The notes under the pieces were generated by a model. It was not told the origin of the DNA. It searched no databases and saw only the letters and a program-made list of their open reading frames with translations. Positions 1-64,000 of a stretch of 64,000 nucleotides of DNA are shown one piece after another. Position 1 is the stretch's first letter. Every line of letters begins with the position of its first letter. The translations under genes and the position numbers were made by a program. Source of the stretch: Archangium violaceum (GTDB lineage Bacteria > Myxococcota > Myxococcia > Myxococcales > Myxococcaceae); contig NZ_CP069338.1 of the NCBI RefSeq assembly GCF_016859125.1, positions 3,188,501 through 3,252,500 on the forward strand, given 5' to 3'.

Positions 1-2
1 AG

Positions 3-325
3 CGCCCTGTCATCGCGTTTCACAGAGGGGGGAGTTTCCTTGAATGGTTTGTTGTCTTTGCATGCCTCCTCACCCGAGGTCACGAGCCTCTTTGGGAGAG
101 CCGCCTGGGGTGCATCACCGGAACGGACGGCGAAGGTCGACCCGTGGTGGACTTCAAAGGCAGTCCGGTGGGCTCTCGCATGGCACGCAAGACCGTGCGG
201 TTGGACGCTGAGGGACTTCAGCCGTGGTCGAGACGCGTCAGCCAGTGGAGTTCCGCTTCGAGGATGGGAGGCAGGCGGCCTCCTCCTGGGAACGCGTGTC
301 GATTGAGGGGGATGCATGCAGTTGA
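3..325 (+). pseudogene. DUF6484-like T6SS accessory remnant, frame-broken
   Basis: Two overlapping frames together read like a DUF6484 domain, a small domain found beside DUF2169 and PAAR genes. One frame gives RLGCITGTDGEGRPVVDFKG followed by ARKTVRLDAEGLQPW (to about 228). The next frame continues with VEFRFEDGRQAASSWERV to a TGA at 323-325. No single frame covers the domain, so one base appears gained or lost near 227. The left end runs off the window. The assignment rests on the family-like pattern (G-x-I, VDFxGxP, AR...LDA, FEDG) and on position directly before a DUF2169 gene. It could be a sequencing error rather than a dead gene. Confidence 0.4.
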
Positions 326-1430
326 AGATGAACACGACGGGATGGCGGCGGGCGTGTGCGTTGCCACGGACAAGTCCGGCCAGGACAGATGTGTCGTCGT
401 GGTGAAGGGCACGTTCGCGCTTGAAGGCAGGGGAGACGCGAGGCTGGCCGAAGTGCAGGAACCGTTGGTCTCCGCGGATGTCCATCGGGGCGACCCCGGA
501 ACGACGAGTCTCCACTTCGAATGTGACTTCGCGCCCTTCAAACCCCGGGCAGACATCCTCGTCGTGGGGCATGCCGTGTCACCTTCTGGCAAACCTGTCA
601 CCGAGTCGGTGGTGACGCTCGAGTTCGGGGCGCTTCGCAAGGTCATTCGAGTCACGGGAGACCGGCGCTGGGAGCGAGGGCTGCTCGGCTTGCGTGCCTC
701 CGCGCCCCAGCCCTTCATCCAGATGCCCCTGGTATACGAGCGGGCTTTCGGCGGAACGGACCTCAGCCACTCGGACCCGCGGCACCATGGTGCCGAGCTG
801 CGCAACCCGGTGGGGGTGGGCTACCGGAAGAACCCGGATGCCCGAGCGGCGGAAGGGACGCTCCTGCCGAACCTGGAGGACCCCCGGCAACCCATCTCCA
901 ACTGGAAGGACGTCTCGCGGCCCATGGGCTTCGGTCCCATCGGCCGGAACTGGCAGCCCCGCATCTCCCACGCTGGAACCTATGACCAGCGATGGATGGA
1001 CGAGGAGCGCCCCTTCTTGCCGCGTGACTTCGACACGCCATATTTCCTGAGTGCGCCGGAGGACCAGCAGGTGCCGTACCTTCAGGGTGGGGAGAGTCTG
1101 CGCTGCACGGGGATGACCCGGGATGGGGCGCTGGTGGCGCGAGTGCCCAGGCTGCGCTTCCCCGTCACCTTCCGCTTCGACGGCGGGGACCAGAGCCTGG
1201 AGCCGCTGCTGGACACGCTCCTCGTCGATGCGGACTCGCGACGGATGATGCTGACCTGGCGGGCGTCGGTTCCCCTGGGCCGGAAGCCCGCGAGGCTGCG
1301 GGAGGTGCTGGTGGGACACCAGCCTGTCCGGCTGCCTCCGGGGCGAGGTGAGGGCAAGCGCCACTTCAAGTCGCTCGCGGAAGCGGTGGCCGCGCACCGG
1401 GCGCTTCAGCGGAGAGCAGGCAGGTCATGA
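312..1430 (+). CDS. DUF2169 family protein (T6SS PAAR adaptor-like)
   Basis: The protein has the DUF2169 signature: CVVVVKGTFAL near the start, then HRGDPGTTSLHFECDFAPFK, ADILVVGHAVSPSGKPV and GDRRWERG. DUF2169 proteins are thought to load PAAR-like effectors onto the T6SS spike, which fits the DUF4150 toxins downstream. The open frame extends upstream to 144, but that part is out of family. An ATG at 316 with a good GAGGGGG Shine-Dalgarno reads MQLKMNTTG, a family-like N-terminus. It would need one extra base near 340 to join MAAGVCV in the main frame, so the first codons are doubtful. The stop overlaps the next start in ATGA, so translation is probably coupled. Family call is firm, exact start is not. 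Confidence 0.8.
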   Translation: MHAVEDEHDGMAAGVCVATDKSGQDRCVVVVKGTFALEGRGDARLAEVQEPLVSADVHRGDPGTTSLHFECDFAPFKPRADILVVGHAVSPSGKPVTESVVTLEFGALRKVIRVTGDRRWERGLLGLRASAPQPFIQMPLVYERAFGGTDLSHSDPRHHGAELRNPVGVGYRKNPDARAAEGTLLPNLEDPRQPISNWKDVSRPMGFGPIGRNWQPRISHAGTYDQRWMDEERPFLPRDFDTPYFLSAPEDQQVPYLQGGESLRCTGMTRDGALVARVPRLRFPVTFRFDGGDQSLEPLLDTLLVDADSRRMMLTWRASVPLGRKPARLREVLVGHQPVRLPPGRGEGKRHFKSLAEAVAAHRALQRRAGRS

Positions 1431-2488
1431 GTGCCATCCGGATGGACGTGACGGCGACGGGGCTGGTGAGCTCCGTGGGGCTGAGCGCCGCCTCGGCATG
1501 CGCCGCCATGAGGGCGGGGTTGTCTTCCTTCGAGGCGCTTGCGTATCGAGACAATCAGGCGCGCAAGTCCATCACCGGTTCACCCGTGTCCGTGCTGCCG
1601 CGCGACCTGGGGCGCGAGGAGCGGCTGGTGGACCTGCTGGCGATGGCGATTGCGGACGCGCTGGGGGGAGACGCCGGGGCCGGCTGTGAGCAGGTGCCGC
1701 TGGTGGTGGCGGTGTCCGAGCCTGGGCGCCCCGGAGGTGGCGCGGCGCTGGCGGGCACGCTGGTGGCACGTGTGGAGCGTCGACTGGAGCGGAGGTTCCA
1801 CCCGGGGCTCTCGCGCGTGTTGACGGGAGGAAGCGCCGCGGGCTTCCAGGCGCTGGAGGCGGCCCGGAAGGTGCTGGAGGTGCGGCGTGCCGCGGCGTGT
1901 CTCGTCTGTGGGGTGGATTCCTTCCTCAATGCCCGCTCGTTGCTGTGGCTGCAGGAGCATGGCCGGCTGAAGACGCAGGCCAACGCGGACGGAGTCATTC
2001 CGGGAGAGGCGGCGGCGTGTGTTCGGGTGGAGTTGCGCGCGAGGGCGCCGCGCCAGCCCCTTGCCACGGTGGAGGGGCTGGGCTTCGCCCGGGAGCCGGC
2101 CACGGTCCTCAACGAGGAGCCGCTGCGCGCCGAGGGCCTGGTGAAGGCGGGGCGTGCGGCCCTGGAGGAGGCCGGGCTGCGGATGGAGGACATGGACTTG
2201 CGGCTGTCGGACGTCTCGGGAGAGCTGTATGCCTTCAAGGAGCAGGCGTTGGCGCTGACACGGCTGCTGCGGGTGAAGCGGGAGAGCCTGCCCCTGTGGC
2301 TGTGCGCCGAGTCCATTGGCGAGGTGGGCGCGGCGGCGAGTCTCTGTCAGCTGGTGCGGATGGCGCAGGCCTGGCAGCGGGGCTACGCGCCGGGGCCTCG
2401 GGCCTTGTGCTTCGCGAGCAGTGTCTCGGGGGAGCGGGCGGTGGCCGTGGTGCGACGGCCGAGGCAGCCTGGGGAGGCAGGGCGATGA
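1427..2488 (+). CDS. ketosynthase-like protein of a T6SS module, probably inactive
   Basis: This 353-aa protein has the thiolase/ketosynthase fold pattern: MDVTATGLVSSVGL at the start, a middle stretch VLTGGSAAGFQALEAARKVL, CGVDSF, and a C-terminal AESIGEVGAAASLCQL. In active beta-ketoacyl synthases the middle stretch holds a nucleophilic Cys (TACSS-like) and the C-terminal one a His (GH...AAG). Here the Cys site reads GGSAAG and the His site reads ESIGEVG, so condensation activity is unlikely. Such proteins recur beside DUF2169 and DUF4150 genes, where a scaffold or chaperone role is only inferred. Start and stop both overlap neighbours as ATGA. The last 198 bp, from 2291, are the start of the tandemly duplicated unit and recur three times downstream. 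Confidence 0.75.
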   Translation: MSAIRMDVTATGLVSSVGLSAASACAAMRAGLSSFEALAYRDNQARKSITGSPVSVLPRDLGREERLVDLLAMAIADALGGDAGAGCEQVPLVVAVSEPGRPGGGAALAGTLVARVERRLERRFHPGLSRVLTGGSAAGFQALEAARKVLEVRRAAACLVCGVDSFLNARSLLWLQEHGRLKTQANADGVIPGEAAACVRVELRARAPRQPLATVEGLGFAREPATVLNEEPLRAEGLVKAGRAALEEAGLRMEDMDLRLSDVSGELYAFKEQALALTRLLRVKRESLPLWLCAESIGEVGAAASLCQLVRMAQAWQRGYAPGPRALCFASSVSGERAVAVVRRPRQPGEAGR

Positions 2489-3615
2489 GCGGCAAGGTGT
2501 ATGCGAATGGCAACGAGGTGGTGAGGAAGGGCGGGGACGGGAAGGTGACGGCGGCCTTCCCCGACGTGTGTATGAGCCCTCCGCCTCCGCCAGCGGGGCC
2601 CGTGCCGGTGCCCTACGCGGACAGCTCCTCCGCGAAGGACCTGAAGGCCGGGAGCCGGACGGTGCTGATTGCCGGGAAGGAGGTGGCGCTGCAGGACGCG
2701 TCCTTCTACCAGTCGTCGCCGCTGGGCAACGAGGCGGCGACACGGAACTTCGGGGCGAGCGTGGTGACGCACACGATTACGGGGAAGACATACTTCGCCT
2801 CGTGGTCGATGGACGTGAAGGTGGAGGGCAAGTCGGTGGTGAGGCACATGGACCTGACCACCTCGAACCACGGCAGCTACCCGGGAGCGACGCCCCCGTT
2901 CTGCAACCTCTCGGAGGCGAAGCGGGCGGAGGCGCAGGAGCTCGCTCAGCTGCGGATGGTGGAGGGGAAGTGCCCCTGCTGCGGGAAGAGCGCGGACACG
3001 TGCCCGGCGGCGTTCCGGGAGGATGACGAGGCGCTGTCCCTGGAGGAGTTCTACGGGTTGGACAAGAACCCGGCTCGGCGGGAGCAGTTCGACTTCCTCG
3101 TCTCGTACAAGACTCAGCACTGCACGTGCGATGGCCGGGTGCTCCCCGAGCCGCCTTGTGACGTGTTCCGGGCCAGCGAGCCTGGTGGTTCACGGCACGG
3201 ACAGATCGAAGAGGCATGGGGCAAGGCGGTCTATTCCTATCGAAAGAAGTACGAAATAGAAACTGGGACAAGGCTCAAGGAGTACGCGGAGATTCTTGAC
3301 GAACTCCTGCAGGCAAACGGAAGGCCTTCGGCATTGAGGGCAACTTCAAAAATGTCGAGACAGGAGGTGGCACTCCTGGAGCAGTTGAAGAAGAAAGGGA
3401 AGCCCCATGATGCTCAGCTCCTGCGAGATGCGAGGGAGTACAGGCGGCTCAGTGTAGAGGCGAAGAAGCTGGAGAGAATCAACCACCTGGTGCCGAAGGA
3501 GGCTTCGGGCTGCCCAACGAATCCAAAGAATCTTCAGCCACAGCAGGCCCTGTGTAATGAATGCCAGGCAATTGACGATTTCTTCACTGCGCACTGGCAG
3601 GGAAGGCAAACGTGA
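2485..3615 (+). CDS. DUF4150 PAAR-like toxin, copy 1, HNH-like C-terminus
   Basis: 376 aa. Residues 1-150 are a DUF4150 (PAAR-like) domain, with PDVCMSPPPP, VPVPYADSS, VKVEGKSVVRHMDLTTSNHG and the usual loop order. This domain should cap the T6SS spike. Residues 161-225 form a Cys-rich segment (KCPCCGK, TCPAAF, HCTCDG, PEPPC), perhaps a metal-bound linker. From about residue 250 the sequence is copy-specific and ends in NHLVPKEASGCPTNPKNLQP and LCNEC. This looks like an HNH/His-Me-finger nuclease core (His334, Asn349, Cys357/360), although the usual third His/Asn is Gln361. Nuclease activity is inferred. The gene starts in an ATGA overlap and its stop overlaps the immunity GTG. Confidence 0.88.
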   Translation: MSGKVYANGNEVVRKGGDGKVTAAFPDVCMSPPPPPAGPVPVPYADSSSAKDLKAGSRTVLIAGKEVALQDASFYQSSPLGNEAATRNFGASVVTHTITGKTYFASWSMDVKVEGKSVVRHMDLTTSNHGSYPGATPPFCNLSEAKRAEAQELAQLRMVEGKCPCCGKSADTCPAAFREDDEALSLEEFYGLDKNPARREQFDFLVSYKTQHCTCDGRVLPEPPCDVFRASEPGGSRHGQIEEAWGKAVYSYRKKYEIETGTRLKEYAEILDELLQANGRPSALRATSKMSRQEVALLEQLKKKGKPHDAQLLRDAREYRRLSVEAKKLERINHLVPKEASGCPTNPKNLQPQQALCNECQAIDDFFTAHWQGRQT

Positions 3616-4445
3616 CGTCACCATTTTATTGGGATCCGACGCGCTGGAACGAGCGCGGCTACTTCGCCCCTGCTGCTCCAGCAGATGACCCGCTCTTACA
3701 GAAGGTTGGTGACGTGCACTTCTGGATGGAGGCGCAGGAAATCCTGGCCCGGGCGAAGGCCGGGGATTTCGGGCGGCTTGAGCGGTTGCTGGATATTCGC
3801 CAAGCCACGGCCGGATCCCACCTGCTGCCCTGGGTGTGTGCCCAAATCCTGGGAGATGCGGGAACACCATCTTGCTTCAGTCGCATCCTTCGCGAGATGG
3901 ATGATTCCGTGGACCCCAACATGACGGGTGCCTTTTGTCATGCGTTCGAGGCTTGGGGGAGCTTGTCGTCCATACCCGCCATCGTCCAGGCCTACGACCG
4001 AGGCTTTGGAGCTCAAATAATGGATGCGGTGCCCCTCATCCTTTCCTCCATCCTGGAGCCGGAGTGGGGCCCGTTGAGCAAGTTCCCAAAGGAAGATGAA
4101 CTGATTGCCTACGAGGACCGCGTGCTGGAACGGTACGAGGAGCTCAAGCGGAAGTTCGGGACGGACCAGGTCATCCTGCTGCACGGGGAGCGCTTCAGTG
4201 TGGTGTCGGTGGCTCGTCGCTTGCTGCGCAGCTTGAATGGTAGCGACTTCGAGCGTGCCAAGCGTCCCTTCTACCGGCGCCGTTTCGAGGCGAGCACGGG
4301 CATCGACTGCTCTCCCTTCTACAAGGACGGGGAGTTCCAGCCTCTCACCGCCGCCGCCATCCTCGAGGACTTCCTGGAGAGCCCGGAGGCGGCCCGGTAC
4401 GAGGAGGGCGTGCGTTACTTCTTCGGCCACAGGATTCCGGAATGA
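3612..4445 (+). CDS. candidate immunity protein, copy 1
   Basis: 277 aa, all-helical, with HEAT-like spacing and many Trp/Leu pairs, no signal peptide and no membrane segment. It starts at GTG overlapping the toxin stop (GTGA). Residues 1-148 differ between the four copies while residues 150-277 are constant, so the variable half probably recognises the cognate toxin tail, which varies in step. No named immunity family is recognised with certainty. The immunity role is inferred from its place after the toxin, the coupling, and co-variation. Its stop overlaps the next ATG as ATGA. Confidence 0.75.
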   Translation: MTSPFYWDPTRWNERGYFAPAAPADDPLLQKVGDVHFWMEAQEILARAKAGDFGRLERLLDIRQATAGSHLLPWVCAQILGDAGTPSCFSRILREMDDSVDPNMTGAFCHAFEAWGSLSSIPAIVQAYDRGFGAQIMDAVPLILSSILEPEWGPLSKFPKEDELIAYEDRVLERYEELKRKFGTDQVILLHGERFSVVSVARRLLRSLNGSDFERAKRPFYRRRFEASTGIDCSPFYKDGEFQPLTAAAILEDFLESPEAARYEEGVRYFFGHRIPE

Positions 4446-4813
4446 ATCCGTCCAGCCCGCTGCCGCCCAACGGGCCCCTGCCGGAGTTCGTCTCACGCCA
4501 CTTCGAGGACGCCTCCTTCCTCTGGGCGCTCCGCAACAGGGCGGTTGACTCCTCCCACTACACCTTCGCGGACCTGGAGCTGCTCGACGAGCGCGTGGAG
4601 TCTCACCTGGACGGACCCCTGTGGCTGTGCGCCGAGTCCATTGGCGAGGTGGGCGCGGCGGCGAGCCTCTGCCAGCTGGTGCGGATGGCGCAGGCCTGGC
4701 AGCGGGGCTACGCGCCGGGGCCTCGGGCCTTGTGCTTCGCGAGCAGTGTCTCGGGGGAGCGGGCGGTGGCCGTGGTGCGACGGCCGAGGCAGCCTGGGGA
4801 GGCAGGGCGATGA
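4442..4813 (+). CDS. chimeric junction ORF 1 (TIGR02270 N-term + ketosynthase C-term)
   Basis: 123 aa created by the tandem duplication. Codons 1-58 match the N-terminus of the intact TIGR02270-type gene at 11416. The rest matches the C-terminus of the ketosynthase-like gene, from LWLCAESIGEVGAA. The join lies at 4614/4616 and is in frame, with one base (4615) matching neither parent. Both ends keep ATGA overlaps with the immunity gene before and the toxin after. Its main value is probably to keep translational coupling running. A stable product is doubtful. Confidence 0.7.
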   Translation: MNPSSPLPPNGPLPEFVSRHFEDASFLWALRNRAVDSSHYTFADLELLDERVESHLDGPLWLCAESIGEVGAAASLCQLVRMAQAWQRGYAPGPRALCFASSVSGERAVAVVRRPRQPGEAGR

Positions 4814-5934
4814 GCGGCAAGGTGTACGCGAATGGCAACGAGGTGGTGAGGAAGGGCGGGGACGGGAAGGTGACGGCGGCCTTCCCCGACGTGTGTATGA
4901 GCCCTCCGCCTCCGCCAGCGGGGCCCGTGCCGGTGCCCTACGCGGACAGCTCCTCCGCGAAGGACTTGAAGGCCGGGAGCCGGACGGTGCTGATTGCCGG
5001 GAAGGAGGTGGCGCTGCAGGACGCGTCCTTCTACCAGTCGTCGCCGCTGGGCAACGAGGCGGCGACACGGAACTTCGGGGCGAGCGTGGTGACGCACACG
5101 ATTACGGGGAAGACATACTTCGCCTCGTGGTCGATGGACGTGAAGGTGGAGGGCAAGTCGGTGGTGAGGCACATGGACCTGACCACCTCGAACCACGGCA
5201 GCTACCCGGGAGCGACGCCCCCGTTCTGCAACCTCTCGGAGGCGAAGCGGGCGGAGGCGCAGGAGCTCGCTCAGCTGCGGATGGTGGAGGGGAAGTGCCC
5301 CTGCTGCGGGAAGGGCGCGGACACGTGCCCGGCGGCGTTCCGGGAGGATGACGAGGCGCTGTCCCTGGAGGAGTTCTACGGGTTGGACAAGAACCCGGCT
5401 CGGCGGGAGCAGTTCGACTTCCTCGTCTCGTACAAGACTCAGCACTGCACGTGCGATGGCCGGGTGCTCCCCGAGCCGCCTTGTGACGTGTTCCGGGCCA
5501 GCGAGCCTGGTGGTTCACGGCACGGACAGATCGAAGAGGCATGGGGCAAGGCGGTGGACAACTACAGGAGGCAGTACAAGGAGAGAACAGGAGTGAGGCT
5601 CAAGGATGCCATGGAGATTCTTGACGGACTCCTGCAGGAAACCGGTAGGCCACTGGCGCTGAGGGCGACCGCCAAGATGTCGAATCGTGAGCTGGCAGCT
5701 CTGATGGAGCTGAAAAAGCGCGGGAATTCCTATGACCGCCAGCTCCTTGAGGATGCAAAGGAGTACCGGAGGCTGAGCACAGTGGCGAGAAAGTTGGAGA
5801 GGATCAATCACTTGGTTCCCAAGCAAGCATCGGGTTGCCCAACCAATCCAAGCAACCTCCAGCCGCAGCAGACCTTGTGCAATGAGTGCCAGGCGATTGA
5901 TGACTTCTTTACTGAACATTGGCAGGGAAAGTAG
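4810..5934 (+). CDS. DUF4150 PAAR-like toxin, copy 2, HNH-like C-terminus
   Basis: 374 aa. The DUF4150 domain and Cys-rich linker match copy 1 almost exactly (KGADT in place of KSADT). Copy-specific sequence begins after GGSRHGQIEEAWGKAV with DNYRRQYKERTG. It ends in NHLVPKQASGCPTNPSNLQP and LCNEC, again HNH-like. The ATG sits in an ATGA overlap with the chimeric ORF, and the stop is followed after 2 bp by the immunity ATG. Same role as copy 1 but presumably a different immunity specificity, because both tail and partner differ. Confidence 0.87.
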   Translation: MSGKVYANGNEVVRKGGDGKVTAAFPDVCMSPPPPPAGPVPVPYADSSSAKDLKAGSRTVLIAGKEVALQDASFYQSSPLGNEAATRNFGASVVTHTITGKTYFASWSMDVKVEGKSVVRHMDLTTSNHGSYPGATPPFCNLSEAKRAEAQELAQLRMVEGKCPCCGKGADTCPAAFREDDEALSLEEFYGLDKNPARREQFDFLVSYKTQHCTCDGRVLPEPPCDVFRASEPGGSRHGQIEEAWGKAVDNYRRQYKERTGVRLKDAMEILDGLLQETGRPLALRATAKMSNRELAALMELKKRGNSYDRQLLEDAKEYRRLSTVARKLERINHLVPKQASGCPTNPSNLQPQQTLCNECQAIDDFFTEHWQGK

Positions 5935-5936
5935 AT

Positions 5937-6770
5937 ATGGATTCATCTTTTTACTGGGACCCGACGCGCTGGGACGACCGTGGCTATTTCGCACCCGCCG
6001 CTCCCGTAGATGACCCGACTCTGCAGCGAATTGGTGACGTGCCTTCATGGATGGAGGTGCAGGAAATCCTGGCCCGGGCAAAGGCCGGAGATTTCGGGCT
6101 GATTGAGCGGTTGCTGGATATTCATCAAGCCACGCTCAGAGCCCACCTCCTCCCTTGGGTGTGTGCTCAGGTTCTGGGCGATGCGGGAACGCCATCCTGC
6201 TTCAGGCGTATGGTTCGAGAGTTGGACGATGTCGTAGACTCCGAGTTGGGTGGCAACTTCTGTCACGCGTTTGAGGCTTGGGGCAGTTTGTCGGCGGTGC
6301 CCGCCATCGTCCAAGCATACGACCGGTACTACGGGGCGATGAAAATGGATGCGGTACCCCTCTTGCTTTCGAGCCTTCTGGAGCCGGAGTGGGGCCCGTT
6401 GAGCAAGTTCCCAAAGGAAGATGAACTGATTGCCTACGAGGACCGCGTGCTGGAACGGTACGAGGAGCTCAAGCGGAAGTTCGGGACGGACCAGGTCATC
6501 CTGCTGCACGGGGAGCGCTTCAGTGTGGTGTCGGTGGCTCGTCGCTTGCTGCGCAGCTTGAATGGTAGCGACTTCGAGCGTGCCAAGCGTCCCTTCTACC
6601 GTCGCCGCTTCGAGGCGAGCACGGGCATCGACTGCTCTCCCTTCTACAAGGACGGGGAGTTCCAGCCTCTCACCGCCGCCGCCATCCTCGAGGACTTCCT
6701 GGAGAGCCCGGAGGCGGCCCGGTACGAGGAGGGCGTGCGTTACTTCTTCGGCCACAGGATTCCGGAATGA
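5937..6770 (+). CDS. candidate immunity protein, copy 2
   Basis: 277 aa, the same length as the other three. The N-terminal half differs (starts MDSSFYWDPTRWDDRGYF; central part includes VVDSELGGNFCHAFEAWG and YDRYYGAMKMDAVP). From LEPEWGPLSKFPKEDE onward it matches copies 1 and 3. An in-frame ATG lies 18 bp upstream inside the toxin gene, but the ATG at 5937 aligns with the start of the other copies. Immunity role inferred from pairing and co-variation with toxin copy 2. Confidence 0.74.
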   Translation: MDSSFYWDPTRWDDRGYFAPAAPVDDPTLQRIGDVPSWMEVQEILARAKAGDFGLIERLLDIHQATLRAHLLPWVCAQVLGDAGTPSCFRRMVRELDDVVDSELGGNFCHAFEAWGSLSAVPAIVQAYDRYYGAMKMDAVPLLLSSLLEPEWGPLSKFPKEDELIAYEDRVLERYEELKRKFGTDQVILLHGERFSVVSVARRLLRSLNGSDFERAKRPFYRRRFEASTGIDCSPFYKDGEFQPLTAAAILEDFLESPEAARYEEGVRYFFGHRIPE

Positions 6771-7138
6771 ATCCGTCCAGGCCGCTGCCGCCCAACGGGC
6801 CCCTGCCGGCATTCGTCTCACGCCACTTCGAGGACGCCTCCTTCCTCTGGGCGCTCCGCAACAGGGCGGTTGACTCCTCCCACTACACCTTCGCGGACCT
6901 GGAGCTGCTCGACGAGCGCGTGGAGTCTCACCTGGACGGACCCCTGTGGCTGTGCGCCGAGTCCATTGGCGAGGTGGGCGCGGCGGCGAGCCTCTGCCAG
7001 CTGGTGCGGATGGCGCAGGCCTGGCAGCGGGGCTACGCGCCGGGGCCTCGGGCCTTGTGCTTCGCGAGCAGTGTCTCGGGGGAGCGGGCGGTGGCCGTGG
7101 TGCGACGGCCGAGGCAGCCTGGGGAGGCAGGGCGATGA
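6767..7138 (+). CDS. chimeric junction ORF 2
   Basis: Same 123-aa in-frame fusion as the ORF at 4442, with the same breakpoint. It carries the variants PSRPLPP and PLPAF where junction 1 and the intact gene at 11416 have PSSPLPP and PLPEF. The identical junction shows the fusion arose once and then multiplied by homologous recombination. ATGA overlaps at both ends are kept. Confidence 0.68.
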   Translation: MNPSRPLPPNGPLPAFVSRHFEDASFLWALRNRAVDSSHYTFADLELLDERVESHLDGPLWLCAESIGEVGAAASLCQLVRMAQAWQRGYAPGPRALCFASSVSGERAVAVVRRPRQPGEAGR

Positions 7139-8256
7139 GCGGCAAGGTGTACGCGAATGGCAACGAGGTGGTGAGGAAGGGCGGGGACGGGAAGGTGACG
7201 GCGGCCTTCCCCGACGTGTGTATGAGCCCTCCGCCTCCGCCAGCGGGGCCCGTGCCGGTGCCCTACGCGGACAGCTCCTCCGCGAAGGACCTGAAGGCCG
7301 GGAGCCGGACGGTGCTGATTGCCGGGAAGGAGGTGGCGCTGCAGGACGCGTCCTTCTACCAGTCGTCGCCGCTGGGCAACGAGGCGGCGACACGGAACTT
7401 CGGGGCGAGCGTGGTGACGCACACGATTACGGGGAAGACGTACTTCGCCTCGTGGTCGATGGACGTGAAGGTGGAGGGCAAGTCGGTGGTGAGGCACATG
7501 GACCTGACCACCTCGAACCACGGCAGCTACCCGGGAGCGACGCCCCCGTTCTGCAACCTCTCGGAGGCGAAGCGGGCGGAGGCGCAGGAGCTCGCTCAGC
7601 TGCGGATGGTGGAGGGGAAGTGCCCCTGCTGCGGGAAGGGCGCGGACACGTGCCCGGCGGCGTTCCGGGAGGATGACGAGGCGCTGTCCCTGGAGGAGTT
7701 CTACGGGTTGGACAAGAACCCGGCTCGGCGGGAGCAGTTCGACTTCCTCGTCTCGTACAAGACTCAGCACTGCACGTGCGATGGCCGGGTGCTCCCCGAG
7801 CCGCCTTGTGACGTGTTCCGGGCCAGCGAGCCTGGTGGTTCACGGCACGGACAGATCGAAGAGGCATGGGGCAAGGCGGTCAAGGAGTATAGGAGGGATT
7901 ACGAGAATCGGACAGGAGTGAGGCTCAAGAAAGCGTCAGAGATTCTTGACGAGCTTTTGTTGGTTACCGGCAGGGCCTCGGCATTGAAGGCGACTTCCAA
8001 GCTGTCGACGCGCGAGTTGGCGGCCCTGGAGCAACTAAAGAAGAGCGGCAAGCCCTATGACGCCCAGCTCCTTGAGGATGCGATAGAATATAGGCGGTTG
8101 AGTGCTAAGTCGAAGGGATTGGCACGGATCAACCACTTAGTACCCAAAGAGGCATCTGGTTGCCCGACCAACCCTGACAACCTTCAGCCGCAGCAGACCT
8201 TGTGTAGGGAATGCCAGGCAATCGACGATTTCTTTACTTTTCACTGGCAGGGATAA
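7135..8256 (+). CDS. DUF4150 PAAR-like toxin, copy 3, HNH-like C-terminus
   Basis: 373 aa, the shortest copy. Residues 1-249 match copies 1 and 2. The tail begins KEYRRDYENRTG and ends in NHLVPKEASGCPTNPDNLQP with LCRECQ, then HWQG. The last 130 bp are identical to copy 4. The start is in the ATGA overlap with chimeric ORF 2. The TAA stop lies 5 bp before the immunity ATG, so coupling is looser than in copy 1. Effector role as for copy 1. Confidence 0.87.
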   Translation: MSGKVYANGNEVVRKGGDGKVTAAFPDVCMSPPPPPAGPVPVPYADSSSAKDLKAGSRTVLIAGKEVALQDASFYQSSPLGNEAATRNFGASVVTHTITGKTYFASWSMDVKVEGKSVVRHMDLTTSNHGSYPGATPPFCNLSEAKRAEAQELAQLRMVEGKCPCCGKGADTCPAAFREDDEALSLEEFYGLDKNPARREQFDFLVSYKTQHCTCDGRVLPEPPCDVFRASEPGGSRHGQIEEAWGKAVKEYRRDYENRTGVRLKKASEILDELLLVTGRASALKATSKLSTRELAALEQLKKSGKPYDAQLLEDAIEYRRLSAKSKGLARINHLVPKEASGCPTNPDNLQPQQTLCRECQAIDDFFTFHWQG

Positions 8257-8261
8257 TAGAA

Positions 8262-9095
8262 ATGCCTTCACGCTACTATTGGGTTCCAACGCATTGGGAC
8301 GATCGCGGATATTTTGCTCCCGCTGCTCCCTCGAATGATCCGCTTCTTGAAAAGACTGGCGACGTCCCCTTCTGGATGGAGACTCAGGAAATCCTGGCCC
8401 AGGCGAAAGCTGGGGGCTTTGATCGGCTTGAACGATTGCTGGATATTCATCAAGCCACGACGAGAACTCACCTGCTGCCCTGGGTGTGTGCTCAGATCCT
8501 GGGAGATGCCGGGACGCCAACCTGCTTCAGTCGTATGATTCGCGAATTGGATGACTCCGTGGATCCCGATATGGCTGGTGACTTCTGCCATGCGTTCGAA
8601 GCCTGGGGGAGCTTGTCGTCCATCCCCGCCATCGTTCAGGCCTATGACCGAGGCTTCGGGGCTGATCTGATGAATTCGGTGCCCCTCATCCTTTCCTCCA
8701 TCCTGGAGCCGGAGTGGGGCCCGTTGAGCAAGTTCCCAAAGGAAGATGAACTGATTGCCTACGAGGACCGCGTGCTGGAACGGTACGAGGAGCTCAAGCG
8801 GAAGTTCGGGACGGACCAGGTCATCCTGCTGCACGGGGAGCGCTTCAGTGTGGTGTCGGTGGCTCGTCGCTTGCTGCGCAGCTTGAATGGTAGCGACTTC
8901 GAGCGTGCCAAGCGTCCCTTCTACCGTCGCCGCTTCGAGGCGAGCACGGGCATCGACTGCTCTCCCTTCTACAAGGACGGGGAGTTCCAGCCTCTCACCG
9001 CCGCCGCCATCCTCGAGGACTTCCTGGAGAGCCCGGAGGCGGCCCGGTACGAGGAGGGCGTGCGTTACTTCTTCGGCCACAGGATTCCGGAATGA
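8262..9095 (+). CDS. candidate immunity protein, copy 3
   Basis: 277 aa. Starts MPSRYYWVPTHWDDRGYF. An in-frame ATG 51 bp upstream lies inside the toxin gene and is not supported by the other copies. The central helices (YDRGFGADLMNSVP) are closest to copy 1. From LEPEWGPLSKF onward it is the shared constant half. Role inferred as for the other copies. Its ATGA stop overlaps the third junction ORF. Confidence 0.74.
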   Translation: MPSRYYWVPTHWDDRGYFAPAAPSNDPLLEKTGDVPFWMETQEILAQAKAGGFDRLERLLDIHQATTRTHLLPWVCAQILGDAGTPTCFSRMIRELDDSVDPDMAGDFCHAFEAWGSLSSIPAIVQAYDRGFGADLMNSVPLILSSILEPEWGPLSKFPKEDELIAYEDRVLERYEELKRKFGTDQVILLHGERFSVVSVARRLLRSLNGSDFERAKRPFYRRRFEASTGIDCSPFYKDGEFQPLTAAAILEDFLESPEAARYEEGVRYFFGHRIPE

Positions 9096-9462
9096 ATCCG
9101 TCCAGGCCGCTGCCGCCCAACGGGCCCCTGCCGGCATTCGTCTCACGCCACTTCGAGGACGCCTCCTTCCTCTGGGCGCTCCGCAACAGGGCGGTTGACT
9201 CCTCCCACTACACCTTCGCGGACCTGGAGCTGCTCGACGAGCGCGTGGAGTCTCACCTGGACGGACCCCTGTGGCTGTGCGCCGAGTCCATTGGCGAGGT
9301 GGGCGCGGCGGCGAGCCTCTGCCAGCTGGTGCGGATGGCGCAGGCCTGGCAGCGGGGCTACGCGCCGGGGCCTCGGGCCTTGTGCTTCGCGAGCAGTGTC
9401 TCGGGGAGCGGGCGGTGGCCGTGGTGCGACGGCCGAGGCAGCCTGGGGAGGCAGGGCGATGA
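9092..9462 (+). pseudogene. chimeric junction ORF 3, frameshifted
   Basis: Same fusion as junction ORFs 1 and 2, but one G is missing in the run at 9403-9406 (four Gs against five). The frame shifts just after VSG, so the reading frame passes the toxin-4 ATG at 9459 and runs on to a stop at 10000. The ATGA coupling seen at the other three toxin starts is therefore lost here. This could be a true deletion or a base-calling error in a homopolymer. Confidence 0.75.
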
Positions 9463-10583
9463 GCGGCAAGGTGTACGCGAATGGCAACGAGGTGGTGAGG
9501 AAGGGCGGGGACGGGAAGGTGACGGCGGCCTTCCCCGACGTGTGTATGAGCCCTCCGCCTCCGCCAGCGGGGCCCGTGCCGGTGCCCTACGCGGACAGCT
9601 CCTCCGCGAAGGACTTGAAGGCCGGGAGCCGGACGGTGCTGATTGCCGGGAAGGAGGTGGCGCTGCAGGACGCGTCCTTCTACCAGTCGTCGCCGCTGGG
9701 CAACGAGGCGGCGACACGGAACTTCGGGGCGAGCGTGGTGACGCACACGATTACGGGGAAGACGTACTTCGCCTCGTGGTCGATGGACGTGAAGGTGGAG
9801 GGCAAGTCGGTGGTGAGGCACATGGACCTGACCACCTCGAACCACGGCAGCTACCCGGGAGCGACGCCCCCGTTCTGCAACCTCTCGGAGGCGAAGCGGG
9901 CGGAGGCGCAGGAGCTCGCTCAGCTGCGGATGGTGGAGGGGAAGTGCCCCTGCTGCGGGAAGGGCGCGGACACGTGCCCGGCGGCGTTCCGGGAGGATGA
10001 CGAGGCGCTGTCCCTGGAGGAGTTCTACGGGTTGGACAAGAACCCGGCTCGGCGGGAGCAGTTCGACTTCCTCGTCTCGTACAAGACTCAGCACTGCACG
10101 TGCGATGGCCGGGTGCTCCCCGAGCCGCCTTGTGACGTGTTCCGGGCCAGCGAGCCTGGTGGTTCACGGCACAGGGACATCGAAAACATATGGAATGAAG
10201 AGGTCGCGGAGTACCGGAGAGCCTACATGCGCAGGTCGGGAGTGAGGCTCAAAGAATCCCTGGAGATACTCGAAGAGCTCCTGCAAGCCACCGGCAGGCC
10301 ACAGGCGTTGAGGGCAACCGCCAAGATGTCGAACCGCGAGTTGGCTGCCTTGGAGCAACTCAAGAAGTCCGGGCAACCCTATGATAACAAGCTATTCGAT
10401 GATGCCAAGGAGTTCAGGCGACTGAGCGCAAAGGCGAAGGGGCTGGCACGGATCAACCACTTAGTACCCAAAGAGGCATCTGGTTGCCCGACCAACCCTG
10501 ACAACCTTCAGCCGCAGCAGACCTTGTGTAGGGAATGCCAGGCAATCGACGATTTCTTTACTTTTCACTGGCAAGGGAAATAG
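9459..10583 (+). CDS. DUF4150 PAAR-like toxin, copy 4, HNH-like C-terminus
   Basis: 374 aa. The DUF4150 and Cys-rich parts match the other copies, but divergence begins about 35 bp earlier, at GGSRHRDIENIWNEEV where copies 1-3 read GGSRHGQIEEAWGKAV. The tail ends in the same motif as copy 3 (NHLVPKEASGCPTNPDNLQP). The ATG has its own GGGAGGCAGGGCG upstream, so it can start without coupling despite the frameshift in the preceding ORF. The immunity ATG follows 2 bp after the stop. Confidence 0.87.
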   Translation: MSGKVYANGNEVVRKGGDGKVTAAFPDVCMSPPPPPAGPVPVPYADSSSAKDLKAGSRTVLIAGKEVALQDASFYQSSPLGNEAATRNFGASVVTHTITGKTYFASWSMDVKVEGKSVVRHMDLTTSNHGSYPGATPPFCNLSEAKRAEAQELAQLRMVEGKCPCCGKGADTCPAAFREDDEALSLEEFYGLDKNPARREQFDFLVSYKTQHCTCDGRVLPEPPCDVFRASEPGGSRHRDIENIWNEEVAEYRRAYMRRSGVRLKESLEILEELLQATGRPQALRATAKMSNRELAALEQLKKSGQPYDNKLFDDAKEFRRLSAKAKGLARINHLVPKEASGCPTNPDNLQPQQTLCRECQAIDDFFTFHWQGK

Positions 10584-10585
10584 AC

Positions 10586-11419
10586 ATGGAATCACCCTAC
10601 TATTGGAATCCAACGCGCTGGGGGGATCGTGGATACTTCGCTCCCGCTGCTCCTGCGAATGACCCAGTCCTACAGGAGGCCGGTGACGTCTCGCTTTGGA
10701 TGGAGACGCAAGAAATCCTAGCTCAGGCAAAAGCGGGAGACTTCAGTCGGGTCGAACGCCTGCTGGACATTCACCACGCCACGACCGGGTCCCATCTCCT
10801 TCCCTGGGTGTGTGCTCAAATCGTGGGAGACGCGGGGACGTCATCCTGTTTCAGGCGAATGATTCGCGAGCTGGACGACTCGTTGAACCCCGATTCCGCA
10901 GGTGCATTTTGCAAGGCATTCCAAGCCTGGGGTAGCTTGTCGTCCATTCCCGCGTTCATCCAGTCCTACGACAGGCACTTTGGAGCCGAGTTGATGGACG
11001 CGGTACCTCTCCAGATTTCGAGTCTGCTGGAGTCAGAATGGGGACCTTTGAGCATGTTCCCAACTGAAGATGCGCTGATTGCCTACGAGGACCGCGTGCT
11101 GGAACGGTACGAGGAGCTCAAGCGGAAGTTCGGGACGGACCAGGTCATCCTGCTGCACGGGGAGCGCTTCAGTGTGGTGTCGGTGGCTCGTCGCTTGCTG
11201 CGCAGCTTGAATGGTAGCGACTTCGAGCGTGCCAAGCGTCCCTTCTACCGTCGCCGCTTCGAGGCGAGCACGGGCATCGACTGCTCTCCCTTCTACAAGG
11301 ACGGGGAGTTCCAGCCTCTCACCGCCGCCGCCATCCTCGAGGACTTCCTGGAGAGCCCGGAGGCGGCCCGGTACGAGGAGGGCGTGCGTTACTTCTTCGG
11401 CCACAGGATTCCGGAATGA
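10586..11419 (+). CDS. candidate immunity protein, copy 4
   Basis: 277 aa and the most divergent of the set. Differences extend through LQISSLLESEWGPLSMFPTE, where copies 1-3 share LEPEWGPLSKFPKE; the constant half begins at IAYEDRVLERYEELK. Starts MESPYYWNPTRWGDRGYF. Its ATGA stop overlaps the intact TIGR02270-type gene, which is the ancestral gene order. Role inferred as for copies 1-3. Confidence 0.74.
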   Translation: MESPYYWNPTRWGDRGYFAPAAPANDPVLQEAGDVSLWMETQEILAQAKAGDFSRVERLLDIHHATTGSHLLPWVCAQIVGDAGTSSCFRRMIRELDDSLNPDSAGAFCKAFQAWGSLSSIPAFIQSYDRHFGAELMDAVPLQISSLLESEWGPLSMFPTEDALIAYEDRVLERYEELKRKFGTDQVILLHGERFSVVSVARRLLRSLNGSDFERAKRPFYRRRFEASTGIDCSPFYKDGEFQPLTAAAILEDFLESPEAARYEEGVRYFFGHRIPE

Positions 11420-12684
11420 ATCCGTCCAGCCCGCTGCCGCCCAACGGGCCCCTGCCGGAGTTCGTCTCACGCCACTTCGAGGACGCCTCCTTCCTCTGGG
11501 CGCTCCGCAACAGGGCGGTTGACTCCTCCCACTACACCTTCGCGGACCTGGAGCTGCTCGACGAGCGCGTGGAGTCTCACCTGGACGGTCTGCGCATCGC
11601 CGGTACCGCCGCCGCGTCCGTCATCGACGAGGCCCTCTCCGCGGCCGGCCCGGGTGAGATCTTCACCGCGACCGCGCTTGCCCTCGAGAGTGGCTCCGCC
11701 GCCCGTCTCTCTCCTGTGCTGGAGCTCGCACGTGACTCGGAGGCCGGGTTGGACGCCTTCATCTCGGCGCACTGCTGGCTGCCATGGCCCCGGGTCGCGG
11801 GGGCACTTGGGCAGCTCGCCCGTGAGGATGACGCGGTGCTGTGCCGGGTCTCCCTGGTGGGGCATGCGGCCCATGGCCAGGAGCCGGGCGCCGTGCTCTC
11901 CCGTGCGCTCGCCAGCACCGACACGGGCCTGCGTGCCCGCGCACTCCAGGGGGTGGGCGAGTTGCGTCGCCGGGAGTTGCTGCCGGTGGCCCGCCAGGCC
12001 CTGACCTCCGAGGACGAGGCGTGCCGTTTCTTCGCCGCCAGGGCCTGTGTCCTGCTCGGAGAGCGCGCGGCCCTTCCCGTCCTCCGCTCCCTGGCGGAGA
12101 AGGCCGGGCCCCATGCGGCGGAGGCCGTCTCGCTGGCCGTGCGGAGGATGGAGCGGAGGGAGGCCCGGGAGTGGCTGATGGGCTTCACGGAGCGCCCCCA
12201 GCACCACCGGCTCGCCCTGGCCGGCAGTGCGGCCCTGGGAGATACCTTCTTCATCCCCTGGCTCCTCCGAATGATGCGGGTGCCCGAGCTGGCTCGCGCG
12301 GCCGGCGAGGCCTTCCGCTTCATCACCGGCGCCGACCTCTCGGAGCGTCTTCTGGAGGGCTCGGCCCCGGAAGCCGGGAGCGACGCGGCGGCCCAGGAGG
12401 ACGAGGTGCCCGAAGTCGAAGCCGACGCGGACCTGCCGTGGCCCGCCCCCGATGCCGTGGAAGCGTGGTGGGCGGAGTGGAAGCGGAACTTTCACCCAGA
12501 AACCCGCTACCTGCTCGGCCGACCCATGATGCCGGAGGCGCTGCGGGACGTTCTCGAGCTTGGGCGCCAGCGCGAGCGGAGAGCCGCGGCCCTGGAGCTG
12601 GCGATGAGGCATCCGGGCCAGCCCCTGTTCGACGTCGGCGCTCCGGGCTTCCGGCAGCGGCAGCGGCTCGCCACCCTTCCGTGA
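11416..12684 (+). CDS. TIGR02270-type HEAT-repeat protein of a T6SS module
   Basis: 422 aa, resembling TIGR02270, a conserved family seen beside T6SS accessory genes. After a polar N-terminus (FVSRHFEDASFLWALRNRAV) it has repeated two-helix blocks with Ala/Leu/Arg patterning (LRARALQGVGELRRRELLPV, CRFFAARACVLLGERAALPV), as in HEAT repeats, followed by an acidic linker (EDEVPEVEADADLPWP). A C-terminal segment has RYLLGRPM. The function is unknown, perhaps scaffolding. Its first 58 codons were copied three times into the junction ORFs upstream. It ends the coupled operon. Confidence 0.75.
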   Translation: MNPSSPLPPNGPLPEFVSRHFEDASFLWALRNRAVDSSHYTFADLELLDERVESHLDGLRIAGTAAASVIDEALSAAGPGEIFTATALALESGSAARLSPVLELARDSEAGLDAFISAHCWLPWPRVAGALGQLAREDDAVLCRVSLVGHAAHGQEPGAVLSRALASTDTGLRARALQGVGELRRRELLPVARQALTSEDEACRFFAARACVLLGERAALPVLRSLAEKAGPHAAEAVSLAVRRMERREAREWLMGFTERPQHHRLALAGSAALGDTFFIPWLLRMMRVPELARAAGEAFRFITGADLSERLLEGSAPEAGSDAAAQEDEVPEVEADADLPWPAPDAVEAWWAEWKRNFHPETRYLLGRPMMPEALRDVLELGRQRERRAAALELAMRHPGQPLFDVGAPGFRQRQRLATLP

Positions 12685-13013
12685 GGCACGCGCCCTCCCG
12701 CCGAGCACACGCTCTCTTCAAGCAAACCCCCGAGTCCCTCACCGACGTCGACGCCCACTTCTGGTCTGAGAACTTCCCGGAAGTCTTCGATCGCCAGAAC
12801 ATCGACGAGCACGCCGTCCCCGCCGTGCGCAACCTCGGCGGCCAATGGCTCCCACGCAAGAAGTCGGCGAGGCCCAGGTCCTCGTCGGCCAGCGCGTCTG
12901 GTTGCCCATGGTCCGGGCCCACCATTACCTGCGCTCCCGTCAGTCCCTTCTCGACTTCTCCCTCACACAGCTCTACCGCGTGGCCGAGCGCCACCGCGGC
13001 TGACCCGCTCGCC
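12685..13013 (+). other. intergenic stretch with a small unassigned ORF
   Basis: 329 bp between the end of the toxin operon and the convergent PilZ gene. Two overlapping frames look protein-like: one just after the operon containing VDAHFWSENFPEVF, and a 52-codon ORF at 12845-13003 containing RVWLPMVRAHHYLRSRQ. Neither matches a family I recognise. They may be a degraded gene. Confidence 0.3.
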
Positions 13014-15077
13014 TCACATGTCTCCCCGCGGCGTCGTCGCCTCGCACAGGTGCTCGATGAAGTCCGGCAGCAGCTGCGTCGACAAAATCCAGATGCGCCC
13101 CTCTCCCAGGTCCACCAGCCGCGCCTGCTCCGTGTACCCCGTGTGCTCCGTCTCCACGTAGTGCACGAACACGTCCAGCCCCCGGGCCCGGTACCACTCC
13201 GCCGCTCCCGCCAGCAGCGCCAGCATCGCCTCCTGCCCCTCCGCCGACGCCTCGTCCACCAGCGGGATGATCCGCAGCCCGTTCAGCACGTTGAACAGGT
13301 TGAGCCCCGCGTGCGCCGTCTCCATCACCCCCACTGCCAGCGCGCGCCCGTCCTTGCGCGCCACCAGCACGTCCCGCTCCCGCGTAAGCTTCGCCTCGCT
13401 CCACTGGCGCTTGAGCTCCGCCAGATCGAACCGCTCCGGCACCAGGTCCAACGCCTCCCGGTACGCCTCCGGCCGCGCCGCCTTCAGCCGCTCGAACAGC
13501 TCCGCCCTCTCCGCCTGCGTCGGCGCTCCCAGGCTGAAGCCCTCGGGCATGCTCCACTCACGCCGCGCGTCCGCCTCCATGAAGCGGAACGGCACCATGC
13601 ACGCCTGGCCCGTGTGCTGGTACCACTCGGCGAAGTCGAACGCCGTGAACTTCACCCACCTCACGTTCGCCTCGCAGTACGCGAGGAACCACTTCACCTC
13701 GGGATCGATCTGCGCCGGCTCGAAGCCCCGCAGGTAGACGTCCCGCAGCGCGTCCCGGGCCGTGCTGCGCAGCTTCTCGTTGCGCGGCTGCTGGCGCGCC
13801 AGCTGGTGTCCCAGCCAGCTCCCCGAGTACGGCTTGAGCCACGACAGGCTCGCCTCCACCGACTCGCCGCCCGGCATCGGCCGCACCACCCGGTAGCCCA
13901 AGCGCGGGTGGTCCTCCAGCCGCTCGTGCGCGTCACGGTACTCGGCCTGCATCCGCTCGAAGTCCGCCGGGCTCTTCCCCGACAGCCGGAAGTACCCCGA
14001 GCGCTCGAACAGCTCCCACGTGCCCTGGTTCCACGGACCCTTCACCCGCGTGTTCGGATGGCTCTGTTCCTCCACCAGCAGCCGCCAGCGCGCGCCCTCC
14101 TCCTCGTTCAGCGGCTCCACCCGGAGGCCACAGCGCCGGCCCAGCGACGTGCCGATGATGTTGCGCACCTCCGCCCTCACCCGCACCGGCTCCTTCCCCG
14201 GCAGCCCCACCGTCACCTCCGGCAGCACCAGCCCCGGGTACATCAGGTCCTCTCCTGGCTGCGTGGCGAAGGACAGGCCCTCGTACGAGATGTCCATCAG
14301 CTCCCGCTCCACGCGCACCTGCGGCCAGAGCGGATGGGCGAAGTGCGCCGCGCACCCCCCCCACGCCGGCGCCCTGCGCAGCCTGCGGTGGCGGTAGCGC
14401 ACCAGCTCGCGCGGCAGCGCCACGCTCCACAGCCCGTCCTCGTACGAGGTGTGCTCCACCAGGAAGTGCAGCACCGAGCTGTAGCCGAACACCTCCAGCG
14501 CGAAGGGCCCCGAGGGCAGCACCCCGTTGGCCTCCCACGACACCCGCCCGTCGTACTTGTCGTAGAGCGCCGCCGTCAGCTCCACGTCCCCCGAGGCCAC
14601 GCGCGCCATGCCCCGGCACCGCCGCGCCGTCAGCGCCTCGAAGATGCGGCCGATCCGGTCCGCCCGCGTGATCCGCTCCTTCCAGATGGGGCTCGAGTGC
14701 GGCGTCTCCAGCTGGCCCTTGTCCCGCCAGCCCTCCAGCATGGAGACGATGTGCCGCGCCTGAGCCAACAGGGGCGCCACGAAGCGCAGGCTCAGCTCCG
14801 GCGGTGCCTCCGGCCCCGGCACGTGCACGTTCGTCACCTCGGCCCGCAGCGACGTCCTCTGCGCTCCCAGACCCAACACCACGTTCGCCGTCTGCCCGGG
14901 CCGCAGCGCCGTGGGCTTGGACAGGCTCATCGTCAGATGCTCCGGCGAGAGCTGCACCAGCCTCCCCGCCGACGACAACTCCCCCTCCACCGCCGCCACT
15001 GCCAACAGCCCAGGACCCATGCGGTAGCCCAGGAGGCGCTCTCGGGCTCGCGTACGCTCCGCCTTCTCCGTCGCCAT
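13014..15077 (-). CDS. PilZ domain protein with large C-terminal region
   Basis: 687 aa. The start at 15077 is preferred because CGGAG lies 6 bp before the ATG; an in-frame ATG further upstream lacks this. The N-terminal region has a PilZ-like beta pattern (VEGELSSAGRLVQLSPEHL). A second PilZ-type motif lies near residue 260 (RVERELMDISYEGLSF), which fits the R-x(5)-S-x(2)-G form of c-di-GMP binders loosely. The C-terminal 350 residues carry FLAYCEANVRWVKFTAFDF, KLTRERDVLVARKDGRALAV and a GNAT-like arrangement of strands, but no catalytic motif I can name. A c-di-GMP-responsive role is inferred. Confidence 0.6.
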   Translation of the reverse strand: MATEKAERTRARERLLGYRMGPGLLAVAAVEGELSSAGRLVQLSPEHLTMSLSKPTALRPGQTANVVLGLGAQRTSLRAEVTNVHVPGPEAPPELSLRFVAPLLAQARHIVSMLEGWRDKGQLETPHSSPIWKERITRADRIGRIFEALTARRCRGMARVASGDVELTAALYDKYDGRVSWEANGVLPSGPFALEVFGYSSVLHFLVEHTSYEDGLWSVALPRELVRYRHRRLRRAPAWGGCAAHFAHPLWPQVRVERELMDISYEGLSFATQPGEDLMYPGLVLPEVTVGLPGKEPVRVRAEVRNIIGTSLGRRCGLRVEPLNEEEGARWRLLVEEQSHPNTRVKGPWNQGTWELFERSGYFRLSGKSPADFERMQAEYRDAHERLEDHPRLGYRVVRPMPGGESVEASLSWLKPYSGSWLGHQLARQQPRNEKLRSTARDALRDVYLRGFEPAQIDPEVKWFLAYCEANVRWVKFTAFDFAEWYQHTGQACMVPFRFMEADARREWSMPEGFSLGAPTQAERAELFERLKAARPEAYREALDLVPERFDLAELKRQWSEAKLTRERDVLVARKDGRALAVGVMETAHAGLNLFNVLNGLRIIPLVDEASAEGQEAMLALLAGAAEWYRARGLDVFVHYVETEHTGYTEQARLVDLGEGRIWILSTQLLPDFIEHLCEATTPRGDM

Positions 15078-15540
15078 GGGAACTCCGTTTGTCGTGGAGA
15101 GCCGAATTACGGGTCCAGTGGAAGTTTTCATTTCTAGCGTTGTACCGGTCATCTGGATGGGATTCCGATTCCGCCAATGTGGACACACGTCTTTGGGCTT
15201 GCAGCGGCACCGGGGGGTGGGATCCATGGAAGCGTTGCGAACCAACCCAGTCCCCCGGACGCGATGAGGAGTGAACAACCCTCCTGTCCACCCGGTGGAG
15301 ATTGCGCACGGCCCTCCGCGTACGCAGGGCGTGGCTTCTCCCACTCTTCGGGTGTTTTCTTTCAATTTTCGAGGATGTGACAAAAAGGGCGGTGGCCCGT
15401 CTGGCTTCACCCGCGCCTGGAAGCGACACCTCCACCACCAGACATGTAGGTAGAATCCGCTCCGGTTGCGCTCTCACGCGAAAATCACGGCGTTGGCTTT
15501 CGCGCCGGAGCGGGCGGCCATATAAGCTCGGCTTTCTCGA
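15078..15540. other. divergent intergenic region, PilZ / kinase
   Basis: 463 bp between divergently transcribed genes, expected to hold promoters for both. It is less GC-rich around 15350-15370. Reading frames pass through it but none resembles a known protein. No clear sigma-54 or sigma-70 box was found by eye. Confidence 0.4.
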
Positions 15541-18108
15541 ATGGCTGGGTCGAAGCTCCCCTTCGCGCCGGATGATGTGCGCGGCAGGCAGATGGGCAAC
15601 TACGAGGTGCTCTGTCGCCTGAGCACGGGCGGGATGGCGGAAATCCTGCTCGCGACGCGGCGCGGCCTGGCCGGCTTCCACAAGCCCGTGGTGCTCAAGA
15701 AGATCCTCCCGGACATCCAGGGGCAGGAGGAGTTCGTCCAGATGTTCCTGGACGAGGCCCGGGTGACGGCGGCCTTCAACCACCCGAACATCGCGCAGGT
15801 GTTCGATCTGGACGTGGCCAACGACGAGCTCTTCCTGACCATGGAGTTCGTGCCGGGCGCCACGCTGCTCGAGGTGGCCCGCGCGTGCCACGCCGCCAAC
15901 GAGCCCATGCCCATGGGGCTGGCCCTCGCCGCCGCGAGGGACACCGCGCTGGCGCTGCACTACGCGCACACCTTCACGGACGCGCTCGGACAGCCCTCGC
16001 CCGTCATCCACCGCGACGTGGCCGAGAAGAACATCATGGTGACGTACGAGGGCGTCACCAAGCTGTTGGACTTCGGCATCGCGAAGAGCCTGGCGGGCGC
16101 CAGCCGCACACAGGTGGGCATGGTGAAGGGCACCAGCGGGTACATGTCGCCGGAGCAGATTCTGGGCGAGCCGCTGGACGCGCGCAGCGATCTGTTCAGC
16201 CTGGGCGTGGTGCTGCACGAGTGCCTCACCGGGATGAGGCTCTTCCCGGGCAAGGCGCCCGCGGCGGTATGCAACGCGGTGCTCAAGGGCCCCATCCCCG
16301 AGCCCTCGCGCACCAACAAGGCGGTTCCCCCCGAGCTGGACGCCCTGGTGCTCAAGGCGCTGGCGCGCAAGCGCGACGAACGCCACGCGAGCACGCTGGA
16401 GTTCGCCCGCGAGTTGGAGCGTGCCGTGGCCCCCCTCATCTGGCTGCCCGAGCAGAGCGGCGAGCTGCTGCGGCGCCTCTTCGCCGAGCGGCGCGAGCAG
16501 ACGCGTCAGCTGCTGGCCAGCGGCCGGGCCACCACGGGCGAGGTGAAGCTCGCACAGCCCTTCTCGGAGAAGGAAGCACCGGCCCCCCAGCGCCTGCCCA
16601 CCATCTCCGCGCCCCTCTTCCCGGCACCCGGCCAGGCCGTGCTCTCCGAGCAGACGGACATCGTCTCCTACTCCCTGGTCACGAAGCCTCCGGCGCCACT
16701 TCCCTCCCCGGGCTCGCCACCGCCGCCTCCCCCCGAGGACACGAACGTGCAGCGGCCGGCGCAGCTCACGGCGCGTGCCCGCCCGGCCCGTGTCGTGGCC
16801 GAAGCCCCCTCGGTGAGTGCCCCACCCGTCCCGGATCCGCCTCGGGCCTCTGTCCGGCTCCCGACGCCCGAGCCGGCCCACCCCCGCGCGCGCAGCCTGA
16901 GCCGCACCGACGCCCTGCCACCCCCGGTGCCCCCGGAGCCGGAGTCGCGAGAGCCGGAGCTCAAGACCGCCGTCATCCGGCCGCAGCGCACCACGCCCAC
17001 CGGCGAGCAGCCCGTCACCTCGGACGACACCGTCCCCCGGTACAACCCCACGCGTCCGGCACGCCGGGCATCCCTGGCGCACCTGGACGCCGTCACCATC
17101 CCCATCGGCCGCGCCCTCGAGTCACCCTCCGCGGCACCCGCATCCACCACGCCGGATGCAACGGAAGCCCCCACCCGGCCCTCCCTGCGCTCGCCGCTGA
17201 CCCGGCCGCGCCCGGTGGAGCCCGAGGATGACGGGCCGGAGTTCCCCACCCAGCCCTCCCTGACGCTCCCATCCCGGGAAGAGGGGCACATGCCCCTGCG
17301 GGGTGTCGACGAGGCCTCGCCCTCCCCCTCCCGTGGAAGGGGTACGCGGGTGGCCGCGCTGCTCCTGGTGCTCCTCCTGGGTGGGGCCGCGACGCTGGTC
17401 GCGCTGCGGCTGGACGGTGGCCTCCTGTCCTCGCGGCTCTTCCCGCCTCCACCGGACGTACCGGCTCCGGCCGTGAGGCAAGACGCGCCTCCCCCCGCTC
17501 CCGCGGACACACAGGCGCCATCCACCCACACCGGGGATGCCCCGCCGCCCACCCCGGAGTCACAACCTCCCGCCGAGGCGCCACAACCTCCCGCCGGGAG
17601 CACCACGCCGGAGCCCGCGGCCGTCGCGCTCGCCGCTCCCACCACCGCCGAAGCCCCTCCCCCCTCGGGGGCGCCTCCCACGGATGTGGCCCCGGACACC
17701 GTGAAGGACGAGGAGCCCGCGCAGCCGGCGAAGCGTGGCAAGGTGCCGGCGGGCCCGCGCCGCAAGCGGAGTGCCACCACCGCCGCCACCATGGAGACCT
17801 CTCCCGAGCTGGTGACGAACTCCAACGAGGCGGAGCGGGCGTGGCAGGCCCTGGAGCGGGAGCGCTCCGGTGCGGCCAATCCCTCGGGTGACAAGGGCTT
17901 CCTGACGCTCGCCACGGATCAGTACGTCACCGTGTACCGGGGCAGCGAGCGGCTGGGCGACACCCCCCTCTTCCGGGTGCCCCTCCCCCCGGGGAAGCAC
18001 ACCCTGCGGCTCGTGGGGGACGGTAGGTCCTTGAGGATCCAAGTGGAAATCAAGACGGGCGAGGTCACCTCCATCCGGGGGCCCCTCTCGAAGCTCTCCC
18101 GGGAGTGA
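15541..18108 (+). CDS. membrane Ser/Thr protein kinase with PEGA domain
   Basis: 855 aa. The kinase domain (about 20-300) is complete: Gly loop STGGMAEILLA, Lys53 in VVLKKIL, HRD at 157-159 with AEKN, DFG at 177-179 and SPE in GYMSPEQ. This indicates an active Hanks-type kinase. A long Pro-rich linker follows (residues about 380-600). A single membrane helix lies at about 602-622 (VAALLLVLLLGGAATLVAL), then another Pro-rich stretch, then a C-terminal PEGA-like domain (GFLTLATDQYVTVYRGSERL). The kinase faces the cytoplasm and the PEGA end the periplasm. Close in design to the kinase at 47774; substrate unknown. Confidence 0.9.
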   Translation: MAGSKLPFAPDDVRGRQMGNYEVLCRLSTGGMAEILLATRRGLAGFHKPVVLKKILPDIQGQEEFVQMFLDEARVTAAFNHPNIAQVFDLDVANDELFLTMEFVPGATLLEVARACHAANEPMPMGLALAAARDTALALHYAHTFTDALGQPSPVIHRDVAEKNIMVTYEGVTKLLDFGIAKSLAGASRTQVGMVKGTSGYMSPEQILGEPLDARSDLFSLGVVLHECLTGMRLFPGKAPAAVCNAVLKGPIPEPSRTNKAVPPELDALVLKALARKRDERHASTLEFARELERAVAPLIWLPEQSGELLRRLFAERREQTRQLLASGRATTGEVKLAQPFSEKEAPAPQRLPTISAPLFPAPGQAVLSEQTDIVSYSLVTKPPAPLPSPGSPPPPPPEDTNVQRPAQLTARARPARVVAEAPSVSAPPVPDPPRASVRLPTPEPAHPRARSLSRTDALPPPVPPEPESREPELKTAVIRPQRTTPTGEQPVTSDDTVPRYNPTRPARRASLAHLDAVTIPIGRALESPSAAPASTTPDATEAPTRPSLRSPLTRPRPVEPEDDGPEFPTQPSLTLPSREEGHMPLRGVDEASPSPSRGRGTRVAALLLVLLLGGAATLVALRLDGGLLSSRLFPPPPDVPAPAVRQDAPPPAPADTQAPSTHTGDAPPPTPESQPPAEAPQPPAGSTTPEPAAVALAAPTTAEAPPPSGAPPTDVAPDTVKDEEPAQPAKRGKVPAGPRRKRSATTAATMETSPELVTNSNEAERAWQALERERSGAANPSGDKGFLTLATDQYVTVYRGSERLGDTPLFRVPLPPGKHTLRLVGDGRSLRIQVEIKTGEVTSIRGPLSKLSRE

Positions 18109-18292
18109 GCGGCCAGGGGAGCCCTGAAGTCTTTCACGAACGCCCGGAGCGCGTTCAGGTGAACAGCTTCGGCACCTCCCCGGTTCACGCCGCGTGGCAC
18201 TTCGGGTACGAAGGGGGGGCGGAACGAGGTAACGGGGTGGGGGCATGGAGCCGGGGGGGTTCCGCGCCCTCACCCTTCTCGTCTTCCAGGCG

Positions 18293-19759
18293 TCAGCTCA
18301 GCCGGAAGATGCTCTTGAGCCGATCGAGGATGTGGTGCTCCTCCGACACGGGCAGCGTCTCGCCCGAGGCCGTCCTCGCCGCGTTCAACTGCGTGCGCCG
18401 GTGCGCCAACATCCCCGACAGCTTGGGAGCCAGCTCGGGGTGCTCGTCGAAGAGACGCGCGAACACGGGCCTGTCCAGTTCCAGCAGCACCACGTCCGTG
18501 AGCGCCACCACCGTGGCCGTGCGCGGCTCGCCCGTCAGCAGCGACATCTCCCCGAAGTAGTTGCCACGCGACAGCCGGGACACCTCCACCCCGCCCGCGC
18601 GCACGGACAGCTCTCCGCGGCCCACCAGGTAGAAGGTGTTGCCCGTCTCGCCCTGCTCGATGACGTGCTCGCCCTTCGCGAAGCGCTTGGGCACCATCTC
18701 CCGCCGCAGCCGCGCGCGCTCCTCCTCCTTGAGCACCTTGAAGAGGTCCACCCGCCGCAACATCTCGGCCACCGCCTCCTCGGGGAACTCGGGCGCGGGC
18801 GGTCCGCCCGGCTGCGCCCGGGCCTTCGGGAAGGGCAGCTCGATGCCGTCGCGCCGGAATCTGTACCAGAGCCGGGTGTACACCTCCTCCTTCACCTGGT
18901 CCGCATGTCCGAACTCCTCCACGTAGTAGCGCACCTGGTAGAGGATGCCCGCCTCCTCGTAGGCCCACGTGCGGCAGACGGGCGCGGGCTGGCGCAGCAT
19001 CAGCGGCACGTTCTCCAACGTCTCCAGCACCACCGCCTTCACCTCATTGGGTGCCCGCTCGTGCGAGGCATGGAAGGAGATGTCCACGGCCACCGGCAGC
19101 CCGCCGCGTGAGTAGTTCCTCACCGCCTCCTTGGAGCAGACGTTGTTGGGCAGGGTGACGATCTCCTTGCGCGACGTCTCGATGCGCGTGGCGCGCCAGG
19201 CGATCTGCACCACACGGCCGGTGATGTCCCTGATGGTGACCCAGTCCCCCACCTGGTAGGGGCGCTCGAGCTGCAGGGACAGGCCGGCGAAGAGGTTGCC
19301 CAGCGTGTCCTGCATCGCCAGACCGAGCACCACCGAGACGATGGCGGAGGTGGCCACCAGGCTCGTCAAATCAATGTCGAGCTGCGTCTTGAGGATGGGG
19401 ATGACGGAGAGGGCGTAGAGCGAGAAGTCGAGGACGTCGCGCAGGATCTTCGGGACGGGCATGCGCGAGCGCAGGCGCACCAGGAGCAGGCCGAAGGACA
19501 CGGTCGCCCGGATGGCACCGAAGGCGAGGGCGAGCATCCACGCCACGCGCAGCAACTGCCGCGCCTGGGGATACAGGAGCGCGCCGAACTCTCCGTCCAC
19601 CGCGCGCAGCACGAGGAACGTCACCAGGAAGCCGAGCGCTCCACCCAGATCCTTGCGCAACTGCTCGTCCGAGCTCATCAGCGCCCGGATGACGAAGACG
19701 AGCAACGTGAGGACCGCGCCCACGACCAGGGAGAGGTGACTCGGCGGGATGGGGAGCAC
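18293..19759 (-). CDS. MscS-family channel with cyclic-nucleotide-binding domain
   Basis: 488 aa. Four hydrophobic segments in the first 170 residues lead into the MscS pore and beta domain: SLVATSAIVSVVLGLAMQD, LGNLFAGLSLQLERPYQVGD, TLPNNVCSKE. The C-terminal 130 residues form a cNMP-binding domain (GEHVIEQGETGNTFYLVGRG, SRGNYFGEMSLLTGEPRTAT), containing the phosphate cassette pattern GEMSLLTGEPRTA. This suggests a cyclic-nucleotide-modulated mechanosensitive channel of the inner membrane. Domain calls are firm; the ligand is inferred. It is convergent with the kinase gene upstream. Confidence 0.9.
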   Translation of the reverse strand: MLPIPPSHLSLVVGAVLTLLVFVIRALMSSDEQLRKDLGGALGFLVTFLVLRAVDGEFGALLYPQARQLLRVAWMLALAFGAIRATVSFGLLLVRLRSRMPVPKILRDVLDFSLYALSVIPILKTQLDIDLTSLVATSAIVSVVLGLAMQDTLGNLFAGLSLQLERPYQVGDWVTIRDITGRVVQIAWRATRIETSRKEIVTLPNNVCSKEAVRNYSRGGLPVAVDISFHASHERAPNEVKAVVLETLENVPLMLRQPAPVCRTWAYEEAGILYQVRYYVEEFGHADQVKEEVYTRLWYRFRRDGIELPFPKARAQPGGPPAPEFPEEAVAEMLRRVDLFKVLKEEERARLRREMVPKRFAKGEHVIEQGETGNTFYLVGRGELSVRAGGVEVSRLSRGNYFGEMSLLTGEPRTATVVALTDVVLLELDRPVFARLFDEHPELAPKLSGMLAHRRTQLNAARTASGETLPVSEEHHILDRLKSIFRLS

Positions 19760-19811
19760 GCCGCGAGCGTGCTATCCGTGCCCCAGGGGGTCAAGGCACC
19801 GGGAGTCGCTC

Positions 19812-22574
19812 TCATTCCCTGAGTATTCTGATGGGCAGTGCCCAGGGCTCGCGGCCCGTGGGTGAATTGTCGAGGGTGAAGTAGACATGATCGCGCGTGG
19901 CGATGAAGCGGGAGGGATCGCCGCCCACCTGGCCCGGCACCAGCTCCTGGAGCAGACGGGTCCCCTCGGGCGTGCCGTCACTCACCCACAGCTCGCGGCC
20001 CCGGATGCCATCCTCCGCGGAGAACAACAGCCGGCCAGCCACCGGGAACAGCTCGAGGGGGTTGCTCGAGCTCGGACCCGGCGAGAGATCCCCGACCAGG
20101 ACAGTCCCCTCCTCCGTGCCGTCACTCGCCCACAGCTCGCGCCCGAAGGTGCCATCATCCTCGGCACCGAAGAAGAGCCGGCCTCCGAGCACCACCAGGG
20201 GATCCGGGCGGGAGTCCTCCGGTCCCGGGCGGATGTCCCGCACCCTCATGGTGCCCTCGGCCGTGCCGTCGCTGCGCCACAGCTCGGAGCCGTGCTCGGG
20301 ATCATACCCGACGAAGAAGACCCTGCTACCCAGCACCGTGAGCTGCGTTGGCAAGCCGCTTCTCGAGCCGAGGGTGATATCCCGGACGAGGACGGTGCCT
20401 TCCTGCGTCAGATCGCTTCGCCACAGCTCGGTGCCCTCGAACGTGTAGACGCGGAAGAAGAGCAGCTCGGGCGTGGCGGCCAGCTCCTCGATGAACACGA
20501 ACTCGCCGTCCGGTCCGGGGATGACCTCCGCCGCGAGCCGCGTGCCCTGCTCCGTCCCGTCCGTCCGCCACAGCTCGCGGCCATGTACCCCATCGTCGGC
20601 GACGAAGACGAGCTGCCCGTTCCACACGGTGAAGAGAGTCGGTGAAGCGCTCTCGGGGCCTGGCCAGATGTCCCTCACCAACCACGTGCCCTCGGGAGTC
20701 CCATCGCTCCGCCACAGCTCCTGGCCGTGCACGCCATCGTTCGCCGTGAAGTACAGCACCCCCTCCAGGACGATCTCCTCGAAGGCACCGCTGCCTCCGG
20801 CTCCCGGGCGGATGTCCTTCACCAGCCGGGTGCTCCCGGGCGTCCCGCCGCTCCGCCACAGCTCCTCGCCGTGCACGCCATCGTTCGCGAAGAAGAGCAG
20901 CACGCCTCCACCCAGGTCGATCATCTTCGAGGGAAACGAGCTCTCGGGCCCGGGGCGGATGTCCTCGACGAGCCGCGCGCCCCCCAGGGTGCCATCCAGC
21001 CTCCAGAGCTCGGTGCCGAAGCTCGGATCGTACGCATCGACGAAGAGCAGCCCTCCCACGCCCGCCTGCCAGTAGATGCGCGGGTCCTCCGCACCGGGGA
21101 CGATGTCCTGCACCAGGTACGCGGGCCCGAAGCCGCCCGGATCCGCTGGCGCCTCCCCCACCGGGGCGCTCGTGCCCGCGTTCATGGCCCACAGCTCCGT
21201 GCCACGCCTCGGCTCCGTGGCCACGAAGAACACCCGCGAGCCGGACCGCGTGAACCCGTGGGGCGCGCTGGAGAAGGGACCGATCACCAGGTCCGCGATC
21301 CGCCTCGTCCCCAGGAGCGTGCCGTCACTCGTCCAGGGCTCGTGCCCGGAAGTCCACTCGCGAGCGGTGAAGAAGAGCTGGCCGCCCTGCGCCGTCAGGT
21401 ACGCGATGCTGGAGCCCTGCGGCCCGGGCCTCACGTCCCTGAGGAGGAAGGTGCCGCCCGCGGTCCCGTCGCTGCGCCACAACTCGTCTCCCTCGGAGGG
21501 CGTGTACGCGGAGAAGTACAGGATGCCCTCCAGCCCCGTGAGCTCACGGAGGTACGGGCTGCCCGGTCCCGGGATGATGTCCTCCACCAGGCCCGTTCCC
21601 TCGCGCGTGCCGTCGCTCGTCCACGGCTCGCTGCCATGCACGCTCTCGTTGGCGACGAAGAAGAGCCGCTCTCCCGTGGCGATGAGGTCGGAACGCAGCC
21701 GGGCGGGCACTTCCGCGACCAGCACCGTCCCCTCGGTCGTGCCATCGCTCCTCCAGACCCAGAAGGGCGCGCGAGGAAAGCCATCCTCGTCCTCCTCGTA
21801 CAGGACGAAGTAGAGCCATCCCTCCGCGGCCACCGGGCCGATCGGGAACACGAGGCCGGGCTCATCCGTGAAGTCGCGCAGCAGGACGGTGCCCTCCGCC
21901 GTGCCATCACTTCGGTAGAGCGCCCGCTCCACGAAGAAGTAGAGCTGGCCGTTCCACACCGTCAGCATTTGCGGAGAAGAAGGCAGCCAGTCGGCGACGG
22001 GCCGGGTACTGCCGGGCGTGCCCTCCGTCCGCCACAGCATGCTGCCCGTCTCGAAGGAGAACGCGGAGAAATAGAAGACGCCGCCCAGCGCGGCCACCGC
22101 GCCGATGTACGTACTCTCCGAGCCTGGGGTGAGGTCCTCCACGAGCCACGTGCCCTCGGGCGTTCCATCACTCGTCCACAGCTCGTGACCGTGGATGCCA
22201 TCATCCGCGGCGAAGAAGACGCGCCGTCCCACCGCGGTGAGGCGGTAGATCACCGAATCTTCCGGCCCGGGACGGATGTCCTCCACCCCGCGCGTCCCAC
22301 CCGACGTGCCGTCGCTCGTCCACAGCTCGTTGCCATGCTCGGCGTCCATGGCGACGAAGAAGAGCGTTCCCGCCGCGTCCGTCAGCTGACTGGGGCCGGA
22401 GCTGAGCTGACCGGGGACGATGTCCTCGACCCGGTACGGCTCGCCGGGCCGGAGGGAGGCCCGAGCCGCCACCCCTGCTCGCGATCCGGCGACGTCCGGA
22501 GGAGACTCGCCACACGCCAGACACACGACGAGGGTCAGCGGAAACAACCGGAGCAGAGCGGCAGTCGAGCGCAT
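19812..22574 (-). CDS. ELWxxDGT-repeat lipoprotein
   Basis: 920 aa. The N-terminus has a signal peptide with lipobox LACG, so it is probably an outer-membrane or surface lipoprotein. The rest is a run of about 17 repeats of roughly 48-50 residues built on ELWxxDGT-x(2)-GT, followed by V-x-DI-x-PG and FFxAxDGxHGxELW, as in TIGR04534 repeats; these should form a beta-propeller-like array. The function is unknown; similar proteins are abundant in myxobacteria. The repeated protein motif makes the DNA internally repetitive. Confidence 0.88.
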   Translation of the reverse strand: MRSTAALLRLFPLTLVVCLACGESPPDVAGSRAGVAARASLRPGEPYRVEDIVPGQLSSGPSQLTDAAGTLFFVAMDAEHGNELWTSDGTSGGTRGVEDIRPGPEDSVIYRLTAVGRRVFFAADDGIHGHELWTSDGTPEGTWLVEDLTPGSESTYIGAVAALGGVFYFSAFSFETGSMLWRTEGTPGSTRPVADWLPSSPQMLTVWNGQLYFFVERALYRSDGTAEGTVLLRDFTDEPGLVFPIGPVAAEGWLYFVLYEEDEDGFPRAPFWVWRSDGTTEGTVLVAEVPARLRSDLIATGERLFFVANESVHGSEPWTSDGTREGTGLVEDIIPGPGSPYLRELTGLEGILYFSAYTPSEGDELWRSDGTAGGTFLLRDVRPGPQGSSIAYLTAQGGQLFFTAREWTSGHEPWTSDGTLLGTRRIADLVIGPFSSAPHGFTRSGSRVFFVATEPRRGTELWAMNAGTSAPVGEAPADPGGFGPAYLVQDIVPGAEDPRIYWQAGVGGLLFVDAYDPSFGTELWRLDGTLGGARLVEDIRPGPESSFPSKMIDLGGGVLLFFANDGVHGEELWRSGGTPGSTRLVKDIRPGAGGSGAFEEIVLEGVLYFTANDGVHGQELWRSDGTPEGTWLVRDIWPGPESASPTLFTVWNGQLVFVADDGVHGRELWRTDGTEQGTRLAAEVIPGPDGEFVFIEELAATPELLFFRVYTFEGTELWRSDLTQEGTVLVRDITLGSRSGLPTQLTVLGSRVFFVGYDPEHGSELWRSDGTAEGTMRVRDIRPGPEDSRPDPLVVLGGRLFFGAEDDGTFGRELWASDGTEEGTVLVGDLSPGPSSSNPLELFPVAGRLLFSAEDGIRGRELWVSDGTPEGTRLLQELVPGQVGGDPSRFIATRDHVYFTLDNSPTGREPWALPIRILRE

Positions 22575-22689
22575 GAAGCACCATCCCCCCCGCGCGGAGT
22601 GCGCGGGGCGGAGCCAAAGGTGGATGCGCGCTGCCCCTTGTCTAGAGGTCCTCCGGGCGGCCGTGCGTGTTGGCTACACCGTGGAGTGA

Positions 22690-24153
22690 TTACAGCCGGC
22701 GGCCAAAAGGCTGACCATCCAACAGCAGGTAGACCTGGCCATCCGGGGTGCCCTGGAAGCTCACGTTCATCCCCTCGTTGATGCCAAGGTGATGCCGGAT
22801 GACGAAATCATTGTCACCGTAGGGCTCGAATTCCAGGACCTGGGTAGGCGTCGTATAGGTCCAATCCGCCAGCAGCTTGCCCGACGACACATAGATCCGC
22901 ATCACGCCAAAGATGGGGAGGAGGTAGTTGCCCACGTACTTCTCCCACACCGAGGGGTCCGGCACGAAGGTGCTGGGAGGCCGGTAGACCAGAGGGGGAG
23001 CCGGAGGAGGCTCGGCGCCCAACAGCAGCGCGGCAACACCCTTGGCCAACTCCTGCTGGTGGGCGCCGTTCAGGTTGGCGAGCGTCGCCACCGCGAGGTT
23101 CTCCTCGGGGAAGAGGATGAACATGGAGCCGCCGCCGATCACACTTCCATTGTGGTAGACGGCCTGCCGTCCGAACATCGACCCCAGCTCCCAACCATAC
23201 CCATAGGACTCGGTCGCGGAGGTGGCCGCGGCGGGCAACCACATCTCGCGGAGGGACTCCGGGGTGATGACGCGGCCATGAAGGCCCTGACCCTTCGCGA
23301 GCAACGCGGCCAGGTAGTAGCTCACGTCGCGGGCGGAGGAATAGGTCGAGGACCCGGCCGGGTGCTGCTCACGTGCGAGCAGCATGGGCGCGGGGCGGGT
23401 CTCCCCTCGTGTCCACACGTAGCCCTGAGCCAGGGGAGCGGTCCTATCGGCTGGAGGGCCGAAAGTGGTGTGATTCATCCCCAGGGGCTGGAAGACGTGG
23501 CTCGCCAGGTATCGCTCATAAGACATACCTGACACCTTCTGGACGATGAGTCCCATGACGGCGTAACCCGTGTTGGAATACATCCAACCCTGGCCCGGCG
23601 GGAAGGCGAGGCTCAACTGGGAGAAGGAGCGCACCCGGCGCTCCAACGCACCGGCATCCGTGGTGCCCTCCAGGAGGGATTTCGCTGGCATTCCCGAGGT
23701 ATGTGACAGGAGTTGCTTCACGAGGATTCCACTGCCCTTCCCGTCCGCGGTCTGGAACCAGGGGATGTAGCGCGTCACCGGCGCCTCCAGGTCCACCAGC
23801 CCCCGCTCCACCAGCTGCATGAGGGCCAACGCCGTCATGGACTTGGTGGTCGAACCGATCGACACGAGGGAGCACGAGGTCATCGGCTCGCCCGATTCCA
23901 GGTTGCTGCTCCCGTAACCCCGGACGTACACGGGCCTGCCTTCACGCAGGACCACCAGCGAGAGCCCGGGGATGTGGCCATGCTGCATCCGCTGTCCGAC
24001 GAACGTGTCGATGCGCTCCTTCATCTGCACGGACAGGGAGCCCTCCGTCTCCAGACAGAAGTGGGAGCGCGACTCCAACGAGGGCTCGGCGTGGGCGGTA
24101 TTCCAACTGGCGCCCAGGGAGAGCGCGGCGGCGAGGACGAATCTCTTCATCAA
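22690..24153 (-). CDS. secreted serine hydrolase, beta-lactamase (class C-like) family
   Basis: 487 aa. It has a signal peptide ending near AHAEPS. The nucleophile motif is SxxK (GSTTKSM), followed by YSN in MYSNTGYAVMG and a third motif in YHNGSVIGGGS. LSHTSGMP is typical of the family. The C-terminal 130 residues form a beta-rich extension (YVGNYLLPIFGVMRIYVS). This class includes D-aminopeptidases, esterases and beta-lactamase-like enzymes; the substrate cannot be told. It is divergent from the penicillin-binding gene at 24302, so both may act on the cell envelope. Confidence 0.85.
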   Translation of the reverse strand: MMKRFVLAAALSLGASWNTAHAEPSLESRSHFCLETEGSLSVQMKERIDTFVGQRMQHGHIPGLSLVVLREGRPVYVRGYGSSNLESGEPMTSCSLVSIGSTTKSMTALALMQLVERGLVDLEAPVTRYIPWFQTADGKGSGILVKQLLSHTSGMPAKSLLEGTTDAGALERRVRSFSQLSLAFPPGQGWMYSNTGYAVMGLIVQKVSGMSYERYLASHVFQPLGMNHTTFGPPADRTAPLAQGYVWTRGETRPAPMLLAREQHPAGSSTYSSARDVSYYLAALLAKGQGLHGRVITPESLREMWLPAAATSATESYGYGWELGSMFGRQAVYHNGSVIGGGSMFILFPEENLAVATLANLNGAHQQELAKGVAALLLGAEPPPAPPLVYRPPSTFVPDPSVWEKYVGNYLLPIFGVMRIYVSSGKLLADWTYTTPTQVLEFEPYGDNDFVIRHHLGINEGMNVSFQGTPDGQVYLLLDGQPFGRRL

Positions 24154-24301
24154 GGTGATTTGCTCCGGTGACCTGGGGTCGGTCCGGCCAACCGCCCCTG
24201 CTTCGACTGACTTGGTCTCCGGAGCACCCGGAATTGATCAAAAATTCTTTTTCCGCCCGGACGCCGCCCGGTTTCTTGACTCGCGGGGGTCCGCCCTCAC
24301 A

Positions 24302-26173
24302 GTGCGGCGCGTGTCACGGCGAGGATGGAGGGTTGAAGTCAGCGCCGCGGCTGCCCTGTTCCTGGCGGCCTGCGTCTCTGTGAGAGGGCGGCCCGCGGAG
24401 GGCCCGCTCGATGAGGCCCAGCTCTATCTGCGGGCCTGGGCCGGGGGCGACTACGCCGCCCTGAGGCACGTGGTGGCCGATCCACCGGCCAACCTCGAGG
24501 AGCAACACCAGCGCTTCCGCGACGATCTGCGCATCCTCTCGTCCCGCTTCGAGCTCGACCGCGTCCATCACGAAGCGGACAGCGCCGTGGTCACCTTCCG
24601 AGCCATCCACGTGCTGCGAGGGCTGGGCGAGTGGGAGGTGAACAGCGCGCTGCGCTTCGTGCGCCGCGAGGGAATCTGGTGGGTGCGCTGGACGCCAGCG
24701 GTGCTGCACCCCGAGGCACGCGAGGGCGATCGCTTCTCGCGCACGAGGACGCGCTCGGAGCGGGCCGACATCCTGGACGGAAAGGGCCAACCCCTCACCC
24801 ACCTGGGCGAGGTCATCACCATTGGCGTCGAGCCCCGGCGCATCCAGAATCGCGCCGCCGTCGCCTCGGCGCTCCAGGCGCAGCTGGGCGTGGATCCGGT
24901 GCGGTTCCAAAAGGTGCTGAACGCGCCGGGCGTGGCGCCCGATCACTTCCTGCCCATCATCGACGTGCGGCCCGAGCGCTACCAGTTGGTGCGCCCGGCG
25001 CTGGCACCCGTGCCTGGCATCTTCTTCCGCCGCAAGAAGAACGTCCGGCTCTCCCCTGCCGAGGGCTTCGCCGCGCATACCCTGGGCCGGGTGGGAGAGA
25101 TAACGGCCGAGCTGCTCGCGCAGCTGGGCCCGACCTACCAACCGGGAGACCTCGTGGGCGTGTCCGGGCTGGAGCTGGCGTATGAGCCACAGCTCGCGGG
25201 AACCCCCTCGGGCGAGGTACGCCTCACCCGCCCCTCCGGCGAGGCGCGCGTCATCCATCGCTTCGAGGGAACGCCGGGCACACCGCTGCGCACCACGCTG
25301 CTCCCGGAGGTGCAATCGGCCGCGGAGATGGCGCTCGAGGGAGTGGCCCTGCCCGCGGCGCTCGTCGCGGTGGACACCGCCACGGGCGCCATCCTGGCCA
25401 TCGTCAGCCGGCCGCTCGAGGTGCCCCTGCACCGGGCCCTCACCGGCCGCTATCCGCCCGGCTCGACGTTCAAGGTCGTCACGTCGGAAGCACTGCTCGC
25501 CGAGGGACTGAGCGCGGATTCCCCGGTGTCATGCCCGCCCACGGTGACGGTGGGCGGTAAGCAGTTCCGCAACTTCGAGGGCGAGGCGTTCGGCAATACC
25601 CGCCTGCGCACGGTCTTCGCCCACTCGTGCAACACCGCCTTCGTGACGCTGGCGGCCGGCCTCGAGCCAGACGCGCTCGGAGCCGCGGCCCGCCGCTTCG
25701 GGTTCAACGTGGAGTACCAGGTGGGCCTTCCGTCTCCGGGTGCCTCGTTTCCCGAGCCCCGGGACGAGACCGAGCGGGCCGCGGCGGCCATCGGACAGGG
25801 ACGCGTGCTGGCCACGCCGCTGCACATGGCCTCGGTCGCGGCGGCGGCCGAGTCGGGCAGGTGGCGCGCGCCCTACCTCGTGGCCAACGTCGAGGAGCAC
25901 CCGAGTGCCTCGCTCTCGCCCGGCACCCGAGCGCCCCTGCACGCGCTGATGCGCGCCGTCGTCACCGAGGGCTCGGGCCGATCGGCCGCAGGCATACCGG
26001 GGCTCGCGGGCAAGACGGGCACGGCCGAATTCGGAAGCGGCACGCCGCTGCCCACGCATGCCTGGTTCATCGGCTTTCACAAAGGCATCGGATTCGCAGT
26101 CCTGGTGGAGGGCGGAGGAGTAGGCGGTCGAGTCGCCGTGCCCATCGCCGCGAGGTTCGCCGCGGCCTTGTGA
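24302..26173 (+). CDS. penicillin-binding transpeptidase, lipoprotein-like
   Basis: 623 aa from a GTG start. Another GTG 9 bp downstream is possible. The N-terminus is basic then hydrophobic and ends in LAAC, a lipobox, unlike the usual membrane-anchored class B PBP. Residues 35-140 resemble the NTF2-like MecA N-terminal domain (EAQLYLRAWAGGDYAALRH). A PBP dimerisation region follows (SERADILDGKGQPL). The transpeptidase domain has SxxK in PGSTFKVV, SCN in AHSCNTAF and KTG in AGKTGTAEF, all present. The MecA-like layout is seen in low-affinity PBPs. Peptidoglycan crosslinking is well supported; beta-lactam tolerance is only a guess. Confidence 0.87.
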   Translation: MRRVSRRGWRVEVSAAAALFLAACVSVRGRPAEGPLDEAQLYLRAWAGGDYAALRHVVADPPANLEEQHQRFRDDLRILSSRFELDRVHHEADSAVVTFRAIHVLRGLGEWEVNSALRFVRREGIWWVRWTPAVLHPEAREGDRFSRTRTRSERADILDGKGQPLTHLGEVITIGVEPRRIQNRAAVASALQAQLGVDPVRFQKVLNAPGVAPDHFLPIIDVRPERYQLVRPALAPVPGIFFRRKKNVRLSPAEGFAAHTLGRVGEITAELLAQLGPTYQPGDLVGVSGLELAYEPQLAGTPSGEVRLTRPSGEARVIHRFEGTPGTPLRTTLLPEVQSAAEMALEGVALPAALVAVDTATGAILAIVSRPLEVPLHRALTGRYPPGSTFKVVTSEALLAEGLSADSPVSCPPTVTVGGKQFRNFEGEAFGNTRLRTVFAHSCNTAFVTLAAGLEPDALGAAARRFGFNVEYQVGLPSPGASFPEPRDETERAAAAIGQGRVLATPLHMASVAAAAESGRWRAPYLVANVEEHPSASLSPGTRAPLHALMRAVVTEGSGRSAAGIPGLAGKTGTAEFGSGTPLPTHAWFIGFHKGIGFAVLVEGGGVGGRVAVPIAARFAAAL

Positions 26174-26252
26174 CGTAGCCTCCGCGTGGCGACTTCCAAC
26201 AGAGCCACATCGAGAGGACGCGGCGCGGGTGCCGTATCGCTACACCGGGTAG

Positions 26253-26882
26253 TCAGAAGATGATGCAGTCGAACTTCTCGATGACGGCCCTGAGCTCTTC
26301 CGGCGTGGTCTCCATCTGCTTCGCAATCGTGGGAGCGTGATAGGTCGTCGCCACAGTGGAGGGCGGTTCATTGTGGAGATCCTGCACGACCACGCGACCG
26401 AACAGGTCCGGCCACCTGGCGCTGCGTAGCTCGGAGGCTCGGCCGATGGGGTCCAGGAAGGTGAAGCAGGGCCACCTGGGAAAGCACAGGGTCGCGGGGT
26501 CACAACCCATGAAGCGGCAGGCATTCAGGCGGGCTTCGGAGAAGTCGCAGTCCTCGATGAACCCCTCCTTCCACTCCTGATCGCTTGCATATTCGGGCCA
26601 GTGCCCGAAATCGCACCCAGACATGGATCCCTTGAACCGACAACCCTTCAGGGAGGATCTTATCCAGTCTCGATAGTTCTTCAGATCCTGCTTCACCTCG
26701 AAAGTGCAATCAATGAAGCGCACCTGGCGGATGAACAAATTCCTGGCGGACACCTTCAGCACGAGGGAGCAATTGCGAAGGGTCAGGTTTCGGCCCAGAT
26801 AGTAGAGCGTGCCCTTGTCGGTCAGCTCCAGCCGCTCGTTTTCAAGCTCCTTGTCTTCATAGAAGACCTTGGTGAAGAGCAT
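26253..26882 (-). CDS. probable immunity protein with pentapeptide-like repeats
   Basis: 209 aa, cytoplasmic. The middle has quasi-pentapeptide repeats (CTFEVKQDL, GCRFKGSMSGCDF, IEDCDFSEARLNACRFMGCD), which would form a right-handed beta-helix. The gene starts 12 bp after the SitA-like toxin stop, on the same strand, as toxin and immunity genes do. The immunity role is inferred from this pairing. Base composition is lower in GC than its neighbours, which fits a transferred pair. Confidence 0.6.
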   Translation of the reverse strand: MLFTKVFYEDKELENERLELTDKGTLYYLGRNLTLRNCSLVLKVSARNLFIRQVRFIDCTFEVKQDLKNYRDWIRSSLKGCRFKGSMSGCDFGHWPEYASDQEWKEGFIEDCDFSEARLNACRFMGCDPATLCFPRWPCFTFLDPIGRASELRSARWPDLFGRVVVQDLHNEPPSTVATTYHAPTIAKQMETTPEELRAVIEKFDCIIF

Positions 26883-26894
26883 CGATCCTCCGTT

Positions 26895-28526
26895 TCAGAA
26901 GGTAAGCATCCGGAAGAATCTACCCGCCATGCGCCTGCCATGCCGCGCCATGTTCGACTCCGTTCCGGAGAGAATCTCGTACTGGTAGGACGTCGCCGGG
27001 TCAATCACGTCGACGCCCTTGCTCAGGTTGAAGTCGTACAGATGGCCGAATTGGTCTCTCACCTTGGCTTGCACGTAGCGACCCCGCGCCTCTCGGTCCA
27101 ACAAACGAGCCAGCCAATACCTACCCTCATCCTGGGCCTTCTTGATGGCATTGCTCTCATCGCGCGAGAGCTTGTCGGGCCCCCATTCCTTCGCCGCCTT
27201 GGTGACGGCCTCCTGAAGCTGATCCCCCACCTTGTCCTCAGCGGGAATATCCGTAACTGACTTGCCACGCGGTAAGTGCCAACGCTGACCGTTGGCGAGC
27301 TCCACCTGCTGGTTGCCACCCCGGTGACGCATGACGGTCGCGAAGCCGCGACCCCCACGGGCCGCCCCGGCCCCACCACCCGCTCCCTTCTTGAGCATCA
27401 TCACCGCCAGGGGGCCCCGCGGGGACATCGCCACCGTCTCCACTGATTCCACCGCTACGGCGAGTGCTCCCTCCCGGACCCCGGCCATCTCCAGTTCCCG
27501 CCCATGCTCCAGGACGGCGGCCCCACCCTGTGCCTCCCACTGAGCTCCCGCGAGACCGTAGCCGGGCAGTGAGCGCACCCTGGCCGCCACTTTCCTCAGC
27601 GTGTGCCCCGACAACGCGGTCACCGCGAGAATCATCGCTCGGGCCGCATCCGCCCCCAGCACCTTGCCGTACTCCTCGCCCGCCGCGCGCAATTCCTCGA
27701 AGGTAGTTGCCTCGTAGGCCGCATTGGCCATGCGGCTCCACCCGTCCATCAGCCCCCACACCGTATCCAGCCCCAGCCAACCCACCAGAATCACCGTGAG
27801 GCCCGCTGCCAGGGCCTTCGTGGTGGGCTCCGGCACCGCCCACATCAGGCAATACAGGCTTGCCGTCCAGACGACCATGGATACGAGTACTCGCACATCC
27901 AACAGCTCGCGAGCCAGAGCCTCGCGCGTCTCTTCGAGCACCGAGCCGAAGGCCAGTGCCAAAGCCAGCGTCCGGCGGTCGTCCGTCCGCAGATAGGGCC
28001 CATCCTCCAGCAGACCCAGGCAATCGTCTCCACCCCGGCGCTCGCACCACTTCAGGTATTTCGCCTTCAGGGCTTCATCCGCCTCGGGCTCGAGGGACAC
28101 CGGTCCCGTCTGGCTCAGGGGCACGAAGGTGTAGGTGCGATCACGGTATCCCTCGAGAAGCCACAATCCCTCCAGGGTGACGGTCTCGACGTCCTGTTGT
28201 GACTGGTGCGACAGCCTCAGCAACTCACGGGCGGCCTCCCGAGGACTCCCCGTCAGCGACACATCGCGTGAGAGCCTCTGGACGGCACGCTGGAATTCAC
28301 CCTTGCTGATGGGTACCGGTCGCGTGGAGACGGCGCCCGGATCCATGAAGTCCAAGGCATACACCCTGACTGACTCGACGCCTCGCTCCGGCGCACGCGT
28401 CGTTCGCTCTCCGGGGATGCCCGTAGCGCAGGCGGAATGAAGGAAAAGGACGATGAGGGCCCAGCCACCCAATCGGGGCCACCACCAGGCGCCCGCCGGG
28501 CGCGCGTCAACGAGACGAGTGGACAC
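26895..28526 (-). CDS. SitA-like polymorphic lipoprotein toxin
   Basis: 543 aa from a GTG with GGGGAGG seven bases upstream; the frame is open to 28604. A signal peptide ends in lipobox HSAC. The region around residues 60-330 matches the conserved myxobacterial SitA-type N-terminal body: VRVYALDFMDPG, LKWCERRGGDDCLGLLEDGP, TLALALAFGSVLEETREAL, then three hydrophobic segments and TTFEELRAAGEEYGKVLG. The last 130 residues are the toxin tail (QVELANGQRWHLPRGKSV, GRYWLARLLDREARGRY, FFRMLTF), whose activity is unknown. SitA toxins are handed between sister cells by TraA/B outer-membrane exchange; that route is inferred here from family resemblance. Confidence 0.75.
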   Translation of the reverse strand: MSTRLVDARPAGAWWWPRLGGWALIVLFLHSACATGIPGERTTRAPERGVESVRVYALDFMDPGAVSTRPVPISKGEFQRAVQRLSRDVSLTGSPREAARELLRLSHQSQQDVETVTLEGLWLLEGYRDRTYTFVPLSQTGPVSLEPEADEALKAKYLKWCERRGGDDCLGLLEDGPYLRTDDRRTLALALAFGSVLEETREALARELLDVRVLVSMVVWTASLYCLMWAVPEPTTKALAAGLTVILVGWLGLDTVWGLMDGWSRMANAAYEATTFEELRAAGEEYGKVLGADAARAMILAVTALSGHTLRKVAARVRSLPGYGLAGAQWEAQGGAAVLEHGRELEMAGVREGALAVAVESVETVAMSPRGPLAVMMLKKGAGGGAGAARGGRGFATVMRHRGGNQQVELANGQRWHLPRGKSVTDIPAEDKVGDQLQEAVTKAAKEWGPDKLSRDESNAIKKAQDEGRYWLARLLDREARGRYVQAKVRDQFGHLYDFNLSKGVDVIDPATSYQYEILSGTESNMARHGRRMAGRFFRMLTF

Positions 28527-28845
28527 AGCGCACCTCCCCGGCAGGCCACATGGCCTGGAATCCATGACTCGTGGATCACAGGGAGATACGGATGCGTTCG
28601 TCAAGCCACCCAGGTGGCATGCACCGGTCCAGGGTACTGGTCACGCCACTGCTCGGCGTCGACGCGGCTTTCGTGTGAGACTACGGATTCCCCACGTCGA
28701 ATCCAACGAACGCATGCCCCTCGAGCCCGGCCAACGAGCTGGGAGCAGAACGAACAGGCGATGGAGGGGCCTGCCCGTGGCTCTGAGAGCAGGCGAGGCA
28801 CCTGCCCTGGAGATCACAAGCGGCTCCCGGCCCCTCCGTCTCCGC

Positions 28846-30273
28846 ATGAGTCTGCCTCCAGGTCCGCGTGCCCCAGCCGTCGTCCAGACGCTCGAGTTCT
28901 TGAAGGATCCCCTGGGGTTCCTGCGCAGGTGCTACGCGCGCTACGGAGACGTCTTCACCCTCCGGGAGATCGGGTTCGGGACCGAGGTCATGGTCTCGTC
29001 TCCAGCGCTTCTCAAGGAACTGTTCACGGGGCCACCGGAGGTGCTGCACGCGGGTGAGGCGAACGAGAGGATCTTCGGCAGCATCACCGGCACACAGAGC
29101 TCCTTCATCCTCGAGGAGCAGGCGCATCTGCGTCGGCGCAGGCTGCTGCTGCCGTCCTTCCACGGTGACCGGATGCACGAGTACGGCGACACCATGCGTC
29201 GCCAGACAGAGAAGGCCGTGGCCTCCTGGCCGCTGCGCGAGGAGTTCGCGTTGCACCCGGAGATGCAGAGCATCACCCTCCACGTCATCCTCCACGCCGT
29301 GTTCGGCCTGGGCCAGGCGGCGAATGATTCGACGCTCGAGCACCTGCTCACCCGCACGGCGAACGAGGCCGTGGCCTCCATGTTGCTCATACTACCGCCC
29401 CTGCAAAGGGATCTGGGCCGGTGGAGCCCGTGGGGCCGGCTGCTGCATCTGATCCACCAGATGGATGAGGCCCTGCTCGCGGAGATCGCCCGTCGACGGC
29501 GCGAAGGGGCGAAGCCCGAGCAGCGGGACATCCTCTCGCTGCTGTTGCAGGCCAGATATGAGAACGGCGAGGGTCTGAGCGATGGCGAGCTGCACGACGA
29601 GCTGGTCACGCTCCTGATGGCCGGTCACGAGACGACGGGCACCTCGTTGACGTGGGCGATGGAGTGCATCCTCTCACACCCGGAGGTGGAGCAGCGGCTG
29701 CGGGCCGAGCTGGACGACGTGCTCGGCGACGAGCAGCTTGGCCACGAGCACCTGACCCGGCTCGAGTACCTGGATGCGGTCATCAAGGAGTCCATCCGCT
29801 ACCGCCCCATCATGCCGACCGGTGGCGCCCGATTGGTCAAGCGACCCTTCTCCCTGGGAGGATACGAGCTTCCCCCCGGCGTGTGGGTCATCAACGCGCT
29901 CAGCGTGGTGCACCACCGCTCGGACCTGTACCCCGAGCCCGACGTCTTCCGCCCCGAGCGGTTCCTGGGCCGCCGGGTGGACCCGTACGAGTGGACTCCC
30001 TTCGGGGGAGGCGTGCGCCGCTGTCTGGGTATGGCCTTCGCGCTGTATGAAATGAAGGTGGTGTTGGCCACGGTGTTGCGATCGGCGAGGCTCGAACTGG
30101 CGCGGTCCCCGGTGAAAGCCAGGCGCCGGGGATTCTTCATCGCGCCAGAGAATGGATTGCCGGTGCGAGTGCTCTCCAGGCTCCGCCGCGCGGGCGACGT
30201 ACCAGGCACGCAGGAGGTCGCGACCGGCGGGGCCCCCGCTCGATCCGAGGACACGATGGGATGGGGGGCTTGA
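28846..30273 (+). CDS. cytochrome P450
   Basis: 475 aa. All family marks are present: the oxygen-binding helix AGHETTGT, ExxR in KESIRYRP, the PERF-like FRPERFLG, and the heme loop FGGGVRRCLGMAFA with the axial Cys. The N-terminus (MSLPPGPRAP) has the Pro-rich hinge but no membrane anchor, so it is a soluble bacterial P450, near CYP110-type enzymes by overall style. No redox partner or biosynthetic cluster lies beside it, so the substrate is unknown. The last 30 residues are a polar extension beyond the usual end. Confidence 0.92.
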   Translation: MSLPPGPRAPAVVQTLEFLKDPLGFLRRCYARYGDVFTLREIGFGTEVMVSSPALLKELFTGPPEVLHAGEANERIFGSITGTQSSFILEEQAHLRRRRLLLPSFHGDRMHEYGDTMRRQTEKAVASWPLREEFALHPEMQSITLHVILHAVFGLGQAANDSTLEHLLTRTANEAVASMLLILPPLQRDLGRWSPWGRLLHLIHQMDEALLAEIARRRREGAKPEQRDILSLLLQARYENGEGLSDGELHDELVTLLMAGHETTGTSLTWAMECILSHPEVEQRLRAELDDVLGDEQLGHEHLTRLEYLDAVIKESIRYRPIMPTGGARLVKRPFSLGGYELPPGVWVINALSVVHHRSDLYPEPDVFRPERFLGRRVDPYEWTPFGGGVRRCLGMAFALYEMKVVLATVLRSARLELARSPVKARRRGFFIAPENGLPVRVLSRLRRAGDVPGTQEVATGGAPARSEDTMGWGA

Positions 30274-30334
30274 ATGCCTGATCGGAAATAGGCCGGGCGG
30301 TCGGGCGTTCTCCGTCTCACACGGTCTACCCATC

Positions 30335-31626
30335 ATGCCCTCATATCCCCTTCGCTCCCTCGCGCTGACCCTATCCCTGCTCCTCGCTCCGGCCGCACTC
30401 GCGGATGAGGCACCTCCCTCCCCTCCCGGGGCACCGTGGATGTCCCCGTGGACCACCGGCGGAAGAGCGGGCCCCGGCGCGCCATCTCCTACCAGCGCTT
30501 CGGTGGGCCTGGAGAGGGGAAGAAACCCCTGCTCCTCCTACACGGTGGCCCGGGCCGTCCCATCAGCGACGTCGGAGCCTTCCTGAACCTACCGGTGGGG
30601 GCCACCCTCCGCGCTCATTACGACATCGTCTACTTCGACCAGCGGGGCGCGGGCGCATCACTCCTGCCCGAGGAGAAGGATCCGGCCTACGTGAAGCGCC
30701 ATGCCCAGCGCTATACCGTCGAGCAGTACGTGGAGGACATCGAGGCGCTCCGCGTCGCGCTCTTCGGCCGGGAGCGGAAGGTGACGGTGCTGGGCTCCTC
30801 CTGGGGCGGCTTCCTCGGAATGGAATACGTGCTGCGCCACCCGGAGTCAGTGGAGGCGGTGATGCTCGGCTCGTTCGAGTCCACCGGGCGCTCCACGGGT
30901 GACATCTGTGGCGGCTTCGACCGGACCCTGATCGCCGCCGAGCAGCGACATGCCGGGCTCGGCGGCGCGCTGGCCCGGTTCCGCCAGGCGGTCGCGGACG
31001 GGAAGCTCCTCTGGCACGAAGGGAAGCCCGATCAGAGAGCGCTGCGTCTCACCGACGCCCTGGGGCTGGCCCTGCCCTACGCGATGAAGGCCCGCCACGC
31101 CGAGCTGGCCCAGGCGCTCACGCAGGTGGTGGACGGGACACCCGAGGGAAAGGCACTGCTCGAGCAGTTGGAGCCGGGGGAAGACGTGACGGTGGAGCTC
31201 GGCGGCTCACTTCCGGGGCACGCCACCTACTGTCAGGAGTTGATGAGCACCGGGTACGCGCGCCAACTGGCCGCGGAGCCTCCCGCGACGCTCTACTGTG
31301 ACAACCGGGCATTCGCGCGTGGGTTGATGAAGACATGTGACGGCTTCCGGCCCCGCGCGCGCTTCTTCGACAACGGACCGAGGCTCGCCACGCTCCGGGT
31401 GCCCACGCTCATCTTCGCGGGCGAGAAGGACCCCGTCACTCCCTGGGAGCCCTCCTCGCGGACCGCGGCGCTCATCCCAGGTGCCACCTTCATCCTCATC
31501 GACGGTGGCCACTCCCCCTTCAAGGAAGGGGGTACGTGTCTGGCCAACGTGGTGGACCGCTTCGCCCGAGGCGAGCGCACCTTCGATCTGAGCTGCTTCC
31601 GCGCTGAAGGCGGAAACGGCACCTGA
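30335..31626 (+). CDS. S33-type alpha/beta hydrolase, secreted, frame break after signal peptide
   Basis: The mature part has all S33 marks: HGGPG in LLLLHGGPGRP, nucleophile Ser in GSSWGG, acid in AGEKDPVTP and His in DGGHSP. It resembles prolyl aminopeptidases. A signal peptide (ATG 30335, basic then LALTLSLLLAPAALA) sits in a different frame. The two frames join within the C/G-rich stretch 30405-30436, where one base is gained or lost; the mature frame there reads GTVDVPVDHRR, typical of secreted S33 enzymes. As written, only an internal GTG at 30436 starts the catalytic part, giving an unexported protein. The break may be a sequencing error. Confidence 0.75.
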
Positions 31627-31666
31627 GCGCACTGCCCACGTGTCCGCGTCCACGGCGGGCACGGTG

Positions 31667-33676
31667 TCAATCGGGTGACGGCATGCGCATGGCGGTTCGA
31701 GCATGAGGGATCGAGAAGGGCTGCTCGCCGGAACGGAGGCGCTCCACGTAGTGGACATCAGCCACTCCCACGCGGAAGAAGCCCACCATTCGCAGCAGGC
31801 TCTGCGCCTGCGCCGCCATCTCCTCGGCGGTGCTCGACAGCTCCTCGGCCGACGCCGCGTTCCGCTGCGTCACCCCGTTCAGCTCGATCATCGCCTTGTT
31901 GAGCTGGCCGACGCTCGACGACTGCTCGCTCGATGTGGCGGCAACGTCCTTCACCAGATGCGACGTCGTGCCGATCGCCGGGACGAGCTCTCGCAGCCGT
32001 TGGCTCGACTTCTCGGCGATCTTCACGCTGTCCGACGCGACCGTGACGATCTGCTTCGCGGCGCCCTGGCTTCCCTCCGCGAGCTTGCGAACCTCGGACG
32101 CGACGACCGCGAAGCCCCTTCCCTGCACACCCGCCCGCGCGGCCTCGATGGCGGCATTCAGCGCGAGCAGGTTCGTCTGATAGGCGATCTCCTCGATGAC
32201 GGAGATGCGCGAGGCGATCTGCCTCATCGCCTCCACCGTCTCGGCTACCGCCCGGCTGCTCTCCTCGGCCTCGACCGCTCCCTTGTGAGCGATTGCCTCC
32301 ACCTGGCGGCTGCTGTCGGCGTTCTTGATGATGGATACGCTCATGGACTCGAGGCTGCTCGTCATCTCCTCGAAGGTGGCGGCCTGTTCGCTCGTGCTGG
32401 TCGCGAGCGACTGTGAGGTCGTCGATACCTGCGATGCGGCCGACGAGAGCGCCGCCGCGCCTTCGCGGACCTCGCCAATCACCTGCGACAGCCGGTCGCG
32501 CATCGAGCGGAACGCATCGGCGAGAACGCCGATCTCATCCTCGGACCGGTGGTCGAGGGTAACGGTCAGATCGCCGTTCGCGATCCGGGTGGCGACGGAG
32601 GAGATCGTCTCGAGAGGCTTCGTGATGCGGCGGATCACGAGGAGGACGGCGATGCCGAGCGCGAGGAGGGAGAGCACTCCGAGAAGGAGCGTGAATTGTC
32701 TCAGCTCGTGAGCCGGTGCGAGCACCTTGTCGAGGGGGGCGAAGACGGCGAGCGCCCAGGGCGTCACCGTCTCACCGACGCGGATGGGGACCACCACCTC
32801 GATCGTCCCGGTGCCGAGCACCTCGGATGAGACCCGCCCGGTGAGAGCACTGTCGCTCGACAGAGCGGTCTTCACGAGCTCCTCGGCGGGAGAGGTGCCG
32901 AGTGGCTTCCCGCGTCGCTCCGCGGACGGGTGCGCGACGAACGTGCCGTTGTTCGCAACGAGCACCGCGTATCCCGTATCGAAGGGGGTGATCTCCGAGA
33001 CCTGCTTCTGGACCTGGTCGAGCGAGAGATCGGCACCGACGACGCCGATGACCTTGCCCTCGAGGAGGATCGGCACGGACACACTCGTCATCAGCACCGG
33101 CTTTCCGGCCACGGTGTAGACGTAGGGATTGACGATCGTCTCGTTCCCGCTCCTGCGCGCGAGGAGGTAGTAATCGCCCGCGCCTTCCTTCTCGTAATCG
33201 ACCACTGGCTCCAGCTTGATCTGTCCATCGCCGCGGTTCCAATACGAGATGTAGCGTCCGGTGGAGTCCGTGCCGGGCGTATTCACGTACTTCGCATCGA
33301 GCCCGTCGAACGCGTTCGGCTCCCACACCGTCCAGAGGCCGAGGAGCTTGGGGTTCTCCGCGAGAACCCTCTGGAGCGACGCGTCGGCGAGGCGGCGATC
33401 GGCCAGACCGGCGATCTTCTGGGCCGCGAACGCCTGCGCGAGCGTCCGGGCGGAGATGATCGCGGCGTCGAGCTCCGCGTTGATGATCCGCGCATGGCGC
33501 TCGGCCATCTGCATGGCGGTCTGGGTCGCCTGCTCCTCGGCGACACGCGAGGACTCGTGATTGACGACGAGAACGAGAACGCAGAGCGCGATGCTGATGA
33601 CACCGCAGAGGGCGGCGAGGAGCTTCGCCGCCAGGCTTCTGGTGAATCGCAGGGTGGTGGGAGTTTCTTGGCTCAT
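31667..33676 (-). CDS. methyl-accepting chemotaxis protein with dCache-type sensor
   Basis: 669 aa from the ATG at 33676; the frame is open further upstream but the added residues are not family-like. Layout: membrane helix at about 15-37, a periplasmic dCache domain ([51 protein letters not shown]), a second helix near 325, HAMP ([15 protein letters not shown]) and the signalling coil with the hairpin tip [20 protein letters not shown]. It senses a small extracellular ligand and signals to a CheA/CheW complex. No che genes are in the window. Confidence 0.92.
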
Positions 33677-33784
33677 CCAGCCGAGAAGTAGAGCATGGAT
33701 CGCGTGGTTGGCTTTGAGCGCGCCGTATGAGCCAGCGCTCGGCTGGATCCTCGCCCTTTTCTCCTCGGGCAAATCCGTCGCCAG

Positions 33785-34372
33785 CTACAGGAACAACGAG
33801 GGATCGAACTCGTCCACGCGAACCGGCAGCAGGCGCGGCAGGGGTCTCTGGAACACCTTCGCGTCCAGCTCGAGATCGAGGATCTCCAGCCCGGCCGGGA
33901 CGAGCTCGCGGAACCGCTGACTCATGTACTCGCGCAACCCCAGCAGCGCCACCTGCCGCTTCTCCTCGAGCAGCCCGCGCAGCGCCTCCGCGAAGTCGGC
34001 CCCGTCGTGGCTCGCCAGCGCGACCGCGGCCCCCCGGCGCTGCGTGCGGATGGCCTCCAGGAGCTTCAGGATGCCCAGGTCCACCACCTTCTGGTCCGGC
34101 CGTCCGTAGAGCAGCGCCACGTCACAGCCCGCTGTCTTCAGGGCCCGCACGAAGCCGAGCATCACGTCCGGCAGTTGCTCGCCCTTCGCGTTCAGCACCA
34201 CCACGCAGCGCACCGGGGACGGGAAGTGGCTCTCACAGAAGGCCACCAGTCGATCGAACTGCATTCGGTCCTGGGCCTCGGGCTTACGGCCCACGACATT
34301 GGACACGGCCCAGTCGACGTTCTCGGCGTCGATGAGCACATAGGAGGCTGCGGGAGGGCGTGCGGAGAGCAT
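33785..34372 (-). CDS. NYN (PIN-like) domain protein
   Basis: 195 aa. Conserved acidic positions of NYN ribonuclease-like domains are visible: LIDAENVDW near the start, YGRPDQKVVDLGILK in the middle and ALASHDGADFAEAL near 120. NYN domains resemble PIN nucleases and usually act on RNA. The protein lies between two chemoreceptor genes on the same strand, but no functional link is evident. Activity inferred. Confidence 0.72.
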   Translation of the reverse strand: MLSARPPAASYVLIDAENVDWAVSNVVGRKPEAQDRMQFDRLVAFCESHFPSPVRCVVVLNAKGEQLPDVMLGFVRALKTAGCDVALLYGRPDQKVVDLGILKLLEAIRTQRRGAAVALASHDGADFAEALRGLLEEKRQVALLGLREYMSQRFRELVPAGLEILDLELDAKVFQRPLPRLLPVRVDEFDPSLFL

Positions 34373-34435
34373 GACCGGAGAGAATACCCGGAACGCGCTC
34401 TCGCGCCCCTTCCCGTGCGATGAACCAAGGCACCC

Positions 34436-36067
34436 CTAGCGGAAGGCCCGGAAGTACTCGCGCTCCTCCGGTGGGGACTCCTGCTGGGGAAGCAGGTGTG
34501 TCACCGAGGCGCGTGACGGCCCACGGTGATCGCCGGGGCCTCGGGAGTGCCGGCCCGGGCTCCCCCCGCTCCGGCCCATGTGGAACACCGACATCGTCTG
34601 CTGCAGCGCCTCCGCCTGCGCCGCGAGCTCCTCGGCCGTGGAGGCCAGCTCCTCGGCCGCCGAGGAGTTGTTCTGCGTCACCTGCTCCACCTGGGACATG
34701 GCCTTGGAGATCTGCGCCACGCTCAGGTTCTGCTCCCGGGAGGCCTCGGCCACTTCCTGCACGAGTCCCGCCGTCTCGTGGATGGACGGCACCAGCGCGC
34801 CGAGCACCTCGCCCGTGCGCTCCGCCTGCGCGACGCTCGTGGACGTCATGCCGAGGATCTCCTGGGCCGCCGTCCGGCTGCGCTCGGCCAGCTTGCGCAC
34901 CTCCGCGGCCACCACCGCGAAGCCCCGGCCGTGCTCACCCGCTCGCGCCGCCTCGATGGCCGCGTTGAGCGCCAGCAGGTTCGTCTGGTAGGCGATCTCC
35001 TCGATGATGGTGACGCGGCCGGCGATGCCCCTCATCGCCTCCACGGTGGCGGCCATCGCGCGGCCACTCGCCTCCGCGTCCGTGGCCCCGGAGGTGGCCA
35101 TGCGCGCCACCTGGCCGCTGTTCTCCGCGTTCCTCGCGATGGACACCGTCATCTGCTGGATGCTGGCGCTCGTCTCCTCGATGCTGGCGGCCTGCTCGCT
35201 GGTGCCCTGCGAGAGGCTCTGCGCCGTGGAGGACACCTGCTCGCTGGCCGCGGCCAGTGAGCGCGCCCCGTCGAGCACCTCGCCGATGGTGCCGGACAAC
35301 CGCTCGGACATCTCGTTCATCGAGCCGAGCAGCCGCCCGGTCTCGTCCCGCTGCGAGCGCGTGGCCCGGACCGTCAGATCCCCCTCGGCGATCCGCTGCG
35401 CGAGCTCCACCGCCTCGGCCAGCGGGCGGGTGATGCTGCGCATGATGAAGAAGGCCAGCAGCAGCCCCGACAGCAGCCCGGCCCCGATGCTGATCAAGGT
35501 GGCGGTGCGCGTCCCCTCATACCGGGTGACGGACCTCTCGAACTCGAGCTGCGCCACCTGGAGCTGCACCTTTCCCAGCTCGTCGAGGAGCGTGGTGACC
35601 GGATCGATGTCCGGGTAGAGCTCGCGCGAGATGAAGGCCTCCAGCCGCTGCGCATCCTCCTGGGCGAGGATCTCCCGCAGCCGCTCCACCGCCACGTTGG
35701 CCTCCTTCATCGCCGGGGTGATGCGCTCGACCAACCGATGCTCCTCGTCCACCAGCACCGTGGCGAGATACGACTCCCACATCCTCCTGACGATGTCCCG
35801 CGCCTCGTCCACCCGCAGCCGTCCCTGGGTCCAGGTGAGGACGCCCGCGTGGACCTTGTGCGCGGTATCCACGACGTTGATCGCGTACATGTCCGAGATG
35901 GCCTTGATCTGCCACAAGGGAACGACCCGGTCCTTGTAGACCGTCTCCAGACCCGCGGCCGTGGTGCCCATGCCTCGCACGCCCAGCAGACCCACCCCCA
36001 CCAGCAGGGTGGACAGCAGCACCACCAGTGCGGACAGACGTGTTCCGATCCGCCAGTCGTTCAGCAT
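34436..36067 (-). CDS. methyl-accepting chemotaxis protein, four-helix-bundle sensor
   Basis: 543 aa starting [14 protein letters not shown]. Membrane helix at about 9-30, then a 4HB_MCP-type periplasmic bundle ([39 protein letters not shown]), a second helix at about 180-205, HAMP ([20 protein letters not shown]) and a full signalling coil with [20 protein letters not shown] at the tip. The C-terminus has a short Gly/Arg-rich tail and no CheR-docking pentapeptide. Orphan receptor: no che operon nearby. Confidence 0.92.
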
Positions 36068-36312
36068 GTGTGCAGCCCCCCGGGGCACGCCGGTCCCTCA
36101 GCAGCGAGGCCACGGGTAGAGATTGTGACCCTCCGTCAAGCTTCGATGAGCCCGGCCACTCCCCGTTGATACGAATTGGTCTACATTCCAACACACTGTT
36201 TTCCAAGAAGTCAAAAACACCTCGCCCCTCCAGGGCCCGTGAGGCGCGGCAAGGTGATTTGACCCGAAATGGGCGCGCGCTCCCTCTCCAGGTGTCATCA
36301 GGAGGGAGCTAC

Positions 36313-37749
36313 TTGCTCAACGCATCCGCACTCAGACACCTGGCGCTCGGGGCCGTGTTTCTCACCACCCTGGCGGCCTGCTCCGGAGCATCCGACACCC
36401 CGTCGGGCCTCGAGGAGCCGACGGCCACCTCGGAAGGACGCGCGAGTGCCACCCGGGTCGTTGGCTACTTCCCCACCTGGCGGGGCGACGTCAATGCCAT
36501 CCAGTACGACAAGCTCACCCACATCAACTACGCCTTCGTCCTGCCCACGGCGCAGGGAGGGCTGACGGGGTTGAGCAGTGGGGACGCCCGCCTGCGCTCG
36601 CTCGTCGACACGGCGCACGCACGGGGCGTCAAGGTGCTCATCGCCGTGGGTGGCTGGATGGACGGCAACGACTCGCCCTTCGAGCAGCTGGCCGCCAACG
36701 CGAGCACCCGCGCCACCTTCATCAACAACGTGGTGGCCTTCGTGGAGCAGGCCGGCCTGGACGGCGTGGACATCGACTGGGAGTGGCCGGATCCGGGGAC
36801 GTCGGCCCAGAACTTCGGGACGTTGATGCGGGAGCTGGGCACGGCGCTCCATTCCCGCGGCAAGCTGCTCACCGCCGCCGTCGTGGCCATGAACACGGAG
36901 GGCATTCCCAGCTCGGCCTTCGCCGACGTGGATTTCCTCAACATCATGGCCTACGACTGGGGCTACCCCCACTCGACGTATGATCTCGCCGCCCAGTCGC
37001 TGAACTATTGGATCGGCCGCGGGCTGCCCAAGGACAAGGCGGTGCTGGGTGTTCCCTTCTACGGCCGCTCCCCGTCGGCGGACCTCACCTATGCCCAGCT
37101 CGTCGCGATGGACGCGCAGGCCCCCAACAAGGACCAGGTCGGCGATTTCCATTACAACGGAATTCCCACCATCCAGGCCAAGGCCCGGCTGGCGGCGCAG
37201 CAGGGCGGTGGCGTGATGATCTGGGAGCTCACCCAGGACACCACGGACTCGACCTCGCTGCTGCGGGCCATCTCCCAGGTCCTCGATGGTGGTGGCGGCA
37301 ACCAGGCGCCGTCCGCCAGCCTCACCTCGCCCGCGAACGGAGCGTCCTTCAGCGCCGGGAGCACCCTCACCCTCACCGCGAACGCCTCGGACACGGATGG
37401 CAGCATCGCCCGGGTGGAGTTCTTCGCCGGCACCACGAAGCTGGGCGAGGACACCTCCGCGCCCTACAGCCTCACCTGGAGCAACGTGGCGGCCGGGAGC
37501 TACACACTGACGGTCCGGGCCACGGACAACGGCGGCGCGAGCACCACCTCCCCGGCCATCTCCATCTCCGTCACGGGCACCGGTGGCGACTCCTGCGCCG
37601 GAGTCCCCGCGTGGAGCCCCACCCAGGTCTATGTGAGGGACGACAAGGCCACCTACGGCGGCAAGCTGTGGCGCGCGAAGTGGTGGACCCAGAACGAGGT
37701 TCCGGGCGCCGCCGAGTGGGGCCCCTGGGAGTCGATCGGCGGTTGCTGA
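36313..37749 (+). CDS. GH18 chitinase lipoprotein with Ig-like and chitin-binding domains
   Basis: 478 aa from a TTG with a strong AGGAGGG six bases upstream. The signal peptide ends in lipobox LAAC, so the enzyme is probably cell-bound. The GH18 barrel runs from RVVGYFPTWRG (residue about 50) to VMIWELTQD; the catalytic DxxDxDxE is GVDIDWEWP, intact. A bacterial Ig-like domain follows (SASLTSPANGASFSAGST, RVEFFAGTTKLGEDT). The end is a CBM5/12 chitin-binding module (AWSPTQVYVRDDKATYGGKL). It should hydrolyse chitin; in a predator, fungal walls are a likely target. Confidence 0.93.
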   Translation: MLNASALRHLALGAVFLTTLAACSGASDTPSGLEEPTATSEGRASATRVVGYFPTWRGDVNAIQYDKLTHINYAFVLPTAQGGLTGLSSGDARLRSLVDTAHARGVKVLIAVGGWMDGNDSPFEQLAANASTRATFINNVVAFVEQAGLDGVDIDWEWPDPGTSAQNFGTLMRELGTALHSRGKLLTAAVVAMNTEGIPSSAFADVDFLNIMAYDWGYPHSTYDLAAQSLNYWIGRGLPKDKAVLGVPFYGRSPSADLTYAQLVAMDAQAPNKDQVGDFHYNGIPTIQAKARLAAQQGGGVMIWELTQDTTDSTSLLRAISQVLDGGGGNQAPSASLTSPANGASFSAGSTLTLTANASDTDGSIARVEFFAGTTKLGEDTSAPYSLTWSNVAAGSYTLTVRATDNGGASTTSPAISISVTGTGGDSCAGVPAWSPTQVYVRDDKATYGGKLWRAKWWTQNEVPGAAEWGPWESIGGC

Positions 37750-37790
37750 GGCGGTCACACGGGGTGTAATCCCTGGCACGCGGGGCGAAG

Positions 37791-37814
37791 GGGCACCGCG
37801 ATGACGCGGTGCCC
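37791..37814 (+). terminator. hairpin terminator after the chitinase gene
   Basis: A perfect 10-bp stem, GGGCACCGCG paired with CGCGGTGCCC around an ATGA loop, 41 bp past the chitinase stop. There is no U-run, as is common in high-GC genomes. Termination is inferred from stem strength and position. Confidence 0.6.
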
Positions 37815-37983
37815 GGGAGAAGGCTCGCAAGGCAGTGTGGATTCACATGTCTGGGTTTTCCTGCCACGGACCTACGTCAGCGGCCGGGTCTGAATGCGCT
37901 TCTGATCACTGGACAGGCTCGACACGCTGTAACCTGTTCGAGCCTCTCCATTTGTCGGGAGGCATTCCCCCCAAGGTGATCGC

Positions 37984-39093
37984 ATGAACAGGACGTCCCG
38001 GTTGTCGCTGTTGCTGGCGGGTCTGCTCCCCATGGCCAGCGGTTGTGGAGAGAGCACGGGCCCGGTGGCCCCCGCCTCGCATTCCCACGCGAAGGCACTC
38101 GGCACGGCCTCGTCCCAGTGGACGCTCAATGCCCCCATGAACATCCCGCGTGGGAGCGCACACGCCACGGCGCTGCTGGGCTCGGGCCTGGTGCTGGCGG
38201 TGGGCGGCTCGGTCTCGAGGTCGGCCAACGTGCAGGTCGCGGAGGTGTACAACCCCTACCTGGACACCTGGACCTCCATGGGTTCCCTGAACGAGCCACG
38301 CGGGAGCCCCAGCGCCACCCGGCTCGAATCGGGTCTGGTGCTGGTGGCCGGCGGACAGAACAGCGTCGGGCCCGACCTGAAGACCGCGGAGTTGTACGAC
38401 CCCGAAACGGGCACCTTCAGCCCTACCGGCTCGATGGAGGTGGGACGCTCCCTCCACACTTCCACGCTGCTCGATTCAGGCAAGGTGCTGGTCACCGGCG
38501 GGCAGACGAGCTCTGGCTTCACCCAGACCGCGGAGGTGTACGATCCCACCACGGGCACGTGGTCGTCCGCGGGCACCCTGAGCTCGAGCGGATTCTTCCA
38601 GGCCGCGGTGAAGCTCTACTCCGGTGAGGTGCTGTTGACGGGAAGCACCTCCGGGGTGAACGCGGAGATCTACAACCCCGCCACGAATACCTGGAGGCTG
38701 GTGGCCCAACTGCCGCAACCCCGCGCGTTCCACACCGCGACGCTGCTCTATTCCGGCCAGGTGATGGTAGCGGGCGGCAACACCGACGAAGGCGCCTCCA
38801 CGTCGGTGTACCTGTATGACCCGAACAGCGACCAGTGGACGCCGGCGGCGCCCATGAACCGGGCGCGCAGGTATCACACCGCGACGCTGCTCTACTCCGG
38901 CCAGGTGCTGGTGGCGGGCCCGACCGACAGTGAGGGCGCCGAGCTGTACGATCCGGGAACCAATACGTGGACCCTGTTGGGAGATGCCCAGGTGCCCTAC
39001 TCCCCGACCGCGACCCTGCTGCACACCGGAGAGGTGCTGCTCACGGGGGATACGACCACCCGCTTCACACCCGAGAGCCCGGAGTCCCCGTAG
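37984..39093 (+). CDS. kelch-repeat lipoprotein
   Basis: 369 aa. The signal peptide ends in a lipobox-like ASGC near residue 21. Six kelch motifs follow, each about 48 residues with a hydrophobic run, GG or equivalent, then Y-x(6)-W (LVLAVGGSVS, VYNPYLDTWTSMGSL, TATLLYSGQVMVAGG), predicting a six-bladed beta-propeller on the cell surface or in the periplasm. Very common in myxobacteria; function and ligand unknown. Confidence 0.85.
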   Translation: MNRTSRLSLLLAGLLPMASGCGESTGPVAPASHSHAKALGTASSQWTLNAPMNIPRGSAHATALLGSGLVLAVGGSVSRSANVQVAEVYNPYLDTWTSMGSLNEPRGSPSATRLESGLVLVAGGQNSVGPDLKTAELYDPETGTFSPTGSMEVGRSLHTSTLLDSGKVLVTGGQTSSGFTQTAEVYDPTTGTWSSAGTLSSSGFFQAAVKLYSGEVLLTGSTSGVNAEIYNPATNTWRLVAQLPQPRAFHTATLLYSGQVMVAGGNTDEGASTSVYLYDPNSDQWTPAAPMNRARRYHTATLLYSGQVLVAGPTDSEGAELYDPGTNTWTLLGDAQVPYSPTATLLHTGEVLLTGDTTTRFTPESPESP

Positions 39094-39132
39094 GACCGCG
39101 GGATCGGCTGCCGAGGCGCTGGCACCACCCGG

Positions 39133-39154
39133 GGCTGTCGACACGGTGACAGCC
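39133..39154 (+). terminator. hairpin after the kelch gene
   Basis: Stem GGCTGTC / GACAGCC with an 8-nt loop, 40 bp after the kelch stop and before the next gene. Modest stem without a U-run, so a possible terminator only. Confidence 0.4.
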
Positions 39155-39224
39155 GCCACGGCTCGACGGGAGGAAGGGCGGCACGCGTCCCATCCTCCCG
39201 GGAGCCCCACGTTAGGATGCGGGC

Positions 39225-40169
39225 ATGGCCGAGTGCCCCGTCGCCCCTGCCTCATCGTCCGCGAATGCCGCGTTGGATCCTTCCGATCCGCTCCTCGCCC
39301 TCAACGAGGCCTTCCGCGGCGCCTACGCCGAACGCCGGAAGGCCGTCCTCGACGGCATGGGCCCGGTCATCGCCCAGATCGATGATCTGCTCATCCTCCG
39401 GCGCGGCGGCCAGCGCTTCGAGGGCCCCGCGCGCACCCGGCGCTACCACGAGCTCAAGGCGATCGACCACCTTCCCCTCGCGCTCCACGTGCTCCTGGCG
39501 GACCGGCATGGCGCGCTCGACGAGCCCATGCGGGGCCAGCTCACCAGCATCCAGCAGCTCATCACCACGGCGGCGGAGAGCCTCGAGCGCCGGGACTTCA
39601 CCCCGGAACAACTCGCGCGCCAGCGCCGCATCCTCGAGGCCTCGCTCGCGCTCGTCGAGCAGGTGCTCGCCGGCAACGGCTTCGCGCCCGAGGCGCTCGC
39701 CGCCTACACCCGCGCGCAAATCCCAGACATCCTGAGCAACGCGGAGGACGCGGCGCGAGATCAGATCGAAACCATGCACGCCACGATCGAGGCCTGGAAG
39801 CAGCAGATGACGCCCGAGGAGCGGGCCCAGCTGCGCGCGGTGGTGTCGACGGCTCACATGTCCCGTCCCGGGAACGTGGCCATGCAGTACTTCTCCGTCA
39901 CCCTGGGCGAGACGTGGGAGGGGCGCTTCGACCAGGAGGATCTCCAGCCGGGCAAGCGCGTGCTGGCCGCCGAGGCGTCCTTCGACGAAGCCGCGGCCTT
40001 CGAGCTGCTCGCCACCCACGCGCTCGATAGCAGCGTGGGCACCCGCTTCTTCGGCGAGGAGATCCGCTTGGAGCGCGACCTGCTCGCGGATGGGGCCGAG
40101 CGGATCCTCGCCGAGATGTTCCACAAGGAGCCCGAGCCGCCAGCACCGCCGCCCGTCAAGGCGACGTAG
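39225..40169 (+). CDS. hypothetical helical protein
   Basis: 314 aa, no signal peptide or membrane segment. Rich in Ala, Glu and Arg, with long predicted helices (RDQIETMHATIEAWKQQM, ERRDFTPEQLARQRRILEAS). A motif VVSTAHMSRPGNVAMQYFSV is followed by LGETWEGRF. I do not recognise the family. The ATG at 39225 lies after a GGATGCGGGC stretch. Convergent with the PhoD gene, with only 8 bp between the stops. Confidence 0.6.
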   Translation: MAECPVAPASSSANAALDPSDPLLALNEAFRGAYAERRKAVLDGMGPVIAQIDDLLILRRGGQRFEGPARTRRYHELKAIDHLPLALHVLLADRHGALDEPMRGQLTSIQQLITTAAESLERRDFTPEQLARQRRILEASLALVEQVLAGNGFAPEALAAYTRAQIPDILSNAEDAARDQIETMHATIEAWKQQMTPEERAQLRAVVSTAHMSRPGNVAMQYFSVTLGETWEGRFDQEDLQPGKRVLAAEASFDEAAAFELLATHALDSSVGTRFFGEEIRLERDLLADGAERILAEMFHKEPEPPAPPPVKAT

Positions 40170-40177
40170 GCCCCCAC

Positions 40178-41626
40178 CTACAGCGTGAAGCGGTTCTCCG
40201 CGGTCTTCTCACCCTTGCGATCGAAGACCTGGACGAGCAGCTCGGGCTCGTTCCAGGTGACGCGCGTGAAGTTGCTCTTCCCCGTGTAGCCACCGCTGCG
40301 CGTCACCACGAAGTCCGCCTGTCCATCGAGGATGCCCTCCGTCTCGAACATGCCGAACGGCGGCACGAAGATGGGCGCGTTGAACGCCGAGGACACGATC
40401 GACAGGATGTGGAAGTCCGGCCGCGACGTGCTCCGCAGCTCGCTCCAGAAGGACACGTGCACGTCCCCCGAGAGGAACACCACGCGCTTCACTCCCTCGT
40501 CGCGCATGAACTCCAGCAGCTTCTGGCGTTGCAGGAGGAAGCCCGCCCACTTGTCCTTGCGCTCCCACTCCATGGAGCCCGACAGCTTCACGTCCGGGAA
40601 GAAGGGCACCGGCGAGCCCACGAACTTCAATCCCTCACGGTCCTCCAGCAGCCATTGTTTGAAGGCCTCGAGCTGCGCCGCGCCAATGATTTCCGGCGGC
40701 GCCGACAGGTAGGAGCGCTCGGTGCGCGTGTCCATCATGAAGAAGCGCGCCGGGCCGGTCCGGAAGTGATACCAATAGCCCTGCAAGGCATTGGTCCGCT
40801 CCGGTTGTCCCTCGCGCACCAACGCGGGCCCGTGCACCACCTGGTAGGAGCGGTAGGCCATCATCGCCCCGAAGTAGCGTGTCTTGTTGAGGACCCGCTC
40901 GTCCTGCGAGAGCTTCGGATCGTACATGCGATCCGCGCTCCAGTTGTCGCAGATCTCATGATCGTCGAGGATCATGTACGTCGGCACGCGGGACATGAGC
41001 GAGCGCAGCCCGGGCCGACGGAAGCTGATGCGGTAGTTGGCGCAGTAGTCGCGCCAGATCCGATCCGTGCGGCCGACGTCGCCGTAGACCTGATCGCCCA
41101 GCATCAGCAGCGCGTCCGTGCGCACGCCCTTGTCGAGCTGCGACTGGATGGTGCGGAAGATACGGTCTCCCCGGTCATCCTGTGCGTCCACGCCTTCCGA
41201 GTCCGTCATCGTCCCGGGATGACGGCACGAGCCGAACACGAACGACAGCGGCCCGGGGCCCGGACGCCGCGCGGTGCGGAAGGAGCCGGTGCTCGCCTGG
41301 GACAGATCGACGCCCTGGGGCGGGAGGAGCTGGAAGGGCTCGGCATCCGCGTGGAAGAAGCCCATGCGGTAGTCATAGGCCCGTCCCGGCTCCAGCCCGC
41401 TGAAGTCCACGCTCCCCGTGAAGTCGTCCTCGGGTAGCAGCTTGAAGTAGCGCGCCTGCAGCACCGTCCTGGAGCCGGCCTCGAGGATCTGCGCGATGCC
41501 GTGACACCGTCGCGGATAGCCCACCGTCCGCTGCGCGTCTCCTCGTCCCCACAGGCGCACCGTCGTGTCCGTGGTGTGTCCCACGATGGGCCCCACCGTC
41601 ACCGCGTTCGCCATGCTCACTGGCAT
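40178..41626 (-). CDS. PhoD-type metallophosphatase
   Basis: 482 aa from ATG 41626 (MPVSMANAVTVGPIVGHTTD). Family motifs in order: VRLWGRGD and DYRMGF in the PhoD N-terminal Ig-like domain, FVFGSCRHPG, LMLGDQVYGDVGRTD, ILDDHEICDNW and LSGDVHVSFW. These supply the Asp, His and Asn residues that bind Fe/Ca in PhoD phosphodiesterases. No Tat signal is visible, although secreted PhoD enzymes usually have one, so this copy may stay in the cytoplasm or the true start may lie upstream. Confidence 0.88.
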   Translation of the reverse strand: MPVSMANAVTVGPIVGHTTDTTVRLWGRGDAQRTVGYPRRCHGIAQILEAGSRTVLQARYFKLLPEDDFTGSVDFSGLEPGRAYDYRMGFFHADAEPFQLLPPQGVDLSQASTGSFRTARRPGPGPLSFVFGSCRHPGTMTDSEGVDAQDDRGDRIFRTIQSQLDKGVRTDALLMLGDQVYGDVGRTDRIWRDYCANYRISFRRPGLRSLMSRVPTYMILDDHEICDNWSADRMYDPKLSQDERVLNKTRYFGAMMAYRSYQVVHGPALVREGQPERTNALQGYWYHFRTGPARFFMMDTRTERSYLSAPPEIIGAAQLEAFKQWLLEDREGLKFVGSPVPFFPDVKLSGSMEWERKDKWAGFLLQRQKLLEFMRDEGVKRVVFLSGDVHVSFWSELRSTSRPDFHILSIVSSAFNAPIFVPPFGMFETEGILDGQADFVVTRSGGYTGKSNFTRVTWNEPELLVQVFDRKGEKTAENRFTL

Positions 41627-41797
41627 CGTGTGTCCCTTTCCCAGTCCCGTGTCACCCGGTTCCCGCACGTCCACGGCAGTCCGGGTGGGCATGATCGTCC
41701 ATCATGCCGCACGCGTCTGTCATCCGTCCGTCGAACCGCCGACGCTCGCTCGCGAGAGGCATTGAACGGGTCGTCGCACCGCGTTAGCTCCCCGCCC

Positions 41798-42751
41798 ATG
41801 CGCGCCATCGTCACTCCCCGATTCGGTGGACCTGAGTCGTTCGAGGTCCGCGACGTCCCCACTCCCACCGCCGGCCCCGGCCAGGTGCTCGTCCGGGTCA
41901 TCGCCTCCGGCACCAATCCCGTGGATGCCAAGCTGCGTCAGGATGGCACCTGGGCCGGGCTCCAGCCCCCCGTGGTGCTCGGCTATGACGCCTCCGGTGT
42001 CATCGAGCAGGTGGGCCCCGGCGTCACCGATTTCAAGCCCGGCGACGAGGTCTTCTACACGCCGGAGATCTTCCACAATCCGCTGGGCACCTACGCCGAG
42101 CTCAATGTCGTGGGTACCGGCATCATCGCCCGCAAGCCCCAGGGCCTCTCGCACGAGGAGGCCGCCGCCATCCCGCTGGCCTGTGGCACCGCGTGGGACG
42201 CGCTCGTGCGGCGGCTGCAGGTGCGCGTCGGGGAGACGGTGCTCATCCATGGGGGCTCGGGCGGAGTGGGCTCGTTCGCCGTGCAGATCGCGAAGGCCAT
42301 GGGCGCCCGGGTGATCGCCACCGCTGGCGCAGGCAACCAGGAGACGCTGCGTCAGCTCGGCGCCGACCTGGCCATCGACTACCAGCGCGAGGACGTGGCC
42401 CGGATCGCCCTGCGCGAGACGGGTGGCCAGGGCGTGGATGCCGTCTTCGACACGGTGGGCAAGAACGTCATCCCCAGCATCCCCGCGACCCGTCCCTTCG
42501 GACGCATCGCCACCATCCTCGGGTTCAGCGGCGATGTCTCCGCCTTCTACCCGCGCAACATCACGCTGCACGGCGTCTTCCTCACGCGCGAGCGGCGCCG
42601 GCTGGAGGAGATGACTCCCCTCATCGAGCGCAAGCAGGTCCGTCCCCTCGTCGAGCGAGTGATCCCGCTCGAGCAGGTCGCCGAGGCCCACCGCCGGCTC
42701 GACTCGGGGCACGGGCGCGGGAAGCTGGTGCTGTCCGTGGCCCGGAAGTGA
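41798..42751 (+). CDS. zinc-independent MDR / NADPH:quinone reductase-like
   Basis: 317 aa. Starts MRAIVTPRFGGPESFEV with GroES-like pattern GQVLVRVIASGTNPVDAKLR, GYDASGVIEQVGPGV and GDEVFY. The nucleotide-binding loop is IHGGSGGVGSFAVQIAKAMG. The Cys/His zinc ligands of alcohol dehydrogenases are absent, which points to a quinone oxidoreductase or a related enoyl reductase. Oxidises NADPH while reducing a quinone-like substrate; true substrate unknown. Divergent from the PhoD gene. Confidence 0.87.
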   Translation: MRAIVTPRFGGPESFEVRDVPTPTAGPGQVLVRVIASGTNPVDAKLRQDGTWAGLQPPVVLGYDASGVIEQVGPGVTDFKPGDEVFYTPEIFHNPLGTYAELNVVGTGIIARKPQGLSHEEAAAIPLACGTAWDALVRRLQVRVGETVLIHGGSGGVGSFAVQIAKAMGARVIATAGAGNQETLRQLGADLAIDYQREDVARIALRETGGQGVDAVFDTVGKNVIPSIPATRPFGRIATILGFSGDVSAFYPRNITLHGVFLTRERRRLEEMTPLIERKQVRPLVERVIPLEQVAEAHRRLDSGHGRGKLVLSVARK

Positions 42752-42754
42752 GGC

Positions 42755-42874
42755 GTCATCCCCAAGTTCTCCACAAGCATCATCAAGGAGGCCGTCGCCA
42801 ACGGGCGGCTCACCGCGCGCACCGAGACCCCGGAGGCCTACTGGGCGAAACGCTCCGCCCTGCCGTGGAACTGA
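42755..42874 (+). pseudogene. C-terminal fragment of an unidentified gene
   Basis: A 40-codon stretch right after the MDR stop reads VIPKFSTSIIKEAVANGRLT and ends YWAKRSALPWN before TGA. It has protein-like composition and codon use but no start codon of its own. It looks like the tail of a lost gene. Family not recognised. Confidence 0.35.
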
Positions 42875-42971
42875 AGGAAGAAGGAAGTGGATTTCCGTCT
42901 ATTTTTGAACCTACAACTGTAGTGATTATGAGACCGCCGCTTCAACCGTGGCTTTGGTGGGGTCGCGTCGC

Positions 42972-43541
42972 TCATGCTGGGGGATTCAGAAGGCGAATCC
43001 GAGAGCGTGAGCCTTGGCCGCGTGAAGTTCCCGAAGGCGTGGCCCCGTCGCCCAACGGGGGCGGTGTGAGCCCCAGCCGTGCTGCTCTCGTCCGAACGTT
43101 GGCAATGGTCTCCAGACCTTCTTCCCGCAGGAAATGTCCTCGGCGGATGCGACGCAACCGGCGTTCCGCTTTCTCCATCATGACCCAGGCCAGCGGCTCC
43201 TTGTCTCGAAAGCGAAGCACCGCCCATACAGTGAGGCAGGCGGCGTGCAACTGCGCGTCTGCATCCATGTAGCCGAGTCGCTGCATCCGACGTAACGCCC
43301 GAGAGAATTCCTCCCAGCTACGTGCCCTGTAGTCCGCCTCATTCAAGATGTCCTGCGCGATCAGCCGTTTGATGTGCCGTCGCTCCCAATCGGTGCGTGC
43401 TCCATCCAGCAACTTCTTCTGAAGGATCAGGTATTCGCGCTCCGCTGTCTCGAAGGGAGCCGCCCTGTTCTTGCTCAAGGACATGAGGATCTGATGGCGC
43501 TCCTTGATGACGTTCTGCCAGAAGAGCTCGCGAGTCTTCAT
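42972..43541 (-). CDS. hypothetical protein, partner of small lipoprotein
   Basis: 189 aa, cytoplasmic, mainly helical and basic (MKTRELFWQNVIKERHQILM, WERRHIKRLIAQDILNEADY, AERRLRRIRRGHFLREE). Starts 3 bp after the lipoprotein stop, so the two are co-translated. GC is lower than in neighbouring genes. No family recognised. The arrangement of a secreted lipoprotein first and a cytoplasmic partner second recalls toxin-immunity pairs such as SitA/SitI; that is inference only. Confidence 0.55.
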   Translation of the reverse strand: MKTRELFWQNVIKERHQILMSLSKNRAAPFETAEREYLILQKKLLDGARTDWERRHIKRLIAQDILNEADYRARSWEEFSRALRRMQRLGYMDADAQLHAACLTVWAVLRFRDKEPLAWVMMEKAERRLRRIRRGHFLREEGLETIANVRTRAARLGLTPPPLGDGATPSGTSRGQGSRSRIRLLNPPA

Positions 43542-43544
43542 GGT

Positions 43545-44018
43545 TCACCCTCCCGCGCACCGTTTACCGTTGGCGCTCCATGGCCACCACCCATCCCTCA
43601 AGCATTTCTCCTTGCAGGCCATGCAGTGGCTCTGGCCGTACTGAATGTTCGGCTTGAGACCGGCTCTCTTGACACACCGCTCGTAATGCTGCTGGCACCG
43701 CTCCTTTCGGAATTCACTCTCTACCTCCTCTTCCTCCTCGGACACGCGGATGAGTGGCGGTGGCCTGAGCGGAGGCTCCGACTCCGTCGAAGGGGGCTTC
43801 GTGTTCGGAGATGGTTGTTGTGCTGGAGGTGTCGCACCACACTTCGCGTACTGGCCGGGGTTCATCTTGAGGCAACAGGTGACGGTGCTGTCCGTCTGGT
43901 TGCACTCGCCGTCCACGATCACCGCGTCCGCACCCGCACATCCCGAAGTCAACGCCATGGCAATGACAATCGCCAGGGAAGGGCCGGACGGACTGGCGTA
44001 AAGCCTCGAGAAGCGCAT
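43545..44018 (-). CDS. small Cys-rich lipoprotein
   Basis: 157 aa from ATG 44018, with AGGGGGGG just upstream. Signal peptide with lipobox TSGC. Then CNQTDSTVTCCLKMNPGQYA, a Pro-rich linker, an acidic run (SEEEEEVESE) and a C-terminal domain with paired Cys (CQQHYERCVKRAG, YGQSHCMACKEKCLRDGWWP, ending GKRCAGG). Proteins of this design occur in several myxobacteria, perhaps DUF6310-like, with no known function. Eight or more Cys suggest disulfides outside the cytoplasm. Confidence 0.6.
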   Translation of the reverse strand: MRFSRLYASPSGPSLAIVIAMALTSGCAGADAVIVDGECNQTDSTVTCCLKMNPGQYAKCGATPPAQQPSPNTKPPSTESEPPLRPPPLIRVSEEEEEVESEFRKERCQQHYERCVKRAGLKPNIQYGQSHCMACKEKCLRDGWWPWSANGKRCAGG

Positions 44019-44124
44019 GCACCCCCCCCTGGTGGTTGCCATGCGATCTTCAGAAAACCCGCCGCAATCTTCAATCCAGGTAGGGTGTTGAGCCCTCGCG
44101 GCGTGGGGTTGTCAACACGTTCGG

Positions 44125-45249
44125 TCAGGTGGGCAGCGGGGCGGTGAGCGTCGCGAACATCAGCTTCAGCATCGCGTCCCGTGCCACCAGCAGCCGCGTC
44201 GAGCCCACCACCCACTTCACCGTCCGCCGCGACACCTTCACCGGTTGCCGCTCCAGCACCGCCTCGTTGCCGTGCAGCTTGCGCAGCGTCATCACCGCGA
44301 GGAACAGCGGCCAGAGGCAGAACAGCCGGATGCCTTCCTCTTCCCGGGGCAATGCCATCACATACTCGAAGGCCTTGCGCAGCTCCCGGTGCGCCACCGC
44401 CACCAGCTTGTTGTAGGCCTTCATCGCCTCGTGCCGGTTGCCGGGCTCCAGCAGCACCTCGGGTGTCAGCCCGTGCTCGGCCAGCAGGGTCCTCGGCAGC
44501 CAGCAGCTCCCGCGCTCCAGGTCCTCGCGCACGTCCTTGAGGATGTTCGTCAGCTGCAAGGCATTGCCAAACGCCACCGCCCGCGGCTCCAGCACCGCCG
44601 CCCGCTGCGCGATCGTCGGCGAGTACCACTGGAACAGCCGCGTCAGCATCTCCCCCACCGTCCCCGCCACGTAGTAGCAGTACTCGAGCGTCTCCTCGAG
44701 GCTCGCCAGCCCCAGGCCTCCTGCCGAGGCGCGGCCCTTGTCCCCCATCCTCCCCATCCCCTCCGCCATCACCGCCACGCACGCCGCCACGTGCTCGCGC
44801 ACCGGCGCCGCGTGCACCGCCAGCGCCTCCAGCACCCGCGGCGTCCCCTCCACCAACCGCACCTCCGCCTCCGGCGCCTGCGCGCGCAGCACCCGCGCCG
44901 CCTCCTCCGTGAAGCGCCGCGCGTCCGCCTCCCAGCCCTCGGGCAACGTGCTCAGCCGCGCCAGCTCCGCCAGCAGCGCCGCGCTCGTCGGGCCGTGCGC
45001 CTCGTCCTCCAGCGTGTCGGCGATCCGACACAGCAGGTAGGCCACCGTCACCGCCGTGTCCAACGGGCGCGGCAGCACCGGGATGTTCAACGCGAAGGTC
45101 CGCGAGACGGCGGGCAACACCTCGCGGCAGAAGACGATGGCGGTGGGCTCGCTCTCCAAGGGCGGCCCTTTCCGAGGTCCCTTGCTCCTCGTCTTCACGG
45201 CCCCGTGCTCCCAGGTGGAACGCAGTCCATCGCTCTCCGCGCGTGTCAT
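44125..45249 (-). CDS. phytoene/squalene synthase family protein
   Basis: 374 aa from ATG 45249; the frame is open to 45306. It carries both Asp-rich motifs of the trans-isoprenyl head-to-head synthases: CRIADTLEDE and LTNILKDVREDLERGSCWLP, with YCYYVAGTVGEMLTRLF between them. The enzyme should join two prenyl diphosphates (geranylgeranyl for phytoene or farnesyl for squalene). No crtI, crtE or hopanoid genes lie beside it, so the product cannot be settled; myxobacteria make both carotenoids and squalene-derived sterols. Confidence 0.85.
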   Translation of the reverse strand: MTRAESDGLRSTWEHGAVKTRSKGPRKGPPLESEPTAIVFCREVLPAVSRTFALNIPVLPRPLDTAVTVAYLLCRIADTLEDEAHGPTSAALLAELARLSTLPEGWEADARRFTEEAARVLRAQAPEAEVRLVEGTPRVLEALAVHAAPVREHVAACVAVMAEGMGRMGDKGRASAGGLGLASLEETLEYCYYVAGTVGEMLTRLFQWYSPTIAQRAAVLEPRAVAFGNALQLTNILKDVREDLERGSCWLPRTLLAEHGLTPEVLLEPGNRHEAMKAYNKLVAVAHRELRKAFEYVMALPREEEGIRLFCLWPLFLAVMTLRKLHGNEAVLERQPVKVSRRTVKWVVGSTRLLVARDAMLKLMFATLTAPLPT

Positions 45250-45306
45250 CACGAAGCGCGGGATTACCCCAGCCAGCCCCCAGGTGCACGGAATCCCTTC
45301 ATCCAC

Positions 45307-45783
45307 TCACCGCCCGGGTGTCGCTTTCTGCTCCGTCTCCCCCTCCGGAGCCGGCGAACGTTCCCTCGGGGACTGCTCCACGGGTTCGAGGGCGTTCACC
45401 ACATAACCGTCCCGCTCGAGGGTGAAGCTCGCCCGCACCTCCTGTCCCGGTCTCAGCGCCTGCTGGCGGTCCGGGGTGAAGCGCGTGTCCCGCGTCAGCT
45501 CGAGAGGGAAGACGGCCCCCGCATGCCGCAACCAGAGCTGGTCTCCCTCCACCCGCACCACCTCGCCGGAGAGCTCACCGCGCCGCGTCTCGTGGGTGCC
45601 CGCCTGGCCCGAGCCACCCGTGCCCGCCTCCTGCTCCGGGACGGGCGTATCGTCCGTGTGCGGCGTCTGGCGGAACTCCTCGATGTTGTCCGGGAGATCG
45701 TCCGGCCGCTGCCGCACCTCCTGCGCGCCCGCCGGAGCCACCAGCCCGAGCACGGCCAGCCACGCCAATGCCTTGCATGCCAT
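45307..45783 (-). CDS. secreted hypothetical protein
   Basis: 158 aa. Signal peptide ending in PAGAQE. An acidic Thr/Pro-rich middle leads into a small beta domain (GELSGEVVRVEGDQLWLRHA, DTRFTPDRQQALRPGQEVRA) like those of DUF5666-type proteins, then a charged tail. Periplasmic or secreted. Function unknown. Probably in one transcript with the gene at 45811 and perhaps with the synthase that follows. Confidence 0.6.
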   Translation of the reverse strand: MACKALAWLAVLGLVAPAGAQEVRQRPDDLPDNIEEFRQTPHTDDTPVPEQEAGTGGSGQAGTHETRRGELSGEVVRVEGDQLWLRHAGAVFPLELTRDTRFTPDRQQALRPGQEVRASFTLERDGYVVNALEPVEQSPRERSPAPEGETEQKATPGR

Positions 45784-45810
45784 GGGAGCCTCCTATCGCT
45801 GCGTTTCCCT

Positions 45811-46482
45811 CTATGGAGATGGGGTTCCCGCTCCACCCATGCCCGGCGTCTCCCCCGTGGGGGGGGCCGGAGAGAGGGCCTCGTCCGAAAGCAGGAGGGC
45901 CAGGAGGGCACCTTCCTCGGCGGCCCCGAGTTGCATGAGCTCCTCGGGAATGCGCAGCGTCACCGGCGTGGGCGGGCCCCGGGTGACGTCACACGTCCGC
46001 CAGCCCGAGTACCGGTTGCCCGCCATGGGCAGCCTGTAGCTGCAGCCTCCCACCGAGCCGAGAATTCCCGTGGGCGTGAGCGTCAGCTCGGCCGTGTCCC
46101 CGCCGAACCAGCCCAGCACCCTCAACCCGGGTCGAGGCGTGAGCGCCACCGCCGTGAGGTCCACGGACTCGCCCGCCGCCCGGCCGGTGATGTCGCCATC
46201 CTCGCTCCATTTCAATTCCACGGGCTGGCCCCTCAGCGTCCCGCTCAGGCCGTTCTCAACCCGGCGGAGCTGGAGCCCGGCGCCGGAGATGGACTCGGGC
46301 TCGACGCGGATTTCGAGACTGCGCTCGCCTACCTGGAGCAGGAGGGGCTCTCGCACGGAGACGGTGACCTCGGCCGCCGCGGGTACGCCGATGCCCAGCA
46401 CGAGCACCACCGCGAGCGGAGCGAGGACACCGCGCCTCGGAAACGCGGGCTGTGTCACGCAACACCTGCCTTTCGTCGTCAC
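45811..46482 (-). CDS. secreted hypothetical beta-rich protein
   Basis: 223 aa. Signal peptide (VLAPLAVVLVLGIGVPAAA). The mature part is beta-rich with turn motifs (LELRRVENGLSGTLRGQPVE-like pattern, GGDTAELTLTPTGILGSVGG) and ends in a Gly/Pro tail. Four or fewer Cys. No family recognised. First gene of a small minus-strand cluster; the MITE-like element lies just upstream of its start and could carry or alter its promoter. Confidence 0.55.
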   Translation of the reverse strand: MTTKGRCCVTQPAFPRRGVLAPLAVVLVLGIGVPAAAEVTVSVREPLLLQVGERSLEIRVEPESISGAGLQLRRVENGLSGTLRGQPVELKWSEDGDITGRAAGESVDLTAVALTPRPGLRVLGWFGGDTAELTLTPTGILGSVGGCSYRLPMAGNRYSGWRTCDVTRGPPTPVTLRIPEELMQLGAAEEGALLALLLSDEALSPAPPTGETPGMGGAGTPSP

Positions 46483-46490
46483 ACCTCAAA

Positions 46491-46601
46491 CTAGTACTAC
46501 AGCGGGACTTCGGTCCCGCTCTCCTGCATGTTGTGCTTCCTTGCTGGGTAGGTAACCACAACTTCCAGGGAGCAGAGGCCAAAGTCCGACTGTAGTACTA
46601 G
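46491..46601. mobile_element. MITE-like element with terminal inverted repeats
   Basis: 111 bp bounded by CTAGTACTACAG and its exact reverse complement CTGTAGTACTAG; the pairing extends to about 20 bp with two mismatches. No coding capacity. An inner hairpin at 46502-46519 (GCGGGAC-TTCG-GTCCCGC) has a perfect 7-bp stem and a TTCG tetraloop. TA at each end would fit IS630/Tc1-type insertion. No second copy was noticed in this window. Confidence 0.5.
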
Positions 46602-46674
46602 GTGCGCCGACGCGAGACAGGCACGAGTGCTCCCCCGAGTGCTCCACGGGCGGGCCCACGGCCCGCGGAGGCCC

Positions 46675-47009
46675 TCACGGCGCCGCGCGCATCGGATTCT
46701 CGTGGTGATTGCCCCGGCCCACCTCGTCCGTGCCCACCAGCGTGGCCGAGACGGCCCCGGGTCCACTGGGAGTGAACAGCACCCTCACCAGGGGCTCCTC
46801 CACCCCGAAGGGCCCCGCGGCACGTTCCACGTCATCCGGACCGGAGAACGGCCCGAGCTCACCACCCGGAGCTCGCCCTGGCGCGAAACACCCACGTACG
46901 TGGCCGGAAAGGCCACTGCCTCTTGCGAGAAGCGCACCTGGCTGGAGGAGCCCACCAGCGGCGGCCGCTCCTCACGGCAGGCCCCCAGCGGGCCCGTGAG
47001 CAGCAGCAC
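46675..47009 (-). pseudogene. small lipoprotein with ASH-like domain, frameshifted
   Basis: From GTG 47009 (upstream start possible) the frame reads LLLTGPLGAC, a lipobox, then VRFSQEAVAFPATYVGVSRQ and LRVVSSGRSPVRMTW, typical of ASH/choice-of-anchor beta-sandwich domains. The frame then breaks near 46825 in a G/C run. The next frame continues family-like (FGVEEPLVRVLFTPSGPG, SATLVGTDEVGRGNHH) to a TGA at 46675. One base gained or lost explains this; either decay or sequencing error. Confidence 0.5.
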
Positions 47010-47195
47010 CGTCAGCCGCCACCTCCCTCCCTTTATTCTGGTTTCGCGCGTCCTGCCTGTTCCCCTCGCCCTGGCCTATAGGCCTCGCCCCTCGAACCAC
47101 CCTGGCGTTTCTACGGTCTTGCAGGAGGGAAGGCCTTCCAAACCCTTGAAAGCACGGGGCTCTGTCCCGGTACGATTCTGGCAAAGCCCGGAATC

Positions 47196-47483
47196 ATGGC
47201 TTCCATCGAATCCGCTATTTCAGAGCAATTGGCGCAGGCCTTCACCGTCTACATCCCGCAGGCGCTCCAATCGCAGATGGACCGGCTGGCCGCGGACACC
47301 CGCCATACCCTGCTGGGCGAGCTCTTCCGCCTCGCCGTCCAGGCCTGGCACGAGCGCTGCCTCCTGCCCCGCCACGGCCCCGTCACCCTCGAGTTCCTGC
47401 TGGCCGGCTGCGACGTGGGCATCGAGCTGGATGCCCCGGCCGCCCGCCTCACGCTCGTCTCGCTGGTGCGTGCCCGGCACTGA
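47196..47483 (+). CDS. small conserved-looking protein
   Basis: 95 aa, no signal peptide. Helical first half (AISEQLAQAFTVYIPQALQS, LGELFRLAVQAWHE), then VTLEFLLAGCDVGIELDAPA. Starts at ATG 47196 after a GCCCGGAATC stretch with no strong Shine-Dalgarno. Family not recognised. Lies directly before the DnaA-box cluster. Confidence 0.55.
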   Translation: MASIESAISEQLAQAFTVYIPQALQSQMDRLAADTRHTLLGELFRLAVQAWHERCLLPRHGPVTLEFLLAGCDVGIELDAPAARLTLVSLVRARH

Positions 47484-47497
47484 GCCGCCCGGGGGCC

Positions 47498-47747
47498 TTA
47501 TCCACAGTTCCACCTTGTCCCCAGGCCCCGCTGTTTCTTCACTGGAGTAATAGAGTATTAGATCGATCAGTGATGACAGCAGGGGGTGTGGGCTTGTGGA
47601 AAAGTCCGCAACTGCTCGGAATCACTGGTGAATCCCAGGTATGCTACATGTGGGGAAGTTGGCGCTAATCCCCGGCCATCCACAGGGGTTGGATCATCCC
47701 CGGGGTTGTCCACAGAGGCACCCGGCTCCATCCACAGGCCGTCCACA
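47498..47747. promoter_or_regulatory. cluster of DnaA-box-like sites, possible origin
   Basis: Six DnaA-like 9-mers in 250 bp. Exact consensus forms are TTATCCACA at 47498-47506 and TTGTCCACA at 47706-47714; TTTTCCACA lies on the minus strand at 47595-47603. CCATCCACA occurs at 47676 and 47728, and CCGTCCACA at 47739. A less GC-rich stretch (about 47526-47575) lies between the first two sites. The set resembles an oriC or a DnaA-regulated promoter for the kinase gene that follows. No dnaA, dnaN or parAB gene is in the window, so origin status is unproved. Confidence 0.5.
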
Positions 47748-47773
47748 GGGGCTGTGGGCTATGGTCCCGGCCC

Positions 47774-49537
47774 ATGTCCGCGAATCCAACCGACCTCGAC
47801 CTGCACTGGGGCGAGCGCATCGGACGGTATCAGGTGCTCGCACAGCTGTCGGTGGGAGGCATGGCCGAGCTGTTCCTCGGCTTCACCTCGGGGCCGGGCG
47901 GCTTCCGTAAATATGTCGCCCTCAAACGGATTCTTCCGGACGCGCGCGGCGACGAGCAGTTCGAGCGGATGTTCCTGGATGAAGCCCGCATCACCGCGGC
48001 GCTCAACCACCCGAACATCGGGCAGGTGTTCGAGCTGGGCCGGGACGCCGAGGGCCTGTTCCTGGCGATGGAGTTCATCGCGGGGCAGAACCTCAACCAG
48101 ATCGCCAGCGTGTGCCGGCGCGGGGGCCTGGCGCAGCCGCCGGGCCTGAGCCTGTCGGTGGTGCGCGACGTGTGCCTGGCGCTGCACTACGCGCACACCT
48201 TCACCACGCCGGGCGGCAAGCCCTCCCCCGTCATCCACCGCGACGTGTCCCAGAAGAACGTGATGGTGACGTACGACGGGGAGGTGAAGCTGCTGGACTT
48301 CGGCATCGCCAAGGCACGCGATGGCATGGTGCGCACCCAGGTGGGCATGGTGAAGGGCACCACCGGGTACATGTCGCCGGAGCAGGTGCGGGGCGAGCCG
48401 CTGGATGGGCGAAGTGATCTGTTCGCCGCCGGGGTGATGCTCCACGAGATGCTCACCGGCGAGCGCCTCTTCTCCGCGGAGACCGAGCGCCAGGAGATGG
48501 AGATGATCCTGTCGGCGCCCATCCCGGCGCTGACGGCGAAGGCGCCGGGGCTGCCGCCGGAGGTGTCGGCGGTGGTGCTCAAGGCGCTGGCGCGCAATCG
48601 GGAGGAGCGCTACCCGAACGGCCGGGAGATGGCGCGGGCCATCGAAGCGGCGGCCGGGAAGCTGCTCTTCGACTCCGAGCGGCGCTCGGCCTTCATGCGC
48701 GAGCACTTCCAGGAGCGCATGGAGGTGACGCGCCGGCTGCTGGAGAGCGCGGACGCGGTGAAGGAGCCTGTGTCGTCGGGCATGGGGACGGAGTCGGTTC
48801 CGGCGGCGAAGCCAGCCGCGAGGCCGCGGGTCAGGGCGGAGGGGCTGCGGCCGGCGCAGGGAGCGCGGCGGGGGGCCGAGGCGGACACGGCGGAGACTCC
48901 AGCAGGGGCCGCGGTGGTCACCACGGGGCGGGTGGTGACGCGGGAGGAGCGGTTCGCGGCGGCTGCCCCGAAGGAGACCGCGTCCACGGCACCGCGGGCG
49001 AGCGGGAGCGGAGGGTCGGGGAAGTTCTGGGGAGTGATCGCCGTGCTGTTGGTGCTGGGGGGAGGCCTGGGCTTCGGCGCGGTGAAGCTGATCGCGGCGA
49101 TCAAGGAGCAGGAGGCCAATGGGACGCCCATTCCGGTGGGAGACATCTCTCCGATGACCCCCATCGAGCGTCCCGGGCAGAAGAAGAACCCGGAGCCGGA
49201 GGTGGGCACCACCGCGGAGGCGAAGACGCAGCCGCCGGCGCGGGGCGGCGAGGCGGCCCCCGTGAACAAGGAGGCCCCGGCGAACAAGGACGGCGAGCCC
49301 GCGCGTAATGTGAAGAGGGGCTCGCTGACGCTGGTCGTCCTGCCGGAGGCCGAGGTGTTCCTGAATGGGCGCTCGCTGGGCAAGACGCCGCTGATCAAGG
49401 TGCCGGTGCCGGTGGGCACGCATCGGCTGCTCATCAAGGGTGCGGATGGCAAGCGGCGCATGCTGTCGGTGCCCATCGAGACGGGTAGGACGGCGAAGTT
49501 CAAGCTCGCGCTGACGGACATCCCCGAGAAGAGCTGA
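47774..49537 (+). CDS. membrane Ser/Thr protein kinase with PEGA domain
   Basis: 587 aa. Complete Hanks-type kinase: Gly loop SVGGMAELFLG, Lys51 in VALKRIL, HRD near 155 with VSQKN, DFG in LLDFGIAK and SPE in GYMSPEQ. A linker follows from about 320, then one membrane helix at about 417-437 (VIAVLLVLGGGLGFGAVKL), a Lys/Pro/Glu-rich stretch and a C-terminal PEGA domain (GSLTLVVLPEAEVFLNGRSL). Very similar in its kinase part to the gene at 15541, so the two are probably paralogues. Substrates unknown. Confidence 0.92.
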   Translation: MSANPTDLDLHWGERIGRYQVLAQLSVGGMAELFLGFTSGPGGFRKYVALKRILPDARGDEQFERMFLDEARITAALNHPNIGQVFELGRDAEGLFLAMEFIAGQNLNQIASVCRRGGLAQPPGLSLSVVRDVCLALHYAHTFTTPGGKPSPVIHRDVSQKNVMVTYDGEVKLLDFGIAKARDGMVRTQVGMVKGTTGYMSPEQVRGEPLDGRSDLFAAGVMLHEMLTGERLFSAETERQEMEMILSAPIPALTAKAPGLPPEVSAVVLKALARNREERYPNGREMARAIEAAAGKLLFDSERRSAFMREHFQERMEVTRRLLESADAVKEPVSSGMGTESVPAAKPAARPRVRAEGLRPAQGARRGAEADTAETPAGAAVVTTGRVVTREERFAAAAPKETASTAPRASGSGGSGKFWGVIAVLLVLGGGLGFGAVKLIAAIKEQEANGTPIPVGDISPMTPIERPGQKKNPEPEVGTTAEAKTQPPARGGEAAPVNKEAPANKDGEPARNVKRGSLTLVVLPEAEVFLNGRSLGKTPLIKVPVPVGTHRLLIKGADGKRRMLSVPIETGRTAKFKLALTDIPEKS

Positions 49538-49672
49538 GAGGGGACGAAGGATCGGGGCGGCCTTCCCCGCTCCTTGCTTCACACCGGGCTGACTACTGCT
49601 CGAAGCCGGAGCCGGTGTTGGTGTCCGGCGTGGCAGAAGCCACGTGACTCATGCTCCGCCTCAGGAGCTGAC

Positions 49673-49721
49673 GGGACGGCGGCGCGGCGTGTTGCCTGTA
49701 CGGCAGACGCGGCCCCGTCCC
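49673..49721. terminator. long hairpin between convergent genes
   Basis: GGGACGG pairs with CCGTCCC as the base of a 49-nt imperfect hairpin whose inner part pairs GCGT-TGCC with GGCA-ACGC. It sits between the kinase stop at 49537 and the protease stop at 49763 and could end transcription from both sides. No U-run. Confidence 0.45.
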
Positions 49722-49762
49722 GCCTACCAGGGAACGGCTCCCGCGAGGAGCCACCTCCTCCT

Positions 49763-51412
49763 TCAGTTCAGCTTGAAGAGCTGGTTGGCGTCACCATTGC
49801 AGGGCCACTGGATGAGGCGGGCACCAGCGGCCGTGCTGCCATCATGGACATCCAGGCACATCCCACTGTGCCGGGCGATGAACCGGTAGAAGCCGTTACC
49901 CTGGGAGTCCAGGTAGAACTGCTGGTTGGTGTCACCATTGCAGGGCCACTGGATGATCGAGGCCCCCTCCACGGTGCTTCCGTCATGGACATCCAGGCAC
50001 ATCCCGCTGAGGTTCGAGACGACCTGGTAGTAGCCATTGCCAGCGTAGGCGTAGCGGAAGCTCTGGTTGGTGTCGCCGTTGCAATGCCACTGGATGATCG
50101 AGGCTCCCTCCGCCGTGCTCGCGTCATGGACATCCATGCACCTGGCGCTGTGCGCCGCGATGAACGTGCTGGGGCGGAGCGAGTACGGCCCGGGATTCGA
50201 GTTGAGCAACCGGTTCGGCGAGCCAATGCCCGCCCCGACTACCTTGTTGGGTGTGGAGTAACCGATGAGCGCATTGGCGACGACGGCGGGGGTCGCGGAG
50301 GGATTGAACTGGAGGTAGATGGCGGCCGCTCCCGCCACGTGAGGCGTGGCCATCGACGTGCCGCTGAGCACCGTGGATGCGGTGTCACTGGCGTTCGACG
50401 CGGAGGTGATACTCGAGCCGGGCGCGAAGAGGTCGACACAGGTGCCGATGTTCGAGAAGGACGACCGGTTGTCATTGCTGTCCGTGGAGCCCACGGTCAG
50501 CGCCTCGCCCACTCGCGCCGGGCTCTTCGTGCAGGCATCCCTACCATAATCGTTGCCTGCGGCGACGGCGTAGGTGACACCCGCGGCGATGGATCGGCGC
50601 ACGGCATCGTCCAGGGCCTGGTTGGCAGCCCCGCCAAGGCTCATGGTCGCCACGGCCGGCTTCACATGGTTCGCCGTGACCCAGTCGATGCCGGCGATGA
50701 CGGTGGACGAGAAGCCGGAGCCCGCGCAGTTGAGCACGCGCACGGCGTGCAGGCTCACCCCCTTGGCGACGCCCCAGGTCGCGCCGCCGACCGTTCCGGC
50801 CACGTGCGTGCCATGCCCGCTGCAGTCGTTGTGGTCGTTGATGCCGTCACCGTTGTCATCGACACCGGTGTAGTTGGCCGTTGCCCGGCCGCCGAAGTCG
50901 GAGTGGGTCGTCCGGATGCCGGTGTCGATGATGTAGGCATGCACCCCGGACCCGTTCAGATGGTAGGTGTAGTTGCCGTCCAGGGGCTGATCCGGCTGAT
51001 CGATGCGATCCAGGCCCCAGGTGGACCCCGTCTGCGTGGCGCCCACGTGCACCACCCCATCCTCCTCCACGTAACGCACCGCCGGGTTCGCGGCGAGCGC
51101 CTGGGCCTCGGCCTCGGTCATCCGCACCGCGAAGCCACGAAGCGCATGCTCGTACGTGTGAAGGATTCGCCCACCGTGGCGGCCAACGAGCTCGCGCGCC
51201 ACCTCCGGAACGCGCCTTCTGACGGCGCTCGGCGTGGAATCCTCGAGGACGACGATGTATTGGTTCGCCACCGGCTCCTTGGATCGGAGCAGCTTCGAGG
51301 AGACGGCGAGCGAACTGCTGTCCCCGGCCGGTTCGGCCTGAAGCGGATCCGCCACGCCACAGGATGCGAGGACACAGAAAGTCAGCGGCAATGCTGCCTG
51401 GGTGATGCGCAT
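49763..51412 (-). CDS. secreted subtilisin-like protease with ricin-type lectin domain
   Basis: 549 aa. Signal peptide with a possible lipobox (LASC). An inhibitor I9 propeptide follows ([20 protein letters not shown]), then an S8 domain with complete triad: Asp in [13 protein letters not shown], His in GHGTHVAGT and Ser in [12 protein letters not shown]; it is proteinase K-like. The C-terminal 140 residues are a ricin B-type lectin of three repeats ([38 protein letters not shown]) that bind sugars. The repeats are also visible as near-identical DNA. A secreted protease suited to degrading prey or protein in carbohydrate matrices. Confidence 0.93.
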
Positions 51413-51623
51413 GATGGAATTGCCTCGTATTTGATAGCTGACTGAGCAGGACGCCCAGCCCCCCCGACTGCTTCATGCAGAAGGCGCGCGCACACTACCC
51501 ATCCACGAAGGAGACGCTTCCAATCAGGCGCCAATCATTTACACACCAGCGTCAATCCAATCATATGCTGAAATTTTCAATCTTCAGCGAACCGGGGAGC
51601 ACGGATGCGTTGGAGGAAATCCC

Positions 51624-52823
51624 TTACAAAGTACGCATCGCCCGTGCGAGGAGGGGCAGGAGTACCAGGGCGAGCACGTTGAGCCCGACCGCCCAGACGA
51701 CCAGCGCCTTCCACAGGCGTGGCTCCACGCGCAGGGTGCCGAGCGCCACCACCATCCACAGCACTGGCAGGAAATCCAGGCTGAAGCGCTGCGCATTCAC
51801 TTGCACCCAACCATTGTTGTAGTAGTGCAGCATGTGGAGGAGCGCGAGCAGCACGGTGCACCAGGCGCCTACCCGCAGCGGGTGCTGTCCTCGCGCCGCC
51901 AACGCCACGAAGATGAAGGGACTGGCGAAGGTGAGCGACGTCCCCATGCCATCCATTCCAATCGGTGCCAACTGGCGCGGGCCGCCGAAGAGGAAGTGCG
52001 GCCCCTCCAGGAACATGTGGAAGAAGTTGAAGGGGACGTACGCGGGGTGGAACAACCCGTAGCGCGCCACGCGCCTGGCCAGGAAGTCGCTCAGGGGCAT
52101 GCCCGCGTACCCCGTATCGAATGGACTGCCGAAGCGCGCCGCGTTGAGCGCCAGGTACACCAGGGCACATCCTCCCGCGACCACGAGCGCCCCCCCCGTC
52201 TGCAGCACCTGCCGCCGTCTGCCGGTCTCCGCATGACGCAGCCACACGACCAGGGCGACGAAGGGCACCAGATAGACACATAACTGGCGCGACAGGAAGG
52301 CCAGCCCCGCCCACAGCCCCGCCCACGCCCCGCGTCCCCGAAGCGCCTCCTCCAGGGCGAGCAAAGAGCAGGACACCGCCACCACGTGCGCCAGGAACCA
52401 CACGGCCTCGCTCTGGACCACGCAGGACCAGAAGGCCGTGCCTCCGAGCAGCGCGCCCACCAGCCATGGCCGAGACTCGGAGGGGATGTCCAGCCGCCGC
52501 AGCACCCGCCACGCCGTCCATGCCGCCAGGACCGCCAACCCCAGCGCCAGGAGACGGTAGGGCGCACGCTCTGGCCCCGTGAGCGCCACCAGTGGCAGCA
52601 CCACCACCGAGGGAAAAGGCGGGAAGGCCACATAGTAGCGGCCCCCGTACATACTCAGGTCCTCCGCGGGCCCCGGGACATCCAGCCGCCCCTCCAGCCA
52701 CGCCTGGGCCTGCAACCCATACAGGTTGGGCCCGTCATAGTGCGCGCGCCGGAAGCTCAGACCGATCGCGAGAAGGGCCATCAGGAGAAGAAGCGTCTTG
52801 CGGTGACCGGCGGCGAGGGGCAT
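51624..52823 (-). CDS. polytopic membrane protein, GT39/ArnT-like glycosyltransferase
   Basis: 399 aa from ATG 52823 (the frame opens at 52925). About ten hydrophobic helices. The first extracytoplasmic loop contains YDGPNLYGLQAQAWLEGRLD and YGGRYYVAFPPFPSVVVLPL, the pattern of polyprenyl-phosphate-sugar mannosyltransferase-like GT-C enzymes, with an Asp in the first loop. Likely transfers a sugar from a lipid carrier, substrate unknown. No cell-envelope sugar genes are adjacent. Confidence 0.65.
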   Translation of the reverse strand: MPLAAGHRKTLLLLMALLAIGLSFRRAHYDGPNLYGLQAQAWLEGRLDVPGPAEDLSMYGGRYYVAFPPFPSVVVLPLVALTGPERAPYRLLALGLAVLAAWTAWRVLRRLDIPSESRPWLVGALLGGTAFWSCVVQSEAVWFLAHVVAVSCSLLALEEALRGRGAWAGLWAGLAFLSRQLCVYLVPFVALVVWLRHAETGRRRQVLQTGGALVVAGGCALVYLALNAARFGSPFDTGYAGMPLSDFLARRVARYGLFHPAYVPFNFFHMFLEGPHFLFGGPRQLAPIGMDGMGTSLTFASPFIFVALAARGQHPLRVGAWCTVLLALLHMLHYYNNGWVQVNAQRFSLDFLPVLWMVVALGTLRVEPRLWKALVVWAVGLNVLALVLLPLLARAMRTL

Positions 52824-52989
52824 AGGCGGGCGGCGCAGGGACCTAACACACCCAGTCCGCCAATGATGCAACTCCGTAGGCCAGGGCGAATCGCTGCCGC
52901 GCGAACCGGGTCTGCCCCCGCGCATCGGTCAGGAGTTGATCCGTGCCGGTGCAATACTTGCATATGGGCGGGATGGGGATCCCATGAGG

Positions 52990-53375
52990 ACTGGAGCCGA
53001 GGGTGCCCCCCAGGCAGTGCGCCATGCCGGTGCAGAGGCTGTGCAGGTGCTCCAGAATGACGCGTACCTCACCGGTTGCCCACGAAGGCGCCGCGAGGGC
53101 CCTCTTCACCCTGCTGCTCACGGCGGTCTTCCGGGAGCTCCAGGAGTACGCTCCCCGGGTGCCCCCCTGCGTGGTGGGATCGCGCGTGATGCACTCACCT
53201 TCATCGAGGCGTACTGCTTGCGGCCCATCTCGCTCCAGGACGTCGCGGCCGCGGTGGGCCGGACTCCCTCCCACGTGGCCACCGCCGCCCGCAGGCGACG
53301 GGGCTCACCGTGGGAGATTGGCTCCGCGAGCACCGCATGACCGAGGCCCGGCGGCGCCTGAATCCAGGACAATTT
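52990..53375 (+). pseudogene. AraC-family regulator, multiply frameshifted
   Basis: Three frames in order give an AraC-type protein. RALFTLLLTAVFRELQEYAP comes from one. ALTFIEAYCLRPISLQDVAA and VGRTPSHVATAARR, the first helix-turn-helix, come from a second. GLTVGDWLREHRMTEARRRL, the linker and start of the second helix-turn-helix, comes from a third. The shifts fall near 53180 and 53305. The rest of the second helix-turn-helix is missing, so this is a truncated relic. Confidence 0.6.
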
Positions 53376-53898
53376 CCACCGCAATCCACGCACTGGTGCC
53401 ACCGACCCGCCCGGCACAAAACGCTGTCAATGACACGCAGCCGGGAACAGCGGAGTATGGCAAATGCCACTCTGGGTCATGTGGCATGGAGCTTCGCGGC
53501 GCCCATGCGCCCGCTCACCCGCCATCGGTTCCCGCGTCAGGTGCCGGATCGCTCGGGGCATACGAAATGGAGAAATCCCGCGGCAGGCGAGCGCCGTTGA
53601 GATCGATGCGGATGTAGTGAAGCCCTCCGCGTACTGCCCGAGATGCAACTTCCGGCTGACATCCTCTCCAGGAAGATCGAGGAAACATTCGGAGTCAGCA
53701 AGCTTTCGCGCGAGATTGCGGAAACACCTGTCCCGCTCTTCGTGAAATGGGTGGAGCCACCAGAGACAACGCTATTTCATGCGCTCTTCACGAACGAGCC
53801 AGACAACGTGCCTTATCGATGAGATGTCGCATCGACGTGTGAGCACTTCCTGCCAACGGTCCTCCGAAGAGGTTCGTAGCGCCTCAGCTGCCCCTGTC
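53376..53898 (+). other. decayed stretch with a 59-codon ORF
   Basis: No intact gene. An ORF at 53643-53822 (starts MQLPADILSRKIEETFG, ends DNVPYR) has a plausible protein composition and is in frame with upstream codons back to a TGA near 53598, so it may be the tail of a lost gene. The GC content here is clearly below the window average. No family recognised. Confidence 0.3.
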
Positions 53899-54540
53899 TC
53901 ATTCCTCCTGAGTGGGGAGGAGGGGGGACTTGCTGGCGTGTGTCGCTGGTCCCCGCTGCCGCAGGAGGTACTTGCGAACCACCTGGAACCGCGGCGGGGT
54001 GGAGAGGAATACGTCCCGAGGCGCATCGTGCAGGAGGCCCACGTTGAGCACGTGTTGACGGTAATACCACTCCCCCGAGTCCCAGTAGTGGAGCCGCTCG
54101 TTGTAGACGGCGCGCCCCCACTCCCCGGCGCGCAGTGAGAAAAACTCCTCGCGGTGTTGTCCTCGCGTCATGCTTCCCCATGCCGAGTCTCCTGGTCTGC
54201 CCATCCGGCCATGATCGAGCAGGATGATCGCCCCCTCGTTCACCCGCTCCACCCGTAGGGCGCCAGCCTCGGCGAAGGCCTTCCGGTGCATGTCCTGTTG
54301 CTCCCGCGGGCGGAACTGCTGCCACTCGTCGAAGAGGACGGTCTGCACCCGGAACACCTCCTCGTCCGCGCTCTCCAGGGCGAAAAGGGGAAGAGGGAGC
54401 GCACGGGGCGTGGCGTTACGCACTCCCGCCCGTGGGCCCCCGCGCGAGTGCTTCGTCCACTCGGTGCGGAGATGCTGGAGGAACAGCCCGGTCACCCCCA
54501 CCCGTGCTTCTTGGATGCTCCTGCCTCTCAGCCGTGCCAT
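53899..54540 (-). CDS. hypothetical protein
   Basis: 213 aa, no signal peptide. Polar, with an acidic-aromatic C-terminal half ([40 protein letters not shown]) and [14 protein letters not shown] content is slightly lower than in neighbouring genes and it sits next to decayed sequence, so horizontal origin is possible. Family not recognised. The start is uncertain: the only clear ATG is at 54540. Confidence 0.45.
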
Positions 54541-54831
54541 GCCGCGCCTGACGTGAAGATGTACTCCGGGACTGACACCCTACTCACCACCAGGACGGTG
54601 GGAACAGGTGCCAGGTCCAACGCTTCTGGAGCAGGACGGCCACTCGACGTGAAGCCTTGACCCACCCCTCTTGCCCGGTGAGCAACTGGAAGGGCCTGGG
54701 CTCCGTCGGCATCGCCCGTCCGGATGCAGGGTAGGCGAGCTGGCGATTACCGGCCGGGCAAGCAAGCTGGGGGCACCGGGGGCACCCATCGTTTCCCCTT
54801 GGAGCCCCTGCGCAAAAGGGAGGTGGAGGGT

Positions 54832-56721
54832 TTGAGCGCGCTTGCGGACCTGCTCGAGACCAACCTCCAGACGGTGGTGCGGCGCTGGATGGCACGGGTT
54901 CAGGAACGCCTGGCGCCCGGGCCCTGCTCGGAGCCGGCGCTCAAGGACCACATCGAGGAGTACCTCCAGGAGATGATCCAGGTGCTGCGCCAGGGGGACG
55001 AACAGGCCCAGGCCTCGCGGCGGGGTGAGAGCTCGGCGGCCGAGCAGCATGGCGAGCAGCGCTTCCAGGTCGGCTTCGACGTGGAGTCCATGGTGCGCGA
55101 GTACGACGTGCTGCGCGAGTGCCTGCTCGAGCTGGTGGAGGAGTCCAACGTGGTGGTCACCCCGCGGGAGGTGCGGCTGCTGTCGGGCTACGTGGTGACG
55201 GGCATCGCCGAGGCGGTGCGGGAGTTCGTCCGGCAGCGCGACGAGCATCTGCGCCAGGCGGAGGCCGCGCGCTCGAGCGCCGTGGAGTCCGAGCGCGCCC
55301 TGCTCAACGCGGTCCTCCAGCAGATGCCCCTGGCCGTCATCGTGGCCGAGCCCTCGGGCCGGATGGTCCTCGCCAACCCCCAGGTGGAGCAGCTGATCGG
55401 CCATCCCTTCCGTGCCGCCCAGGGAGTGCCGGAGTACAGCGCGGCCTACCACGGCTTCCATCTCGACGGCCGCCCCTACCGCGACGAGGAGTGGCCACTG
55501 GCGCGCGCCATCCAGAAGGGCGAGGTGGTGCCGCCCGAGGAGATGGAGGCGGAGCGCGCCGACGGCACCCGCCGCGCCCTGCGCCTGTCCGGTTTTCCCG
55601 TGCGCGACGCCCACGGACACCTCGTGGCCGGTGTCACCATGGCCGAGGACATCACCGAGCGCAGGCGCCTGGAGGCCGAGCGTCAGCGCGCGGTGGAGGT
55701 GCTCGAGCACGGGGACGCCGTCTTCGTGGTGGACCGGGACTTCCGCCTGCTGTTGGCCAACCGCAACCAGGAGCGCATCACCCACACGCGCCGCGAGGAC
55801 ACCCTGGGCCGCGTCATCTGGGAGACGTTCCCCGCCATCGCGGATCCGAAGACACAATTCTGGCGGGAGTACCGGCGTGCCATGGAGGAGCGGGTGGAGG
55901 TGCGGTTCGAGGAATATTACGCCCCGGTGGGCGTGTGGACGTCCGTGAGCGTCTACCCCACGGCCGAGGGGGGCATCGCGGTCTTCTTCCGCGATGTCAC
56001 CGAGCAGAAGCACGCCGAGGAGCGGTTGCGCCAGGCCTCCGAGTTCGAGCAGCAGCTCATCGGCATCGTCAGTCATGATCTGCGCAACCCCCTCAACGCC
56101 ATCCTGCTGTCCTGCACCGCGCTGCTACGGCATGACGGGCTGGACGCGACCGCGCTGCGCACCGTCACCCGCATCCAGGCGAGCGCCGAGCGGGCAAGCC
56201 GCCTCATCCGCGACCTGTTGGACCTCACCCGCGGGCGCCTGGGTGGCGGCATTCCCATCACCCGCTCCCCGGTGGACCTGCGCTACGTGGTGGACGCGGT
56301 GGTCGAGGAGATGGAGGCCGCCCACCCTTCGCGCCGGGTGGTGGTGCACGCCTCCGGCGACCTCCGCGGCAACTGGGACGCGCAGCGCCTGTCGCAACTG
56401 CTGGGCAACCTGCTGAAGAACGCACTCGACTACAGCCCCGAGGACAGCCCGGTGGAGGTGGTGCTCGCCGAGGAGGCGGCGGGAGTCCGCCTGGAGGTGC
56501 GCAATCGCGGAGAGCCCATCCCGCCAGAGTCGATGGGGCGGTTGTTCGAGCCCTTCCAGCGGGGCGGAGGCGTCGCCGCCGCGCGCCCCGGTCTGGGGTT
56601 GGGGCTCTACATCGTGCGGCTCATCGTCGATGCGCACGGGGGCACCCTCGAGGCCCGCTCCACCGCCGCGGAGGGCAGCGTCTTCACGGTGCGGCTGCCG
56701 CGACGGCCGCCCATCCCCTGA
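54832..56721 (+). CDS. PAS-domain sensor histidine kinase with RsbRD-like N-terminus
   Basis: 629 aa from TTG 54832, chosen because GGGAGG lies eight bases upstream and the protein then begins at the RsbRD-like domain (SALADLLETNLQTVVRRWMA); GTG 54823 and an ATG at 54724 are alternatives. Then two PAS domains (LLNAVLQQMPLAVIVAEPSG; EHGDAVFVVDRDFRLLLANR), HisKA with phospho-acceptor His near 415 in VSHDLRNPLNAIL, and HATPase with N box LGNLLKNALDYS and GLGLGLYIVRLI. No membrane helix: a soluble kinase. No response regulator beside it. Confidence 0.88.
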   Translation: MSALADLLETNLQTVVRRWMARVQERLAPGPCSEPALKDHIEEYLQEMIQVLRQGDEQAQASRRGESSAAEQHGEQRFQVGFDVESMVREYDVLRECLLELVEESNVVVTPREVRLLSGYVVTGIAEAVREFVRQRDEHLRQAEAARSSAVESERALLNAVLQQMPLAVIVAEPSGRMVLANPQVEQLIGHPFRAAQGVPEYSAAYHGFHLDGRPYRDEEWPLARAIQKGEVVPPEEMEAERADGTRRALRLSGFPVRDAHGHLVAGVTMAEDITERRRLEAERQRAVEVLEHGDAVFVVDRDFRLLLANRNQERITHTRREDTLGRVIWETFPAIADPKTQFWREYRRAMEERVEVRFEEYYAPVGVWTSVSVYPTAEGGIAVFFRDVTEQKHAEERLRQASEFEQQLIGIVSHDLRNPLNAILLSCTALLRHDGLDATALRTVTRIQASAERASRLIRDLLDLTRGRLGGGIPITRSPVDLRYVVDAVVEEMEAAHPSRRVVVHASGDLRGNWDAQRLSQLLGNLLKNALDYSPEDSPVEVVLAEEAAGVRLEVRNRGEPIPPESMGRLFEPFQRGGGVAAARPGLGLGLYIVRLIVDAHGGTLEARSTAAEGSVFTVRLPRRPPIP

Positions 56722-56943
56722 GTAGGACACCGGTGTTCCCCGACGAGGTGGGGGAGCGGAGCGGCCAGACACGGCCTTGCCACCGAAGGGGGCCCCTCTG
56801 ACGGGCCCTGGAGGTATGGAGCGCTCGGGTTCTCGCCTGCTGGAGGAGTGCGGCGCATCCAATCGTGCACATCGTGGGGTCGAGTCATACCAGGTCCGTG
56901 GGACCTGGATTGCACCACAGGCCAATGGCCGGAGGAGGAAGTG

Positions 56944-57339
56944 ATGAAAGGGCCGCTGTCGCCACGCGTTCACGGGTTCATCGACTACGCGGGCATCTTG
57001 TTGCTGTTTCTCGCGCCGATGCTGTTCGGGTTCTCGGGACTCCCGGCGACGATCCTGTACGTCGTGGCCGTGCTGTACCTGGCCATGGTGTTGTTGACGG
57101 CGTATCCGCTCGGCGTCGCGAAGGTGATTCCCTTCCCCGTGCATGGGATTGTCGAAGCGGTCCTGGCGCTCCTGTTCATCGTGGCGCCATTCCTCCTGGG
57201 CTTCTCGGATGTGGCCGCCGCGAGGAACTTCTACATCATCGGGGGAGTCGCGCTCGGTGGGGTATTCCTGCTGACGAACTACCGGGCCGCTGAAACGCCC
57301 CGGTCGATTGCTGGCGATCGCAACCGCCGCTACGCCTGA
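56944..57339 (+). CDS. small four-helix membrane protein, SPW-repeat-like
   Basis: 131 aa from ATG 56944, with GGAGGAAGTG directly upstream; the longer frame lacks a better start. Two similar halves, each with a motif before paired helices: RVHGFIDYAGILLLFLAPML and PVHGIVEAVLALLFIVAPFL. The internal duplication and helix pattern resemble SPW-repeat membrane proteins. Function unknown. Confidence 0.7.
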   Translation: MKGPLSPRVHGFIDYAGILLLFLAPMLFGFSGLPATILYVVAVLYLAMVLLTAYPLGVAKVIPFPVHGIVEAVLALLFIVAPFLLGFSDVAAARNFYIIGGVALGGVFLLTNYRAAETPRSIAGDRNRRYA

Positions 57340-57346
57340 TCTCCGC

Positions 57347-57376
57347 GCACCGCCCGGGCCGGGGCTCGGGCGGTGC
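57347..57376. terminator. bidirectional hairpin terminator
   Basis: Perfect 10-bp stem GCACCGCCCG / CGGGCGGTGC around a 10-nt loop, between the convergent stops at 57339 and 57400. Likely ends transcription from both directions. Confidence 0.6.
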
Positions 57377-57399
57377 GTCGGCTCGTACCGAACGTCAGC

Positions 57400-58098
57400 T
57401 CAGGCCACCGGGTAGCCCCTGGCCTTCCGCGCGAGTCCGCCGTACGCATCGAGCATCCGCTCGCGCCAGGCGAAGAGGGGATCGTCGGCTTGCAGGAGCA
57501 CGAACGGACTGATGCAGCGCGCCCACTGGAAGATACTGAAGACGATGGCGTCCACGTACCGTGGTGACTCACCGCCCAGGAAGGGCCCCTGCGCGAGAGC
57601 GGTCCTCACCGGGGCGAGCAGGGCGCGCAGCTCGGGCAGGCGCGCCTCGCGGTCGGCCACCACCTGCTCGAGCGGACCGCCGTAGCGCACCTCCCGGGTG
57701 GAGCGATAGTAGGCCCGGTCCTTGTCGTGCAGATGATTGTGGATGTCGAGCGCCACCATCCGCCCCACCGCGGGTGCGAGCACACGGTCCGTCCAGGCAT
57801 TGACGAAGTGGGCCAGTGCGCGTCCCTCCGGTCCTCCGAAGAGGCTCGGTGCGTGCGGGTAGCGATCCTCGAGATCGAGCGCGATGGTCCAGGAGTCGCT
57901 CACCGTGCGGTCCCCGTCCACGAGCACGGGCACCAGCCCCTGCCCCGAGAAGGCGATGGCTTCCTTGTCGGAGAAGCGCCAGGGCACGGTCTCGAAGGCG
58001 AGCCCCTTGTGCGCCAATGCCAGTTTGGTGCGCCAGCAGTAGGGGCTGAAGCGCCGATCCTCCTCGGCGCCCGCGAGGTCATGGAGAATGCGTTTCAT
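57400..58098 (-). CDS. glutathione S-transferase family protein
   Basis: 232 aa from ATG 58098. Thioredoxin-fold N-terminus with the active-site region SPYCWRTKLALAHKGL, GLVPVLVDGD and the binding motif SDSWTIALDLED; then an all-helical C-terminal domain with LGGESPRYVDAIVFSIFQWA. The SPYCW stretch suggests an omega/beta-like class with a catalytic Ser or Cys. Starts 20 bp before the DUF1330 stop, so the two genes overlap and are co-expressed. Confidence 0.85.
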   Translation of the reverse strand: MKRILHDLAGAEEDRRFSPYCWRTKLALAHKGLAFETVPWRFSDKEAIAFSGQGLVPVLVDGDRTVSDSWTIALDLEDRYPHAPSLFGGPEGRALAHFVNAWTDRVLAPAVGRMVALDIHNHLHDKDRAYYRSTREVRYGGPLEQVVADREARLPELRALLAPVRTALAQGPFLGGESPRYVDAIVFSIFQWARCISPFVLLQADDPLFAWRERMLDAYGGLARKARGYPVA

Positions 58099-58387
58099 GA
58101 CCCAATCCCTCCACGAGCAGCATGTCCGTGTGGGTGCTCGCCTGACGCATCGCCTTGGCGGGGGCGTACTCGGGAGAGTTCCACCACTCGCGGGCCCGCT
58201 CGACAGTGGGGAACTCGAGGAGGGCGATCCGCGTCGGGGTCCACGTGCCCTCGAGCGTCTCCGTCGCGCCCCCACGCACCAGGTAGCGGCCTCCGTAGGC
58301 GGCGATCGTCGGCGGAGCGAGCTGCTTGTACCGCTCGTAGGTCTCCGCGTCCTTCACCGTGATGTCGACCAACACATAGGCAGGCAT
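58079..58387 (-). CDS. DUF1330 family protein
   Basis: 102 aa. Starts MPAYVLVDITVKDAETYERY and contains YGGRYLVRGGATETLEG, LLEFPTVERAREWWNSPEY, all typical of DUF1330, a dimeric alpha-beta barrel family. The function is unknown; enzymes or stress proteins are suggested. Overlaps the GST gene and follows the HerA-type ATPase stop by 18 bp on the same strand. Confidence 0.88.
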   Translation of the reverse strand: MPAYVLVDITVKDAETYERYKQLAPPTIAAYGGRYLVRGGATETLEGTWTPTRIALLEFPTVERAREWWNSPEYAPAKAMRQASTHTDMLLVEGLGHETHSP

Positions 58388-58405
58388 TCGTTTCCTCTCG
58401 CCGGG

Positions 58406-61400
58406 TCAGGAGCCCGTATTCCGGGCGGTGGACGCCGTCAAGGTGCTCGCGGCGAGCCGCAGCAACTCGTCGTCAGCGAGCTGCTCGGTGGAGAGCGCGG
58501 AGGGTTCGGCCTTGACGCGATCCACCTTGCCATCGCGGGCGATGTGGAACTCGCCGGTGCCCTGACCGGGGATCTTCGCCGGATCCACCCGGGCCTCGCT
58601 GAGCATGGGCTTCATCTTGTCCAGCGAGACCTTCTCCTTCACGCGGCCGATGAACCAGGAGCGGATGGTGTCGCGGCACTTGTAGTCGAAGTCGCCGGGG
58701 CTCTGGGTGGCCAGCATCAGCCCCAGGCCGGCCGAGCGCGCGCGCTTGAGGAGGTTCTCCATGGGCTGCTTGGTGGACGGCTGGCGCATGGCGGGCAGAT
58801 ACATGTCCGCCTCGTCGAACATCAGCATGGCCTGCAGCGAGGTGGCGGGATTGCGATTGAGCCAGCGCGTCACCTCGATGAGCAGCTGCGACACCCAGAA
58901 GAGGACGCTGTTGTTGTCACCGAGGAACTTGGTGCTGATGATGCTCAGGCGTGTCTTGCCGGACGTCGCGTGGGCGCCGCGGCCGAGCAGCAGATCCATG
59001 TCGAGCTTCTCTGCCTCGCCGCTCATGAGGTGCTTCGCGTCGATGCGCAGCCGGTCCAGGTCATCGGCGAGCTTGTCGAAGAGCTTCACGTCCAGGCGGC
59101 CCGCGGCATTCACCAGACGCGGATCCTTGTTGCCGATGAAGCGGACGAGGTTCTCCAGGGTGACGCTCTCGCGCGTGAGCTGGACGTACTGGTCGATGGC
59201 TTGCGCGAGCAGCGTCCGGCAGGACTTGTCGCGAGGGTTCTGCCGGTAGTCCAGCATGCCAGCCAACGCCTCGGAGGCATGGCGCGTGGCCTGTTGCCGA
59301 TCGAAGTCCGAGAGCGCGTCGAGCCCGTCCGGGACGATGGGGATGGTCAGCGGGCGGCCGTAGGGATGGCCCGGGGTGAAGAGGGCCACGTCGATCCGCT
59401 CGCGCAGCAGGGCCCGGCGCTCGGCGCGGCGGGGATCATCGATGGTCCGCGTCCAGAAGGACTCGGAGGCGTAGCCGGCGAGGTCTCCCTTGCGATCCAC
59501 GAGAATGGTCGGAACACCCTGGATGAGCAGCTGCTCCAACACGTTGAGCGCGAGCGTCGTCTTGCCGCTGCCGGAACCGCCGAGGAACGCGGAGTGCCGG
59601 GTCAGCTCATCGGGGGCGAAGAGGACGGGCTCCTTCAGCAGACTGTCTGTCTCGCCGATACGAACGGGCTCGCGCTTGCGCGGGGGCTCCACGGGCTTCT
59701 TGACCGGAGGAGCCACGGAAGTGGCGGATGGCGTCTGGACCTGTGGCTCGGGCGGGGTCACTACGGGGAAGGACCCGGACTGAGAGGAGGCGTGCGTGGG
59801 CACGGGCGGAGGCGTATCGGCCCGAGCAGCGGGGGTCTGCGCGGTCGTGCTTGTCCCTGCGCGCAGGTGGTCCAGACCGAGGATCTCCCGCAGTGACTTG
59901 AGCTGGGTCAGGGGCCGGGCGGAGCGCAGCCATGCGGCGAATTCGGGGAGGGACTCGTGCTGCTGGCGGAACTCGCGCAGCGCGAGCAGGGTGCGGCTGT
60001 CGCTGTCCTCGAGCACCGCGCGGCGCCCACCCTTGCTGATGAGCTTGCCGAGATTGATGGCGGCCTTGCCCTTCGGATTGCTCGGGAAGTCGCTGGTGCG
60101 CACGACGATGGGCGTACGCACCTTACCGGCTACCTTCCAGGTCTGTTCGATCTGGTCCGCGAGTGCTCCGGCCTGGGGAGCTTTGTTGCACAGGGCCACG
60201 TGCAGCTTCGCCTCCCCGGGCGAGACATCTACCTGGATGGCTTCACCGGAGATCCGCGCTTCGAAGCGGTGCCCCGTGTCCACCTCATCCGCGCAGGCCT
60301 CGAGTGCCCAGACGAGGAGCTCGGCGATCTCGGCATCCTCCTCGGGCGGCGACGTGTTGTACGTGGAGCGGAAGTCGTTCCACTGCTGGTCCAGCTCCCG
60401 CCCGGTCGCGGGGCCTGGGTTCACGATCACCTCCCCGCTCTCCAGGGGGAAGCGATCGGGCAAGGCACCCTCTCGGATGGCCTGCTCGCGCCAGCGGCGG
60501 CACGCGTCGAGCACGTCGCGCGTGTTCTTGCCGGACAACTTTTCGAAGCCCTCGTGGGGGAAGGGATAGGTGGGCTCGGCCGGATCGAAGGGCGCGTCCT
60601 CCACCGCGTAGAGGTGCTCCAGCCGGCGCTCGGTGATGAGCCGCGCCTCCTCGGCCGTGCGCAGGTGCTGCAGCTTGATGAGGTCGGGATCGCGCTCGAT
60701 GCGGTCCAGGAGGGATTGGGTGAGCTGGCCGCGCAGGCCCGTCCAGAAGGTGTGCAGGCAGCTGATGACGATGACCGACGAGGGGGCGCGCTCGGCGAGG
60801 TCGCAGAGCATGTGCATGGCCCGCCGGAAGGCCTGTGCGTTCGTCGCCTCGATGTCGAAGCCCTCGAGCTGGTCCACGCACAGCACGAGCGAGTGGTTGA
60901 GCGCCGCCACGAGCCGGCCCAGGTGCTCCACCATCTCCTGGGGGTGGTTGTCATAGGTGCGCGGCACCAGCCCGCCGAGCACCTTGCGATCGTTGTCGGA
61001 CAAGTCCTCGCAGCGCAGGTACTTGAGCACCCGGCTGCGGATGCGCGTGTCGTCGCGCTGCAGGAAGAGGAGCGCGCGCAGCAGGTCCAGGTCCAGCTTC
61101 TTGAAGTGGGGCTGCTTCTGCAGATCGTCGGCGGCGATCTCCACCAGGTTGGGGATCTCCTCGGGATCCTGCTCGGGGTCGGCCAGCAGGGCGGCCACCT
61201 GGCCACAGTGGGAGAGCAGCACGTCGGAGAGCTTCTGCAGTCCGGAGCGGGGCTCGGTGGGCTCGTGGTAGGGCTGGTCGAGCGAGTCGATGAGGTTGGA
61301 GAGGACGTAGCGCCCGTAATTGGAGGTGGACGTCGTCATCTGCATGTAACCCACGAAGCCGAGCGAGCGCTCGTGGGCCATGGCGCGGAAGGCGCGCAGC

Positions 61401-61636
61401 AGGTGCGTCTTGCCGCAGCCCGATTCACCGAGCATCAGCAGGATGCGCCCCGAGTCCACCCCGGGCGGCGTGGTGGCGCGCAGCAGCAGGCGCTCGAAGG
61501 TGGCGCGCGCCTCCTGGTGCACCGTCTCCACGTCGAAGGGATCCTCCCGCCACACCTCGTGACGGTGCTGGATGGAGTGGAAGACCTCGGTGCGATCGGA
61601 GAGGAAGGTGGCGAGGCGAAGATCGGTCTGGGTCAT
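58406..61636 (-). CDS. double-P-loop ATPase: AAA domain fused to HerA/DUF87-type ATPase
   Basis: 1076 aa. The N-terminal AAA domain has Walker A GESGCGKT (70-77), Walker B LVLCVDQLEGF near 249 and a sensor-like VIVISCLHTFW, like ORC/Cdc6-type initiators. A charged middle region (to about 670) ends in a Pro-rich linker. The C-terminal HerA/DUF87-like domain has a second Walker A GGSGSGKTTLA (near 683), LVDRKGDLAGY, Walker B LMFDEADMYLP (near 935) and LMLATQSPGDFDYKC. HerA-type proteins are DNA pumps or translocases and appear with nucleases in repair and in phage defence. Third gene of a coupled operon after DUF559 and winged-helix genes. Confidence 0.85.
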   Translation of the reverse strand: MTQTDLRLATFLSDRTEVFHSIQHRHEVWREDPFDVETVHQEARATFERLLLRATTPPGVDSGRILLMLGESGCGKTHLLRAFRAMAHERSLGFVGYMQMTTSTSNYGRYVLSNLIDSLDQPYHEPTEPRSGLQKLSDVLLSHCGQVAALLADPEQDPEEIPNLVEIAADDLQKQPHFKKLDLDLLRALLFLQRDDTRIRSRVLKYLRCEDLSDNDRKVLGGLVPRTYDNHPQEMVEHLGRLVAALNHSLVLCVDQLEGFDIEATNAQAFRRAMHMLCDLAERAPSSVIVISCLHTFWTGLRGQLTQSLLDRIERDPDLIKLQHLRTAEEARLITERRLEHLYAVEDAPFDPAEPTYPFPHEGFEKLSGKNTRDVLDACRRWREQAIREGALPDRFPLESGEVIVNPGPATGRELDQQWNDFRSTYNTSPPEEDAEIAELLVWALEACADEVDTGHRFEARISGEAIQVDVSPGEAKLHVALCNKAPQAGALADQIEQTWKVAGKVRTPIVVRTSDFPSNPKGKAAINLGKLISKGGRRAVLEDSDSRTLLALREFRQQHESLPEFAAWLRSARPLTQLKSLREILGLDHLRAGTSTTAQTPAARADTPPPVPTHASSQSGSFPVVTPPEPQVQTPSATSVAPPVKKPVEPPRKREPVRIGETDSLLKEPVLFAPDELTRHSAFLGGSGSGKTTLALNVLEQLLIQGVPTILVDRKGDLAGYASESFWTRTIDDPRRAERRALLRERIDVALFTPGHPYGRPLTIPIVPDGLDALSDFDRQQATRHASEALAGMLDYRQNPRDKSCRTLLAQAIDQYVQLTRESVTLENLVRFIGNKDPRLVNAAGRLDVKLFDKLADDLDRLRIDAKHLMSGEAEKLDMDLLLGRGAHATSGKTRLSIISTKFLGDNNSVLFWVSQLLIEVTRWLNRNPATSLQAMLMFDEADMYLPAMRQPSTKQPMENLLKRARSAGLGLMLATQSPGDFDYKCRDTIRSWFIGRVKEKVSLDKMKPMLSEARVDPAKIPGQGTGEFHIARDGKVDRVKAEPSALSTEQLADDELLRLAASTLTASTARNTGS

Positions 61637-61672
61637 CGGCGGTCCCCCGGATGCCGGACGAGAAGTGGAGCG

Positions 61673-62683
61673 CTACAGGGCGATGAAGTGGAAGGTGGAG
61701 CCGAGGTGGCGGATCTCCGAGGCCGCGACGTCCGCGGGATCCATCAGCTCGACCATGTCCGCGCGGCTCAGGGACAGGAGGCGTTTCTGGTTGGCCTCGA
61801 CGAGCCGGTTCTTGAAGGACTGCTCGTCCAGGCCCTGACCCCGCAGGGCGCGCCAGACGTGCGAGATGAAGACCCGGTCATCCCCGAAGCGACCCGTCGT
61901 CGCGCCACGGGCGACATCCAGCACGCGCTCGGCGAAGGCGGGAAGGCCGTCCTCGGTGGTGCGGGGTGCCGGCGCCGGGGGCTCGGAGGCGGTGGAGCGC
62001 GGCGCGGGTACGGGCTCCGCGGCGGGGATGAACCAGGACTGCAGGGCCGCCAGGCGGAGGCTCTCCGCATCCGTGCGCCGTGCACCCACGCTCCTGGCCG
62101 CCAGTTGCTCCATGGCCTGCGAGGGCTTCACCTCGCGCGAGGACTGGAGCACCTGGCCGAGCAGGAAGGACTGCACGGCGGCCAGGGTGAAGGGCTTGTC
62201 CGTCTCCACGCCGAGCTGCTTCCAGCACAGCTCGTCCTGTACCTCCTTGAGCTTCCGGGTGCCGACTTTCTTGAGGCCCAGCTGCTTCTGCACGAGCACC
62301 GCGCGCAGGTTGTCTGCCTTGTCGAGCCGGCTCGCGTTGGAGGCGGGCAGTCCCAGCGCGTGCGCCGTGAGGTACGTGAGCCGGAGCTTCTTCCAGGTGA
62401 GGCCCCTGGGCAGGCGCTCCTCCCCGAGGAACTTCAGGGCTCGCGCGCGTCCCGTCTTCGTGAGGGATACGCCCTTGCGCGCCGTCTGCTGGATGAGCCC
62501 GCCGGACTCGAGCGCCGCCAGCGACTCGTCGAGCCGGGTGTTCCACTCACCGCTGCTCCAACGGTGGGAGGCGAAGGACTTCAGCGCGCTGGACAGCCCA
62601 CTGCGAGAGCCCTTCCCCTCCGCGCGCGTCAAGAGCCACACCAACGCGAGATCGCCCACGCGAGACACCTCATGCCCCTCCAT
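61673..62683 (-). CDS. probable winged-helix protein of the HerA/DUF559 operon
   Basis: 336 aa from ATG 62683, chosen for GGGAGG six bases upstream; it overlaps the preceding gene by 14 bp. The N-terminal 90 residues look like a winged helix (VSRVGDLALVWLLTRAEGKG, LDESLAALESGGLIQ, RKGVSLTKTGRARALKFL). The middle repeats helical blocks (LKKVGTRKLKEVQDELCWKQ, LAAVQSFLLGQVLQSS). After a Pro-rich linker the C-terminal 90 residues end in DMVELMDPADVAASEIRHLG. No enzyme motif. It may be the DNA-binding or adaptor part of the system; 36 bp before the ATPase gene. Confidence 0.6.
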   Translation of the reverse strand: MEGHEVSRVGDLALVWLLTRAEGKGSRSGLSSALKSFASHRWSSGEWNTRLDESLAALESGGLIQQTARKGVSLTKTGRARALKFLGEERLPRGLTWKKLRLTYLTAHALGLPASNASRLDKADNLRAVLVQKQLGLKKVGTRKLKEVQDELCWKQLGVETDKPFTLAAVQSFLLGQVLQSSREVKPSQAMEQLAARSVGARRTDAESLRLAALQSWFIPAAEPVPAPRSTASEPPAPAPRTTEDGLPAFAERVLDVARGATTGRFGDDRVFISHVWRALRGQGLDEQSFKNRLVEANQKRLLSLSRADMVELMDPADVAASEIRHLGSTFHFIAL

Positions 62684-63956
62684 CTGCATCCTCCCTACGT
62701 GGCGCTGGCCCCCCTGGGGCATCACGCCGGAGCGAGACGACTTCTAAGATAGTGTCGCGGATTTCCTCGAGCCGCGCCACCACGTCATTGGCGAGGAAGC
62801 GGAGCACGAGGTAGCCGTGCCGTTGGAGTCCCAGATCCTTGCGCCGGTCGCGGCGGTAGGCCTCGGGATCCTGGAAGTGGTAGTAGCCGTCGACCTCGAT
62901 GGCGACGCGCAGCCGGCGACAGAGGAAGTCCACCTCCACGGGCCGGTTGTTGATGCGGAACTCGGCGCGCTCGTTGTTCTCGAAGAGGCCCTGGGTGGCG
63001 GGGAGGGAGTCGAGCAGTGCGAGCAGGAAGCGCTCGGCGGAGCTGCGCGCCCGGTCCGCGGCCTCGGGCTGTTTGGAGGCGGCTTCCAGCTCACGGGCTG
63101 CCTCCCCGTAACGGGTCAGCACCTCGTCCGTGACGCCATCGGCGGCCAGCCGGGCCAGCGAGCCGGAGAGTGTCTCAGTGGATTTGACTCCGAGTGTCTC
63201 CAGCCGCCGCTTCAGCTCCTCGGCGGAGGGCGTGTCGAGCTCCAGCAGTCCTTCACGCACCAGGGCCATGGCCTGGCTCTCGCCCCCGTGCAGGTAGGCG
63301 TCGACTGTGGGCCGATCCACCTGGAGGGCCACGATGAGCGAGGGCACGGCATCACAGAGCCTGGCCGCCACGCGTGCGGCGCTCGTCAGCCAGGCGGCGC
63401 CGGAACCGGAGAGCATGAGGGCCGGGGCTTCTCCCGATGGGACGAGCGCATGCAGTGCCACGAGCGCGCGGAGGGGATCTCCCTCACAGGCGGCGAGTAT
63501 CACGTCAGGGAGGAGCCCGGACTTGTGGACAACTTGTGGAGGTTGGAGCAGGCACCTGCAGGTGGCGGAGACATCTCCTCCGGGAATGGAGGGGAAGAGC
63601 TCCTGGAGGAGCACGTCGCGCTCATGCTCTGTCCTTCCCTCGAGCAGGGAGCGAGACTCGCCGGGAGCGAGGCCCGCGGCGGCACCGAGGTAGTCCGCCG
63701 CATCCGCCTGGAGGTTCCTGACACGGGAGAGTGTCTCCATCCAATCGCGGACCACCGTGGCCTCGTGGGTGCCAGGAGAGACACTGAGGGGCTGGTGGCG
63801 CGAGTCGAGCCAGCGGCGCCAGAGGGACATGGCACTGCCGGGCGGGCCGGCGAACACGGTGAGCTTGGGGATGCCCTGCTCGCGCCGGCGCTGATGCCGT
63901 TCCAGTTCTTGGAGGACCGAGGCATCGCTCCGGATGTGGGATCTGGAAGAGGGCAC
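62670..63956 (-). CDS. DUF559 endonuclease-domain protein with degenerate P-loop
   Basis: 428 aa from GTG 63956; an upstream stop in frame excludes a longer form. Near residue 34 it has VFAGPPGSAMSLW, a Walker-A-like loop lacking the Lys (GPPGSAMS), so ATP hydrolysis is doubtful. The C-terminal 110 residues are a DUF559/Vsr-like PD-(D/E)xK nuclease: RINNRPVEVDFLCRRLRVAI, EVDGYYHFQDPEAYRRDRRK, LGLQRHGYLVLRFLANDVV. The catalytic Asp, Glu and following acidic/basic residues all appear present. First gene of the three-gene operon; likely the effector nuclease. Confidence 0.78.
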   Translation of the reverse strand: MPSSRSHIRSDASVLQELERHQRRREQGIPKLTVFAGPPGSAMSLWRRWLDSRHQPLSVSPGTHEATVVRDWMETLSRVRNLQADAADYLGAAAGLAPGESRSLLEGRTEHERDVLLQELFPSIPGGDVSATCRCLLQPPQVVHKSGLLPDVILAACEGDPLRALVALHALVPSGEAPALMLSGSGAAWLTSAARVAARLCDAVPSLIVALQVDRPTVDAYLHGGESQAMALVREGLLELDTPSAEELKRRLETLGVKSTETLSGSLARLAADGVTDEVLTRYGEAARELEAASKQPEAADRARSSAERFLLALLDSLPATQGLFENNERAEFRINNRPVEVDFLCRRLRVAIEVDGYYHFQDPEAYRRDRRKDLGLQRHGYLVLRFLANDVVARLEEIRDTILEVVSLRRDAPGGPAPRREDADGGA

Positions 63957-64000
63957 GGACCCAAGCGTCCTTGAAATGGAGGCGCGGCATCAAGAGCCCC

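Follow-up and report, generated by a model that had tools for sequence, protein, structure and literature searches.

In Escherichia coli, oriC lies approximately 44 kb from dnaA, beside mnmG/gidA, and datA, a cluster of DnaA boxes, serves as a DnaA-titration site. The origin of Bacillus subtilis is bipartite, with two DnaA-box clusters around dnaA (PMC5295017), and its oriC in the dnaA-dnaN gap carries the basal unwinding system (BUS), a module in which a DnaA box is followed by a spacer (length peak 10 to 13 bp) and by DnaA-trios with a conserved middle adenine; a minimum of three trios was applied in the work describing this module (PMC8287927). For Myxococcus, a BLAST comparison with DoriC placed the oriC of M. 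hansupus at 8,613,829-8,614,077, with dnaA at 8,646,592-8,645,240, and the DoriC entries are ORI92210206 for M. xanthus DK1622 and ORI94030396 for M. fulvus (PMC4765838). We found no experimentally mapped origin for Myxococcus or Archangium in the literature searched, most subscription journals being outside the search. No initiation site is mapped in the available portions of two papers on M. xanthus (PMC3778016, PMC3899335), one of which places parAB approximately 35 kb from oriC; in M. xanthus cell biology, as these sources present it, "ori" is set by ParB/parS or by prediction.

Here, we analyzed a window of 64,000 nucleotides from the chromosome of Archangium violaceum (12,677,854 bp, complete, single contig), in which an earlier note had pointed to a cluster of DnaA boxes as either the chromosomal origin, a DnaA-titration site, or a control region for the adjacent kinase gene. 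We refer to this cluster as element A (genome coordinates 3,235,998-3,236,250; Table 1) and to a second cluster, which is located outside the window and 184 kb from element A in the gidA-gidB gap (genome coordinates 3,419,754-3,419,846), as cluster B.

Element A has a box, a GC-rich spacer, and AT-rich DNA in common with the BUS; its triplets resemble 3'-GAT/GAC trios, its 12-bp spacer falls inside the 10 to 13 bp peak, and it likewise lies in the order dnaA-A-dnaN (PMC8287927). It differs from the BUS in that its trios are imperfect, with two consecutive in the window's copy, and in its distance of tens of kilobases from dnaA. Similar to the bipartite origin, conserved B and A flank dnaA, in the order B-dnaA-A in 20 of 20 complete genomes (PMC5295017); however, A and B are approximately 41 to 252 kb apart here, with tens of genes between them. 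The likeness to datA and to the B. subtilis clusters (PMC5295017) is that of a non-coding box cluster near, yet apart from, the origin defined by skew, whereas element A, unlike these, combines AT-rich DNA with a trio frame. As in E. coli, the putative origin does not adjoin dnaA; the gidA neighborhood of E. coli oriC is shared by cluster B, whereas element A is found beside a Ser/Thr kinase gene. Finally, element A is the same element as the Myxococcus oriC of DoriC/Ori-Finder (PMC4765838), which is a prediction only. Compared to that prediction, the Archangium copy is 75 kb from dnaA and skew does not support it as the main origin, and cluster B is absent from the account in the available part of PMC4765838.

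Box content and origin-like anatomy of element A

Table 1. Features of element A and its surroundings, in window positions
Feature	Position	Strand	Remark
95-aa ORF, without Pfam match	47196-47483	+	small ORF upstream of element A
Element A, non-coding cluster of DnaA boxes that includes an AT-rich stretch	47498-47747		95-aa ORF on one side, Ser/Thr kinase gene on the other
DnaA box TTATCCACA, perfect consensus	47498-47506	+	word scan
DnaA-box-like TTGTCCCCA, 2 mismatches	47515-47523	+	retained in Archangium/Cystobacter-type loci
Lowest-GC 40 bp (35% GC), candidate DNA-unwinding element	47532-47571		composition
DnaA-trio-like triplets	47565-47582	-	3'-GAC GAC AGT AGT GAC TAG-5', reading away from box
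GC-rich spacer, 12 bp, trios to box	47583-47594		12 bp in 30/30 loci
DnaA box TTTTCCACA, adjoins spacer	47595-47603	-	TTGTCCCCA at that place in most Myxococcus-type loci
DnaA-box-like TTCCCCACA, 2 mismatches	47649-47657	-	within invariant core CTACATGTGGG
DnaA-box-like CCATCCACA, 2 mismatches	47676-47684	+	word scan
DnaA box TTGTCCACA	47706-47714	+	word scan
Tandem TCCACAGGCCGTCCACA, two boxes 11 bp apart	47728-47747	+	kept in 30/30 aligned loci
Ser/Thr protein kinase with PEGA domain	47774-49537	+	constant neighbor downstream of element A

The non-coding gap that holds element A is 290 bp long. Within 239 bp, we counted three strong boxes and four boxes with two mismatches, seven in all, including the first box of the tandem (9-mer at 47728 on the plus strand, two mismatches); an extra TCCACA ending at 47747 gives the 9-mer CCGTCCACA, with three mismatches. 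The earlier note was thus right about the three strong boxes, one of them on the other strand, and one short on the near matches, of which there are four at two mismatches rather than three. Its less GC-rich stretch is borne out by a GC content of 48 to 62% over positions 47500-47699, compared to 67.7% for the window.

That such clustering is improbable by chance, as the same note had held, agrees with three separate counts. In 15 simulated copies of the window (order-2 Markov), the maximum was four such words per approximately 290 bp, compared to the seven observed. The word TTNTCCACA occurs 73 times in 12.68 Mb, compared to 75 times for a reversed control word, so the genome is without general enrichment of the word, and element A is the only site in the genome with three TTNTCCACA inside 300 bp (span 217 bp); the expected number of such triples, by our own arithmetic from the genome-wide word density, is approximately 6e-5. 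The tandem YCCACA-N5-TCCACA (11 bp) is found seven times genome-wide, compared to three times for the control, and five of the seven fall within the 184 kb from A to B. Taken with the Markov copies and the genome word count, the tandem count rules out chance clustering of boxes at element A. The genome holds no second copy of the element, the search returning short chance matches only, and no Rfam RNA reached the gathering score within 44000-52000. Upstream, at 46491-46601, we noticed by eye a perfect 12-bp inverted repeat (CTAGTACTACAG / CTGTAGTACTAG) around approximately 87 bp, possibly a small mobile element.

The arrangement of the parts is constant. In all 30 aligned loci, the minus-strand box is followed by the 12-bp GC-rich spacer, triplets in trio register, and the lowest-GC 40 bp, which has 30 to 40% GC and sits at a constant distance from the invariant core. 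At least three consecutive trios are present in 19 of the 30 loci, compared to two in the window's copy, which falls below the minimum applied in PMC8287927, and the middle base is A in the first trio of 30/30 loci, the second of 28/30, and the third of 21/30. Scored by middle A, the trio frame reaches 4.43 of 6, compared to 1.13 and 0.60 in the remaining two; a control of 2000 shuffles gave 2.06, and none exceeded 2.63. Because the 30 loci are mutually related, the trio frame is to be read as one conserved pattern and not as 30 independent cases. Three features by which an oriC is recognized are found at element A: a DnaA-box cluster in non-coding DNA, an AT-rich stretch beside the boxes (by composition, 35% GC in a 67.7% GC window), and a single copy conserved among relatives, with one strong model match in 65 of 96 genomes of the family.

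Conservation, an earlier prediction, and position relative to dnaA

At the DNA level, element A was matched in 63 of the 96 family genomes, representing 10 of 26 genera. We aligned 30 loci out of these 63 genomes and built a sequence-only model (R1) from 25 of the 30. Wherever the model found a strong match within the family, it found one copy (E <= 7e-15); the other 31 family genomes gave no strong match, and the 51 genomes outside the family gave no match at all (147 searched in all). Box order and spacing are constant in 30/30 aligned loci. Within the genus, identity is 84.4% over 288 bp, compared to 77.7% for the neighboring kinase gene at its four-fold sites, a level of conservation that exceeds neutral only moderately. 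Between genera, the core of the element can be aligned and the flanks cannot. A myxobacterial kinase with element A (127 bits) also turned up in the sequence BNCN01000009.1, titled "Comamonas sp. KCTC 72670"; it groups with Myxococcus genomes, as G066 in our set and L200 among the loci, and the organism name looks wrong.

The match to element A in one family genome, G059, covers 8,613,832-8,614,076, which is within 3 bp of the oriC predicted for M. hansupus, and dnaA is approximately 32 kb off. From the coordinates of oriC and dnaA, G059 would be M. hansupus. Judged by this match, element A is the oriC that DoriC predicts for M. xanthus and M. fulvus. Because it coincides with the M. hansupus prediction, the idea of an origin at this element is already on record (PMC4765838).

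In the window's genome, dnaA (AAA+ domain, minus strand) is located at 3,311,192-3,311,680, 75 kb from element A; the earlier note's description of a cluster without dnaA is accurate locally. Of the 11 complete family genomes tested, 9 have element A in the interval from dnaA to dnaN. The two exceptions, both of genus g5, carry dnaN in opposite orientation on the other arm, as an inversion around the origin region would leave it. In one outgroup genus, four complete genomes (G108, G109, G110, and G113) contain one to four TTDTCCACA words per genome, and in each of the four, one TTTTCCACA falls in the dnaA-dnaN interval; two further outgroup genomes (G119 and G143) have none in that interval. 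A smaller relative, G044, has a weaker A-like match (E 2.9e-8) approximately 3.3 kb 3' of dnaA in the same orientation. Weak A-like matches just 5' of dnaA in G010, G046, G087, and G091 (E 5e-5 to 4e-3) owe their score mainly to the boxes. Judged by its position, element A looks like a descendant of a dnaA-dnaN origin. It is probably the ancestral origin of the family, since it equals the DoriC-based Myxococcus prediction and occupies the slot of the outgroup's box between dnaA and dnaN. Two draft genomes, G081 and G118, each carry two full DnaA-domain genes, reflecting contamination or a second initiator.

Strand skew and cluster B

We measured skew in 13 of the 20 complete genomes in which dnaA and gidB were placed; long flanks were included for G000 (the window's genome), G002, G062, and G028. 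Raw cumulative skew of G000 was computed for the region 3.05-3.51 Mb. The raw skew is shaped by how genes are oriented around gidA-gidB and around A; we therefore did not rely on the uncorrected values alone and used a corrected skew, calculated at four-fold degenerate sites with the strand of each gene entered as a factor. Genes for this calculation were called by a simple GC3 rule and cover 64 to 76% of the DNA. A gene-level bootstrap gives narrower intervals for the Myxococcus-type genomes (g19), and we relied instead on resampling by orthologue cluster.

The raw skew minimum of G000 is at 3,416,417; B is approximately 3 kb away and A 180 kb, and A is a local minimum only. Across the 13 genomes, the raw minimum lies <0.75 kb from A in eight, including all seven Myxococcus-type genomes, and 0.8 to 5.1 kb from B in five, which are both Archangium-type genomes, two of the three Corallococcus-like genomes (g5), and the single g6 genome, G034. 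The corrected skew of g5 and of G034 is too weak to tell A from B. In G002, the plus-strand genes of the segment between B and A have a corrected skew of +0.122, and its minus-strand genes have one of -0.173. The arm beyond A has segment-like values (+0.137 and -0.170), and the arm beyond B has the opposite ones (-0.136 and +0.208). The corrected skew of this segment in G000 agrees with G002. For the two genomes together, M(+)-M(-) is 0.22 in the A-B segment, compared to 0.28 in the outer arms, the pattern of a segment copied from the B side; resampled by orthologue cluster, they fit B as the origin and reject A (95% interval of dM+dO, 0.34 to 0.65). For the seven Myxococcus-type genomes, B is rejected as the sole origin (dM-dO, -0.283 to -0.024), and A as the origin is a borderline case (dM+dO, -0.001 to 0.268). 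The corrected curve of G062 has a level floor that begins approximately 20 kb outside B and reaches A, so Myxococcus alone is weak evidence.

The strand record says that over evolutionary time most replication in the window's genome began near B. A GC-skew minimum at this locus was one check proposed in the earlier note, and here its expectation fails: the vertex lies at B, 184 kb off, in both the raw and the strand-corrected skew. Of the features by which an oriC is recognized, a strand-bias vertex at the site is thus missing from element A in this genome, and for that reason we class the element only as oriC-type and not as this genome's chromosomal origin. We also asked whether the Archangium skew arose because the A-B segment had been inserted or inverted. 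Such a cause is ruled out by the shared orthologues, which keep their side and strand between G002 and G062 (13/13) and themselves carry the skew, which still differs between the two. Apart from this region, positions 1-10000 of the window have a strong positive GC skew (0.10 to 0.14), with negative skew on both sides, possibly a long gene or a recent insertion.

Cluster B lies at the skew vertex of the window's genome. In 20/20 aligned loci, it consists of a tandem pair of boxes 11 bp apart together with TTATCCACA, or TTGTCCACA in L084, which overlaps the start of gidB; in the window's genome, the gap is at 3,419,754-3,419,838 and gidB at 3,419,839. No AT-rich stretch is present at cluster B in the 20 aligned loci, where the lowest 40-bp GC is 0.42 to 0.60. 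Trio-like triplets could be seen there by eye in some genera, and not in Archangium. Isolated tandem pairs between A and B occur at window positions 63524-63540 (minus strand) and at genome positions 3,268,421 and 3,386,011. The flanks of two of these align to the other Archangium-type genome, and the pair itself is present there at one.

Competing explanations and significance

Taken as a whole, the best explanation is that element A is an oriC-type initiation site, ancestral in the family and secondary in this genome, to which we assign a probability of roughly 58%. From its sequence, we infer DnaA binding, which is very probable, as well as unwinding and initiation. DnaA would occupy boxes of either strand. 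Starting at the box at 47595, it would extend past the 12-bp GC-rich spacer to the trio-like triplets and open the AT-rich DNA at 47532-47571. The ancestral origin A would have moved off from dnaA as the chromosome grew; in the simplest account that covers both the oriC-type anatomy and the strand record, Archangium would have retained A while B assumed most, or all, of the initiation. Because the strand record places most fork starts at B, element A is perhaps a secondary or reserve site in this genome. The proposal of an origin in the earlier note is therefore upheld by the anatomy, the single-copy conservation in the family, the identity with the M. hansupus oriC, and the dnaA-dnaN position, and contradicted by the skew of this genome, which points to B.

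The main rival to the origin reading is DnaA titration, in which B is the only working origin here and A, as a titration or regulatory cluster, binds DnaA without firing, so that A, B, and the tandem pairs together set the level of free DnaA. We regard this as possible but somewhat unlikely. It fits with both Archangium-type genomes having their skew vertex at B, with the five of seven genomic tandem box pairs that fall within A to B, with the conservation of B in all 20 complete genomes, and with the finding that DnaA-box clusters outside oriC restrain initiation in B. subtilis (PMC5295017). However, the AT-rich stretch and the trio frame have been kept at A although a titration site needs neither, B is the weaker of the two in oriC anatomy, and the Myxococcus skew argues against B as the sole origin.

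A split origin is a more doubtful explanation. Here, an ancestral bipartite origin around dnaA would have been pulled apart by chromosome growth in the Myxococcaceae, with A and B both firing in proportions that depend on the lineage. Its two DnaA-dependent initiation sites, about which we are equally doubtful, would be 41 to 252 kb from each other: A, with the unwinding element, on the dnaN side, and B between gidA and gidB. If the corrected skew of the A-B segment is read as a ratio under this explanation, the arithmetic would put the share of A at roughly 10% of initiation in Archangium and at about one half in Myxococcus, the intervals being wide.

It is very unlikely that A is the main origin in all members, including this genome, and that the Archangium skew vertex at B is a historical or compositional accident. 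The DoriC-based prediction, the anatomy, and the position of A would fit such a uniform origin, but both gene strands of the A-B segment have right-arm values in G002, these values hold among the orthologues shared with G000, and inversion is no explanation when strand is kept in 13/13 orthologues between G002 and G062.

Element A abuts the start of the PEGA-domain kinase in 5/5 genomes inspected, and small ORFs similar to the one upstream in the window also precede it in G002 and G028 (103 and 105 aa). Among kinase-relative loci, 18 of 46, a number that includes paralogues, have element A directly upstream, always on the same strand. Since all genera inspected have the element next to the kinase, it is possible that, as the earlier note had suggested, the boxes are a DnaA-controlled promoter region coupling the kinase level to the replication cycle; this explanation is without positive support and the least probable of those considered, given that no sigma-70-like site was found by consensus in 47100-47900 (a search for the sigma-70 type only), that the gap between element A and the kinase varies in length and sequence, and that eight boxes, an AT-rich stretch, and a trio frame are more than a promoter requires. 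No terminator was found by consensus in 47100-47900 either. Beyond the kinase, at 49763-51412 on the minus strand, is a gene for a subtilisin-like protease with three C-terminal ricin-type lectin repeats.

For genome annotation, origin calls in Archangium based on dnaA or on box clusters disagree by 75 to 184 kb with those based on skew. If A is the origin, the adjacent kinase and the DnaA boxes would be direct handles on the control of replication in a developmental bacterium whose chromosomes are very large. If the origin is B in Archangium and A in Myxococcus, then origins can move or double within one family, with both sites persisting, and origin relocation would become testable.
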